In this document: piece after piece, positions 1 to 64,000 of the stretch
Layout: each line of letters begins with the position of its first letter
How positions within the stretch are numbered: position 1 is the stretch's first letter
Origin: Beroe ovata
Taxonomy: Eukaryota > Ctenophora > Nuda > Beroida > Beroidae
Direction of reading: 5' to 3'
NCBI GenBank assembly: GCA_946803715.1
Contig: CAMPET010000138.1
Span: forward strand, 116,002 to 180,001
DNA length: 64,000 bases
Notes under the pieces: model-generated
What the model was told of the DNA's origin: nothing
The model's database searches: none
What the model saw: only the letters and a program-made list of their open reading frames with translations
Position numbers and translations under genes: made by a program

Positions 1-32
1 CACACACACACACACACACACACTGTCTTCAG

Positions 33-2689
<2,657 letters not shown>

Positions 2690-2966
2690 AATGAAATCAT
2701 GCTTAGGTTGTGCGGTGGTAGATATCGTTATACCACGAATCTGTTGAATATGATTCAGTTTTAGATTTCTTATTTTGTGCGGAGAATTTTCTGAATGTGC
2801 TAATTGTGTATGTGATTTCAACCTTCGTATTAACTTACTTCTTTATCCGAGATTTAGATATGAATATGAGCATGATAGTAAAATATTTTATTCAAATTTC
2901 ATTCAATATTTCAGAAAATTGACTAATATCCAAACCACTGAATATGGAATCTTGAACCATAGGGAC

Positions 2967-5135
2967 ATGTCGGAGCAGTTACGGTTACTAGTACTGGGAG
3001 CATCAGGAGCAACCGGCCAATTGCTACTCCAACAAGCTCTGCAGAGAAACTTTCCTGTCACTGCACTTGTGAGTATAGTCACTGCACTCGTGATTATAGT
3101 CACTGCACTGGTGAGTATAGTCACTGCACTTGTGAGTATAGTCACTGCACTCGTGTGTTAGTCACTGCATTCGTGAGTATAGTCACTGCACTCGTGTGTA
3201 AGTCACTGCACTCGTGAGTTAGGTCTTACGCGTTCTGCCTTTTCCGAAATATGATTATAATTTCTCCTCTTTTTATAGGTTCGAGACCCGTCTAAGATAA
3301 CAATACAAGACAAGAACCTACGGGTTGAGGTGTGTAACATTTTCGACAAGGCCCAACTCCAGTCCCACGTCAGTGAGAGTGACGTGGTTCTCTCTTGTCT
3401 GGGATTCTCTCTCGCGTGGAGCCAGCCAGTACCGTAAGTTTGATCGACATTCTTTGCGCTGTTTTGGGATATATTCGATGACAGAGAAAACTACCTATGG
3501 GTTTATTGTTTAACTTGCAAATGACTTTTAATTAATGACATTTTTTGATAAGCTTCAATTTTATTTCAGTAATACATGAAATATTTCAGGCATTTTTTGA
3601 CCGTTGCTCAAAATTTATCCGAATGTATGAAAGAGTGTGGCAAGAGAAGAGTTATATTCATGCACTCGTGGTGAGTAACGACTCAAGAATGATAATCATG
3701 CTAAGAACAATTTTCTTAGTACCCACTCACCCCTCCTCACCCCCAAACCCCTCCACACCCACTGATTCAGCATATATCATACACAGGTACACTGATCCAG
3801 CCTCTCACTCAAATGCAAGTTTTCTCATGAGGAACATCTTCCTGAAGCTGGTCATCGGACAGACATTGGCCGGTATGAAACTGAGTGAAGAATTCCTTGC
3901 TACCACGGACCACCTGGACTACACATGTGTCCTTCCTGCTGGTCTGACTAACGATGCATTGACAGGTATTCTTTGATATAAGATTTACTACCTTTGGTTA
4001 CAAGTTAAGTGCCAGGTCTCCATCCCAAGCAGTGTAGTCGCACAATTAATCTTCTAAGAGGCACAATTCTGCGATGCCATTTCGATGTCACGAGAATTCC
4101 TCCTTTTGATACAATGCGACTGGTTCTTGCTCGAATCGATCACACCCCCATCTCTTTTTTCCCTTCTCTTCTCCCCTTTCCTCTCCTCCCCTCTACCTCG
4201 GAGAGGAGTCAGCTCCCCCTTCCACTCAGTTCCTCCCACCGACCCTCCCTATAATGCCGCCATGTCCCATGATATACCCGGCCCTCTATACCTGCCACAC
4301 TCCCCCGACTCCCGCAACTCCCTAAGCAGCCGGACCTCTATCCCCTCCCCTCCCACCCCCAGATCAGGAATTCCAAATCAACGACACCGATTCAATTGTG
4401 CCGGGGTGTCCGAGTCGTATTTCACGGGCCGATGTTGCACGCTACATGCTCGATGTAATCCCGGATACTGAATCCTACCGGAAAGTCAGGGCTATCGGCG
4501 TGCAGTGTGTTCGGAAATAGGTCTATCGGGCGGGGGAATTGCGGGCCGGGATATATCCGTAACAGGTATCGTCATCGGGATGTCGTGAGATATACGTCTG
4601 CGATTCGAGTCATATATTAAATCAGAATCTGATTAATCCCTGTTATACCTACAATCAAATTCATTTCTATGTTAAATCATTTTTTGGATTTTTCTTCTTG
4701 CAGAGGAGTTGATCAGTTTTTAGAGACTGTTTATGTGCTATCATAATGAGTGCAGTACCTCGTTACTCGCTGTGTATCATAGCGAAATCAATCCCTATCC
4801 CTCTCTCTCGCTCTCAGTCTCTCTCAGTCTCAATCCCGATTAGACTTTCTTCCCGAGGCTAGACGTCCTAGTTCTCACCGCTTCCCTCCCCACATACCGC
4901 ACCCACTACAGATACCGAGATGAGGCACGCCGACTCGGACTGTTTCGTCCCCGGATGTTCGTCCAGTATTTCCCGGGCAGACGTAGCTAGGTACATGTTG
5001 GACGTTATCGACGATACGACGTCATACAGAACGGTACGAGCTATCGGTATTCCCGATATGGCGGCGGCCGGAAGCCGAGGTGTCATGAGGCAGGTCGGGG
5101 AGCAGATCAATGATTTCTTCAGGACGAACTCTTGA
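2967..5135 (+). CDS. NmrA/SDR-type NAD(P)-binding protein with two alternative last exons
   Basis: Exons 2967-3068, 3279-3433, 3590-3670 and 3787-3965 join in consistent phases (0, 2, 2, 1) and then reach either of two in-phase last exons, 4363-4520 or 4912-5135. The first exon carries the Rossmann nucleotide-binding motif LVLGASGATGQ after a beta strand, followed by VRDPSK, the usual second-strand/arginine position of atypical short-chain dehydrogenases. The pattern matches the NmrA-like/flavin reductase-biliverdin reductase B group: DVVLSCLG in the middle, then a substrate-loop region with YTDP and CVLPAGLTND. Predicted lengths are 224 or 246 residues, close to that family's usual size of about 200-250. 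The product is probably a cytosolic NAD(P)H-dependent reductase or redox-sensing protein; the substrate cannot be inferred. Confidence 0.75.
3057..3225 (+). repeat. Eight tandem copies of a 20-21 bp unit spanning a splice donor
   Basis: The last 12 bases of the first SDR exon (GTCACTGCACTT) plus the first 9 bases of the intron (GTGAGTATA) are repeated about eight times head to tail. Most units keep a GTGAGT-like donor; others carry GTGATT or GTGTGT. The first unit is the donor that gives the correct phase-0 join to the next exon. The first four units are 21 bp, so use of a later donor there would add seven codons per unit. Confidence 0.88.
4363..4520 (+). other. First of two alternative terminal exons of the SDR gene
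   Basis: This exon follows a CAG acceptor in the same phase as 4912-5135 and encodes a related peptide. The block SRISRADVARYMLDVIPD here matches SSISRADVARYMLDVIDD in the distal exon. It stops early at TAG (4518-4520), just after RAIGVQCVRK. The distal exon continues with about 25 further residues ending in QVGEQINDFFRTNS. A remnant-like stretch near 4705-4745 can be read as GVDQFLET and resembles that lost tail. Confidence 0.65.
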
Positions 5136-5670
5136 CTGTTGAGTTATAATGAAATGGGACCGATTCCAGAACGTGGAATATGCTAGTCTGCCAGTTCTGG
5201 ATTTAAACAAATCTAATTTACTTGTAAAGGGTTACATTAAATTCTAAGACAGATATGCGATTGAATATTTTGATAAACAGAAGTAATGAATACAGTATGA
5301 ATATAAAAACTTTATTCTTGAATCACCGTGAACCTAATCGGTAAATAATTTATTTAGATCAAGGAAATTCTTTTAATCAGCGAGCTTAAATTAAATGCCC
5401 AGAAATGTTTAGTGTATATACAGCTCTTAGCTTAGTCAATAGTCAGAGTCATTGTTCACTAAACTGATTTTATTCAAAATTCCAGCTTCGGCGTGCTCTG
5501 AATTATTCTATCATACATTTCTTATTCTGCATACATAATAACACTCATTGTACAATGTACAATGTACATTATATACACTCTTTTTACATGATATACATTA
5601 CACACATATGTACACTTCATGGCACAATATCACATATTGACACCACATATTATCCTCATGCACACCTCAT

Positions 5671-7807
5671 TCAGCATATTTCCCCAGAGATCCCTGCGCG
5701 TCTATCCCGTGAGCTGCTAATATCCCTGATACTCAATAGCTCGGCATTGCTGTGGCGGTTCCCGCCATAGGCCCTGCTCCGCCAGACGTTCCTGTTCGGT
5801 CTCCGCCCTCGCTCTGACCGCCTGTTGTTTCCTGTAGCAAACCCAGTCCTTCTTCGCCTCCCGTCTCCGTACAAAACCGGCAATGTGCCCGTATCTGGGA
5901 TAGGGGTCATCTTCTCTCGAGGGTACGAATTACCAGAAAGATTTCTCAGATGAGGAATTTTCGATTTTTCGTATATCTGTCTGGACAGATAACATCTAGC
6001 AATTTTCGATAGGAAGGCGTTGCACAGTACGGGATAATTGGCATACCTGAGTCTTAGTTCATTCATGAGAATCCTACTGTTGTAGTTCTTAATTTTCCGG
6101 AGCTTCGCTAAGAGATATGACCTCCAAGCTCTCTGTATCATGACAGCTGCATACCACTCCTTCTCGAAATGTAATTGAAATGCGACTGCTTCCTAGGGAG
6201 GGAGGGGTTTCATGGGGACTTAAGAATACGGGGTCCCCTCATTAAGGGGGACAATAAAATGTCAAATAACCCTCAAGATCATGATAAGGAACAAAGTCAA
6301 TTTCAAAAACATTGAAAAGCGATATTCTTGAATGCTGTTGAAAAATGTGCTCACAATCGCGGAAAATTGAAACTCGGCTTCGATGAAGAAAGGAACATTT
6401 ACTTACTGCTTACCCGAACATTGGTAATGATCCGTATCTTAGGTTCGTACGGTTTGATGTTCGCGTAGTTGATCGCACTCTCAGATCTCTTCACTTCGTG
6501 AAGAATCGTACCCATGACAGATCTGCAGTGTTTGCATGACACCTGCGTGCACTGGGGTGTCACGTGTGAGAATATGCTGGCGGTTGTCATGGTGACAAGT
6601 GTATTCTATTGGGGTAAAGCGTAAATCATTCGTCATTCGTGTCTAATAGATTTTGAAGTTTAAAAACTTAAAAATGATAAACAGAAATTGCTTAACCTTT
6701 TTGTCCACTTCATCTATGTACATCTTGGTTTTCTGATTGACAGTCAGACCCTTAGGAGGCGTGCTTTTCATTTTGGGTGACTTTGGGTTAATCTTCCTGG
6801 TGATGTTACAATCCTTGAAGTTGTAATCATCAACCTCGAGCTCAACTGAGTCCTCAACATTCTCCTCCTCTCCTTCGCTTTGTGAATCTGATCAAAAGGG
6901 AAGACGTACTGTGAGGGGGAGAATAGGGGAAACCATGTACGGTTACCATGTGGTTACCATGGTTTGGTTACCATGGTAGTGCGCATCCCACCATGCTACC
7001 TACCAGTTGAAGAGACGGGTGTCAATCTGTCCGCTAACTCGATATCTGACTGCTGTGTCTCTGAATCTGATTCCATTCCCATCTGATCCTCCTCGTCATC
7101 TTCTCCCTCCTCCCCTCTCTGCTCCTCTGAGCTGGTTCCTGGCCGAGGAATGTCGTGGGAGGAGCCTGCTGGAGTTTCATCTTTAGAGCTGGGTGATGGA
7201 GTCGGGGTTGGGGTTCTGGGCGGGGCTGGTTCCTCTGGCGACGGTGGTGGTTTCACTTCTGGGTGGGTGGATTTCTTGGTTATGAAATCGTCCAAATCTT
7301 CCTCAATTGTGAACATGTATGTTCGTTAATTGAGAACAATGAAATTCTTTGATTGAGTTGACTGAGGTTTGAACGACGAACGTAGGTACAATCGATGACA
7401 GTTGCAGTACATGAGTACATGGCTAGGCTGCTCCTAGGCTCCTGATAGACAGTATATGTATTAACCTGGGATAGCCTCATCCAAGACATCCCAACACTCC
7501 TGTTTCTCTCTGTTGAATGCCTCGTCTCTTAGCATAGCATTGCACTCATTCACATACCTGGGTTATCATGTTTGTGTCATGTGTTTCCAGGGCAACCAAA
7601 AATGTTCGTTTTTCTGTTTTTATCCAATTCAAAACTTGATCCCCAATTTCCTCTACGTAATTATCATTGGACAGTCATATACCTACTGAGCTGCTCTGTC
7701 AATGAGACACTCTCATGAAACAACTCCTCTAATCCCTTGTGCTCCCGGCTTCCCGTCTCCTCCCCTGTAACTCCGGCCGTACTAGGTACTTCCGAGCAGA
7801 CTGTCAT
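5671..7807 (-). CDS. IQ-motif protein of unknown function
   Basis: Minus-strand exons, read from high to low coordinate, are about 7807-7683, 7557-7466, 7312-7005, 6890-6716, 6618-6413 and 6193-5671. Most borders are clean, but the join into the 7312 exon is unclear; that exon has its own ATG followed by FTIEEDLDDF, so it may be an alternative start. The middle is acidic and Pro/Ser-rich. It is followed by a segment with a CKHC pair and by KEWYAAVMIQRAWRSYLLAK, an IQ-type helix expected to bind calmodulin. The C-terminal part is basic and Arg-rich. I do not recognise the family. IQ proteins of this layout are often cytoskeletal or ciliary, but that is only a suggestion. Confidence 0.6.
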
Positions 7808-7831
7808 GTCCCGGTACTGCGTGACAAAATG

Positions 7832-8900
7832 CGTTAATTGATAATGACGTCATAATGACATGATGACTTACTTGAATATCTGTAACGTCTTCTACGGTTT
7901 AAATAAGTAAACATCAATATGATAAAATTTCGTAGCATATCGATTCAGTTTTGGCACTGGCAGATAGGACCAGACTATAGTATAAAAAAGATTAGGCCCT
8001 GCGTGACTCATAAGCAAGCACAAACAAGCAAACACAGTCCGCACACACACACACGGCACAGTAAGCTGTTCAGAAGAGTAACAAAGTGTAACCACCACGC
8101 ATATATAACACACTGTCAATGTCTGTCATGTATGACACTGTCATACATGACAGACAGCTCGCAAAATGACAGCTTATGAAACGTGTGTGTGTGTGTGGAT
8201 CTGTAACATGCAGTGACTAAAAGCAAGCCAATACAAAGTTTCCACCTAGAAAAATCCACATAGACGGGTTCACTAATTGTGACTAATTGTGGACGAATAA
8301 TCATAGACTTAGAATTAGAAGAAAATTTCTGGTATTCCTCTGATTGCGAACTCAGACAATTGAAACAGTGGTTANGAAATCGTCCCAAATAGCCCCACCC
8401 CACCCTAATACGTTAATTGATGATAACGTCATTATGACATGATGACTTACTTTAGTATCTGTAACGTCTTCTACGGTTTGAATAAGTTGACATCAATATA
8501 ATAACCAAATTCCGTAGCATATTCTATCAGTTCAGTTTCGGCATGTAGGAGCAGACTATACTATAAAAAAACATAAGGCCCTGCGTGACTCATGAGCAAG
8601 CACAAACAAGCAAACACAGTCCGCACACACACACACGGCACAGTAAGCTGTTCAGAAGAGTAACAAAGTGTAGCCACCACGCATATATAGCACACTGTCA
8701 TACATGACAGACAGCTCGCAAAATGACAGCTTATGAAACGTGTGTGTGTGGATCTGTAACATGCAGTGACTGAAAGCAAGCCAATACAAAGTTCGACCTA
8801 GGGAAGTCCACAAAGACTTTTCCACCAATTGTGGATGAGGCCACATAGACGGGTTCACTAATTGTGACTAATTGTGGACGAGTAATCATAGACTGTTTCA
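7832..8900. repeat. Duplicated non-coding segment flanking a single N
   Basis: The segment at about 7832-8310 recurs at about 8404-8900, directly after the N at 8375. Both copies begin with CGTTAATTGAT and a CRE-like TGACGTCA or close variant, include a short CA/TG repeat block around CACACGGCACAGTAAGC, and end with GGTTCACTAATTGTGAC. Small indels and base changes separate them. I see no coding potential. This fits two overlapping contig ends or haplotypes joined by a one-base gap. Confidence 0.75.
8121..8155. repeat. Perfect 17-bp inverted repeat with 1-bp spacer
   Basis: GTCTGTCATGTATGACA, a single C, and its exact reverse complement form a near-perfect palindrome. The second copy of the surrounding duplication (near 8690-8712) retains only the right arm, so the palindrome is polymorphic between copies. 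Confidence 0.85.
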
Positions 8901-8928
8901 CTAATTGGTGGACTGGTTCTATAAATAG

Positions 8929-8937
8929 ACTGGTCCA
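8929..8937 (+). promoter_or_regulatory. TATA-like element upstream of PSME3IP1
   Basis: TATAAATAG lies about 110 bp before a candidate 5'-UTR exon that ends ATGCAG|GTACAT near 9046. It may be the core promoter of the plus-strand gene whose coding region opens at 9937. This is inference from sequence alone. Confidence 0.35.
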
Positions 8938-9719
8938 TGATGGAGGTGTCAGCTATACAGGTGCTGTTTCAAATCAGGCTGTTTGTTAAAAGACGTGTCG
9001 CATTACGAAGCTGTGTTCCACACGTTATACCACAGAAATCATGCAGGTACATATTTCATCTCCCACCTCACACGAACATATTGTGGTTTATATGAAGAAA
9101 ATTAATAGATTTTAGTAGAAAAAACACACGCAAAGCCGGCTATAATTTTGCTCTGGAAGATCATCATGTATATTTCTATGTTTGTTGTGCATGTGCTGGT
9201 GACGTGATTGCACGTTTTGGACGGAAGAATGAAAGCGACAAAAACAGAAAAATTAGCAAGGTTCTCACATGCGAGTGAAACCATTTGTTTCTACATGAAG
9301 TCAAGCAAATCTCGAAGAGAAACGTCCAAATTACGAGCCTTCTCAAAAGAGTCACAAAACGCGATAGAGATGCGGAAAAGTACTCTCAAATATTATCTTA
9401 TGCCAATGCCATGTGATGAAGAAAGGAGTGGCAATTTTTGATGAGCAGAAAGTTTTTAAAATTTACATGAAGTAAACATAAATCTTGTGACGTTTCCATC
9501 AGATCATCATGGAGCATGATGGAAGTGTTCAGTCCTACAATGTACTCATCATGTCTTAATATGATAGAAAAGTGATGTACTCATCATGTCTTATGATAGA
9601 AAAGTGATGATAGTGGGTAATGAAGAGATGAGCATAATGCCAAGATGAGCATAATGAAGATGAGCATTCTATCATGTACGTCTCAAGATAATATGATGGT
9701 CTATGCATGCAAATATCCA

Positions 9720-9925
9720 TCAATCTATTGGCTCACTCATTCATTCACTCGCTCACTCACTCCCTCACTATGACTTAACCACCCCTCACACGCCGACACT
9801 CTCGCTCACCCGCTCTCTGATTTATACACCTCTCACGCACTCACTCACTCACTGACTCACTCACTCACTCATTCACACACTCACTCAATCACTCACTCAC
9901 TCACGCATTCACTCACTCAACCTAT
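9720..9925. repeat. CTCA-type simple repeat
   Basis: A degenerate run of CACTCACTCACTC-like tetranucleotides fills the 200 bp before the first coding exon of PSME3IP1. The preceding 9530-9620 holds two copies of a unit containing GATGTACTCATCATGTCTTA. Neither has coding potential. Confidence 0.85.
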
Positions 9926-9936
9926 TACACTGTAGA

Positions 9937-12900
9937 ATGGATGCAGAAGTTCAAGCGGAAGCACTCAGAGTGTCACGTGCCAGGAGAGAAGAGGAATGGC
10001 AGAAGATAAGAAACCCCGATGTGATCACAGAAAGTAAGTTTTTCATGAAATTTTTGCCTAAAGTAGAAGCCCATAGTTCATACCTTACACCAATTTATGC
10101 TTTAGTACATCGTACTACAATTTGACCTAAGCTTTTCCGCAATTATTATCGCTCCAATGTCCAATTTGTACGTGTTTTGTTGCGCTGTGTCCTGAGACTC
10201 TCCTGAAGTTAAAACAAGCAATCCTGCGGGCTAATTCACTGGCGATGTCTGGTAATTGGTGTAATTATTGCCAATAATTTCATTCGAGAAACTGAAAAGA
10301 CCCAAACACAGTCGATCTTCACGGCACTACACAAACACTAACAGAGATCAATTAAATTCCATCTCGAAATATCCAGGAAAAATCGCAGAATTTAATTTGT
10401 TTCACCGGAATTGTACCTATCGGTAATCCCATCTATTAGCGAATTATCGTCTACTGAGTTATGTCAACAGAATCATGCCACATCCCCAGAATCAGTAGAT
10501 TACATGGGATGAATACGTAGAAATGAGCTGTACCTATAGTGGATGCGAGAAGCCGAGAAAAGGTCCAACTATTTGCGATCTCCAAATTTGGAACGAAATC
10601 CTATACACTTGGAAACATATGATTTGATCAATATATAAATGTGATCCAAAATATAGGCATTTAAGCTCCGATTATATAACAAGACCTGCGATAATATGAA
10701 TCTGTCACATGCTATTGCCACCTGGGGATAAACATCTGTTTATACGCAACGTAACTATAGGGAACTATGATTGGGAGGGGAACGTGGAGAAAAGGGACAG
10801 GCCGAACCATGCCCTGGTAAATATTATAGGAGAGGGAACCATGCCCTGGTCAATATTATACCTACCTACTCGGTGAAGTTGATAATGATAATGCCGCTCT
10901 GGAGTGTGGGCTCATATACGACTAAATTTTCGGAGTAATCATGGACCATTTTACACTCCATAAATTAGCCTTGAAACACTAATAATTTCATCCTAATACT
11001 ATCAGAATTTTCGGAAGAATTTCGCAAAACAGTGCTCCACTTCGTTGGAAGGAGCAATATTATGGAAGCAATAATGACAAGAACTAGTTTTCCAACTCGG
11101 GTTTCATGGTACTCATAGAACCAATCGTAATAATAAGTTTATCTTCCAGAGGACAAAGAGGAAGATTTCGAGACGAAGACGCTGTATGAGCGGTTACAAG
11201 AGAATAGGGAGCTAAAGAGAGCTGAGATCGAGGAACAGTTCAGATACAGTGAGTTCCATGTCATGTTAATACTGAATAGTGAGTAACAATACCATACTGC
11301 TCTTCTAACTGTCAGCATGCCTCAGACCATGTCNATGAATCTGTCACATGCTATTGCCACCTGGGGACAAACATCTGTTTATACGCAACGTAACTATAGG
11401 GAACTATGATTGGGAGGGGAACGTTGAGAAAAGGGACAGGCCGAACCATGCCCTGGTAAATATTATAGGAGTCAGGAGAGGGAACCATGCCCTGGTAAAT
11501 ATTATAGGAGAGGGAAGGAGGCCCTTGTAAATATTATAGGAGAGGGAAGCAGGCCCTGGTAAATATTATACCTACCTACTCGGTGAGGTTGATAATGATA
11601 TTGCTCATATATTGAGTGTGGGCTCATATACGACAAAATTTTCGGAGTAATCATGGACCATTTTTACATTCCATGAATTAGCCTTGGAACACTTATAATT
11701 TCACCCCAATACTATAATTTTATCTCCCAGAGGACAAAGAGGAAGATTTCGAGACGAAGACGCTGTACGAGCGGTTACAAGAGAATAGGGAGCTAAAGAG
11801 AGCTGAGATTGAGGAACAGTTCAGATACAGTGAGTTTCATGTCATGTTAATACTGAATACTCAGTAGCAATATCATACTGCTCTTCTAACTGTCAGCATG
11901 CCTCAGACCATGTCATGAGGCACCATGTTATTGTTACCATGTCCACAATACACATAATTTTACCATGTCCATCGTCCACATCATGTTACCATGTCCAGCG
12001 TCCACATCTTGTTACCGGATGTCCACATCACGTAACCGGATGTCCACATCACGTAACCGGATGTCCACATCATGTTACCGGATGTCCACATCATGTTACC
12101 GGATGTACACTTCATGTTACCGGATGTACACTTCATGTTACCGGATGGCCATGTTACCAATAACATATAACCGCAGAGAACATGGTATACAGTGGGCTGG
12201 ATAACGATGAACACAAGTTCCTGGAGGCATGGGAGGAGACTAAGAAGAAGGAGACATCTGACAGAATGAAAATGGACATCGAGGAACTCCAAAAATTCAA
12301 GGTGAATTCATCGTACGGGCCATGGCATCCTGCTAAATATTCGTACCTCATGTCATGACATGCTATGCACGAAATGTGCTGTGTAATGGGGTCGGAGCCA
12401 TGTTGAGATTGCGGCCGTTTTTCCGATCGGATAGATAATCCCTCGTTCCGATTACTTAATCTCCCTCCTCTCAGGCCAGGATAGTAGATCTGGGCGCCAA
12501 GTCCAGCACAGTTACCCAGTTAGCAACTCCTGTGATAGCAGCTAAGACAGGTGTGGTGTCACGACAGAAACAGTTGCTCACCTCAGCCGTCAAGCGGAAA
12601 AAGAGGTAATATTTGACCCTGATTTTCCACTTCCAGCCGGTACCGGCCTATTATTTATTTCCGAAAATTCTGTCGCGGAATTCGTTCTTCTCAATTTCTC
12701 ATTAGTTCTAATCATGTACCCCATGAATTCAGCAGTGGACCTGCAGCTGACACCACGCTCTCCTCTACCCAACCAAGCAGCACTGCGGGAGGGTGTCTTG
12801 CTGGTCTCATGGCCAACTACAGCGACTCAGACTCATCTGATGGTGGAAATAGCGGTGACCAATCAAAATCCCGGGATAAATCACGTGACCGCCACTCCAG

Positions 12901-13042
12901 CAGTAGTAGTACTAGTAGTGGGTCAGATGATTCAAGTGACTCTAGTAGTAGTGGGTCTGACGGCGATGACGGGTCAGGCGGTGGGTCAGGGAGTCATAAG
13001 CGGAAGAAAGTACGGAAACCGTCATGGGGTGAGGAGAGCTAG
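9937..13042 (+). CDS. PSME3IP1: PSME3IP1 / FAM192A (NIP30) homologue
   Basis: Exons 9937-10033, 11150-11248 (repeated at 11731-11829), 12177-12301, 12475-12605 and 12733-13042 join in phases 1, 1, 0 and 2. The family's conserved blocks appear in order: RARREEEWQKIRNP, then LYERLQENRELKRAEIEEQF, then NMVYSGLDNDEHKFLE, then QKQLLTSAVKRKK, and a serine-rich tail ending in basic KRKKVRKPSWGEES. In human FAM192A the N-terminal block is the NIP30 domain and the tail binds proteasome activator PA28-gamma (PSME3) in the nucleus. The exon at 11150 and the last exon both have second copies next to single-N junctions; these are probably assembly duplicates. Each exon-2 copy is 99 bp, so including both would not break the frame. 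Confidence 0.85.
10697..11912 (+). repeat. Probable false duplication of PSME3IP1 exon 2 around N at 11334
   Basis: Sequence starting ATGAATCTGTCACATGC at about 10697 restarts immediately after the N at 11334 and runs through the same exon. The left copy ends at CTCAGACCATGTC just before the N, and the right copy passes the identical point near 11912. The copies differ by scattered substitutions and by extra copies of an ATATTATAGGAG-containing unit in the right copy. Confidence 0.85.
11925..12150 (+). repeat. 20-bp minisatellite in PSME3IP1 intron
   Basis: Units of the form CCGGATGTCCACATCATGTTA repeat about ten times with small changes (CACGTAA, TACACTTC). The array lies just before the acceptor of the exon at 12177. 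Confidence 0.9.
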
Positions 13043-13765
13043 TGGCGCATATATCGACTGCGGTGGATAATTATTGCTATGACAGTGACACCTTTATCAT
13101 AATATGATGACGGATAAATGAGAACCAACCTGACCCCTGAGCTGTTGTGACGTTTATCGACGATCAACAACCGGGAATTAGGATCGTTATTGATGTGTGA
13201 GATTCCTGGCCCTGAGTGAGATACCAATTGAGCATGGTGATTCCGAATGGCGCTTTGTGCATGCGTGTGTCATTGTGTCAGCAGCGATCAGCATCTTGAT
13301 CAAAAGTATCAACCAATCAGTGATGCACGCCGCCGCCGGACGCCGCCACGCCGGNAGTAGTAGTGGGTCTGACGGCGATGACGGGTCATCCCGTAGCGGT
13401 GGGTCAGGAGGTCCTAAGCGGAAGAAAGTGCGGAAACCGTCATGGGGAGAGGAGAGCTAGTGGCGCATATATATCGACTGCGACGGATAATTATTGCTAT
13501 GACAGTGACACCTTTACCATAATATGATGACCGATAAATGAGAATCAACCTGACCCCTGAGTTGTTGTGACGTTTATCGACGATCAACAACAGGGAATTA
13601 GGATCGTTATTGAGATTCCTGGCCCTGAGTGAGATACCAATTGAGCATGGTGATTCCGAACGGCGCTTTGTGCATGCGTGTGTCATTGTGTCAGCAGCAT
13701 TGTATTGTGTCATTGTATTGTGTCAGCAGCTATCATCATATCTTGATCAAAAGTATCAACCAATC
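12943..13765 (+). repeat. Duplicate of PSME3IP1 last exon and 3' flank around N at 13355
   Basis: The segment from about 12943 (Ser/Gly/Asp codons, stop and 3' flank) restarts right after the N at 13355 and continues to about 13765. The second copy encodes SGGPKRKKVRKPSWGEES and the same stop, with an indel in the Gly/Ser stretch. It is probably the other allele or an unmerged contig end, not a second gene. Confidence 0.82.
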
Positions 13766-14497
13766 GTGTCATTCTTTCAAACCCAGTAAATACGCTCTCG
13801 TTTCACTTGTCCTTCGTTCAGATCAATGTTTTCTAGGAAATCTAATTTTCTGTAGAAGGGATCATCAAACTATCTTCATCCAATTATACTAAACTCATTA
13901 GAGTCGAGGATAAACACTTTACCCGAAGTGCTACTGCTATAAGGTACACCGAAAGACAGAGTGGCGTTTCCAATTAACCCGGAATGTTGAAACATTATTG
14001 TCAACTAGCGACCTAGGTCATAGGTGAGTTTCCGCATTCCGAATCCAAGTGAAAATGGAAACAAGATCTCGTCATAGCGTTGCTCCACTAATCAGGTTGG
14101 TAATTGTTTGTTTACCTTTCCGCGGGTAAAGTGGAAACAGCACGTGGACGTGTCAAGGGACACGTGTACAGCGCGTTGACCGGGATCTTTAAATACCGGG
14201 CAAAACGTCCACCATCTTCATCCACTATCCAGCTTGTCCCATGACAACTGGTTTAGACGATCTCTGTCCTATAGTACCCAGCTATTGTTGCTAGTTTTTG
14301 GTCCGGTGTCCCTTTCTCTTATCGTGATCGAGTTTAACTTGATCATCTTGGAGGAAGTCACTGGGATCAGCTGAATTGAAATTATTTCTCGTTCTATTCT
14401 ACCGTTCTTGACATTTTCATGATTCAATTTCAAAACTTCAATCAAGCTCTCTAAACTAACTATTTTCTCTCCCTCTCAAAAGGTTATTATCGTCATC
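13766..14497 (+). promoter_or_regulatory. Upstream region of photoprotein-like gene A
   Basis: No coding exon is seen here. Two CACGTG E-box cores lie near 14139 and 14160, and a TATA-like TTTAAATA sits at 14188-14195. This is about 300 bp before the ATG at 14498 and could be the core promoter. The interval 14250-14497 would be 5' UTR, possibly with an intron ending CTCTCAAAAG. Function is inferred only from position. Confidence 0.35.
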
Positions 14498-17400
14498 ATG
14501 TACGTTGATCTGACCCAGAATCCCAAATGGGTTCAGCGATGTCTGAGCTTCTTCGACAACGCTGACTCCAAAAAATCCGGTCTTCTGTACATCAACGATA
14601 TTCTTGAATGGGGAAACCTGGTCAAAGAACACTGCACTGAATCGGAGCTGGTGTTTTTCAAGAACAGGTTTGTGTGTCTACCTGCAACTCCACTCAGAGC
14701 CAGTTCAACATTCCCTCCAGTCATTATCCATCAAGTTATCGACTCAGTTATCTTGTCCTTCCCAATTATCAGTGTATGTTCCCCTCACATTAAAACATTC
14801 CCCACACACTAATACATTTCCCCACTCCTGCAGACTGCGAGAGTTCTACACTGCTCTTGGGGTTACATCCTCTGGAACGCGCAGAGAAGACTGGGCAGCT
14901 GCCGTTAACCGCTTTGCTAACGCGGAGCGAGAGAGAAGGGCCAACGGACGACGTACCATGTACGAGGATCTCTGCGATGCGTTTTTCGATATCTTCGACA
15001 AGGACAAGAACGGAGTTATCACCCTCAACGAACTCATCATGCGGATGAAAGCGTTCGGCATGCCGGAGAGTTCGGCTTACGCCTTCTTGGAGTTCGCCGA
15101 CACGAACAAGAACGGTGTTTTGGAGCGGAGCGAGATCTACGAGGCCGATTTTGAGTACTGGTTCGGTAGCATCGATCCCAAGTATGATGATCTGTATGGG
15201 GAGGTTTACAAGGGGGATGATATGGCAGGTTAGTGTCTCAAACCACCTGAAAATATTACCTGACGCACTTGATGATACTTCGAAATCTTGCACACTGCTA
15301 TATAATGTGATTGAACTATTCATAACAATGATTTCCCCGACAGATGCCGACTTTACGAAGAATGTCAAGTGGGTGAGGAGGATTCTTAGCTTTTTCGACC
15401 TGGCGGACAAGGAGGGGAAGGGCGCCATCTACCTGGATGACATCGTGAAAACATGCGACCGTCTCAAGGAATTCTGCCACCCAACTGAGCAGGAGTTCAA
15501 CCTGTACAAGCAACGGGCGGTTGAGTTTTACTCGGCACTCGGCGCCACGAGTCAGGGAACGAAGAGAGAGGACTGGCCGGCGGCCGTGAACAGATTCGCC
15601 AAGGCCGAGCGAGGACGGAAGAAGAGGGGCGAGAAGACGATGTACGAGGCACTGTCCGACTCTCTGTTTGACATCCTAGATCAAGACAAGAACAACGTGA
15701 TCACACTCAACGAGCTGAAAGTGAGGATGAACGTCTTCCGGATGCCAGAGGATGCTGCGAGAGTTTTCATGGAGTACGCCGATGTCAACAAGAACGGTGT
15801 CCTGGAGAGGAACGAAATGTACGAGGCTGATTTCAACTTCTGGTTCGGATTCGACCCTGCTCTCGACAATCTCTATGGTGATTGGTACAGGGGAGAAGAA
15901 GTGAAGGGTGAGTGTAATTTACACATGTCACGCACATTCCTCATCTCATCTGCTCAATGATCTCTACATCACTCGAGCTATCTATCTATCTCTGATGTCA
16001 TCCCATTCCCAGATTTGGACTTGCTGAACAACCCCAAGTGGGTCCAGCGGACTCTCAGCTACTTTGACAACGCCGACACCGAGAAGACCGGGGTTCTCAC
16101 CATGAGACAAGTGCTTGGGTTGTGCGATGAGCTGAAGAAGTACTGCAACCCATCCAAAACGGAACTCAAGGCGTACAGAAACGCTTCCAAGGAGTTCTAT
16201 TCGGCTCTCGGTGTGTCCAGTATGGGCACGAAGAGGGCAGATTGGCCCGCTGCTGTCGCAAGATTCGCCAATGCGGAGCACAGGAGAAAGAGGAAGGGTC
16301 AGACTACCCTCTACCAGATGCTGTCCGATGCCCTCTTCGACATCATTGACCAGGACAAGAACGGGGTGGTCACCCTGGACGAGCTGAGGGTCAGGAACAA
16401 GATATTCGGCATGGCCGAGGAGTCGGCGGTCCCGTTCATGGAGCTGGCCGACACCAACAAGAATGGTGTTCTCGAGAGGAAGGAGTTGTACGACATTGAC
16501 TTCGACTTCTGGTTCGGTGTGCCTGATGAGAAACTGGACAACCTCTACGGGGAGATGTACAGAGGAGAGACTTTCAAGGGTAAGTTGCTCCTCATTCCTC
16601 CACATTCTGCCTCATCCCATTGTATTTCACCTGAAATTTTGAACAGCTCTCCCTGCCCTCCTTCCATAACCTCATATTTTGTCTCCCTTCGCAGAGATTG
16701 ATTTGCTGAGTTGTCCCAAGTGGGTACAAAGGACCCTCATGTTCTTTGACCACGCTGACAAGAACAAGACGGGCGTTGTCACCCTCCCTCAACTCATGGA
16801 GCCTGCTGAAATGCTCAAACAGGCTTGCAGACCGACTGAGAAAGAGCTGGAACTCTACAAGGATAGGTTGGTTGAGTTCTGGGCTTACATGGGAATCACA
16901 ACAACTGGCACCCGGAGGGAGGATTGGCCGGCTGTCATTGCCCGCTTTGCGGACAGTGAGCGACACAAGAGAAGGACCGGGCAGACAACTATGTACGAGA
17001 TGGTGTCAAACGCTCTCTTCGACATCGTTGACAAGGACAAGAACGGTGTCATCACGATTGAGGAGTTGAAACTGAGGATGAAGGCGTTTAGTATGCCGGA
17101 GGAGGCAGCTTATGACTTTATGGAGTTCAGTGATACCGATAAGAGTGGGAGCTTATCGAGACAGGAGTTCTATGAGACGGACTTCAACTTCTGGTTCGGA
17201 TCTATCGACCCTGCCCTTGACCAGCTCTACGGAAAGTGGTACAACGGGACTCAGAATGAAGGTGGGAGTCTATTCGATCAAAATTCTCACGTTTTCCCCA
17301 TGACATCGCTTTACTATTTAACTTTGCTACTGATCCACCCATGACTCTCTAAAATCTCACATGCAAATATTTTCCAGATATTGACCTCACCCAGAACCCG

Positions 17401-18625
17401 AAGTGGGTTAACCGAGTGTACAGCTACTTCGACCATCTGGACGTTAACAAGACCGGGGTGATGAAGATGAGTGATCACCTCGGGCTGATCAAGGAGCTGG
17501 AACGCTGTAACCCCACCAGAGCCGAACTGGAGCGATACACCACCGCCATGATTGATTTCTACCTCAGTCTGGGCGTGACGTATGAGGGAACAAAGAGAGA
17601 GGACATGCCCGCTCTTGTCAACAAGTTCGCCCGAGAGGAACGGGCTCGGAAAAACCGTGGAGAGGTGACACTCTACCAGAAGATGTCCGATGCTCTCTTT
17701 GACATCCTGGACTCAGACAAGAATGGCATCGTCACCATGAACGAGCTGGTTGTCCGGATGAAGGCATTCGGGATGCCCGAGAGAGCAGCACAGGCATTCA
17801 TGGACTTCGCCGATACAAACCACAACGGTGTTCTGGAGAGGAACGAGATGTATGAAGCTGATTTCAACTTCTGGTTCGGGAACATCGATGATGCGTTCGA
17901 TGAACTCTACGGTGATGTCTACCGAGGCGTTGAATTGGAAGGTAACCACCTCATTCAACACTTCGTTCTGTCTTGTATAGAAATCTGGATTTTTCTAAAT
18001 TGAAACTACAATTTCTTTGAATTCGATTCCCAAGTTCTCAATCCCAACGGGGTCTCAACATGCAATATTCTCAGATAACGACCTGACAAAGAACCCAAGA
18101 TGGGTGAAGAGGATAAACACATACTTCGACATGAATGATCACGAGAAGAAAGGAATCATCACCTTGGATGATATCTTGAAGTCTGCTGCTCTCCTCAAAG
18201 AAGTAGCCAACCCAACAGACTACGAGTTTCAGACATACGAAGACCGCATGATCGAGTTCTACTCGGCTATGGGGTACACAAGTGGAGGTCTAAGGAGAGA
18301 AGACGCCCCAGCGTCGATCAACAGATTCGCCCAAGCTGAACGGGAAAGGAAGAAGAAAGGACAAGTGACGCTCCATCAGACACTCTCTGACGCTCTCTTT
18401 GACATCTTGGACCAGGATAAGAACAATGTCATCACGATGAACGAGCTGGAGGTCAGGATGAAGGCCTTCGGGATGCCCGTGAGTGCCGCTCGACATTTCA
18501 TGAATTTTGCTGACACCAACCGAAACGGAGTGCTGGAACGGAGTGAAATGTATGAGTTTGATTTTAACTTTTGGTTCGGAACCGTTGACGCTGCCTATGA
18601 CACTCTATACGGCGGACTTTTCTGA
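14498..18625 (+). CDS. Six-module calcium-photoprotein-like polyprotein A
   Basis: Exons 14498-14667 plus 14834-15228 (module 1), then one exon per module: 15344-15907, 16013-16579, 16695-17261, 17378-17941 and 18075-18625. All inter-module introns are phase 1. The summed 3378 bp give 1125 residues. Each module (about 188 aa) has the calcium-photoprotein layout: NPKWV start, EF-hand 1 loop (degenerate in several, e.g. DSKKSGLLYIND), a degenerate second hand around GTRREDWPAAVNRFA, canonical hands 3 (DKDKNGVITLNE) and 4 (DTNKNGVLERSE), then DFNFWFG and LYG. REDW, AERERK and MKAFGMPEEAA recall ctenophore photoproteins; NPKW, FWF and the terminal LYGG recall aequorin. The aequorin His169 position is Asp. 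No signal peptide is seen. Calcium binding is very likely; light emission is unproven. The alternative is a sarcoplasmic-type calcium buffer. Confidence 0.9.
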
Positions 18626-21600
18626 GAGGGTACCGATACGCTGGTCGGTTGAATGAACTATAATCATTAATGAGATAAGAGTGCCGTGAATTTTTGTTTT
18701 CAGTTTTCAGTTTTGAGATGAGTCCATAGCGGTATAAACAAGTTTTTCCATGTATGTCAGCAACATTTTAATTGTAAATATACGAATGATAAAATTTTGA
18801 ATTGATTGGCTTGAATCATTGCTTCATCCTGATAATACCTGTTTTTGATGCATTTTACCTTTGTTTATTATAACTCTGTTTACACCACCACTTACCAATT
18901 CCATCCCCCAGCTTTAGCCAAAACATGTCTCTTGACCTGAGTCAGAACCCAAGGTGGGTACAGCGGACCCTCAACTTCTTCGACTTTGCGGACAAGAACA
19001 ACAACGGGTACCTGGAGATTGAAGAGGTTATCGGGTGGGCCAATGTCCTCAAGCAGTACTGCCGTCCCACTGAGGAGGAATTCAACAACTTCCGGGACCG
19101 ATTGCGGGAGTTCTACACTGCTCTCGGTGTGACAAGCTCCGGGACTTACCGTGAGGATTGGCCCCGTGCCGTGAGCCGATTTGCCGATGCCGAGCGGGAG
19201 AGGAAGAGGAAGGGGCAGAGGACCATGTACCAGGAAATGTCCGATGCTCTGTTTGACATCCTGGATCGGGATAAGAACGGAGTAGTTACCCTGGATGAGC
19301 TCGAGATCAGAATGATGGCGTATGGGATGCCCAAGGAGTCGGCAAAGGAGTTCATGAAGCTCGCCGATACAAAGAAGAAGGGGGTTTTGGGACGTCAGGA
19401 GTTGTACGATGTGGACTTTGACTTCTGGTTTGGAGATATGGACCCTAAACTCGATGCGCTGTATGGAGATGTGTACAGAGGGGATGATTTGTCTCGTGAG
19501 TATAATTACACAGTTTAGTCTCTCGTGTTGCCCATCTTACCATCTCCTTTTTCATCGATAATAAGTCAAGCAGATAACACTCGTAAAATACCTCATTCTA
19601 ACATAAATCTCTCCCACGCCCAGACATCGATTTGACCAAGAACTCCAAGTGGGTGAAAAGGGTACTCTCTTTCTTCGACTACGCTGATTTCAACCAGAAC
19701 GGAGTCCTAGAGCTGGACGAAGTTGTGGCAGCAGCTGACATCCTGCGAGACCTGTGCCATCCCACTGACGCGGAGTTTGATCGGTACAAAATGAAGTTGA
19801 GGGAGTTCTACTCCTGTCTTGGCATGACAAGCAAGGGAGTGAGGAGAGCTGACTGGCCCGCTGCTGTCAACAGATTCGCAACATCGGAGAGGGAACGGGA
19901 GAGGAAGGGACAGGTAACCCAGTACCAGATGGTGTCTGATGCCCTCTTCGACATCATCGACCAGGACAAGAATGGAGTTATCACCATTGACGAGCTTAGG
20001 ATCAGGAACAGGGCTTTCGGGTTCCCTGAGGAGGCTGCTAAGACCATCATGGACTATGCTGATTCCAACCGGAATGGAGTGCTGGAGAGAGAGGAGCTGT
20101 ACAAGATCGACTTCAAGTTCTGGTTCTGTGATATCGACCCTCGGCTAGACCTCCTGTACGGAGATTGGTTCAGTGGTGTCGACAAGAAAAGTGAGTATAT
20201 CTGACAGTCATCTGACAGTCATCTCAAATATAAACTTCTCTCTAATGGCTCACATCTTCTCTTGAACTGCCACACTCATTACCCATGCTTTCTTTCCTCA
20301 GCTGTTGACCTTACCAAGAACCCTAAATGGGTGAGAAGAACGCTCAACTACTTTGATCTGGTGGACACCAACAAAAACGGTGTTCTGGAGCTGGAAGAGA
20401 TTGTCAATCTGGCGGACGGGTTGCTGGAACACTGCAACCCGACGTATGAAGAGATAGAGAACTATAAGAAGCTGTGCAGAGAGTTCTTCGCTGGTCTCGG
20501 CGTGACAAGCAATGGAGTACGGCGGGAAGACTGGCCTGCATCTGTGAGCAAGTTTGCAGCGTCTGAGTGGGAGAGGAAGAACAGAGGACAGGTAACCCAG
20601 TACCAGAGGCTGTCTGATGCCCTCTTCGACATCATCGACCAGGACAAGAATGGAGTTGTCACCATTGACGAGCTGAGGATCAGGAACAGGGCTTTCGGGT
20701 TCCCTGAGGAGGCTGCTCAGCCGTTCCTCGAGCTGGCCGATACAAACAGGAATGGGGTTCTTGAACGGGAGGAGTTGTACGAGATCGACTTCAACTTCTG
20801 GTTTGGCACTAATGTTGATAAGTTGGATACTCTATATGGGGATTGCTACAGAGGACAGCGGTATAAAGGTGAGACTAGGGTCTGTCGGAACTCAAATCAT
20901 CACAATCACATTCTTCAAATTCAATGAAATTCCATTATCAAGATACGAAGATTATATTTATAACATTTTCATCGTCCCTCAGAGAAGGACCTCACCAAGA
21001 ATGAAATGTGGGTTAAGAGAGTCCTTGCTTTCTTCGACTACACCGATATCTCCAAATCCGGTGTTTTGAAACTGGAGGATGCTGTCAACGGATCAGTGGA
21101 AACAGTGAAAAACTTGTGTCACCCGAGCAAGTTGGAACTGAAGAGGTACAAGAATCTGCTCCGGGAATTCTACTCTGCTCTCGGGATGACTAGTGAGGGC
21201 ACACGCCGGGAAGACTGGCCCGCGGCTGTCAACCGGTTCGCGGCACAGGAACGGGCAAGGAAAAACAACGGCGAGAAAATGATGGTGGATGAAACATCCG
21301 ATGCTCTCTTCGACATTCTTGACACCGACAAAAATAACGTGATCACCATGGATGAGCTGAAGATCAGGATGAAGGCGTACGGCATGCCGGAGGAAGCCGC
21401 CGTGCCGTTCATGGCGTTGGCCGACACGAACAAGAACGGTGTTCTCGAGAGGAGGGAGATGTACGATATCGATTTCCGGTTCTGGTTTGGGGATGTTGAT
21501 GCTGATCTTGATGATCTCTACGGTGATTGGTTCAAAGGAGGGGACAAGGAAGGTGAGACTATCTACGATTCGCGTTCAAATGATGCCAATTTTGATCTGT

Positions 21601-23057
21601 TAAAGTCAATCTTACTCTATGATATGATCCACTCAATCAAAGACCAATGATTCATTGATCTTTGATTCAGTGGATCATGTCAGAGATCATTTCTCTCACC
21701 ACATACTTTGTCCCTCAGACCGTACCCTGCTCAACAACGAGAAATGGGTGAACAGAGTGCTGTCATTCTTCGATTATGCGGATCGGAACGGCAATGGAGT
21801 CCTCGAGATAGAGGAGGTCATGGGGCTGACAGATAAGCTGTCCAGCATTATACACTTTGTGCCGAAGGAAGTTGAGGAGTACAAGAAACGCCTCCGGGAG
21901 TTTTACTCTGCTATGGGATTGACCAGTTTTGGGATCAGGAGATCAGATTGGCCTGCTGCCGTTAACAGGTGAGATACTAGTGCAAAATGTGGAGAATAAT
22001 TAGTTCTCCGCATTCTGGTTTACTTAGAGTTTGAGGGCCATTTTAAATTATGACCATTTATATCGGAGGATTAAAGGACCATTCAGAATTAGTGGAATAA
22101 TTGACTTCTCAAAAAATCATTTAGAGTAACAATTGGGGTCATGACAAACATAATTACCACAGATTTGCGGCTGCAGAGAGAGCAAGAAAAGCGCGGGGAG
22201 ACATGACCATGTACCGAATGGTATCCGATGCTCTCTTCGACATCATCGACCAGGACAAGAACGGGGTGGTGTCAATGCAGGAGCTCATAATCCGGATGAA
22301 AGCGTTCGGTTTCCCCGAGGAATCGGCCATCACGTTCATGCAGTTTGCCGATACAAACCGGAACGGAGTGCTAGAACGAGAAGAGATGTACGAGGCAGAT
22401 TTCAACTTTTGGTTCGGTATGGTGTCCGATGATGTGGATAACCTGTACGGAGACCACTTCCGGGGATATTCCTATTGTGGTGGGTATCTTTCCTATTTTA
22501 GTCCTAATTATGATGATCAGGCTCATGCGAGTCCTAATATTATGACATTGACAGAGACAAATACTATAAATAGATTTAATCTCTTGTGACTCAATGACTC
22601 ATCATGTGTGATTCATTAAGAAAAACAGACTAATATTTTTGCTCTTTTCAGAGGAGGACCTGACCAAGAACCCGGTGAGAGTGAAGCGTATCCTCAACTA
22701 CTTCGACTTCAACGACAAGGCTAAGAAGGGTGTGATCACCCTAGGCGATATCATGAAACAAGCGGACAGGTTGGAGAAACTCTGCAACCCCAGACCAGAG
22801 GAATTGCAGAGGTTGAAGGACCGCATGATCGAGTTCTACTCGGCTATGGGGTACACAAGTGGAGGTCTAAGGAGAGAGGACGCCCCAGCGGCTATCAACA
22901 GATTTGCCCAAGCTGAACGAGAAAGGAAGAAGAAAGGACAAGTGACGCTCCATCAGACACTCTCTGACGCTCTCTTTGACATCCTGGACCAGGATAAGAA
23001 CAATGTCATCACGATGAACGAGTTGAAAGTGAGGATGCAAGCCTTCGGGATGCCTGT
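18242..23057 (+). repeat. Near-identical segments shared by the last modules of genes A and B
   Basis: Bases 18242-18480 (module A6) and 22819-23057 (module B6) differ at about 13 of 239 positions by eye, while most modules share far less. A second patch links B2 (about 19909-20040) with B3 (about 20587-20718) at only a few differences. The coordinates given span both members of the A6/B6 pair. Confidence 0.85.
18626..18924 (+). other. Short spacer between photoprotein-like genes A and B
   Basis: This 299-bp spacer must contain the 3' end of gene A and the promoter of gene B. A polyadenylation-like AATGATAAAATTTTG lies near 18783. No other element was recognised. The small gap allows either separate transcripts or a read-through transcript. 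Confidence 0.5.
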
Positions 23058-23202
23058 GGAGGCAGCCAGGCCCTTCATGGAATTCGCTGACACCAACAAA
23101 AACGGTGTCCTTGAGAGACGCGAGATGTACGAAGTTGATTTCAATTTCTGGTTTGGAAACGTTGATTCCAAATATGATTCTTTGTACGGAGGAATTTTCT
23201 GA
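18925..23202 (+). CDS. Six-module calcium-photoprotein-like polyprotein B
   Basis: This tandem paralogue starts 299 bp after gene A. Exons are 18925-19495, 19624-20190, 20302-20868, 20983-21552, 21719-21968 plus 22163-22479 (module 5, split at a phase-2 intron), and 22652-23202. They total 3393 bp, or 1130 residues. Module borders are again phase 1. EF-hand 1 is more canonical than in A (for example DFNQNGVLELDE, DTNKNGVLELEE), and hands 3 and 4 are canonical in nearly all modules (hand 4 of module 1 is DTKKKGVLGRQE). If three hands per module work, up to about 18 calcium sites per chain are possible. FWF is kept in all six modules. The last module carries NPVR in place of NPKW and REDAP in place of REDWP, and ends LYGGIF at the stop, mirroring LYGGLF in gene A. 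The shared design indicates duplication of a whole six-module gene. Confidence 0.9.
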
Positions 23203-23953
23203 GGGTTTTAAAGAGGAACACCATGAACTTTTTGTATATAGTTGAACGAGTTTTAAGCATCATTTTTACATTTGGAATTAAGATGGATTGAACTTTTACT
23301 TATAGTCGGATTTGAGATTGTTTTGATATTTTTGACATGTAGGATGCACCTTTTTTATGCTAACCGATTTAATGTTATTGAAGTAATGAAAACCTGAACC
23401 TCGAGTTTCTGATTTTGATGATTTTCTACTCTGTTTTTATTTTGATTTTTAAACCTCGATTGTAACATTGCAATTCCCCTCATTTGTAATTTCATTTTCA
23501 GATTTTTTCAGTAAGGATTTATAAAACTTTCTTTTGATTTTAATTTCATTTAAATAACATCAAGAAAAGGACGTGGAATTGCGAGTTCTGAAGTGTGAGT
23601 CACCGACGAAAATGTATCCAAGTGCGCTCTGTTCTGTGTAATTCAAAATGATCGAAAATAAACCTCAAATTCAAAACTCGCAATTCCATCGTGTCAGCCG
23701 TGATATCGGACAATAAAAATCAGATGATTTAGGTTTTGAATGATGATATCGACAAATATTCCAGACTCGTTTTGTTTTCAAATCATATTCATTTTGTTTT
23801 TAATTCACGTAATAAGCATTCCCTCAATAAAAAGTCTATTACTGCTACACCTAATTCTAATTAAAAAAGAAATCCAAAGGGACACCATAAAAACTCTAAG
23901 CACTTTAATTCAGCCCAAATGCAGAATGGCTGTATATAGTAGGATCATAAGCG
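23203..23953. other. Convergent 3' region between gene B and the antiporter gene
   Basis: AT-rich 3' flanking sequence contains AATAAA-type signals near 23657 and 23713 on the plus strand. Nothing coding is supported. The two genes converge here. Confidence 0.5.
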
Positions 23954-26900
23954 TTATATAAGAAGCGAAGTTCTTTCATCAATCGGGTTTATATTCAAGT
24001 ATCGCATTATCTTCCGTCTCAAGGAGGGATCGTCACCCTTAGGGCCAACTTTCCTGCCCCACCATCCAAACAAAAACGCAACAAACAGAAGCACGATGAT
24101 GTAAGAAGCGTAGAAGGGATATACATTCGTGCCAAATGCAATTCCAACTAGCAGGTCCCCAAAAAGGATGGTCAACGCAGCAAGAGGGAGACAGAATGAC
24201 GTCATGACTTTGAGATGGTCTACCATAGGACACTCTGAAAGTGAAATAAATATGGTTACAGTTACAGCCAAAGCTGGGGTCTCAATCTCGTGGGACTCAT
24301 GCATCATGGGATCACTATGACTAAGGGCTAAGAAAATGAAAAGTTCTGCAGGACGTGCAAAGAGCCCATAGAAAAGTGGATTTCATGTTTCACCTGTAAA
24401 GAGCACCCCGGCAATGGTAGTATCAGCAATGGGAGAACATAGGTTCCCAAAGACAGAGCTACTGAGTGCCGCGGCCACTGTTCTCAGGTATATCTCCTCG
24501 CTGTCTGTCAGATTAACTACAACTGGAACAACCAGTGGGAATAGGATACCTGGGGTCATTGTGTAGAATCACTATCAGAGAGCTTGAAAAACGAGAGGAA
24601 TTGGTTTCCTTGATACCTTTAATGTTAAGTGTTAATCCGAATCGAATTTAAAACTAGTTGATCCAGATGACGATTGAATTAATGGGGTCATTCATAATTC
24701 ATGTTTTATACAATGCTTACCTTGGGTTCCAAGAGCGGAACCACTGGCGTATGACATGGCATACCCGATGATACAAACCAAGGACGGGAAGAATTCAACT
24801 CGCATGCCCTCTCCTAACGCTGAAAATAATATCATTGGGTTAATGGAATAACAATTCAACTTCTATGCGAAAGTAGTAGCTGAGGACTAGTACCTAGCTT
24901 TTCCCTCAGTCTTACATCATGACAGCCAAATTGTGGGGTACAACTACAAATTAACACTTACCCAAGGCCACATCACTTACCGACTTACCCCATTCTTAAA
25001 CGCCGGTACGCCATGTCACTTACCCAGTGCTATGTACTCAGAGGTATGGATATCGTTCATGGCCTCACCCAAAGACCACGCCAGTATGAGTATCATATTT
25101 GGTTCTGACATACTCTTTACTCCCTCCACAAAGTACTTCATACACTGTGCCAGCCCCATGATCTTCTGAGCCGGTATCAATACCTGAGTACAACAATTAA
25201 CGAGCACTGCAAGGTCGTTTTGAATCAAACTTCCTTCTATTACTTTGTGGAAGTGGAATGAAGGTGGGCAAAAACAGTCTCGGCCAGTGCAGGAGACACT
25301 TACCAGAGACAACAGAAAAGAGACAGCAGTTCCAATAACAAGACAGTTGATAGAATTGCAGTGACTCGCACAGTTGAGGAATGTCATAGGAATGTCTACT
25401 CCTGACTCTACAATCGCTTCCTTGCCTGCAGAGATCAGAGTTGGAAAGTGTGTCATCAGAGTGGTGTCAACGTTATGGAGTGGTGTCAGTGCAATGTCGC
25501 GATGGACTGTTGTCGCAGTGATGTGAAGCGGTGTCAGCGCTATACAATGGACTGGCGTCAGTGACACGTGGAATGGTGTCAACTTTATAGAAAGTGGTGT
25601 CAAGATGATCACTTGATTTACCATCGTAGTACATTCTGAGAAGGGAAACGCCCACCAATACCATCAGGGGGATAATGGCATTGAACCATCTCTCCTTCAC
25701 CTCTTTCCTTCCATCCTCCACCTTCTCATCCAATTCATCCGCCCCGATCGAGCTGGCAATATCAGATGTTTCCTCTTCTTTCTTTGCTTTGCTCCTCGCT
25801 GCTTCTATTTCGTATGATATCATGGGAGCTGAGGAGGGGATTTTTGTTTTATTGGACCAAAACCAGGGTAGATCTACAATTCTCTGAAATTGAATGATCT
25901 CATCGTGCTTGATGATATCATTATCATAGTTTCGCCGTGTTGAATTAATTTAAAGTTTTGTAGAGTTCTTATACTTGGCAACATACCAACTTCTCTGTTG
26001 ATGAAGACGTATAAGATGACGGAGAAGAGGGCTGTGAGGACGAAGAACCGATAAGGTATCGATCGGATCAGGTATGAAAATCCCGAGACCTGCATCCCGC
26101 TCAACTTGAACGCTGACTCGATGTAACCAATCTGAATACGCGGACAGTTCATGGATATGAAGATCGTGTTCATGAATACCGGATTGAAATTGGAATCGTA
26201 GAGTAGACAGAATAACTGAGTCGTAGAATAAATGAAAAAGTGTCGTTAAACTTAACCAGGAACATTTATGGCGACTGATTGATAACCCCGTGTTGTTAGT
26301 TAACAACACCTCTCCTCAACCGGGCGTACCTGTATTCCAGCCCAGCTGGAAAGCGGGCAGAGACTCGCCACAATGACTGCCATCATGTGCACGATAAATG
26401 AGAACTTCTGTTTGCTGAGTCCTAGAGTGGTAACCATGGTACCCAGACTCCGGCCACAGATCATGATGCCTGGTGGAGGGAATGGCGTTGGGTAAGGGGA
26501 GCGGGGCGAAATGGGGTGGGCAGGGGGTGAGGGTGTGAGGGAGCGTTCAACATGATCCTTATGGGGGGACTGAGGGGGGGGAAGTGGACGTGAGTTTATC
26601 CGTCGATTTGTGCCAATCACAAACAGGAATATGCACGACACAGATAAATCACGCACACATAATCACACACAAGCAAAAAAAAGCGTCACAAATCAGTAAT
26701 CACCCGGTGTTGTACAATGTACCTGCGAAATCATCGAAAAAGTAGAACATTGGGAGTATCATAGCAACGATTGCAGCGTGCTGCGGGGACCGGGCAACTT
26801 TGGCAATGTGCCGAGTTAGGTCATTGGCACCTCCTGATTGGTCCGCTATTTCTATTACTCCACCAATCATTGCCACGAACATCACAACCCCTGCCTTAGG

Positions 26901-28685
26901 GAGGGAGACAGCGAATGCAGAACTTAATAATTCGGGAATTTTCATCGGCCTTGTCATAAGTTTGAATTTATAACCATTTAGTTTGATGTTCAAGTTTTTA
27001 TGTTGTCATTATGTACAATTTGCTTTCTGTTCCTAGAGTCTCGAGAACCCCTTTGCTGCTGCAATATCCCTGATGTCTCCACAATCATGCGTTGAAGCAG
27101 AACAATCACAGTTCTGATCCTAGGTTCCTCTCTCAGAGACCAGCAAATAAGGACGCATGCATAATCCTCATCATAGACCAGCGAGATTGTGAATCACAGT
27201 TGAATCAGGTGTTTCCATGGTTACTTTCCCACAGTTGAATTAGGTGTTTCCATGGTAATACTTACTTGCGTAGTCGTCGAAGAAAAAGGCAAAGGAAACC
27301 CCTATGGTAAGGAGGGAAGCATGGAAAGTGGTGCTGGCATAGGTGGATACTTTGTCTGTGAAACCCTTGGCACCCCCTGACGTCTGCATGAGCTCAATGA
27401 GACCGCCCATGATGCAACTGAAAATTATTACTCCCGCCTGTGGAAGATTGTTCAGAATGTGATCTGGAATAATCCATTGTATTCGCTGGACTCCTGAGAT
27501 TTCCAGAGACATCTCGTATGGTGGACAGGAGCCTCACTAAGCCCTAAGTAGGTACTATCTAAAGCTTATCCAATATCCATCAGAGCTAGAGATCTTTCTC
27601 AGGTAACTCCAATTATGAAAATGATAGTATTAGATCGGCTTGAGCTCCTCAGATGTTTGAAATTCTAAAACTAAAACAACACCTACCTTGGATGGGTCAG
27701 TAAAGGGAATGATGAAGTAGGTATTGAGTGTTGCAATGAAAGCGGAGATAGGATTGTAAGCGGAGGCAATTAGAGCAGCGACAAAAATACCACTTGCCAG
27801 CGAGAGCAACACCTGCCAAGTGATCGAAAATTCAGGGGAAAATTTGGCAGAATGCCGAGATGATTTGTCGTAAAGTGACGTATACAACCAATATCAAGGT
27901 CACTATCGCTTTAGTTGTTCCGCACCTGTCGTGACACAATAGCAAGAAGAACGGTGAGTAGAGGGGGAAGGAGGGTGAGAGGGGCAGGAATAGAGAAGAG
28001 TACCAGCTCCTTACAACTGAGACAATCTGGGTGGAAATGGGGGAAAAGGGTAAGAAATGAAATAAGTCATAAAAATGTGAGAATTGCCAGAAGTATAATA
28101 TGAGTCACTGACTCACCGGAACTACAGATATTGTAGTACGATCTACCCAGAGATTTTGTGGTAATCTCTGTTTCAAATTCTATAATCAGCCCACCAACGG
28201 GTTGCAATTCTTCCGTCGCATTCCAACTCGAATTCCCGTTTCTGTAGGTAATAAATGAGATGGTCCTAGAAAAAGGGGCCGGAGAGAATTGATCGAAACT
28301 GAAATTGGGAGATCCAGATTCATTCTTACTGTGAGGTTTCGATCACGGTAACACTGGAAGTGTTTCCTTCCACACCAGCCCCCTTCCTCTCTAGTTTCAC
28401 ATGTACTGAACATGGGATTCCCTTGCTGCAGACCCTGCTCTGCTCTATCGTGATTTTGCACTCTGTGGATTGATAAGAAATAGGGAAGAAAATTCAATCT
28501 GTAGATCAAGTTGGAAAATCAGGGGGCAAAGTCTTCGAACCAACATTTGGCAGCAAAAGAGTGATATGATTGAGCTCGAATATTGTATTCCTACCTGCCA
28601 CCTGGTCTTCTAAACTGACTGACACAGATGATTGATGGAGTGTAAGCGAGAGCAAAAGAAGAGGGAAAGACGTCTTGGGGAGCAT
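23954..28685 (-). CDS. NhaC-family Na+/H+ antiporter with signal-like N terminus
   Basis: About twelve minus-strand exons encode a polytopic membrane protein. The chosen start (28685) opens MLPKTSFPLLLLSLTL, a signal-peptide-like segment. Two Cys-containing extracellular-type exons follow, then hydrophobic segments. The core matches the Na_H_antiporter (NhaC) fold: SGGAKGFTDK, FFDDYA, ICGRSLG...SKQKFSFIV, SIPYRFFVL, ILAWSLGEAMND, ASGSALGTQ, and NLCSPIADTTIAG with a terminal helix pair. These correspond to the family's FFDDYAN, VGNTMRP, W.LG and HCSPISDTT blocks. The protein probably exchanges sodium and protons across the plasma membrane or an organelle membrane. Two alternative exons (27266-27437 and 26723-26894) each supply the FFDD region. 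NhaC is best known from bacteria, so its animal distribution deserves a check. Confidence 0.85.
25447..25612 (-). repeat. Degenerate GGTGTCA minisatellite in antiporter intron
   Basis: About eight degenerate units of roughly 19-24 bp carrying GTGGTGTCA or a close variant lie between two antiporter exons. They show no coding constraint. Confidence 0.7.
26723..26894 (-). other. Alternative exon b of the antiporter (FFDDFA)
   Basis: This exon is also exactly 172 bp with the same phases, acceptor CCCTAAG and donor GTACAT. It encodes 57 residues from AGVVMFVAMIGG through SGGANDLTRH to YFFDDFA, colinear with exon a without gaps. Since 172 is not a multiple of three, using both or neither shifts the frame. 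Confidence 0.9.
27266..27437 (-). other. Alternative exon a of the antiporter (FFDDYA)
   Basis: This 172-bp exon has acceptor TCCACAG and donor GTAAGT. It enters in phase 0 after DPSK and leaves in phase 1. It encodes 57 residues running from AGVIIFSCIMGG through SGGAKGFTDK to FFFDDYA. Confidence 0.9.
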
Positions 28686-28850
28686 GTCTTTCTGTGGGAG
28701 ACAAATGGTGTAAAATAACGGCTCAAATACTGACAAGATTTGTATCTCATTCGATATAATAAGCCGCTCTGTTATCAGCTGTAAAATGACTGCACTGTAT
28801 AATACACGTCATTAGATAAGCACGAGGTGTGCCTCTGTGCGTGTGTGTGC

Positions 28851-28990
28851 GTGTGTGTGTGCGTGTGCGTGTGTGCGTGTGTGTGTGTGTGCGTGNNNNN
28901 NNNNNNNNNNNNNNNNNNNNNNNNNNNNNNNNNNNNNNNNNNNNNNNNNNNNNNNNNNNNNNTGTGTGTGTGTGTGTGTGTGTGTGACCC
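28851..28990. repeat. GT microsatellite containing a 67-N gap
   Basis: A GTGTGT/GCGTGT repeat is interrupted by Ns at 28896-28962 and resumes as pure TG. The gap length may be an estimate. Confidence 0.95.
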
Positions 28991-30311
28991 AACTGTAAGT
29001 GCCTAAAAACGACATCGTACTTTCGTGATCCATTGTTGGCAAGAATCACGACTTCAATGGTCCATGACTTCAAAAGTGAAACCCTGGTAAAGAGTCTTCT
29101 CTTTCTTAAATTAAAACGGTACGCTGTGGTCAGGCGAAATAGGACATTTGTGAACATTACGTATGAACTTTATGCTTGAATGATAATGAGATAAATTCCC
29201 TCCAGAGCACAGAAATTTTGCACCGAAAACCGAAAAAATAATAATTCATTAAAAATCACGTGATTGACGTGAATCAGTTGGCAAATTCGCATCACGCAGC
29301 ATGCGACAGGACCACTCTATAATGCGACAGGAGACCACGCAACATGGCTTAGACTCTGACAAGCTAGATGATGGGCAAGTCTGCTGAATAATGGCGTCAT
29401 ATGGTCAACATATGTCTTAAAACCAATCGACATACGTTAATTGAGTCGAGGTCCCATTACTGAAGACAAGGATCAATTAATTAATAACCAGTGCATAATC
29501 AGACGGAGCTAATTAAATGATCGATTCGAAACCGATTACAATTACAGCTGATGTGATAGAAGTTACTATTCGTGCATCACAATAATATGCACTGTGGGGA
29601 TTTGGGGAACTCAAACGCTACCCATTGTCCCAGAGGAATCACTCCAACATGAAAGACGATACATAATTTCAGTTTGAGTTCTTGACTATGAAACCTGTTA
29701 GGTCTGGATAGTCGAGAGAAATGCTCATTTCTCGTTGAGCTGCAGGAGTTTTCCTCTCCATGACTCTCCCAATATAATCAGATCATCTCAGCCTGAAATG
29801 AGGAGAGGTTGTGAAATTTGACAGACCGGCTCAGAGCGGTAATATATTGATAAAAAGGGTCAGATTTCAAATCAAATGGTGCTGAGAACATTGCCAAACC
29901 GAAATCCACAAGCTTGCTGTCATCTGCAGTAACTCTTGCTTCCAAAGACTTCTTTATCATATAATACATAGGTCTATCATTATCATACTATCATAGCTGA
30001 AACTCGCATTCTTTGTCTAGAGGGCCTATGGCTATAAGAGTGAAAGGGTGAATTATTGGTCTTGATCGATAATGGAAACGATTAGGTACGTATCACGAAT
30101 TGTTATTAATCAGACGGCCACAAGTCAACATTGGGATTGGAAGTGCTTTCGCCAATCGCTGAAATAATAAGTAACACTAATAGAAGATCGTAAGTCATTT
30201 TATAAGAGATCAAGGAACCCATAATATGAGTGCAAATCGCAAGTCAAATAAACCGAAAAGAAACGAGTTGTAAATCCCACTTTACATATATTTATCATCT
30301 AATGATCCCCG
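28991..30311. other. Intergenic region between antiporter 5' end and TRP 3' end
   Basis: No supported gene. A 63-codon minus-strand frame at 29778-29969 begins MYYMIKKSLEARVT but matches nothing I know and has no clear splice partners. The rest is AT-rich unique sequence. Confidence 0.45.
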
Positions 30312-33300
30312 TTAACGTTTGAAGATTAGCGACCCGAACCCCCTCGACCCCTGGGGTTCCTCTGTTGGGGGCTGTCCCCCATCCTCCCCTTCTACTACTG
30401 GTATCGTGTGAGGACTCGACTTAGCTTTCTGCTCCGCTCTTGCTAGACTGTAAACTAGGTTTTCAATTCAATATAAAAACAAGTAAAATCAGCTTAATAA
30501 AGGAAGGTTCAAAAGTTATCTTGTCAGAGCTATGGAATCGTATGTTGAAAGAACTTACTTCTCTATTTTGGCAAGTATCGCTTCAATGAGTTCATTCTGT
30601 GCCCTAATCTTAGTTTGAACCATTTCCATGATAGTCTTCTCATCTGTTTTCTTCACAGATGCTATGATCTTCTTCATTGTGGCATGTGCTTCATTAACCT
30701 GTCACAGTTTAAGACAGAGATTAGCCACGACTCTCGGTCCAGAGACTGATAAGAGAGAGTAAGAAAGAGAGGTAGGACGATTGATTGAATTTGGAACAGT
30801 TAATCCACACTAACAGATAATCCACACAGATAATCCACACTAACAGATAATCCACACTAACAGAGCTAAGCTAAACAGTCATGTGGACAGGAGCTCAGTA
30901 AAAACTCAGACAGAAAACACGGAGTATAATAAGGAAGACTCACTTCCTCCTCGAATGTGGTGTTTTCATCATCAGGTACATCGTCATCGTCAAAGAACGC
31001 ACATGCCGGTGCGTAGTTGTACGCAATATCTGAGGTGTTAGGCAATTGTACTACTCTCCAGATATAACAACTGTCAATAACTCTCGGCAGTCGGTACGAG
31101 ACTGTGAACTGTGGCCCGTTCCTGCTGCTTCACACACGGATGACAAAGTCACTCGTTCACGCAGATGACAAAGTCACATGTTCACACAGATGACTAAGTC
31201 TCATGTTCACACAGATGACAAAGTCACATGTTCACACATATGACAAAGTAAGCAGGTTCACACAGATGACAAATTCACATGTTCACACAGATGACAAAGT
31301 CAGCAGGTTTACGCAGATGATACACACCACTGAGACAGATCTGACACTTACCGATAAGATGGTGTTTCCTCCAGTAACCTGGCATCTTATTCTCGATGCT
31401 GACAATCATTGCAGCCCTCTCAAATTGACTGACAACCGTCGCATTTTCATACACCCTGGCAAACGTGTCTGCAGGAGAAGTGAGTGAGAAATGGCTGGGT
31501 CAAATTCAGTTTTCAGGGAACGAGATCATCATTAATTTTCTTCAGCATTCCAGTTCATTAATTCCAGTTCATTAATTCCAATCCTACATTCCAGTTCATT
31601 AATCCATGTTCCAAAACTTAGGGAAACGTACGCAATCAGTTGACAGCTGTGATTCACTATCTCCCCAACTCCCCATATAATAATCATACCTGACATTAGA
31701 GCAATGAAGATGTTGAGCAGAAGGACAGAAGATACAATAATCCAGTAAGCGATCAGCATCTGAGTGAAGGCAAAGTACTGTCCCCTATCCTCCGTAATAG
31801 CTCGGAGTATATCGTAACCGTAGTCACCGACCAGTGTGTACAGGAACACTAGGGGGGGCGAGGGAGAGGGTTTCATGAGATCACACTCCCATAATAAGAT
31901 CACTTATAACATTCGAGTACTCTAGTCCTATAATAAGATCACTTATGACAGTCAATTCTCGTGGACGTTAAGAAGCTAAAGAAGAAGAGATCACACAATG
32001 GTTTAATTCTTAATTAATTAATTTCTTGTACCTGTAAAGCACGTCTGTTCCAAGTCTCCATACTTTTCATCATCAAAGTCCTCACTCTTTTCCAGAGCTT
32101 CGGAGTAGGGCCCCGAGAAGAAGTGGTAGAACGTGCAAACCTGACGGATAAAGATGGTCAACCGCCAAGTGGCAAAACACTCAAAAGGGCAACGATTGAT
32201 TTACGATTTCTTGTGGATGATTTTCGAGATTCACATCGTTACTATTTCTCACCATTGGGATGTACAGGATAATGTAAACTGTTGCAATCTTGAGGAAATC
32301 TTTCGGTAGAGAAGCGATGATGACGCAGAACGGACCAAGTGTTTTAAGGACCCGGCAATACTTGAACATCTTCATCCACACGATGACCAGCGTGATTGAG
32401 AGAAGTATACCCCGCTGTACTCCGTACTGTCCGAACCGGTATTTGATAGTGAAGTGAACCACCAGTGTCACTGTGGGAAGAGAGGAGATTGTGAAGTGAA
32501 CCACAAGAGAAGAAGAGAGAAGGGAGAGGGTCAATGGGGTGGATAAGGGAGGAGAGATTTCAGTTACCTAACATGAGGAGGATAGATATCCAATCGAAAT
32601 AGTTCCAGGTATCATTGATGTAAACACTCTTCGACTTCCTGAAAAGAATTTGTCTCTTTTAAACCCATAAAATGTGTTTAAGGAACTCAGCCCATCCCAG
32701 AATCACCAGTCACCACGAACCCCTCTCTCCCTCCCTGTATAGTGTATAGTGTATACCTGACATCAAGCTGCTCCTTTCTCAAATATTCCTTCTCTTCTTC
32801 AGACAACAGCTCAAGGTACTTGAACTCCATCTCGAGTTGCTTCAGTCGCTGCCCCACAAACTTCTCATGTCGTCTCATGTTTGTCCGCATTTCCCGACTC
32901 TCGTCAAACACCTGAGAAGGTGTCAGTACTGCGGCTTGGGNGGCCCCGAGAAGAAGTGGTAGAACGTGCAAACCTGACGGATAAACATGGTCATGGGTCA
33001 ACCGCCAAGTGGCAAAACACTCAAAAGGGTAACGATTGGTTTGACGATTTCTAGTGGAACATTTTCGAGGTTTACATCGTTACTATTTCTCACCATTGGG
33101 ATGTACAGGATAATGTAAACAGTTGCAATCTTGAGGAAATCTTTCGGTAGAGACGCGATGATGACGCAGAATGGACCGAGTGTTTTAAGGACCCGGCAAT
33201 ACTTGAACATCTTCATCCACACAATGACCAGCGTGATTGAGAGAAGAATACCCCGCTGTACTCCGTACTGTCCGAACCGGTATTTGATAGTGAAGTGAAC

Positions 33301-36011
33301 CACGAGTGTCACTGTGGGAAGAGAGGAGAACGTGAAGTGAATCACGAGTGTCACTGTGGGAAGAGACGAGAAGGTGGAGGGGAAATGGGGCGGAGAAGGG
33401 AGGAGAGATTTCAGTTACCTAACATGAGGAGGATAGATATCCAATCGAAATAGTTCCACGTATCATTGATGTAAACACTCTTCGATTTCCTGAGAGAATT
33501 TGTATCTTTTAAACCCATAAAATGTGTTTAAGGAATCTTCTGAACTCAGCCCATCCCAGAATCACCAGTCACCGCCAACCCCTCTCTCTCCCTCCCTGTA
33601 TACCTGACATCAAGCTGCTCCTTTCTCAAATATTCCTTCTCTTCTTCAGACAACAGCTCAAGGTACTTGAACTCCATCTCGAGTTGCTTCAGTCGCTGCC
33701 CCACAAACTTCTCATGTCGCCTCATGTTTGTCCGCATTTCCCGACTCTCGTCAAACACCTGAGAAGGTGTCAGTACTGCGGCTTGAGGACAAAATAACCA
33801 GAGAATAACGGGTAAAAGACTATGATGGTGTTTTTCCTCGAACTTGGTAAATGAAGAAGAGCACAGTCAGTATCTCGTTTGCAATCTCGATGTAGTGAAT
33901 TCCGCCAGTGTTTGAGTTGGAACCGCTCGCCTCTGAGAGAAGCGTGTTAATATTGTTTCTGTTTATCATACCCAACTCCAAGGTTACACAATTAAAGTAT
34001 ACAGTTCTTACTTGACTCAATAGGATTGAATAGGCAGAGCAAACTCCAGTTGATTAGAACAATGATGTATGCAACCAATTCCTTGATGTAGCCTGAGGAG
34101 GGTGAAGTTCGTTAACACCAAAATTCTCTCTTGACATCGATTTCCTTGACACAAAAATTCTCAGCTTGACACCACCAACAAACTCATACTCACCTCTCCT
34201 GCCGAATTGCCTCCACTTGACCTCAATCATTTTTTGTATCATCGGATGTCGAATGATATCAAGATCGCTGCTTCCTGCCCTTACTGTCTCCTCCAAAACA
34301 GTGAATGTGGTCTTAGCACACTGAATTGGAAACAGAATGAGTGAACTGAGATCATCGACTTATGGATGAATCTTGTTTCTTCAATAGAATGATTTATTTT
34401 CATGCCAGATCAAACTCCCTTCGACTCCCTGATCAACCATTTCTACTATACTCACATCGTCATTACAGAGGGTAATGGGCTCCAGGAACTGCAGGGAGAA
34501 ATACTGTTTCCGGTTTCGTAGATCCTTCTCCACACACGTGTCAAGAGCCTGATGTAGGTATATACTAACAACTTATCTCTTCCGAACGGCGAGACAAATT
34601 CGGAGAGGATCTCAAGCATTATCTCGAGAAGAAGAAGGAAGTTGGGACATACCTTGATTGCGAGAGGAGGACACTTGTCCACCATAGCGCTGAGTCCGTA
34701 CATCCCGGTGAAGTCGATAGCGTACACTTTGGCACCACAGTCCAACAACATGGATCCAGCACTCATTCTACCCAGCTCAGCTGCCAGAAGAAGCGGGGTT
34801 CTACCACGGTAATCCCTGTTTTCATGTTGTCAGAACTGTTAACATATGGTGTCAACATATTGTGATGTTAACATGGTATGATGTTAACATACTGTGATGT
34901 TAACATCTACTGTGGTGTCAAATGAATGTATTGTCAACCAGCTAATGTCAAATTAGTGCAGTTTCTCACCTTGCCTCTATTTTGGCACCCATTTCAATCA
35001 GCTTCTTAACGGAGCTAGGAGAATCATATCGGGCGGCGTAGTGAAGTGGCGTTTGGAGCATGTAGAAAGTGGCTGACTCCATGAGTGCACCGTTACTCGC
35101 CAGAATCTCAACGATTGCCGAGTTGTTGAACGCACTCGCGATGTGCAACGCTGTCACACTGTAATCATCCTCTGGGAAATGTTGCTAGTTAGCGAGAGAG
35201 AAAACACGGGTTGCTAAGTGATGGCAACACGTGATGGGTTGCTTAGCGACACACATCATTATCACGTGTACCTAGGTTGATGTTGATGCCCAGTTTTAGG
35301 AAGAGGAATGCCACCGCAGGAGTGTGGTATCGAGCAACCTCATGCATCAGATTCTGCCCAACATCATCTGTGGCATGGACATCAGCACCATTCTCAATCA
35401 GCTGGTTGATATAGTCCATATCTGCTTTTACCTGATAGTATTATGCACGTGAAGGCCGAAGGGTACTGATACGAGTTTCCGATGGTCCTTCGAGTACTTC
35501 TTCTTCAAAAACAAGTGGAATTTGGTAAACATGACATGTTATGTTCATACCATATCCTCAGCGAGGGTTTTCTTGGCCAGATCATGGAAGTAGTACAGCA
35601 GTCCCAGTGCAGGGTTATCCCTATACTTCGCATGGAGTCTCAGCGTGACCCGTTCTCTCTTGATATCCTTGGTGGAGAGGAACTTCGTGATCGCCCACCA
35701 CTCGAGCCGTCTGTACAGGCGCACCGGGTACGTAATACACATCCAGAAATACTTGAACTTGGTAGGGGGTCCGCCTTTAGACTGTGAAGGAGATTATGTT
35801 AAGGCGGAGAGAGATGCTATTGGATAAATACACATAGTTGTTCTGAAGAAAATGGTGAGTGGTAATAAAAAGTGCACTGACGATTAGGATGCCATGCAAA
35901 AACAACATCATTCATTACGCCAGATAGAGATCCCTTGGTCTGACCGATGATTCTCACCTTTTTCACATCATTCGCATCATCCTCAGCAGCCCCAATTGAT
36001 TCGTGGGCCAT
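30312..36011 (-). CDS. Ankyrin-repeat TRP-family cation channel
   Basis: Many minus-strand exons run from ATG at 36011 (MAHESIGAAEDD) to TAA at 30312. In order they encode an N-terminal helical region and about four to five ankyrin repeats (TALHIASAFNNSAIVEILASNG, TPLHYAARYDSPSSVKKLI, RTPLLLAAELGR). The pre-S1 linker HPMIQKMIEVKWRQFG, typical of TRP channels, follows. Next come S1 (ELVAYIIVLINWSLL), a coiled segment EFKYLELLSEEEKEYL, S3 (WNYFDWISILLML), S4-S5 (MKMFKYCRVLKTLGPF), a pore exon and S6 (LLLNIFIALMSDTFARV), and a coiled-coil tail. The channel should sit in the membrane and conduct cations. The subfamily is uncertain; the architecture is closest to TRPA/pyrexia-like channels. Several exons are present twice because of a duplication around the N at 32941. 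Confidence 0.85.
31135..31330 (-). repeat. CACAGATGACAAAGTC minisatellite in TRP intron
   Basis: About eight units of roughly 25 bp with the core TTCACACAGATGACAAAGTC are tandemly arrayed in a TRP intron. A smaller TAATCCACACTAACAGA repeat sits at about 30800-30862. Confidence 0.88.
32110..33786 (-). repeat. Probable false duplication of TRP exons around N at 32941
   Basis: Sequence beginning GGCCCCGAGAAGAAGTGG at about 32110 restarts directly after the N at 32941. The copy upstream of the N ends at GTCAGTACTGCGGCTTG, a point the other copy passes at about 33784. The pre-S1/S2 coiled exon, the S3 exon and the S4-S5 exon are therefore present twice with scattered substitutions and small indels. 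Confidence 0.9.
34840..34930 (-). repeat. GATGTTAACAT tandem repeat in TRP intron
   Basis: About five degenerate units around TGTGATGTTAACATA lie between two ankyrin exons. Each contains a GTTAAC palindrome. Confidence 0.75.
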
Positions 36012-37515
36012 GGCAAAGAACAGCAATTCAAAAACACACACTCAATGGTAAGCAACTAACAACACATTATATTGTCGATCTCTCAGTATATCTAAACGGA
36101 AAAAGCTATGAGTATGTGTGTGTGCGAAATAGACCAGACTATTTCCATGTGGCACTTGTGCTGCTGTGAATGCGTGTGTACGACATATCTTACACGCGTA
36201 CCGGGCAAGTGTGACAGACTGAAATAGATCAAGAAAGTCAGGCGATAAGATTGGAAAAGTCACGACTCTATCTCTTGTTGTAGCAGTAAGGTTTATGGGA
36301 AATGCAGGTTTTTATTCTATGAAGACGCACAATGAATGACAGACACAATCACGGACGTGTATAAGCTCAAAGCTGATTCCTATGTAAATGATCACGTGAC
36401 ACATGACGTCATAATGGATTAATCGTTGCATATGGAATCCTATGTACTTAAAATAGACTCCCAAGCAGTAACGTTCTATTTTTAGGATGATATCCATTTG
36501 GGAGGACTCAAATTTGCGACTCTCCTCCAGGATAAATGAACAGGATCAGAAACAAATTATCACCCACAGAAACGGTAGATTTGGTCGCTCACCGTTTGAA
36601 TGTAGTCCGATGGAGGTCCATCACTTGTTTGCTCGATGGCTGCTTCAAACTCTGACAACATTGCTCACCTCACGGTCACCCCTTCGTTCGTCTTCGTTTC
36701 GTGTGAACCTGTAAGTATATATTTCAACATTTTATTGATAACCTACTGAACCAACTCAGTGCTTTCGGAATTGATTAAGTATTGTCAAACATTTAGGTAA
36801 CCTTTTTAACTTCAATTTCAATACACGGTTTCCTTGAATACCATTCGTACAATTTCACTGAAAGTGCTTATTTTTAGATCACTAATGCTGAGGTTCATAC
36901 GTATATTCGGCATTTTGTTTGAGACGTGAATTAGTACGGCAGCTGAATGACCATGACGTCATCATAGTTCACATGCGATGAGATTTACAACAGATATCAC
37001 ACAGAATTAGAAGTTATCAGAATTTACAGTTGTCAGATCTATCATGCGTTGAAATGCGTTGTCAAATATCGATGCATGGTATACAGTAACTATTAAAGCG
37101 GTAAACCACAAACAACATAAGAGAAGGAGAGAAAGAAACATTGTTTTATACACACACTGTTTGGTGTGTTGTATACCCACATAATCTAGATTGGAATCTG
37201 GAGGTTTCCCGTTGAATAAGCATCATGAACAAATGTCACTCAGAGTGCTATAGACTTGTAGAATAAGGTTATACACTACACTCTCATATGATACATACCA
37301 AATAGGATCGAAAAGAGTGCGTGAGGATAATAACACAGGTATATTATACTCAATGGATAAATCACATATTATAATTGTCGCTACAACAAGACCTTCTTTG
37401 TTCAAATATAGAAACTAAACCTATGAAAAAAGTTGAAGTAGGTATTGTAAGTAAGTTTTAATTTTAGCCTCGGCATGCAATAGAGTTTTCTCGTAAGCAT
37501 CTCTCTGACTCTCTC
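36012..37515. other. Intergenic region upstream of the TRP gene
   Basis: About 1.5 kb that should include the TRP promoter. A short plus-strand frame at 36487-36714 has no family resemblance and a low-complexity, Ser-rich end. No other element was recognised. Confidence 0.45.
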
Positions 37516-37779
37516 TCACTTCTTCTTTTTCTTCTTCCCGCCGCCTCCCTTACCACCCTTACAAACCGTGCCAGAATAGGGAAATCCGCGAAACGTAAGG
37601 AAATCGTCAGATTTGTGGCTTATCAGGTACGCGTTGTACATTGCAACCCGGGAAAACGGGCTTACTTCGTCCTCCCTGCAGTTGATGAAGTGAGGCAAGC
37701 AACCTCGCGAGAATTCACGATGTTGATCATTGAACGAAAACAAACCTTGTGGGATTCCTATCACCAATGCCGCGCACAT
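37516..37779 (-). CDS. Small hypothetical protein with Gly/Lys tail
   Basis: An 87-codon frame opens MCAALVIGIPQGLFSFN and ends GGKGGGGKKKKKK before the stop. It is preceded by a good acceptor (TTCTACAG), so the ATG at 37779 may be internal. A possible upstream exon (MEATTVDISSKSKTR, near 37911) lacks a donor in the right phase, so the true start is uncertain. The central residues are not low complexity, which argues for a real product. I do not recognise the family. Confidence 0.45.
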   Translation of the reverse strand: MCAALVIGIPQGLFSFNDQHREFSRGCLPHFINCREDEVSPFSRVAMYNAYLISHKSDDFLTFRGFPYSGTVCKGGKGGGGKKKKKK

Positions 37780-39234
37780 CCTCTGTAGAATAAAATATGC
37801 TAGATTATCGTCAGATTACGTTTATGCCGTGCAAGTTTCAGCGCATATAGCACAAGAACGGTCACCTCGGGTTTTACTTTTGCTGGAAATATCGACGGTC
37901 GTAGCTTCCATGTTTTCAAGACTCTGCAGTAAACATTAAGCAATGACCTATTATACCTAGCTATAAGTTCCCAGCCATAAACTGTCTTTGTTTGGATTCA
38001 CTATCTGCTGAACACTTACCATTTCCCAACGCTATATTCAACTGTGCAGTTATCACTTTCGATACAGTACAATACGATTCACACAATTCATCCAATTCAA
38101 ATCCTGAATTTGAGTATATGTACTGTTTGAAACGAACGAAGATCTAAGTTGAAGATAAGATTGCATTTAAGTGCACACACCACACAAGGTAAATTACGGA
38201 GCACGCGATAGTTCACTAGCATGCAAATAAGATAACGAACCTAAACAAATTTAACCCAACTGATGTCATTATTTATTAGATTATTGTTCCTTATTCAAAA
38301 ACTAATGACAATCCGACGTAAATAGCTAGCAGTCTTCCTTTTCTCAGTATCAGGGTGTCATCAGTTTGCAATCTTTACAGATAGGAGCTTTAACCTTGAT
38401 TTAGCATTTAGAAATTCGGACTTCAACCACAAATGGAAGTTGAATTTCCGCCATCGATGATCAATCAGTACAAGATGATAAAATTGGGTCGCCTGCGCGG
38501 CGCGCTCTTATTAATCTGGTCGACAACTCCGTGTAAAAATACGCGCGTTCTCAGAATGCTGAAATTGACGAAATTGTCGTCGCGCGTTACAAGGAAACCG
38601 TGTTTTTGAAAGCAGGAAGCGAAATTCTCAAAAATCAATTCTCACTTCCGACGTTCTTACCGCGTAATCAGAATACAAGGCTGAAGGTATATGCAATTGT
38701 ACATTTTCTTCTACTCACCCTTTAATTCAAGAAATCTTCAACCAAATAGTCGTCTCTCCTTCGAGTTGAGGAAAGTAGCACAGTTCCAGCCTTAATTTTC
38801 TTGTACATTTTCACGTGAGACATCGCTGAGAATGAACTGAAGTTTCAGTCTACGAACTTGTTTTGCATTTCACAGTAAATGTACGATAAGTCCAATTCAA
38901 ACGACGAATGCAAATCAATAAATGTTACAAATATGGGTAAGACAATCAACAAAACATCAGCTACAATGTTTGACTGTTTGATACAAATTTCAGACGTATT
39001 AGCCAAATTTAACAAGTCAAGTATAATTGAGTCAAGGTTCCAACCTCTATGGCAGATATCTATAAATCGAGCTAAAATAGTAGTGAAAAAAAATCAATCA
39101 AAATGATTTATCTTAAGTCAAATTCCTGACAATTACCTATGATAAAGCAATCAGAAAAAACAGTACACACCAAAACATTTATACAGCCCAACATTTTGTC
39201 AGCTAACCCCGAAACTTTCACATCAATAGCCATT
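37780..39234. other. Intergenic region
   Basis: Holds the presumed promoter of the small minus-strand gene. A 75-codon plus-strand frame at 38879-39106, rich in Asn, Ser and Lys, looks fortuitous. A CG-rich patch near 38490-38590 (GCGCGGCGCGC) is the only compositional feature. Confidence 0.45.
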
Positions 39235-41949
39235 TCATAACAACACTTCATCCGACTGATACAACTTTTCCGGTCTCGGCTTCGTGGGTGGCGGCACTCG
39301 GCCCTTGTCCACTGGCTGAGATCGCCGCCTAGGCAGATCTGCCGGCTTGCCCAAACTGTTCGAGTGGCTGGTGCTGAGCACTGTTTTTACACTGCGCGGC
39401 GGTGGTAGCGGTGACTCAAGGTCCATGTGTGTGGGTGGCGCAGAGACAGGGCGTGGTCCACGTGGCGCGCGCAGCCGTCTGCTCGGGATTGGGACTGGAG
39501 GAAGAGGCGGGGGCGGGGAGGGTGGCGGCGGGGGCGGGGAGGGTGGTGAGACGGCGCAAGCAGCTTCCTGACATCTTAGTGTATTCTGAGGAGAGTTATT
39601 GTGATGGAATTGTGTTTTAGTTCGGAACAAAAGGTACGTGGAGCTATATAGGAGCAGTTAAGGACGGTAACATGCTTGATAAGGAAGATGAGACTGCGAA
39701 GATGAAACCGCGCATCTATAATTCCCCAATCCCAGCTGATGGACATGAAAAGAAGAATCACAGCGACAATGAATTTTTGGGTAAAGTTTCAGCCTTGGTG
39801 CGGTAGGGAATCGGTGGAACAGTCAATAACATGCATGCTTTCAATATGCGTTATTGGATAGCTCCTTACCGATTAACTGGATTCATTGGTACACTGAGGG
39901 GTTCGTGAGAGTATAGTACGAAAACAAGGGAGACAATTAGATAGTGTAGAGAGGGATACTAGTTTTTCATTCAAGAGACTGGTAAACTCAGAGTGGTGGA
40001 TACCTTACCTCGTAACGTTCGATTTGACCTTCCAACTGATCGATTCGATTTTTCTGCTCTTGCATCAATATCTCTGCGTCAGCAAGTTTCTTCTTTAACA
40101 TCTCTATCTCTTTATCCTTGGTAGCAATCTCCCGAGTTTGTACTTGATACTTTATCATTTTTACTGTATACAAATTCTGAAATGGGGGGGGGGATTAGTG
40201 TGCTCAATGTGGTGAGGAGATTGACCAAATTCATCCAAAGTGTCTATGTCACGTTTGGTCACCTTGAGTTCATCAGGATCAATGTTGTCAAGGAGCAAAC
40301 TCGTGTCCTCCACCTCTTCTTCTTTATCAGATGGGAACAGGACTTCGTGGTTCAGAATCATAATCTGAAATTGGAAAAAGTTGAACTTAACGCTGATATA
40401 GAATTTGAACTCAGCGATCAGCGAAAAGTATTTCACATTTGCAGTATAACCTCTGTGACTCTCTTCAATTTTTGCATATCACTCATTTCCAGGCTCAGGT
40501 CTCCACTGTTATTCTTTAGAATAGTGGGTGAGAACACGATAGCCAAGTTGTTGAGATCCATTCTGTTAGAATCTGAGTATGTCTGAACTTTGTAGAGGAA
40601 CCCACATAATTTCTGCATGTGAGTTGAAAAGTGAGTAACAATGGCAATGGAAAGAACTGAAATTAAATCGGTAGATAAGAGAAACTCTATTCATACCCTC
40701 AATGAATTGTAGTTGGAGCATGGTATCTTGTTGATGAGATATTTCAGCTCATTGAGTCCTTCCCTCTCGTGAATTTCATAGGTAAGAATGATTGATACAA
40801 AGTCTTCATATAGATTACTCGGTATCACTGAATCAGGAAGGCTCCTCAAGTACAGCTTCAGAAGACTTCCAACCGAATGAGTGTCACCTTTCACGACCAG
40901 ATTTGGTTCAAATCCTTGCTGAAATTCCATCTTGAGCTGCTTAACCTGCAGGTTGAAACTCAGTGATAAGTACTCACTAATCATGCACCATTCACCATGT
41001 ATAACATCATAGGGGAGAATATTCTAACTCACAAGTCTTTCATGTCCAGGAAGTCTGAAAATTCCATTTTCTTTCAGGTGGAGAGGATTGTCTAGAAATC
41101 CAATGCACTGGGTCATTATTTTTGGGACTATTCCTCCCCCATGTAACTGCTCACGTTTCACTGTTGTCTCAATAGCTGTACCAAACATTCCTCCTCCATA
41201 TGCCCCATAACTGAAACATTATTATTATTAAAATCTAGTATATTTACAGATTGCCTACAATGCACAAATTAGTAANCAGGTGGAGAGGATTGTCTAGAAA
41301 TCCAATGCATTGGGTCATTATTTTTGGGACTATTCCTCCCCCATGTAACTGCTCACGTTTCACTGTCGTCTCAATAGCTGTACCAAACATTCCTCCCCCA
41401 TAGGCCCCATAACTGAAACAAGAATCAAATCAAATCAGGCTGCAATTGGAACAACCAAAGATGTTAAACTATCATAATAGAGTTTGCAAACCTTATACAT
41501 GAAATGGCATCAACCCACTTCTCTCGTTCAGACTTAGTTTCACAGGAAAAGTTAAAACTGTCAGAGGTATCAAGTAGCTCAAATTTATAACTGTTCTCTG
41601 TATCCTCCAACAGGTTAATCTTTTTCCCTGTTCGGATTTTCAAATTTAAATCACAGAGGTACCTATGAAAATCACAATAGCATAGAATGCAAACTCGAGT
41701 CTAAAGAGAACCTGGCAAATCAATGATCCCAAGAGGGGGTGCAGAGTTGTCATCTTTCTTGAAATATTGAAGAGAGTTTCCAGAAACTACAACCCAGCGC
41801 CTTTCGAATCTTTTGATTGGACCTGGAAGGTAATATCGGTGAAATCAGCTAAATACTTCAGTATTTTGCTATGAAGCATTGTTTGTTATAAAAATGTGTT
41901 TACCATGAGTTTCTTTTCTGAGCCACCCTGTTGTTATCTTGATTGCCAT
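39235..41949 (-). CDS. PH-RhoGAP-coiled-coil protein (ARHGAP22/24/25 type)
   Basis: Minus-strand exons begin at ATG 41949 (MAIKITTGWLRKETHG) and end at 39235. Domain order is an N-terminal PH domain (GWLRK, FERRWVVVSGNSLQYF, SEREKWVDAI), then a RhoGAP domain. The latter has GGGIVPKIMTQCIGFL, NGIFRLPGHERLV with the arginine-finger motif (FRLPG), SVGSLLKLYLRSLPDSVIP, and MDLNNLAIVFSPTIL. An acidic linker, a coiled coil (KDKEIEMLKKKLADAE) and a proline-rich tail follow. This is the layout of FilGAP-type proteins, which switch off Rac/Cdc42 by stimulating GTP hydrolysis and act at the cell cortex. The proline-rich tail suggests SH3 partners. The first RhoGAP exon appears twice around the N at 41276. 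Confidence 0.87.
41076..41415 (-). repeat. Duplicate first RhoGAP exon around N at 41276
   Basis: CAGGTGGAGAGGATTGTC and the following roughly 140 bp occur at about 41076-41217 and again from 41277 to about 41416, with only a few substitutions. The break is at the single N, as at 11334 and 32941. Confidence 0.88.
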
Positions 41950-43156
41950 GATTTACTTTTGTAAGCTTCCTCTAAACTTTTGAATTCAACCACCATCACA
42001 TGAGATCAGCTTAATGAAGCACTACAGGTCAGATCTAAGGGTTCTATAATGGTCCATGGTGAGTATCATGCAGTGCTTTCAACCATATATACCAAGAAGT
42101 GACACATTAGTAGAACATGAATATGCAGGATTGAAGAATTAACTTGCTATGCTACTGTACTAATCTCCAGTCAAAAGTTTCAAGACTGTCAAATTACAAA
42201 ATTCAATTGAATATGAATATTCTAAAAATATGAATATGAAATCATATCTAATCCCTCTAGCAAAACTTGCATGGGAACGAAGATTGGGTGATCAGAATGC
42301 ACAATTTCAAGTTTATCAATTAATATTTTTACTCTTAGCAATAACCAATTTTACAACATAATTATCTATCAATTATTAACACACAGTTGAAAGTACTGTT
42401 CAAGATTGGAAATAACGCTGCGTGTCACGCATGGGCTCAAGTGCGCTTAGGACACCGAGCCTGGCGATGCTAGTCACTCAAACGCGAACGGCGCGCGCGG
42501 CACGTGACGGAATGAATAAATGCTGCGCGCGCAAAGTATTTGGGTCGAGCAGCTTGAAAATAAAACAATACCGCTATCATAACAGTTGCAGTGCAGTGGT
42601 GCTCAGCGCGCCGCGCGGCGCGACAAACTTCAAATTCTTGTGATCCATGTCAGGCGTCGCAGAGTTCACTGATTTTGCTAAATTTTATTTTACTTCTGTT
42701 CCAAGAACGCGCAAGCTTTCAATTTCATCGAAGGCGCGCGCACGAGAAACAGGGAGTCAGATAAAATCTGAAAACGCTGATGTAAGCCGGGCCGTGCGCA
42801 ATGCGCATCACCGCAACGACAGGAGTCGCATCGATGAGTATAAAGAAATACAGGAAATAGTGGGTTTAGTAAAAATTTGAGATTACATCTGATATATAAA
42901 TTTGGTGAAATTTTAATAAATTAGTGTTTGTGATATCGTAAATTAGTATATGAGGATGCTTTTTGTAGCAATTGAGTTGGTGGTTTTTGTATCATTGACC
43001 ATTCCCTCAAGTTAGGCTGAATAATTGAGGGCATGGTGCCCTATTGATTGCTTTCAATCATTCATATGAGGGAAATTCTTTGATTACCCTCCCTTTGATT
43101 CTGTGATACATCAAAACATCGTATTATTCAAATTACCTTTTGAACTTAAAGAATAG
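41950..43156. promoter_or_regulatory. Divergent promoter region between RhoGAP and MED7
   Basis: The two genes point away from each other. A CpG-rich patch at about 42480-42800 contains several GCGCGC and GGCGCG runs, unlike the AT-rich flanks. It may hold promoter elements for MED7. No protein-coding exon is supported; the plus-strand frames at 42422 and 42647 look like products of the CG-rich composition. Confidence 0.4.
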
Positions 43157-43820
43157 ATGAAAATGGCTGGAAGTGGAGATGCTGATGCTGAGGACAAGTT
43201 GTTGCATGTCAAGGCACCACCTCCATCAATTTATTATACTAGATATACAAATGATAATATGAGGAATGGAACTGCACCATTGCCCCCTCCTATACCTGTT
43301 AGTGGCTTTACTTCATTTGGCATATCACATCAAGTAAGTTTTATCTTGTATTGAATTAGCAATTAATCGACATTGGTTTTATTAGTTGGTTTATTCAAGT
43401 ACAGTATCTATGCAGTTTTTTCAGCCAGATGATCCTGGTTCTATTTTGGCACCTTTACGAGAGCATGGTGTTACACAGTTATATCAAGATACTTCAAATG
43501 ATATAAAGGAGCTAAAGAAACTCAACTCATCATTTGTTGTGAATTTTCTGGATCTTTTAGATATTATGATACAATGTCCTTCCAGTCCAGGAAGAATAAA
43601 GAAGCTTGAAGACTTAGAGCTTCTTTTCTGTAACTTCCATCATCTAGTGAATAAGTTCAGGCCTCATCAAGCTTTAGAAACATTGATACAGATGGTCAAA
43701 ATTCAGAAAGAACAAAAGTTAGAACTGATTGAACAGATCAACAGGTTGTATGAAATTTATGAATCCATTGACGAGATTTTGGGTACTAAAAGGTTTTCAG
43801 ACTTGTCACCCCATGAATAA
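43157..43820 (+). CDS. MED7: Mediator complex subunit MED7
   Basis: Two exons, 43157-43333 and 43416-43820, join in phase 0. The product begins MKMAGSGDADAED; the second ATG at 43163 is also possible. It shows the MED7 signature: PPPSIYYTRYTNDN, a PLPPPIP turn, LREHGVTQLY, KELKKLNSSFVVNFLDLLDI, then KLEDLELLFCNFHHLVNKFRPHQALETL and a C-terminal helix. MED7 is a middle-module subunit that pairs with MED21 and links to RNA polymerase II in the nucleus. The protein (about 193 residues) lacks the acidic C-terminal extension of the human protein. Confidence 0.93.
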
Positions 43821-43840
43821 ATAATGTGTATTTCAGCAAA

Positions 43841-44121
43841 ATGGAATCAGCAAGAGCCTCTTTACATACAACAATAAACTCCTTGCCCTCTTCCTTAGCA
43901 CATACAGTTATAGTAGATGTAAGTTGACTCATTCTCTCAATTGTTGAAGGTTCTGGATGATATTCATTTGCTATGGGGTAATCCATTTGACTTTTCAGTC
44001 ACAAGAGATAGACATGGAAGACTCAGGAAGCTCTTATAGCCATTCTCGGGCATCACAGAACTTTGATAGTGTTTTAGATGGCCTGGAAACCATAATTGAC
44101 AAGGAAATTGGTGATACTTGA
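43841..44121 (+). CDS. 67-residue ORF just downstream of MED7
   Basis: Exons 43841-43918 and 43999-44121 join in phase 0 across an 80-bp intron with GTAAGT and TTTTCAG borders. The product starts MESARASLHTTINSLP and ends DGLETIIDKEIGDT. The ATG lies only 20 bp after the MED7 stop, and a TTTCAG acceptor-like site sits 6 bp before it. It may be a second cistron, a short downstream gene or an alternative 3' end of MED7. I do not recognise the family. Confidence 0.5.
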
Positions 44122-44400
44122 GCTACAGATATACACTCAGTTTTTTTTATAAGAAACTTATCAAAATCCTAGGCTAGAGGTTTCTTATTTTTCCGCGATT
44201 TTGAGCCTACAAGTTTCTTAACTAGTTTCTTATTTCTGTATCCTATAGCAATTTTTGAAACTTACTTGAGTCACCATNTTATTCCAGTTATTTGTCAATT
44301 AAGTATCTCTCATTGCTTTGATTGTGCTGATTTGATAAGGATAATCATACCCTGTAGTCAACATTCATGGGACACTATTACATTTTATAAGGCTGTAGGC

Positions 44401-45465
44401 ATGGACGATGATGATATTCCTGATCTGATACCAGTTTCACATGAGATCAGTGCTTCTTCAGAACCGCTACCAGATATCCCTGTTACTATCATTACTGGTT
44501 ACCTAGGTGCTGGTAAAACTACTCTTCTAACATACATTCTACAAGAACAGCATGGTAAAAGGATTGCCGTGATTGTTAATGAGTTTGGTGAGGGTGAAGC
44601 TGTAGAAAAACCTGGAGCCCTTGGGGTTGGGAATGAAAAGTATGAAGAATGGCTTGAGATGACAAATGGATGCCTTTGCTGCAGTGTCAAAAGTGACATC
44701 GTGCTTGCACTTGAAAAATTGATGGAGAGGCAAGGCAAGTTTGATTATGTTCTTATAGAAACAACAGGCCTCGCTGACCCAGGAAACATTGCTCAGAGTT
44801 TTTGGGTTGACGATGGGCTTTCAAAATTATATCTAGATGGTATTGTGACAGTATGTGATGTATTCAATGTTGAGAAGACCCTATGTGAGGCTAAGGGTAA
44901 GATTACAGAATGTGAACGACAGATAGCTTTAGCGGATGTTGTCATTCTGAACAAGCTTGACCTAATTGATAATGATGCAAAAGATCGTGTTTCTCAAAGA
45001 GTGAAAGATATCAATGGCTCATGCAGCATTCTGTATACAAAGCACAGTCGTGTAAATTTGGATGATATTCTCGAGATAAATGCATATACCAATGCCAGTC
45101 CCCCCACAACAAACTGCCATGACCTTTCATCTTCAGCTATAAGTACCGTCACATTAACCACAGACACAGATATTAATCGAGAAGACATTGAAAACGCTCT
45201 GGAAACTCTGTTATGGGCTGATTTATATGATAACGGCTCTGAACGATCGTCTCATGAAATTGTAGATTCCGGGAAGATGACCATTCTCAGGGTGAAAGGG
45301 AAAATCAAAACAAAAGACGGTTGGAAAATGATTCAGGGTGTTCGCGATATGTTTGATATAACTTCTATAAATGGAGAGGGCATACTCTTACAGCATCTAG
45401 TTTTCATTGGAATTCATTTAGACATAGAAAAATTGTGTCAAGTTACCAAAATGAAAGTTAGGTAG
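44401..45465 (+). CDS. ZNG1: ZNG1 (CBWD), COG0523 zinc-chaperone GTPase
   Basis: A single uninterrupted frame. Start chosen at [11 protein letters not shown] (44401), because the frame upstream runs through the N at 44278 without family similarity. It has Walker [10 protein letters not shown], a switch region [11 protein letters not shown], the metal-binding GCLCCSVK motif (CxCC), Walker B-like [12 protein letters not shown] and the guanine-specificity NKLD, then a shorter CobW C-terminal domain. ZNG1 uses GTP hydrolysis to transfer zinc to methionine aminopeptidase METAP1 in the cytosol. The human N-terminal METAP1-binding motif CPELVP is represented by IPDLIP, with the cysteine missing. Length is 354 residues, slightly shorter than human. 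Absence of introns stands out next to its split neighbours. Confidence 0.9.
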
Positions 45466-45663
45466 AAAAGTAACTTAGGGTTTTAGACAATTTGATCTTG
45501 AGATATATTTGGCTATTATTTGATTTTTATATGATCTTTCAACAAATAAAAGTTCGATTATTGGATTTATGATGTGAATTAAGAAGCAGTGGTGCATCAT
45601 GGCACTTCCAATCTGTGAGCGCTTGGCACAGAAAAATTTTAATTGTTGAGTGGTATCAGTGAA

Positions 45664-47599
<1,936 letters not shown>

Positions 47600-48030
47600 G
47601 AGTCAGATCACGTTATAAGTTCTGAAGATGGTACAATGTACCCAATCAAAGCTTGATAGGTTGAAGAGAATTTTTTGAATTTCTAGATATTTGTTGTTAT
47701 TAAGTATTTTCCAATTTGATATTTATTCATTTCATCTTTTATAACATCAATCATTTCACAGTTTTTCAGTTTGATAATGGAAGTGTTTCAGAAAAAATTC
47801 TGTGATAATTTTTCCTATTATTGTCTCTTTGATTGACGTGTTGATACCTACTTATGATATAAAATTTCTATCAATACCAATATCCCATTAAACTTCGCCA
47901 ATTTGGATCGCTCACATCCCCTATACTATCATGTAGGTTCATAGTTCATACACAATATAATCTACCAAAAATCGTAGTGTGCAGGATGTTCGTGAAAAGA
48001 GTTCAACATTTCTGAAGTACCTATCCCAGT
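47600..48030 (+). other. Short intergenic spacer
   Basis: AT-rich, non-coding sequence between the AAA ATPase stop and the coiled-coil gene. No element recognised. Confidence 0.5.
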
Positions 48031-48826
48031 ATGGACCTCGATGGATTGGTGCGCGACATAAAACTTGCTCTCGAATACACTTCAAACCTCAAAAGTGAGA
48101 ATGACTCACTGAAAAACAGGATAGATACTCTCGAGGGTCACATTTCAATGCTGGAGTGTCTCCTGAAGGAGAAGGAAGCCTCGTGTAATGAGTTGCTAGA
48201 ACAGAAAAACACTCACGAAAACGCTGTTCTTGATAAGATTATTGCCCTCCAACTGGACCAGAAACTAAAGGAGGATCACAAGAAACTTCTCAGTGACTTT
48301 TCAGAATTGCAGGATTCAGTTGAGAAGACCGTTGCGTCTCATAACATGACTCTGGCAGAGAGACAAGAGGAGTCAGAAAGAAGGATGGATGCTGTTAGAA
48401 AGCAATATGAAGACAAGTTGAGGGGTCTGAGGGAAGAACATGATGCAAAGATAAAAGAGATGCAGGATGCAATTGATTCTCTGAGTTTTCAGGTTCAGGA
48501 AGGTCACAAGCTGAGAGTGGAGGAAACCACAAAAGTGAGTTCTTCCCTCAAACTTGTCTTACTCAATTCCAATTACTCAATTTGAAGAATTTGGTAATTC
48601 CTCAAATTATGTATCACAATGGTTAAACAATAAACATGTATCTTTTCAGCTCCACAAGGAATACGAAGAAAAGCTGAGCTCCTTCAAGAAAGCTGCTTCG
48701 TACAACACCACAGCAGAGATGTTCAAGCGGAAGCTCACGGCACAGAAGCAAGAACATGCACGAGAAGTGGAGGGACTGAAACAACAGATCCTCCAGCTGC
48801 AGGGACCTAGGGGCAGAAAGTATTGA
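48031..48826 (+). CDS. Coiled-coil protein of unknown function
   Basis: Two exons, 48031-48534 and 48650-48826, join in phase 0. The product (226 residues) starts MDLDGLVRDIKLALEY and is almost entirely heptad-like helix, for example NRIDTLEGHISMLECLL, RQEESERRMDAVRKQYEDKL and KQEHAREVEGLKQQILQLQ. It ends with a short basic GPRGRKY. No other domain is seen. The shape would suit a small structural protein of cilia, centrosome or chromatin, but the family is not recognised. Confidence 0.7.
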
Positions 48827-49288
48827 TAGGTAGTAACTTGGGTTTTGTAGGAATTTTTTAAAAATTTTTTGTTGATATCAAATCCAGTGTTTTCACAATT
48901 TGAATTTAGTCGTGTTATTTCACTTCTCATTTCATTATTTATTGTCAGGAAATTTTTGAATTGTTTGCTATATACTCACTTTTTATCGAAACGCCATTTT
49001 CGATGCATTTCGTCCCCATTTCTAGAGTTCTAGTTGGTTCGTATTTTGTGGTTTGGATGACTATCGTTAAACTTTTCTTGAATTCACTGCATAAGTAGGT
49101 AGCTCATGTATCTACTCCGGCTAGAAAGCCAGTAAATCTAACGTCTTCCCCCCATATAGCTGCAGATGATGAACCCTCCTCCATCTTCACCACGTGGCTT
49201 CATTGCCACGTGACCTGCTCTAATCACGTGATTTGCACGTGTGCACACGAGCAGCAGTGAAGTAGTGGTGGCGGTAGTGGGAGTTGTA
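48827..49288 (+). other. Promoter interval before TSC2
   Basis: A 462-bp spacer. The stretch 49184-49245 carries four CACGTG or related ACGTG cores. These could be bHLH sites for TSC2, but that is inference. Confidence 0.35.
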
Positions 49289-52200
49289 TGTCTAGGAAAG
49301 CTGAATCGTCGAGCACCAATCTGAGGACAAAGTTCACTTCCCTCTTCAGTGGTGCTCAAAGAGGAGCGGTCAATGCACGCTCCCCTCCCGAGGAGTTCAA
49401 TCTTGATACTGGCACTCTCAATGTGAGTTTACTAACTCTCAATTGAGTACCTGTTCGTCACAAGTGATCACAAGCTCATTTAGACCGTGTTTCTCTGATG
49501 ACCATGAAAAAGTACCACATATTGACATATTGACCGTGTTTGACCACATATTGACCTGTTACTTACCTCTCAGGAGCTTGCTAAGGGCAGTTTACAGAAC
49601 AGGCTGAAGTTACTGAAGCATCTCGTAGAGAAGGTCGAGGAGAAGAGACTCGAAAAGGTAAAAACATGTGTGGGAATCCCTTGCGCCTGCCAGCACCTTA
49701 AGTTGTTAAACATTGATCTCCCTGATTAATTCCAATCTACTGAATTGAGGTAGTAGTATTGGGATTGAATCAGCATCCACTCCCTCCCCGTCCCCCAGAA
49801 TGCTATCAAGTCGCTGTGGGCGGCCGTACAAGACATAGCCAAGGAGGGTCCAGTGGATGCTCGCCATGCAGTGATTGGCTTCCTGTGTGCTCTTGTCAGC
49901 AGTCATGTGAGTTCCTTTCTATTCCACGGATTCATAATGCAAAATGATATTCCCTTGATTATTGCAAAAGAGAAAGAACGATTCCTACTTTGAATCACTT
50001 CATAAGTTCATAGCCACAAGTTTACATACCTATTGTTATTTCAGTCAGATCAGATGGGTTCAATGCGTCAGACTCTATTCCAATACATCAAGTCCAGCCA
50101 TCGCGACGACTTGGAGCCCTGTTTCAACCTCCTTCTCTCCCTCACTCACAATGGTTCCAACCTATACCTGCTGGAGGAACACATAAGTACGTGTTCTTGT
50201 GTACTCGACGATCGTAGTATTATTTCTATGTGATTTCTCCATTCCTTAACCTGTATTTCTCAAGGTAGTTACATAGAGAAACAGCTTCTCCCCTACATGG
50301 TCGCTCGAGGCAAAACAATCGAGGTCCTCAAGTTCCTGGGTGACGTCACTAAGACCAATGCCACGTACATTGACGAACAGCTGCTATGGGCTGTCTTTAG
50401 GGAGTGTTACGCTCCAAAGACCAAACAACCAATTGAAGAGGTGGGCCGTGAAAAAGATAAAAATTGCTCCAAATATAGAAATATGAGACCCTTTTGCTGT
50501 ACAGCACATCATAATGTGATGACCATATTCCACGGTGTTATGATAGTGCTATTATAGTGCTTGGTGCTTGGATAAGAAACACGTTAATGTACTTTAACTG
50601 TCGACTCATATAAACCTCAATTCAGATACAAGAGTGTCTCACATACATCGAGACTGTCGCCCAGTACGCCATAGTACCACCATGCTGCGTACACTGCATG
50701 ATGCTCTACATTTGTCAAGTTAGGTGTATCGTTCCCAAGGATATATCCACTGGAGTCCCTCACCCGGCATCTCAGTCCCTCACTTCGGTTAGAAATTGAA
50801 GAATTGCATAGGAAATTTCTATAAACAAACAATGTCTCATGTCGGAACCCGAAAAAGTATTCAATTATGGCGAAGTGCACAGAATCAAATGATAATGTTT
50901 GGTGATTATAGCGCACAGAGCTTTGGAATAGCTACAAAGACGTCATATAACCTCTTCTACTCCCCATTATCCCTAAACTCTCTCTCCCCTCATTTAGTTA
51001 ATGCGGATGCTCATCTCAATCCGGTCGCTGGAGCACACAATAATCTTCACGATGTGTTCATTCCTGGAGGAAGCCCCAGCCCGGTCTTCCTTCGTCCCGC
51101 CCCGTGACACACAGATCAGTACCATGTACCTGTTGAGTACCTCCCTATGGAACAAGGACAGGAGATGTCCCAAACAACATCACTGTGATGCAATCCTCAC
51201 TTCGGTTAGCAAGGTAAAATCATAAGTTGTGGTGTAATTGATTTTAGAGAAGATTGTGTAGGTACAAGGTAAACTTCTGTTGGTTTTTGAGATTCATGGG
51301 TTTGTGAGTAAAGAATGATTTATTGACACAAAACCGTATCATAATTCCTTATTAATTCATCAGAAAAATATTTGCCATCGGTCGTGAACTTACGCGTTAT
51401 CACTAGCTTCTCGATACACAATATGTAAGAAGGAAGTCTGGAGCTTCTCTGTGGATTGCCCAGGAAAGCGAGATAGGGCCAAAATCTTATCGGGAATCGA
51501 TTCAGCGTCCAAAAATACATGGGAATCAATCTTACTTGCGTGAAAATAGACCAAAAAAATTTCTTCGAATTTTTTATCTCAGTATTGATAGAAAATGAAG
51601 TGAATGACTCCACACTTTTATACTTCGATTTTAACGGTCTTTAACGATGACTAAACTGGTTCAAACGACACAAATTTTCCACCAAATCATCTCTCCATCT
51701 CTCACACTACAAGTATCAACCTTTGTTACGATCATGTTGAGTTGGCCTTGGTCGTGAAACCACGCCCAAATCACGATTTCAACCCTGTGGGAAGCATCAC
51801 CTGTAAAACACGAAAATCAATGGGGAACTAAAATCGGCTGAAAATTTTTCCAAGCACGATTCCTTGTAATAGGTGTTTCTGGCCTATTTTTCGACGTAGA
51901 ATTCGAATCTGCAGGAATTTTTGGGCTAGCTCACCGGGAATTCAGTGAAAATTTCACTTTCTTCCCAGATGAGAGGTTCAAAAGCACATGACACACAGCC
52001 CCTCAGGAAAGCGAGATAGGGCCAAAATCTTATCGGGAATCGATTCAGCGTCTAAAAATACATGGGAATCAATGTTACTTGCGTGAAAATAGACCAAAAA
52101 AATTTCTTCGAATTTTTATCTTGGTATTGATAGAAAATGAAGTGAATGACTCCACACTTTTATACTTCGATTTTAACGGTCTTTAACGATGACTAAACTG

Positions 52201-55200
52201 GTTCAAACGACACAAATTTTCCACCAAATCATCTCTCCATCTCTCACACTACAAGTATCAACCTTTGTTACGATCATGTTGAGTTCGCCTTGGCCGTGAA
52301 ACCACGCCCAAATCACGATTTCAACCCTGTGGGAAGCACCACCTGTAAAACACGAAAATCAATGGGACGCACCAAAATCGGCTAAAAATTTTTCCAAGCA
52401 CGATTCCTGGTAATAGGTTTTTCTGGCCCATTTTTCGACGTAGAATTCGAATCTGCTGGAATTTTTGGGCTAGCTCACCGGGAAGTCAGTGAAAATTCCA
52501 GTCCCTTGTTTGATGTGAGGTTCGAAGACAAATGACAGACAGCGCCCCAGTAATATAAAACGAGATAGGGCCGAAATTCGATGAGAAATAGATTCATCGT
52601 CCAATAATACATGGGAATCCATGGCATTTTCCTAAAAATTAGCACTTTTTTCTAGCATATCGAAGCATATCGCTGGAAAGTGAAGTGAAAGAAGTAAAAG
52701 GTTGCTCTGAATTGACTGGTTGCTTGTCAAGTGTTCAGGTTAGTGCAGAGTCGCAGCGACTGTTGATCCTGACCTCGATATCCCCCTCTCCCACCTCACT
52801 AACCATGACAACACAGATTGTACACTGGGATGCCCTCCTCAAATCTGCAGACAGTTTGTCTGCGGTTGATGCAGACAACGACACAAACACCGACCCTTCG
52901 GTCAGGATGAACCAGTGTTTGTATCCGGTGTGGTTGTGTCCGTGGTTCATTACCGGGGTCGTATCCTCGACAACCACTATTTCACATGTGGGTGATTCCA
53001 CCAGTCTAACTGTGACCACGTGATGATTTCTCGAACTCTGATTGGTTAATCTGATCATGCTGTCACGGTGATCACTGATCGGTTCAATCGTGTTGCTGTG
53101 ATTCTCTGACAAGTTGCTGTGGTAACCATTAGCCTTGACACCTCTTGACAACCCTATCTTATCACCACGGCAACCCGGCACTTGATTGCAATTTACTATA
53201 TTGCACGTGCCGGATAACTTGACATTCTCCCCTGCCAACAGATTGTCGACTTGGCCTCTGTCCAAGGTGAATGACTGGAAGTTGTTATATTCAGCAACCT
53301 CCCTCGTTCGACAGACATACGAGACCTCGTATTTCAAGGACCGGAGGTATTTTCGTATGATATCTTGGTATGTTGTGTTCAGGTGGAGATGAACTGAGCA
53401 ATCCCAGAAATCTGAAACCAGAGAGAGGGGTCAGATGAAGATTTGGCGATACTTTGAAAGTTTGACTCATACTTAGAAAGTTTGACTCATTTGTTGGTGA
53501 AAATGGTCATATTGTGCTCCTTCAGATTATGATAGTACCTGTAACATGATCCTGTTTGGCCCTCTTGGCAGCTATCCAATCCAGGACCATCTCAGTGTGT
53601 AGATATTTGTCCAAATGCGGGTATTGCTCAGTAAGGTGGAGTATCTTGTCAGCTTTACATTGTCTCCACCCCTTCTTAGAGATGAACTTGCACAGCGCTA
53701 CGTCAGTCATAACCTCTGACAGGGAAAGACTTGCAACTTTTTCGGAAAATTGTTGTCTTACTGCAAGCTGACATGTAGTGAGAGATGTTAAGTTCCACAA
53801 ATCGAGCAACAAATGAGTACCAATCTAAAACAACTGCTATGTAGGTATGTAGGTATGAGTAAACTATGTATGACTAAAGATTACAAGTCGGTGAATCGCA
53901 AGTAGACAGTTACTGAGGCGTACGTCTAGTAACATGATAACGAAATACCTACATACTCGAATCCTTGCTACTGATGAATAGAGAGGGTACTCTACGTATT
54001 TGTGACAATGTATTAATAAGCACATCATGAGCCACGCTATTTGAATCATGAAGCGGATTGAATTACAATGTTATGATTATTATAGCTACAGCTGCAGCTA
54101 GTCGGTGAAATTAGTCGTCAAATCATTACTGACTCACACAAGTCATAGGTAATAATCATGTGAAAAGCGGCATGGTAAAGAGAGAAAGACAAATTGCGGG
54201 ATGAAGATTCAATGAAAAGTTGATTCTGGGAACTTGGTTATAAGCGCATAAACTACTGCAACAAGAAGAAAAATTGTATAGTAGAAATGAAGGTTGTTTG
54301 CCGAGCTAATAGATGCTAGAGACTAGATGCTAGAGACTAGATGTTAGAGACTATAGATGTTAGAGAAGAGTAGTATAGTCAGAAATGCAGGAAATCATCT
54401 GGATGTAGGGGAGATGCTTATTGCTTATATCGAGCAAACACACACGTCATACACACACATATCTATTCACAAATCCTGCCCTATATTATGCCTATCATAT
54501 AGCCAGTGTGATTTCCCGCCAGACTGATGTCCAACGCAAAGCATTCAGTATATAGCATGGATGTATAATCAGAGAGTGTTATGCGCTGCACGAAAACACA
54601 AATCGACGATGACAGATACAATATATAATTGCGATGATGGTGGTAGACAATTGTATGAGCGTGTGTATTGATATAGCTGCTGACGTAGATGAGTAGACAC
54701 GCATGAGATGAAATGATAGGCAAGTGGGTACGAAAAGCAATGGACTATCATGGTCAATGGTTGCTTACGATTGCAGGCTCCACGAAAGACGAAGTCTGGT
54801 TTTTTGCGAAACAATTAACTGTCGTGTACCGGAAATGAAGTTGTTTTGCGTGGTATCCACTGTTTATCCCCTGTGTGTATAAACCGATTATCTGAGTATC
54901 AAAACAATCACCAGTTCAGATAATGCTGTTGACGAATTGGCAACATCGATTGGAAATTTGGAAGAAAAGAAACAACCTTAACGCACTGACTACTGGCACA
55001 TAATGAACAACACAATGTACAAGAACAAAGTTGATAATGACCCCGAACATCATAAGCAACTACACATCTAATCTGTTGAAACACAAGGGGTGTGTGTGTG
55101 TATGGAAAGTGGAAACAATGGACGATTATGGGTACTTAATACACACCCACGCTCATAATATAGTGGCAGATATACTCGCTAATAGCGTAATGAGAATGTA

Positions 55201-58200
55201 CCAACTCTTATATAATGCACGTTGTACCTACTGCAACCCCTCCATTATGAATCTTACGGTTGCTTGAGCCCACTATTCCTACTGTCGGCACAATGCAACC
55301 AATACTAACCAATACCATATCATAAACATTGATCTGGAAATTGGAATAGTCACATTGTCCGAGATTAGAGTTGATTTGATGACTTGGTAGGCAGACGATT
55401 GGTGATAAAACTCGTGTAAACTGTAGCAATTAATCCAGAATCTTACTGGGGAGACAAAGCATATTGTGTACACTATAATACTATAATACACCACCAAAAG
55501 CACATGAAATATATATATCAAACTGTCTCCGAGCAGTAACATTACAATGAACGATGTAAGGTGTTAGTGCTAAGAGCTCATGGTTGCTAGGGTTATTGAT
55601 TGCTTTAAAATAATAACAGCAGCTATACTTGTGTAGGTATGTCTATAAGAGTGGAGGGGTGTGATTGAGCTAGGAGATCGAGAGAGGGGGATACATTAGA
55701 GTGAAATACCTAGCTCACGCCACTACAATCATAGCACAATAGAGTGGTATTATGGTATGGTTTATGTTACACTCTGGTGGCACACCCTTCCACATGGGGA
55801 ATTTCTAAGCCACCATTCACAGACCGCAACTTGATCGAATAATGTCTCTTAAAGCAGAAGGAACTGAGGTAGCTGGAGTGATATTTCATTTGCTTGGTTC
55901 AACTTTCAATGGGGGATCTAAGGGCTACGGAGAGGATTTCTAATGGCTCGAAATTCAATCCAAGGACAGTCGACAGTTTACTAAGTTTAGGTTGGCCCCG
56001 GAAATAGTCCATGGTTGAATTGTCAGAAAAGAAGGCTGCATAATATGAGATGATAAACGGTGGCTATGGAAATTATGAAAGTGGATCGAGCTTGAAAGTT
56101 CGTCTACTCAGCTACAATGTTGACGAAGATAATGCTGATTGTCAGCTAATGTTGATGGTTGTACTGTCCCTCATTTAAATGTAGTGCCAGCTTCATCATC
56201 ATGTGAGAGAACGTTTTAACAAAGAGCAGTTTTAAAACTCCAATTTTCTAATTCTCTTTGAATCAGTCGTTAAAACAGTCCACGAATCATCTTAGTATTT
56301 GACATTCGCGCATATTTTCTCCTTCCGAATCATTTTACAGCGTAATTTATGTTAAATTCCCATTGAAATTTGATGAATGGTACTATTTATTCACACTCTG
56401 CAATGGGTTGGATTCTATTTAGTATGCAATCCTCTCAAAGAGAAAGTCGCTTTGTCATTGGGCAGTTTAAAAGTGGATGAAAAGATGTGCCGGTTCATTA
56501 AATTGAATAAGTTTTACCGAAGTTTGTCAGCAAGAATTATTGTGCGTGCCAGTTTCACAATTTATCGTGAGAAAAATAACGGGGAAAGCTCATCAGTGCA
56601 TTGGGGACCATAGAATAAGTAAAACACGTTAGCTCCTCAGCTCATGCCAGCTGCAATGAATAACTGCGCATAGGATTTACTACACAGTATGGTATACTAT
56701 ACAGTATACAGTATACAATTAGTATACAGTATACAATTATTATACATTATAAAATTAGTATACATTATACATGGATACATTACGCGTCATGTATAATTAT
56801 ACATGTGTGTAACCTCTATCTAAGTATCTACTGCAGTTAATACGCTCTAGGTCCCCCATATTATTTGCAGTGTGCACTCTCCAAACCGCGACTCCGCAGG
56901 CAATCAGTTCTCGACAAGAAGGCATATTGGTAGAGGTGTTAGAGAGTCTCAAGTTCTATGTGAGGAAGCACAGTGAAGCTATGGAACATCTAACTTGGGA
57001 TGCTATGCTCTCTATTCTGGAGGAAATCGTCAAGCAGGTAAGTCAGGACTTGGATATAACGGAAATTCGGGACAATTTAGACCGGAGTTGAAGCAACAGT
57101 ATGACTAGAATGAAGCAACAATACGAAAAAAATAAGACAACATCAATACAACATAGTTTGATATAGCAACAGCCTTCATACAGATGTTTAATAGGAGACA
57201 ACAATGAAAAGGAGCTTTACTACCGCTACAGAAGTGAGAGAGATGTGTATAATACGAATACACATTACACAATTAGCAATTTCCCGGTAGTTTCCTATTG
57301 AGTTGAGACAGATCGGAGAAGAAGAGCGAGAGTGTGGCTGGCAAGTGATTTCATTCAGTGTGTGCTATGATGTGTGCGCATTACCGCGCGCTATACAATA
57401 TAAAATATCGAGTGCAATCAAATATCCGTGACCACATTGGCCGGTCTGTTTGTGTTACAAGCACGGTGCTCACTCTCTACTTGATGGCAAGGTGAAAACT
57501 CGGAATTTGTTCAAGATCTGTGTTGTTTCAGAGAAATTAATATAGAAATAGATTTTAACAACGTTGTCGTTCGGCTATCATAGTATCATGGACAATGTCC
57601 ATGATTACCGGTTGAGCAATGAATATGGCAAATATCTGCATAACAAGAGGAAATAGGTATGGTGTAACTATCTAATATTTATAATTTACTAAGACCTCGC
57701 TCGCAAGTTTATAACAACAATCTACTTTTAATTCCTACCACCCCTAACTGATCCCTTGTCCGCAGCAAAAAGAAGAAGGTTTCCGTAACGGTAAGATAGT
57801 GGACGCTCTGAACTCTATGCTGAACGAAGCTGAGGGCATGTATGGGCAGGAGAGTTGCTTCAAGTGTAAGGACAGGTTCTACGAAGTTATCGAGCTGTGT
57901 GTCGATGTGAGGCCTGTGAGTTTACTCATTGATTCTATTATGATAGTGTGATGCTGCAGTGTATTTCTCATCGGACCCAAAAGTTGAAACATTTGCCACT
58001 TTTGGAATTAGTATCCCAGAGTTATGCGCTATGTTAATCTAATTTAACCTATGTTCTCCTTGCAGATCAACTCTCTGAACAACTTGATGGATAAGAAGGA
58101 ACGCCTCATAGTTCCTGGTGTCCTCAAATGGACTGACAACTTGGTCAACTTCATGACCAACTTCTACAACACTGGTCGACCTGAGAGAATCAGGATAAAC

Positions 58201-61200
58201 GCGCTGGAAAAGTGTTGGGTTGTTGTCGATCAGTTCTTCGATCTTTACGAGGTAGAAACTCACCCTGATACAAAAACAATAAGGCTGTAATATTGCTTTG
58301 TTGTCTTTTTATCTTCTTAACGCAAAGTATCGCTTCAAACCAAACACAAAACAAGGTTTTACATCAGTGAAATTGAACTTGAAAATTAGAAATTCAAATG
58401 TCACTTCAGACAGAGTTGTTGGAGATTGTGCTGCGAGTGTTGGGATCACTTCACACCGACCCAAACACGAGTGTACGTCATCGAGCAGTTCAGTTCCTAG
58501 TGGGGCTGTGCTACAGATGCTTCTCCAAACAGTTCTACTCCATCATCAATATCATACTCAAGGTAAGGTACAGGAAGATATTATGCTGTAGTTCTGCTAC
58601 AACTTCTCCTTTTGTCAGTTTATCACTGTTAATTTAGATATTCGGGAATGAAGGAGAGCGTAGTGTCGCTACCTCACTTCTCCTCACTACACACACACAC
58701 ACACACACACACANACACACACACACACACACACATACGTCATACACACACATACACATTACACGTACACACACACACACGAACACACACATTCCCTGTT
58801 CAGGTTATATCTGTTGTGGTTCAGCAGAGGGATGAGAATGAGAGTATTTTGCTCTGCGATGAGCTCATCAACCTCTTCCTCCACAAGGTCAGTTCATTCA
58901 GTAGTTAATAAGGAGTTAAGAGAAAGTTCGATAAAATTTTTCGCACATTCCTAATTCTCAACTCGAAATAAAACTCGATGATACTGTAAGTTCACAAAAT
59001 TAAACTGTTGAACTTTTGAAAACGTTTCAATCGTAATAAAATCACCAGGTTTCCAGAACCCCAAGTTCACATGCGTTGTTCATGTTTGAGGGTCTGATCA
59101 GACTCGCAACTGGCTTCTACTCGGCTAACTTTGAGCCACATTTCCAATACACAGCCAAGATTCGATGCAAGGTAATCAAATAGTAGGTACAGTTTCAATA
59201 ATGATTGTGTACATTTTATAGTACAGTTGACCCTCCAGACGCCTAATTACGGCTCCGTTCCCTGAATTTGATCATTATGCCTGTCGAAACCAAGGCAATC
59301 CCAATAAAAGCGACCACTGCAACCGGAAAAACAGAATCCCTCTTCATGCCACCAAGACCCACTTTGCGTTTCTCCCCGAGGACACAGACCCTGAGATACT
59401 CCAACGCAGCCTCACCCCATATTCTCACACCCATCTCCTCAATCTTATCCTCATGCATCGTATCAATCACCCCAATCAGCAGTTCCGTGTCGATCCTCGG
59501 AAAATTCTGGAATTCTGCCAATTTGAACTGGTAAGTTCGGATACCGAATACCACGGCATTGCTCCTCGGTAGGCGTCGAAATGTCTGAAATTCAGTCCGG
59601 TAGGTAAGTTTCTCCCCAACCTCTTCAAGGCCAGAGTAGGTGTTCGTGTTAGTGAACCTATCCATCCGCTTGTTTTCTCTTCTCATGCTCTTGACGAGGT
59701 CAAGTGGGCCGTTCAGATCGTTCTTGATACTCCAGTTGCCGCGTTTCATCGGTTTCGCCGTCTTCAGACTCTTGAAGAATCCGCCCACATTTTTCAGAAG
59801 ATGTTTCTGGTATGAATCCACAGGAATATGGATTGCGGAGAGCGGAGTATTCCACTTCTCTCTCAAATCCCACACTCCATTACCCTGGCTGAAGAAGATA
59901 ACCCCGGCCGTCAGGAGGTACTCGTCCCACTTTTCATCGTACTCCATGATGACCCAATCCTCCTGGGATAACCATGCACACTTCATGAGTGGGTCCTCCT
60001 CTGCCCCACTCCCGCCCTCATTCCCCCTCACTCTCACCTCCTCCCCAAGCATCCTATTGTAAATGACGTCCCCTCCCTCTCTCCTCTCAAACTTGTCCGG
60101 GTAGAAGTGGGCGAGGTGGTCAGCCAGTGTCTCCAGCAGCTCCTCCTTGGCCAGCTGAGTGGAGGGGTCCGTGTTCGACACGAAAACCCGGTCTCTGTAA
60201 CCCTGATCTAGGAGTGTCTCCTTGAGGTGCTGCTGTCCCGCGTAACTCTTGTCTATCTTGACCCAGTCCCGCACGTCCAGGGACTGCGTGAGCATCTTCA
60301 CTTTGCCCGGGGTCTCCTGTTTCAGTGGACCGAGATACGGCTTGCCGTCCTCAAATGTATCCCAAGTGAAGGATGATTCCACTTTCTCAACGTCTATCGG
60401 CATTTCCGTCGAGCTACAAGACGTTTATAAATCATTTCATCGTTTGATTGTTCGTGTTGACTGTTGGTACCACAATTGAAGCAAATAGACGATAAGCTAG
60501 CTCTATCAGAATTATTGCCTATGTAGGTACTACAATTATGAGTATTTTACAATAACAACCTATCCTGTAAAATTGAAACATCTTGTAGGAAATGAAACTG
60601 AATACTCAATACGTGTGAACTGTGAATCTAAGGAAAGAACTCACTGCACCTCTAATAATTATCTTGACACTTGACACTTGACACACACACTTGAAATCAG
60701 AACATCATTTTCCTACAATTCACTAAAGCAGCCGTTATTACCAGTGCTGATAAAGCCACAGTGGTAGAGAGAAGCAGGGTACGACTTTGTAAATATCCAG
60801 CACTTGATCCTGATGATGAGGTGGAGAGATCACGAGCCCCGCCCAATAATCCCACTCTGAGGTACTCGAGTACAGCCGGACCCCATATTTCCACTTCCAT
60901 CTCCTCTGCCTTGTCCTCTGGGAGATTTTCTATCACTGATATCAGTAATTCCGTGTCTTCGCGTGGAAAATTCCGGAATTCGTTTAGTCTGAATTGGTAA
61001 GTCCGGGCACTGAACACCATAGCGTTGCTCCTCGGTAGTCGCCTCATTGTCTGGTATTCGTTCCTCATCGTGATCTTCTTCCCCACTTCCTCCAAATTGT
61101 CAAACAGCACTGGTTCTGATGAATCCATGTCAAATTCATCACCCTCCAACATACCCTTTATTAGGTCCAGAGGTCCGTCGAAACAGTCGTATATAGCCCA

Positions 61201-64000
61201 ATTCCCTCGTTTCATAAGTTTCCCAACTTTTATACTCTTGACCAAGTTATCTACTCTCTTCTTGAGATGTCTCTGATACGTGTCTACCGTCTCGTGTATT
61301 TGTGAGAGTGGTTTGTTCCACTTCTCTCTCAAATCCCACACCCCGTTGTTCTGTGTGAAGAAGATAACCCCGGCAGTCAGGAGGTACTCGTCCCACTTTT
61401 CATCGTACTCCATGATGACCCAATCCTCCTGGGATAACCGTGCACACTTCATGAGTGGGTCCTCCTCTGCCCCACTCCCGCCCTCACTCCCCCTCACTCT
61501 CACCTCCTCCCCAAGCATCCTATTGTAAATCACGTCTCCTCCCTCTCTCCTCTCAAACTTGTCCGGGTAGAAGTGGGTGAGGTGGTCAGCCAGTGTCTCC
61601 AGCAGCTCCTCCTTGGCCAGCTCAGTGGAGGGGTCCGTGTTCAACACGAAAACCCGGTCTCTGTATCCCTGATCTAGGAGTGTCTCCTTGAGGTGCTGTT
61701 GTCCCGCATAACTCTTGTCTATCTTGACCCAGTCCCGCACGTCCAGGGACTGCGTGAGCATCTTCACTTTGCCCGGGGTCTCCTGTTTCAGTGGACCGAG
61801 ATACGGCTTGCCGTCCTCGAATGTGTCCCAAGTGAAGGATGATTCCACTTTCTCAACGTCTATCGGCATCCTATGGAAATGGAGAGTGATAGCAGAATAA
61901 CGAGACTACAGCAAGGCCTACTGAATTCATGCAACAGAGCGTCGAGTCTTGAATGGGTCCTAATGCAGGATAATTGTATTCCGATAATACGACAATCTTT
62001 GTTTTATCGCGGTGACATGGGGGGTTCATGCTGAAAATATATGACCTCGAAATTTCCTTTTAAGGGAGTGAGTAAACTGAAACCACTTGGTATCTAACCT
62101 TTACCAATGATAAATTATTGCTCAATAAGCCATACATTCGCACGGAAATATGAAACTTAATTGGAGGAAATGGCAAATTTTGAAGCAAAAATATGGCATT
62201 GATTTTGCAGCTAAATTCCACCAACCCCCCTTCATTTCTTCCTAAACCTGTTTTATTTGATGTCATGACTCATGTTACTTACAATACAGTATCATATGTC
62301 AATAATTGATGAACGGTCAATACCTCAGATATTGGAGTGCCTCTGGCGAATTTCAATGTCAAGGACTGGTGAAACCTTGGTCTACCTTCCACCAGAGGGT
62401 TCAGCTAAAAGAACTGTTACCTGCTCCTTCATCAAAATAGCTGTTTCAGATTCCTGCATACGACCTCAGGAGGTAATACATTACACAGCAACCTGAGTCT
62501 TGACTAAGTTAGCTCTCAACATCTCACTCAAAAGCATTGATCCCTCGGCTTCCCGCAGTTGTCCCAACTGTTAGAACTAGAAGTCCCCGAGGGGGAAATC
62601 GACATGTACGGAACTGTGAACCTGCCCTTTGACCATGTGGATCACTTGGTTTATCACTGCCTCGACAAGGAGGACGATTGGAACGTCCTACAGCTTACTC
62701 TTTCTGCAATCAAGAAACGGTTGTGCAACGCTCAGTTCCAAACGCGAGGTAGTCTCGATTCGTTAACACAACAGCTTGTTGATATGCTTGGTAAGAGTGG
62801 TCAGAAGAGGTTGGAGGAACTGAAGAACACACCGAAAGAGTTATCAACTTCTGACATCAAATCCCGAATCTATCCCGTAAGATAGAGGAATGAGGTCACT
62901 TTTCTCAATAAACATTCCAAAGTTTTCTTTATTATTCAAGTATAACTGTGATTATTTCAGGTTTTAGTCCGACTGATAGCATATCAAGCTCATATCTACA
63001 AAACTAGTGGATCATCCAAGAAGTCTTCTCTGTCTCTCAAACTCCTCAAAACACTCCACAGTGGACTACAACAGAAAACAGCTCGAATCTGTATCGAAGG
63101 TCTGACACTTGCCATCGTTGAAATGACCAGTCTTATCAAACCGAAAGATCTAGCCGGTATAATCAAGGACCTTGCCCGTATAGCTGTGTCTCGAAACTTG
63201 GCCATGGCTACTCTCACATTTCTCTCGTGCGTTGCCCTTATCCCAGCCCTTTACAAGGACTTTACCGAAGAAGAATACAAGGTGGTCATCAGTGTCATCC
63301 TGCCTTACACTGACCCTGTCAAGTTTGATGTGTACGTCATCCATTTTGCTCATGTTGTGGTATGTAACTGGTATGTGAGGTGCCATTACAAGCATCGACA
63401 AGCATTCAAAGAATACATCCTGAAACAACTCAGAACCACCGTGAAAAGTGTCGATCGGCAGTCGCGGGGCTCTAGTCTTCTCAAAAACGAATCGAACCGA
63501 CACTCTGAAAAGAGAAAAGTCTCCACAGAGTCCAAGGATTCGAAGAACCACCAAGCTATGAGACCAAGATCCGGTGACTATGGTCGACTCAGTGTCAGCG
63601 GTCCGAACACTCCTAGATCTAGCTTCAGAGGAAGTCTAGCCAGTGATACAATGCCCAAAGCTCATGACCCTGAGCGTTTGTCTGCACATGTCCAACTGAT
63701 TGATGTCACGGAGGATTTGCTGGAAAGGTGGATGTATTCGGGGAGGAGTAACATCATCAAAAAGTCGCCTCAACTCGACTTGCTGTTCTCTAACAAGAAA
63801 ACGAAGACGTGGGTGGTAGGTAACACTTTGGTGACCATCTCAACGACTTTGTCATGTGAGAAATCATCTTCGGCCTCTTGTCAGAGATGCAAGATGGTTC
63901 AAGCTCTCATAGGGGAAGTTTCCTTTGGGAGTACACAGGATGAGAGTCAAGAATTTGGCGGGCCCAACTTTAAAATTCCGATTCCCGGTGCCTCACCGTC
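49289..64000 (+). CDS. TSC2: Tuberin (TSC2), N-terminal and central part; C terminus beyond window
   Basis: Starts MSRKAESSSTNLRTKF. Exons include about 49289-49422, 49574-49657, 49799-49906, 50044-50186, 50264-50440, 50625-50790, 50997-51212, 56869-57036, 57766-57915, 58065-58251, 58409-58562, 58804-58887, 59049-59171, 62290-62478, 62560-62878 and 62962 onward. The HEAT-like N-terminal half matches tuberin (DARHAVIGFLCALV, LRVLGSLHTDPNTSVRHRAV). The central part has LPYTDPVKFDVYVIHFAHVV, then a Ser/Arg-rich linker and KTKTWVVGNTLVTIS, a tuberin hallmark. Tuberin with TSC1 forms the lysosomal GAP complex that switches off Rheb and mTORC1. The RapGAP domain is outside the window. The introns at about 51213-56868 and 59172-62289 host nested minus-strand genes. 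Confidence 0.9.
51461..52680. repeat. About 545-bp tandem repeat, 2 full copies plus a partial third
   Basis: GAAAGCGAGATAGGGCC recurs at 51464 and 52007, and a diverged CGAGATAGGGCCGAAATTC recurs at 52561, giving periods of about 543 and 549 bp. The first two copies are nearly identical (including CACTTTTATACTTCGATTTT and ACCACGCCCAAATCACG). The third is truncated and diverged. It lies in a TSC2 intron, next to the 3' end of the nested BACK-like gene. A minus-strand frame in the first copy (51320-51613) looks fortuitous. Confidence 0.85.
52735..53824 (-). CDS. Nested gene, BACK-like domain protein (partial model)
   Basis: Two minus-strand exons, 53824-53540 and 53413-52735, join at a phase-1 intron and end in a stop at 52735. 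The first contains LLLDLWNLTSLTTCQLAV, VASLSLSEVMTDVALCKF and HTEMVLDWIAAKRAKQD, the spacing expected of the end of a BTB domain plus a BACK domain of Cul3-adaptor type proteins. The second starts DFWDCSVHLHLNTTYQD and continues with about 220 residues without kelch repeats or another domain I recognise. The BTB exon and start codon were not found; a candidate first exon (MFRKKPDFVFRGACN, 54814) has a good donor but the wrong phase for a direct join. The gene sits inside a TSC2 intron in antisense orientation. Confidence 0.5.
53825..56868. other. Long TSC2 intron remainder
   Basis: About 3 kb of AT-rich sequence. It includes tandem AGATGCTAGAGACT-type units at about 54305-54370 and TATACAGTATACAATTAG-type units at about 56690-56800. 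Upstream exons or the promoter of the BACK-like gene may lie here. No exon of TSC2 is recognised. Confidence 0.45.
56690..56800. repeat. TATACAGTATAC short tandem palindromic repeat
   Basis: Several partly palindromic units of about 18 bp (GTATACAGTATACAATTA and variants) lie just before the exon at 56869 in the TSC2 intron. Confidence 0.75.
58690..58795. repeat. AC microsatellite with an N at 58714
   Basis: Mostly pure AC dinucleotides with a few interruptions in a TSC2 intron, ending about 10 bp before the acceptor of the exon at 58804. The single N marks an assembly break in the repeat. Confidence 0.92.
59243..60403 (-). CDS. HRQ/DUF3445-type haem enzyme-like protein, copy 1, nested in TSC2 intron
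   Basis: A single uninterrupted frame of 386 residues starting MPIDVEKVESSFTWDTF. It carries the marks of the DUF3445/HRQ family (haem-dependent oxidative N-demethylase type): YNRMLGEEV, SQEDWVIMEYDEKWD, LLTAGVIFF, LREKWNTPLSAIHIPV, a tryptophan-containing MKRGNWSI, YRTEFQTFRRLPRSNAV and FGIRTYQF. A C-terminal hydrophobic stretch (VFPVAVVAFIGIALV) followed by KFRERSRN looks like a tail anchor, which is unusual for the family. To my knowledge the family is mainly bacterial and fungal and acts on methylated amines. It has no introns and lies antisense inside TSC2. The substrate is unknown. Confidence 0.78.
   Translation of the reverse strand: MPIDVEKVESSFTWDTFEDGKPYLGPLKQETPGKVKMLTQSLDVRDWVKIDKSYAGQQHLKETLLDQGYRDRVFVSNTDPSTQLAKEELLETLADHLAHFYPDKFERREGGDVIYNRMLGEEVRVRGNEGGSGAEEDPLMKCAWLSQEDWVIMEYDEKWDEYLLTAGVIFFSQGNGVWDLREKWNTPLSAIHIPVDSYQKHLLKNVGGFFKSLKTAKPMKRGNWSIKNDLNGPLDLVKSMRRENKRMDRFTNTNTYSGLEEVGEKLTYRTEFQTFRRLPRSNAVVFGIRTYQFKLAEFQNFPRIDTELLIGVIDTMHEDKIEEMGVRIWGEAALEYLRVCVLGEKRKVGLGGMKRDSVFPVAVVAFIGIALVSTGIMIKFRERSRN
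60697..61869 (-). CDS. HRQ/DUF3445-type haem enzyme-like protein, copy 2
   Basis: An intronless 390-residue paralogue in the same orientation, about 290 bp upstream of copy 1. The first roughly 185 residues are nearly identical to copy 1, with only about ten substitutions (for example VLNTDPSTELAK versus VSNTDPSTQLAK). The remainder is only about half identical. The family block IHIPVDSYQ is IHETVDTYQ here, so the histidine stays but the Pro-Val context changes. RNEYQTMRRLPRSNAM is kept. It ends in a different hydrophobic tail (LLLSTTVALSALVI). Same proposed role; copies may differ in substrate. Confidence 0.78.
   Translation of the reverse strand: MPIDVEKVESSFTWDTFEDGKPYLGPLKQETPGKVKMLTQSLDVRDWVKIDKSYAGQQHLKETLLDQGYRDRVFVLNTDPSTELAKEELLETLADHLTHFYPDKFERREGGDVIYNRMLGEEVRVRGSEGGSGAEEDPLMKCARLSQEDWVIMEYDEKWDEYLLTAGVIFFTQNNGVWDLREKWNKPLSQIHETVDTYQRHLKKRVDNLVKSIKVGKLMKRGNWAIYDCFDGPLDLIKGMLEGDEFDMDSSEPVLFDNLEEVGKKITMRNEYQTMRRLPRSNAMVFSARTYQFRLNEFRNFPREDTELLISVIENLPEDKAEEMEVEIWGPAVLEYLRVGLLGGARDLSTSSSGSSAGYLQSRTLLLSTTVALSALVITAALVNCRKMMF
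61870..62289. other. Upstream flank of the HRQ-like pair within the TSC2 intron
   Basis: This 420-bp interval would contain the promoter of copy 2 and the acceptor for the TSC2 exon at 62290. No motif was recognised. Confidence 0.4.

Follow-up and report, generated by a model that had tools for sequence, protein, structure and literature searches.

Two tandem genes of Beroe ovata predicted to encode six-module photoprotein-like proteins that lack residues on which light emission is known to depend

Introduction

The closest described systems are the Ca2+-regulated photoproteins of ctenophores and hydromedusae. As far as the accessible text of PMC3570280 goes, ctenophore photoprotein genes, like the present pair, lie in tandem, head-to-tail, with concerted evolution reported, and those of Mnemiopsis are single-exon tandem genes, whereas the genes described here are spliced, with seven exons each. 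The activity of ctenophore photoprotein falls below 1% in the mutants R41M, K90M, Y133F, N107W and F188H, and to 25% in D158N (PMC5544205 Table 1); K90M mutants of berovin are, however, reported to form active photoprotein (PMC11595719), which weakens any argument against light that is built on K90. For hydromedusan photoproteins, the accessible part of PMC10095345 gives His22 and His175 as pocket residues and His64 as the mutated residue of a third triad.

Excerpts of PMC3570280 and PMC4488382 also describe, with no known role in light, photoprotein-like genes in the non-luminous Nematostella and Amphimedon, as well as a four-exon photoprotein-like gene in Mnemiopsis, relatives of which occur in Hormiphora and Pleurobrachia. 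The last two ctenophores are non-luminous and have neither true photoproteins nor FYY genes (PMC4488382). Finally, a reference title in PMC9656108 indicates that dinoflagellate luciferase carries three catalytic domains in one chain.

Results

Gene models and locus

Two adjacent genes with six modules each, starting at 14498 and ending at 23202 as the earlier note on this DNA had proposed, are borne out as gene models in which all introns are GT-AG and the frame stays open:

14498..18625, + strand: gene 1, six-module photoprotein-like protein of 1125 aa, seven exons (model, GT-AG introns, frame open throughout)
14498-14667, 14834-15228, 15344-15907, 16013-16579, 16695-17261, 17378-17941, 18075-18625, + strand: exons of gene 1
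18626..18924, + strand: intergenic gap of 299 bases
18925..23202, + strand: gene 2, six-module photoprotein-like protein of 1130 aa, seven exons (model, GT-AG introns, frame open throughout)
18925-19495, 19624-20190, 20302-20868, 20983-21552, 21719-21968, 22163-22479, 22652-23202, + strand: exons of gene 2

The predicted products have masses of 131.1 kDa (gene 1; pI 4.93) and 131.9 kDa (gene 2; pI 4.98), and from these models we infer the splicing and transcription of both genes. A 258-nt core recurs twelve times within 14973-23220 at spacings of 669-927 nt. Ten of the twelve modules are single exons, while M1 and M11 each contain one additional internal intron, at differing positions; introns at module borders are in phase 1 (10/10), those inside M1 and M11 in phase 2 (2/2), and the length of 9 of the 12 introns of both genes is not a multiple of 3. 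The intergenic gap contains no AATAAA; variant hexamers occur at 18733 (TATAAA), 18777 (AATATA) and 18788 (GATAAA), and a splice-acceptor-like CCCCAG ends 13 bases upstream of the gene 2 ATG. We considered a single 12-module protein and rejected it because a stop codon closes M6 at the place where photoproteins terminate, M7 begins with an ATG of its own, and a phase-1 splice into the acceptor ahead of M7 would be out of frame. Rfam yielded no match in the window, that is, the whole 64-kb stretch of DNA analysed. The modules are as follows:

14498..15228, + strand: M1, two exons, intron 14668-14833; EF3 and EF4 intact, EF1 degenerate
15344..15907, + strand: M2; EF3 (Asn in place of Gly6) and EF4 intact, EF1 degenerate
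16013..16579, + strand: M3; EF3 and EF4 intact, EF1 degenerate
16695..17261, + strand: M4; EF3 and EF4 intact, EF1 degenerate
17378..17941, + strand: M5; EF3 and EF4 intact, EF1 degenerate by the strict rule (Thr at loop position 5)
18075..18625, + strand: M6, final module of gene 1, C-terminus LYGGLF-stop; EF3 (Asn in place of Gly6) and EF4 intact, EF1 degenerate
18925..19495, + strand: M7, opening module of gene 2; EF1 and EF3 intact, EF4 degenerate
19624..20190, + strand: M8; all three Ca2+ loops intact
20302..20868, + strand: M9; all three Ca2+ loops intact
20983..21552, + strand: M10; EF3 (Asn in place of Gly6) and EF4 intact, position 12 of EF1 occupied by Asp
21719..22479, + strand: M11, split into two exons by intron 21969-22162; all three Ca2+ loops intact
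22652..23202, + strand: M12, final module of gene 2, C-terminus LYGGIF-stop; EF3 (Asn in place of Gly6) and EF4 intact, EF1 degenerate

Family membership and relations among modules

When used as query, the host's own photoprotein matches all twelve modules, with E-values for the best exon per module (2.6e-33 to 2.0e-18) that leave chance similarity out of the question. In sequence the modules match ctenophore photoproteins best (137 bits, about 35% identity), and Renilla coelenterazine-binding protein (CBP) is a distant match (37 bits); the photoprotein scores lie far above those for CBP, sarcoplasmic calcium-binding proteins (SCPs) and calmodulin, and sequence and predicted fold (pLDDT 92.4 for M5 and 90.9 for M8) resemble photoproteins more than they do other four-EF-hand proteins. 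In the tree, modules and photoproteins stand apart from CBP, SCP and calerythrin across the starred branch (100/99). The photoprotein-like character claimed in the earlier note thus withstood the outcome named there against it, a fall-out of the modules with SCPs or calmodulin. Judged by sequence, the modules are homologous to photoproteins.

The best tree with outgroups, in which CBP and SCP form long branches, joins the modules to hydromedusan photoproteins (75/64), but neither a grouping with ctenophore photoproteins (p-AU 0.431) nor a placement outside the united photoprotein groups (p-AU 0.254) is rejected, and we therefore claim no branching order for this tree of modules, ctenophore and hydromedusan photoproteins and outgroups. 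The mixture of cnidarian-like and ctenophore-like signatures noticed earlier is real, and the tree leaves undecided which photoprotein group is the nearer.

Among the modules, M1 pairs with M7 (95/92) and M6 with M12 (100/99), and 12 of 720 module orders, the actual one included, reach the observed co-positional identity between genes; the pairing of first and last modules across genes is a hint that module order may matter. Because modules of gene 1 and gene 2 are 50-79% identical, they are not assembly copies. Converted tracts are common to M6 and M12 and to M8 and M9. The dN/dS is about 0.15 in two readable module pairs, a sign of purifying selection to be read with the converted tracts that these pairs contain and with the saturation of most others.

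Ca2+ loops

Under a strict rule of our own, loops I, III and IV, the three that bind Ca2+ in photoproteins, are all intact in 3/12 modules (M8, M9, M11), or in 4/12 if M10 is allowed, whose loop 1 has Asp at position 12 and whose loop 3 has Asn instead of Gly. EF1 is lost in 7/12 modules. Counted per loop, 28/36 keep their Ca2+ ligands, a sequence-based count that, together with the acidic pI values, would suit a high-capacity soluble Ca2+ buffer, depending on affinity and abundance. The 'three working EF-hands' expected earlier therefore hold for these few modules and fail for the rest.

The loss of EF1 throughout gene 1 removes one third of its sites, which would be odd if capacity alone had been selected.

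Signature motifs and light-emitting pocket

The module boundaries first described as NPKW and FWFG...LYG stand in part: LYG is present in 12/12 modules (LYGG only in M6 and M12, the last of each gene) and FWFG in 10/12, while exact NPKW is confined to 4/12 of the aligned modules. R41, K90, N107, Y133, D158 and F188 (ctenophore photoprotein numbering) are absent from every module, so that of the R41-D158-Y204 triad only Y204 persists (12/12, against 0/12 for R41 and D158) and the K90/N107 cluster occurs in none; the host's two aligned own photoproteins keep R41, D158, Y204, K90 and N107. The substitutions in the modules mostly differ from the mutants assayed in PMC5544205. F86, W192 and Y204 are kept in 12/12 modules and S130 in 11/12, with W192 and Y204 corresponding to obelin W179 and Y190. 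Obelin His22, His64 and His175, placed on mitrocomin by our own numbering match and read from the mitrocomin alignment, each occur in 0/12 modules, and Asp occupies the place of His175 in all twelve. Position 41 carries Phe or Tyr and position 79 Tyr, side chains that might fill the cavity. Obelin Trp92 was left uncounted because the alignment near it is uncertain (three-residue gap shifts). Among modules, pocket columns are conserved at 0.75 versus 0.69 for others, a value reached by 1295 of 10000 random column sets; in comparison with photoproteins, pocket conservation does not exceed background.

Genome and database searches

Searched with M5, M8 and the own photoprotein, the host genome yielded no module beyond this locus. 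It holds ordinary photoproteins in at least seven copies matched nearly full length (one with a stop inside the match), at least one copy cut short beside an N and at least one fragment on C61, all these counts being lower bounds, as well as FYY segments. For the host's version of the four-exon Mnemiopsis gene, a divergent exon on C111 is a candidate. Remaining matches were weak (E 0.18 or worse), and the one on C246 turned out to consist of calmodulin-like repeats. A protein database search with M5 gave 52 word-sharing candidates, none at E 1e-5 or better, a negative to which we attach no weight because known ctenophore and jellyfish photoproteins were likewise missed. In viral contigs, none of 133 pattern-matching stretches encodes a relative. 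The list of groups previously proposed for searching (sponge, placozoan, cnidarian) omits ctenophores, to which the host belongs. The multi-module photoprotein format was not found in the literature searched, in agreement with the impression that it is new.

Discussion

Light emission is not supported, since all twelve modules are devoid both of the key ctenophore residues and of the three hydromedusan pocket histidines. As every module thus lacks residues needed for light, the proteins are most likely large calcium-binding proteins and not light emitters; of the earlier 'poly-photoprotein or large calcium-responsive store', only the store is retained. The reading that we favour, with guarded confidence, is that of tandem paralogues, each encoding a six-domain chain of the photoprotein fold, that lost their light chemistry and became multivalent soluble Ca2+ binders. 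The module lineage would be old within the photoprotein family and would have lost the known light-emitting pocket chemistry, and each protein, in which no signal peptide is seen by eye, would be a probably cytosolic binder with about 12 predicted Ca2+ sites in protein 1 (EF3 and EF4 per module) and about 16 in protein 2. Concatenation would raise both capacity and local site concentration. SCPs and parvalbumin are Ca2+ binders that offer a likeness for such a role. Computed here are homology, predicted fold, module count, loop status, the missing light residues, and the signs both of gene conversion and of purifying selection; full-length products, Ca2+ binding, cytosolic location and Ca2+ buffering or sensing we infer.

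An unlikely alternative is a Ca2+-gated small-molecule carrier, in which the rewired pocket holds a hydrophobic ligand, be it coelenterazine, its product or some other, until Ca2+ releases it, the protein itself making no light, much as in Renilla CBP or, for a different ligand, sponge okadaic acid binding protein 2. The invariant F86, W192 and Y204 and the slightly higher pocket conservation would also fit a retained ligand; however, that conservation is not beyond background relative to photoproteins, CBP is only a distant match, and the ligand is hypothetical. Less probable again is a new type of coelenterazine handler, in which each module would use a rewired Asp-Trp-Tyr site to close on the luciferin or its product; the site would be made up of Trp179, Tyr190 and the Asp that replaces obelin His175 (12/12 modules). 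Acting as store or weak emitter, such a chain might free up to six ligands per Ca2+ pulse, feeding ordinary photoproteins or emitting weakly itself by a different chemistry.

We consider it improbable that the chains are Ca2+-dependent structural or scaffold proteins, in which Ca2+ alters length or stiffness or partners bind to the modules, be it in muscle, cilia or comb plates. Domains chained by short linkers and the cross-gene pairing of first and last modules would suit this role, but the position signal is equally explained by descent from one six-module ancestor, and partner motif and localisation have no known candidate. A working poly-photoprotein with six coelenterazine-charged, Ca2+-triggered emitters per chain is more doubtful still: family membership, the invariant W192 and Y204, and the photoproteins and FYY segments of the host genome speak for it, but against it stand the absence from every module of three histidines and of six residues whose mutants retain <1% of activity (25% for D158N; PMC5544205). 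That the locus is an artefact or belongs to another family (separate genes, pseudogenes, assembly duplicates, or SCP/calmodulin-like modules) is scarcely credible in view of open frames and matching splice phases across two seven-exon genes, the low dN/dS in the readable pairs, the divergence between genes and photoprotein scores far above those for SCP and calmodulin.

With ordinary photoproteins in its genome as well, the host provides an internal comparison of the photoprotein fold with and without light-emitting residues in one animal. Photoproteins are described in the literature consulted as single chains with one substrate each, from which a natural six-domain version differs; they are single-domain proteins of about 190-210 aa, against 1125 and 1130 aa for the chains predicted here. 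The six-module genes also bear on the ancestral role of photoproteins before light, which may have been to bind Ca2+ or to carry a ligand; PMC3570280 raises this question for the sponge and anemone relatives. If their Ca2+ affinity is graded, the chains would represent ready-made multivalent Ca2+ sensors.

Comparison with known systems

Dinoflagellate luciferase, from another kind of organism, resembles the present proteins in repeating a luminescence-related domain within one polypeptide; its fold is unrelated to that of photoproteins. With Renilla CBP, SCPs, calexcitin and okadaic acid binding protein 2, each module shares the broad four-EF-hand fold and size. The photoprotein-like genes of Nematostella, Amphimedon and ctenophores (four-exon), compared here by description, are likewise relatives of photoproteins for which no role in light is known, and the excerpts make no mention of repeated modules in them; the ctenophore four-exon gene is said there to lack canonical EF-hand residues, whereas the present modules mostly keep EF3 and EF4. 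Compared with the hydromedusan aequorin, obelin and mitrocomin, the proteins are multi-module, His22, His64 and His175 are replaced throughout (the last by Asp), and W114, W135 and Y138 are not kept in the alignment. With the ctenophore photoproteins berovin and mnemiopsin, finally, the modules share the four-EF-hand layout and W192, Y204, F86 and, in all but one, S130, yet differ in having six domains instead of one per chain, in the replacement of R41, K90, N107, Y133, D158 and F188, and in the loss of EF1 from seven of the twelve.

Gene models and calcium loops

Gene models read with GT-AG introns bear out the coordinates that the earlier note had given for two adjacent genes of six photoprotein-like modules each:

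14498-18625, plus strand: gene 1 (modules M1-M6), predicted protein of 1125 aa, no internal stops
18925-23202, plus strand: gene 2 (modules M7-M12), predicted protein of 1130 aa, no internal stops

Both predicted chains are acidic, of 131 kDa, and consist of six modules of 183-190 aa; a 258-nt core recurs in 12 copies in the window at a spacing of 669-927 nt. One exon usually corresponds to one module, and because all 10 module-border introns are in phase 1, gain or loss of a module exon leaves the frame unchanged, while M1 and M11 contain one additional phase 2 intron apiece, at different positions within the module. We infer splicing of both genes from sequence; the lengths of 9 of the 12 introns are not multiples of three.

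A pyrimidine-rich stretch followed by AG precedes both ATGs (14465-14498 and 18895-18925; 15 and 13 bases from AG end to ATG, respectively), and the 299 bases between the gene 1 stop and the gene 2 ATG lack AATAAA. This layout is suggestive of either trans-splicing of a spliced leader or two genes paired as in an operon, and leaders at mRNA starts are mentioned for the ctenophore Hormiphora (PMC10282587, in excerpt).

When intactness of the Ca2+ loops is scored by ligand positions (our own rule), EF3 is intact in all 12 modules (in four of them Asn replaces Gly at position 6) and EF4 in 11, M7 being the loss. EF1 is intact in only five, all of gene 2 (M7 to M11, position 12 of M10 being Asp), and is lost from all six modules of gene 1, whose ligand positions are taken by Lys, Glu, Thr or Gln; weak binding could still be possible at EF1 of M5, with Thr at position 5. 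With 12/18 loops intact in gene 1 and 16/18 in gene 2, the predicted Ca2+ capacity of the two proteins has diverged. Two of the host's own photoproteins, berovin and mitrocomin retain all three loops under the same rule.

Placement and light chemistry

In a tree of 22 sequences, photoproteins and modules split together from Renilla coelenterazine-binding protein (CBP), sarcoplasmic Ca2+-binding protein and calerythrin (100/99, starred), which sustains the photoprotein kinship proposed in the earlier note; the 12 modules lie on one side of one branch (91/88, not starred). The best tree joins them to hydromedusan photoproteins (75/64), and the alternatives placing them with ctenophore photoproteins (p-AU 0.431) or outside all photoproteins (p-AU 0.254) are retained. 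The modules do combine cnidarian-like with ctenophore-like signatures, as noted earlier, which would fit an old lineage.

Light emission, implied by the earlier reading as a poly-photoprotein, is not borne out. Among the functional residues of ctenophore photoproteins taken from PMC5544205 (in excerpt, including Table 1), R41 is replaced by Phe/Tyr, K90 by Leu/Met, N107 by Val/Ile, Y133 by Leu/Phe, D158 by Gly/Arg/Ser and F188 by Asp in all 12 modules. The same source reports activity of <1% for R41M, K90M, Y133F, N107W and F188H, and of 25% for D158N; K90M berovin mutants are convertible to active photoprotein (PMC11595719, in excerpt), which weakens the point concerning K90. None of the 12 modules has any of the three pocket histidines of hydromedusan photoproteins (PMC10095345, in excerpt). 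At the pocket positions compared (22 of 23 listed, Y206 lying outside the alignment), the host's own photoprotein equals berovin at 22/22, whereas identity between modules and that photoprotein is 34%, as it is elsewhere (34%). Since these residues and histidines are replaced and pocket identity is at background, the known photoprotein chemistry appears lost. F86, W192 and Y204 are retained in 12 modules, S130 and F167 in 11, F157 in 10 and W103 in nine, so that a predicted aromatic pocket remains.

History of the two genes

First and last modules pair between the genes (M1-M7, 95/92; M6-M12, 100/99), unlike the middle modules. Counting the actual order itself, only 12 of 720 orders of gene 2 match gene 1 as closely as the actual one does for the whole module (N-terminal part 7/720, C-terminal 30/720, middle 63/720). 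These observations, the unpaired middle modules apart, would fit a six-module gene that existed first and was then duplicated. Nucleotide identity of M6 and M12 is 87-100% at about codons 51-130 versus 48-77% in windows outside, and that of M8 and M9 is 95-97% at codons 101-140 versus 53-75% outside; we read these stretches as putative gene conversion tracts, and such exchange between modules is likely to obscure the history of the genes. For the same pairs, dN/dS is 0.15 (M6-M12) and 0.17 (M8-M9). Because synonymous sites are saturated in most other pairs (median pS 0.75, 66 pairs), these values serve as an indication of purifying selection, not as a measurement of it.

Function

Considering the intact EF3 and EF4 loops, the signs of purifying selection, the acidic chains and the lost light chemistry, the best-supported reading is that the modules would act as multivalent Ca2+ binders. 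This could mean buffering, sensing or Ca2+-dependent scaffolding. The main rival is that the modules would carry a ligand, as CBP does, and likewise okadaic acid binding protein 2 (PMC5754374, in excerpt); pocket columns are slightly more conserved among modules than the remaining columns, a degree equalled by 1295 of 10000 random sets.

The host and other features

Elsewhere in the assembly (77.8 Mb, 534 contigs), three contigs encode photoproteins of the ordinary single-domain type: four on C432, two on C484 and, on C192, a full-length copy and another truncated next to an N. Identity to berovin and mnemiopsin over the aligned stretches is 95% and 91% for a C432 copy, and 91% and 89% for the C192 copy. 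The loci (L021-L023 on C432 and C484, L024 on C192) are single-exon genes in tandem, those of C432 and C484 being identical in the stretch compared, and Asp of the berovin/mnemiopsin REDW is Asn in 8/8 copies read. A piece of a further such gene that carries a stop codon (L053, about 3459-3617; 87% identity over 53 residues) is probably a pseudogene. Family PF03171 (2OG-Fe(II) oxygenases) matches at two loci on different contigs, and in both a nearly identical FYY-ending 49-residue open segment follows about 50 bases later:

L044, 1786-1935: FYY-ending segment beyond the oxygenase match
L046, 1720-1869: FYY-ending segment beyond the oxygenase match

We infer that these are the last exon of an FYY isopenicillin-N-synthase-like gene. 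Such proteins, the candidate of PMC4488382 (in excerpt) for coelenterazine synthesis, are described there from luminous ctenophores and as missing from two non-luminous ones. The host, judged by its own photoproteins and these segments, is therefore a ctenophore carrying the luminous gene set, and the earlier list of animals to search (sponges, placozoans, cnidarians) is to be amended accordingly.

Nine ORFs of the window were submitted to Pfam, two of them without match, and an Rfam scan of the window returned zero families at threshold. Pfam matches include:

25016-25624: Na+/H+ antiporter fragment
44266-45465: CobW GTPase
47072-47599: Vps4-type AAA C-terminus
59243-60403 and 60697-61869: a neighbouring pair of long ORFs on the minus strand, PF11927, 205 bits each
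63123-63998: tuberin

PF11927, a haem-dependent oxidative N-demethylase alpha-subunit-like family, was unexpected to us in an animal, and the pair was perhaps acquired horizontally. On C246, L052 (about 1889-5912) contains a series of four or more calmodulin-like EF-hand segments.

Comparison with known systems

Full-text literature searches, with most subscription journals and preprints outside their coverage, returned no natural multi-module photoprotein; the six-module genes may well be present among the gene models of other ctenophores too. The nearest published counterpart, as far as the excerpted text of PMC4488382 goes, is a photoprotein-like gene with four exons that Mnemiopsis carries and that has relatives in both Hormiphora and Pleurobrachia; it is said to lack canonical EF-hand residues. 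In the present genome, a candidate for that gene is a divergent exon of photoprotein-like type whose loop is degenerate (L051 on C111, about 3767-3961, minus strand; 2498 of 8000 locus bases are N), and on this ground the gene appears separate from the six-module genes. Concerted evolution is reported for Mnemiopsis photoproteins (PMC3570280, in excerpt), and the putative conversion tracts of the modules are likewise of this kind. Finally, the modules carry an invariant Asp-Trp-Tyr at the place where jellyfish photoproteins, in contrast, have His-Trp-Tyr.
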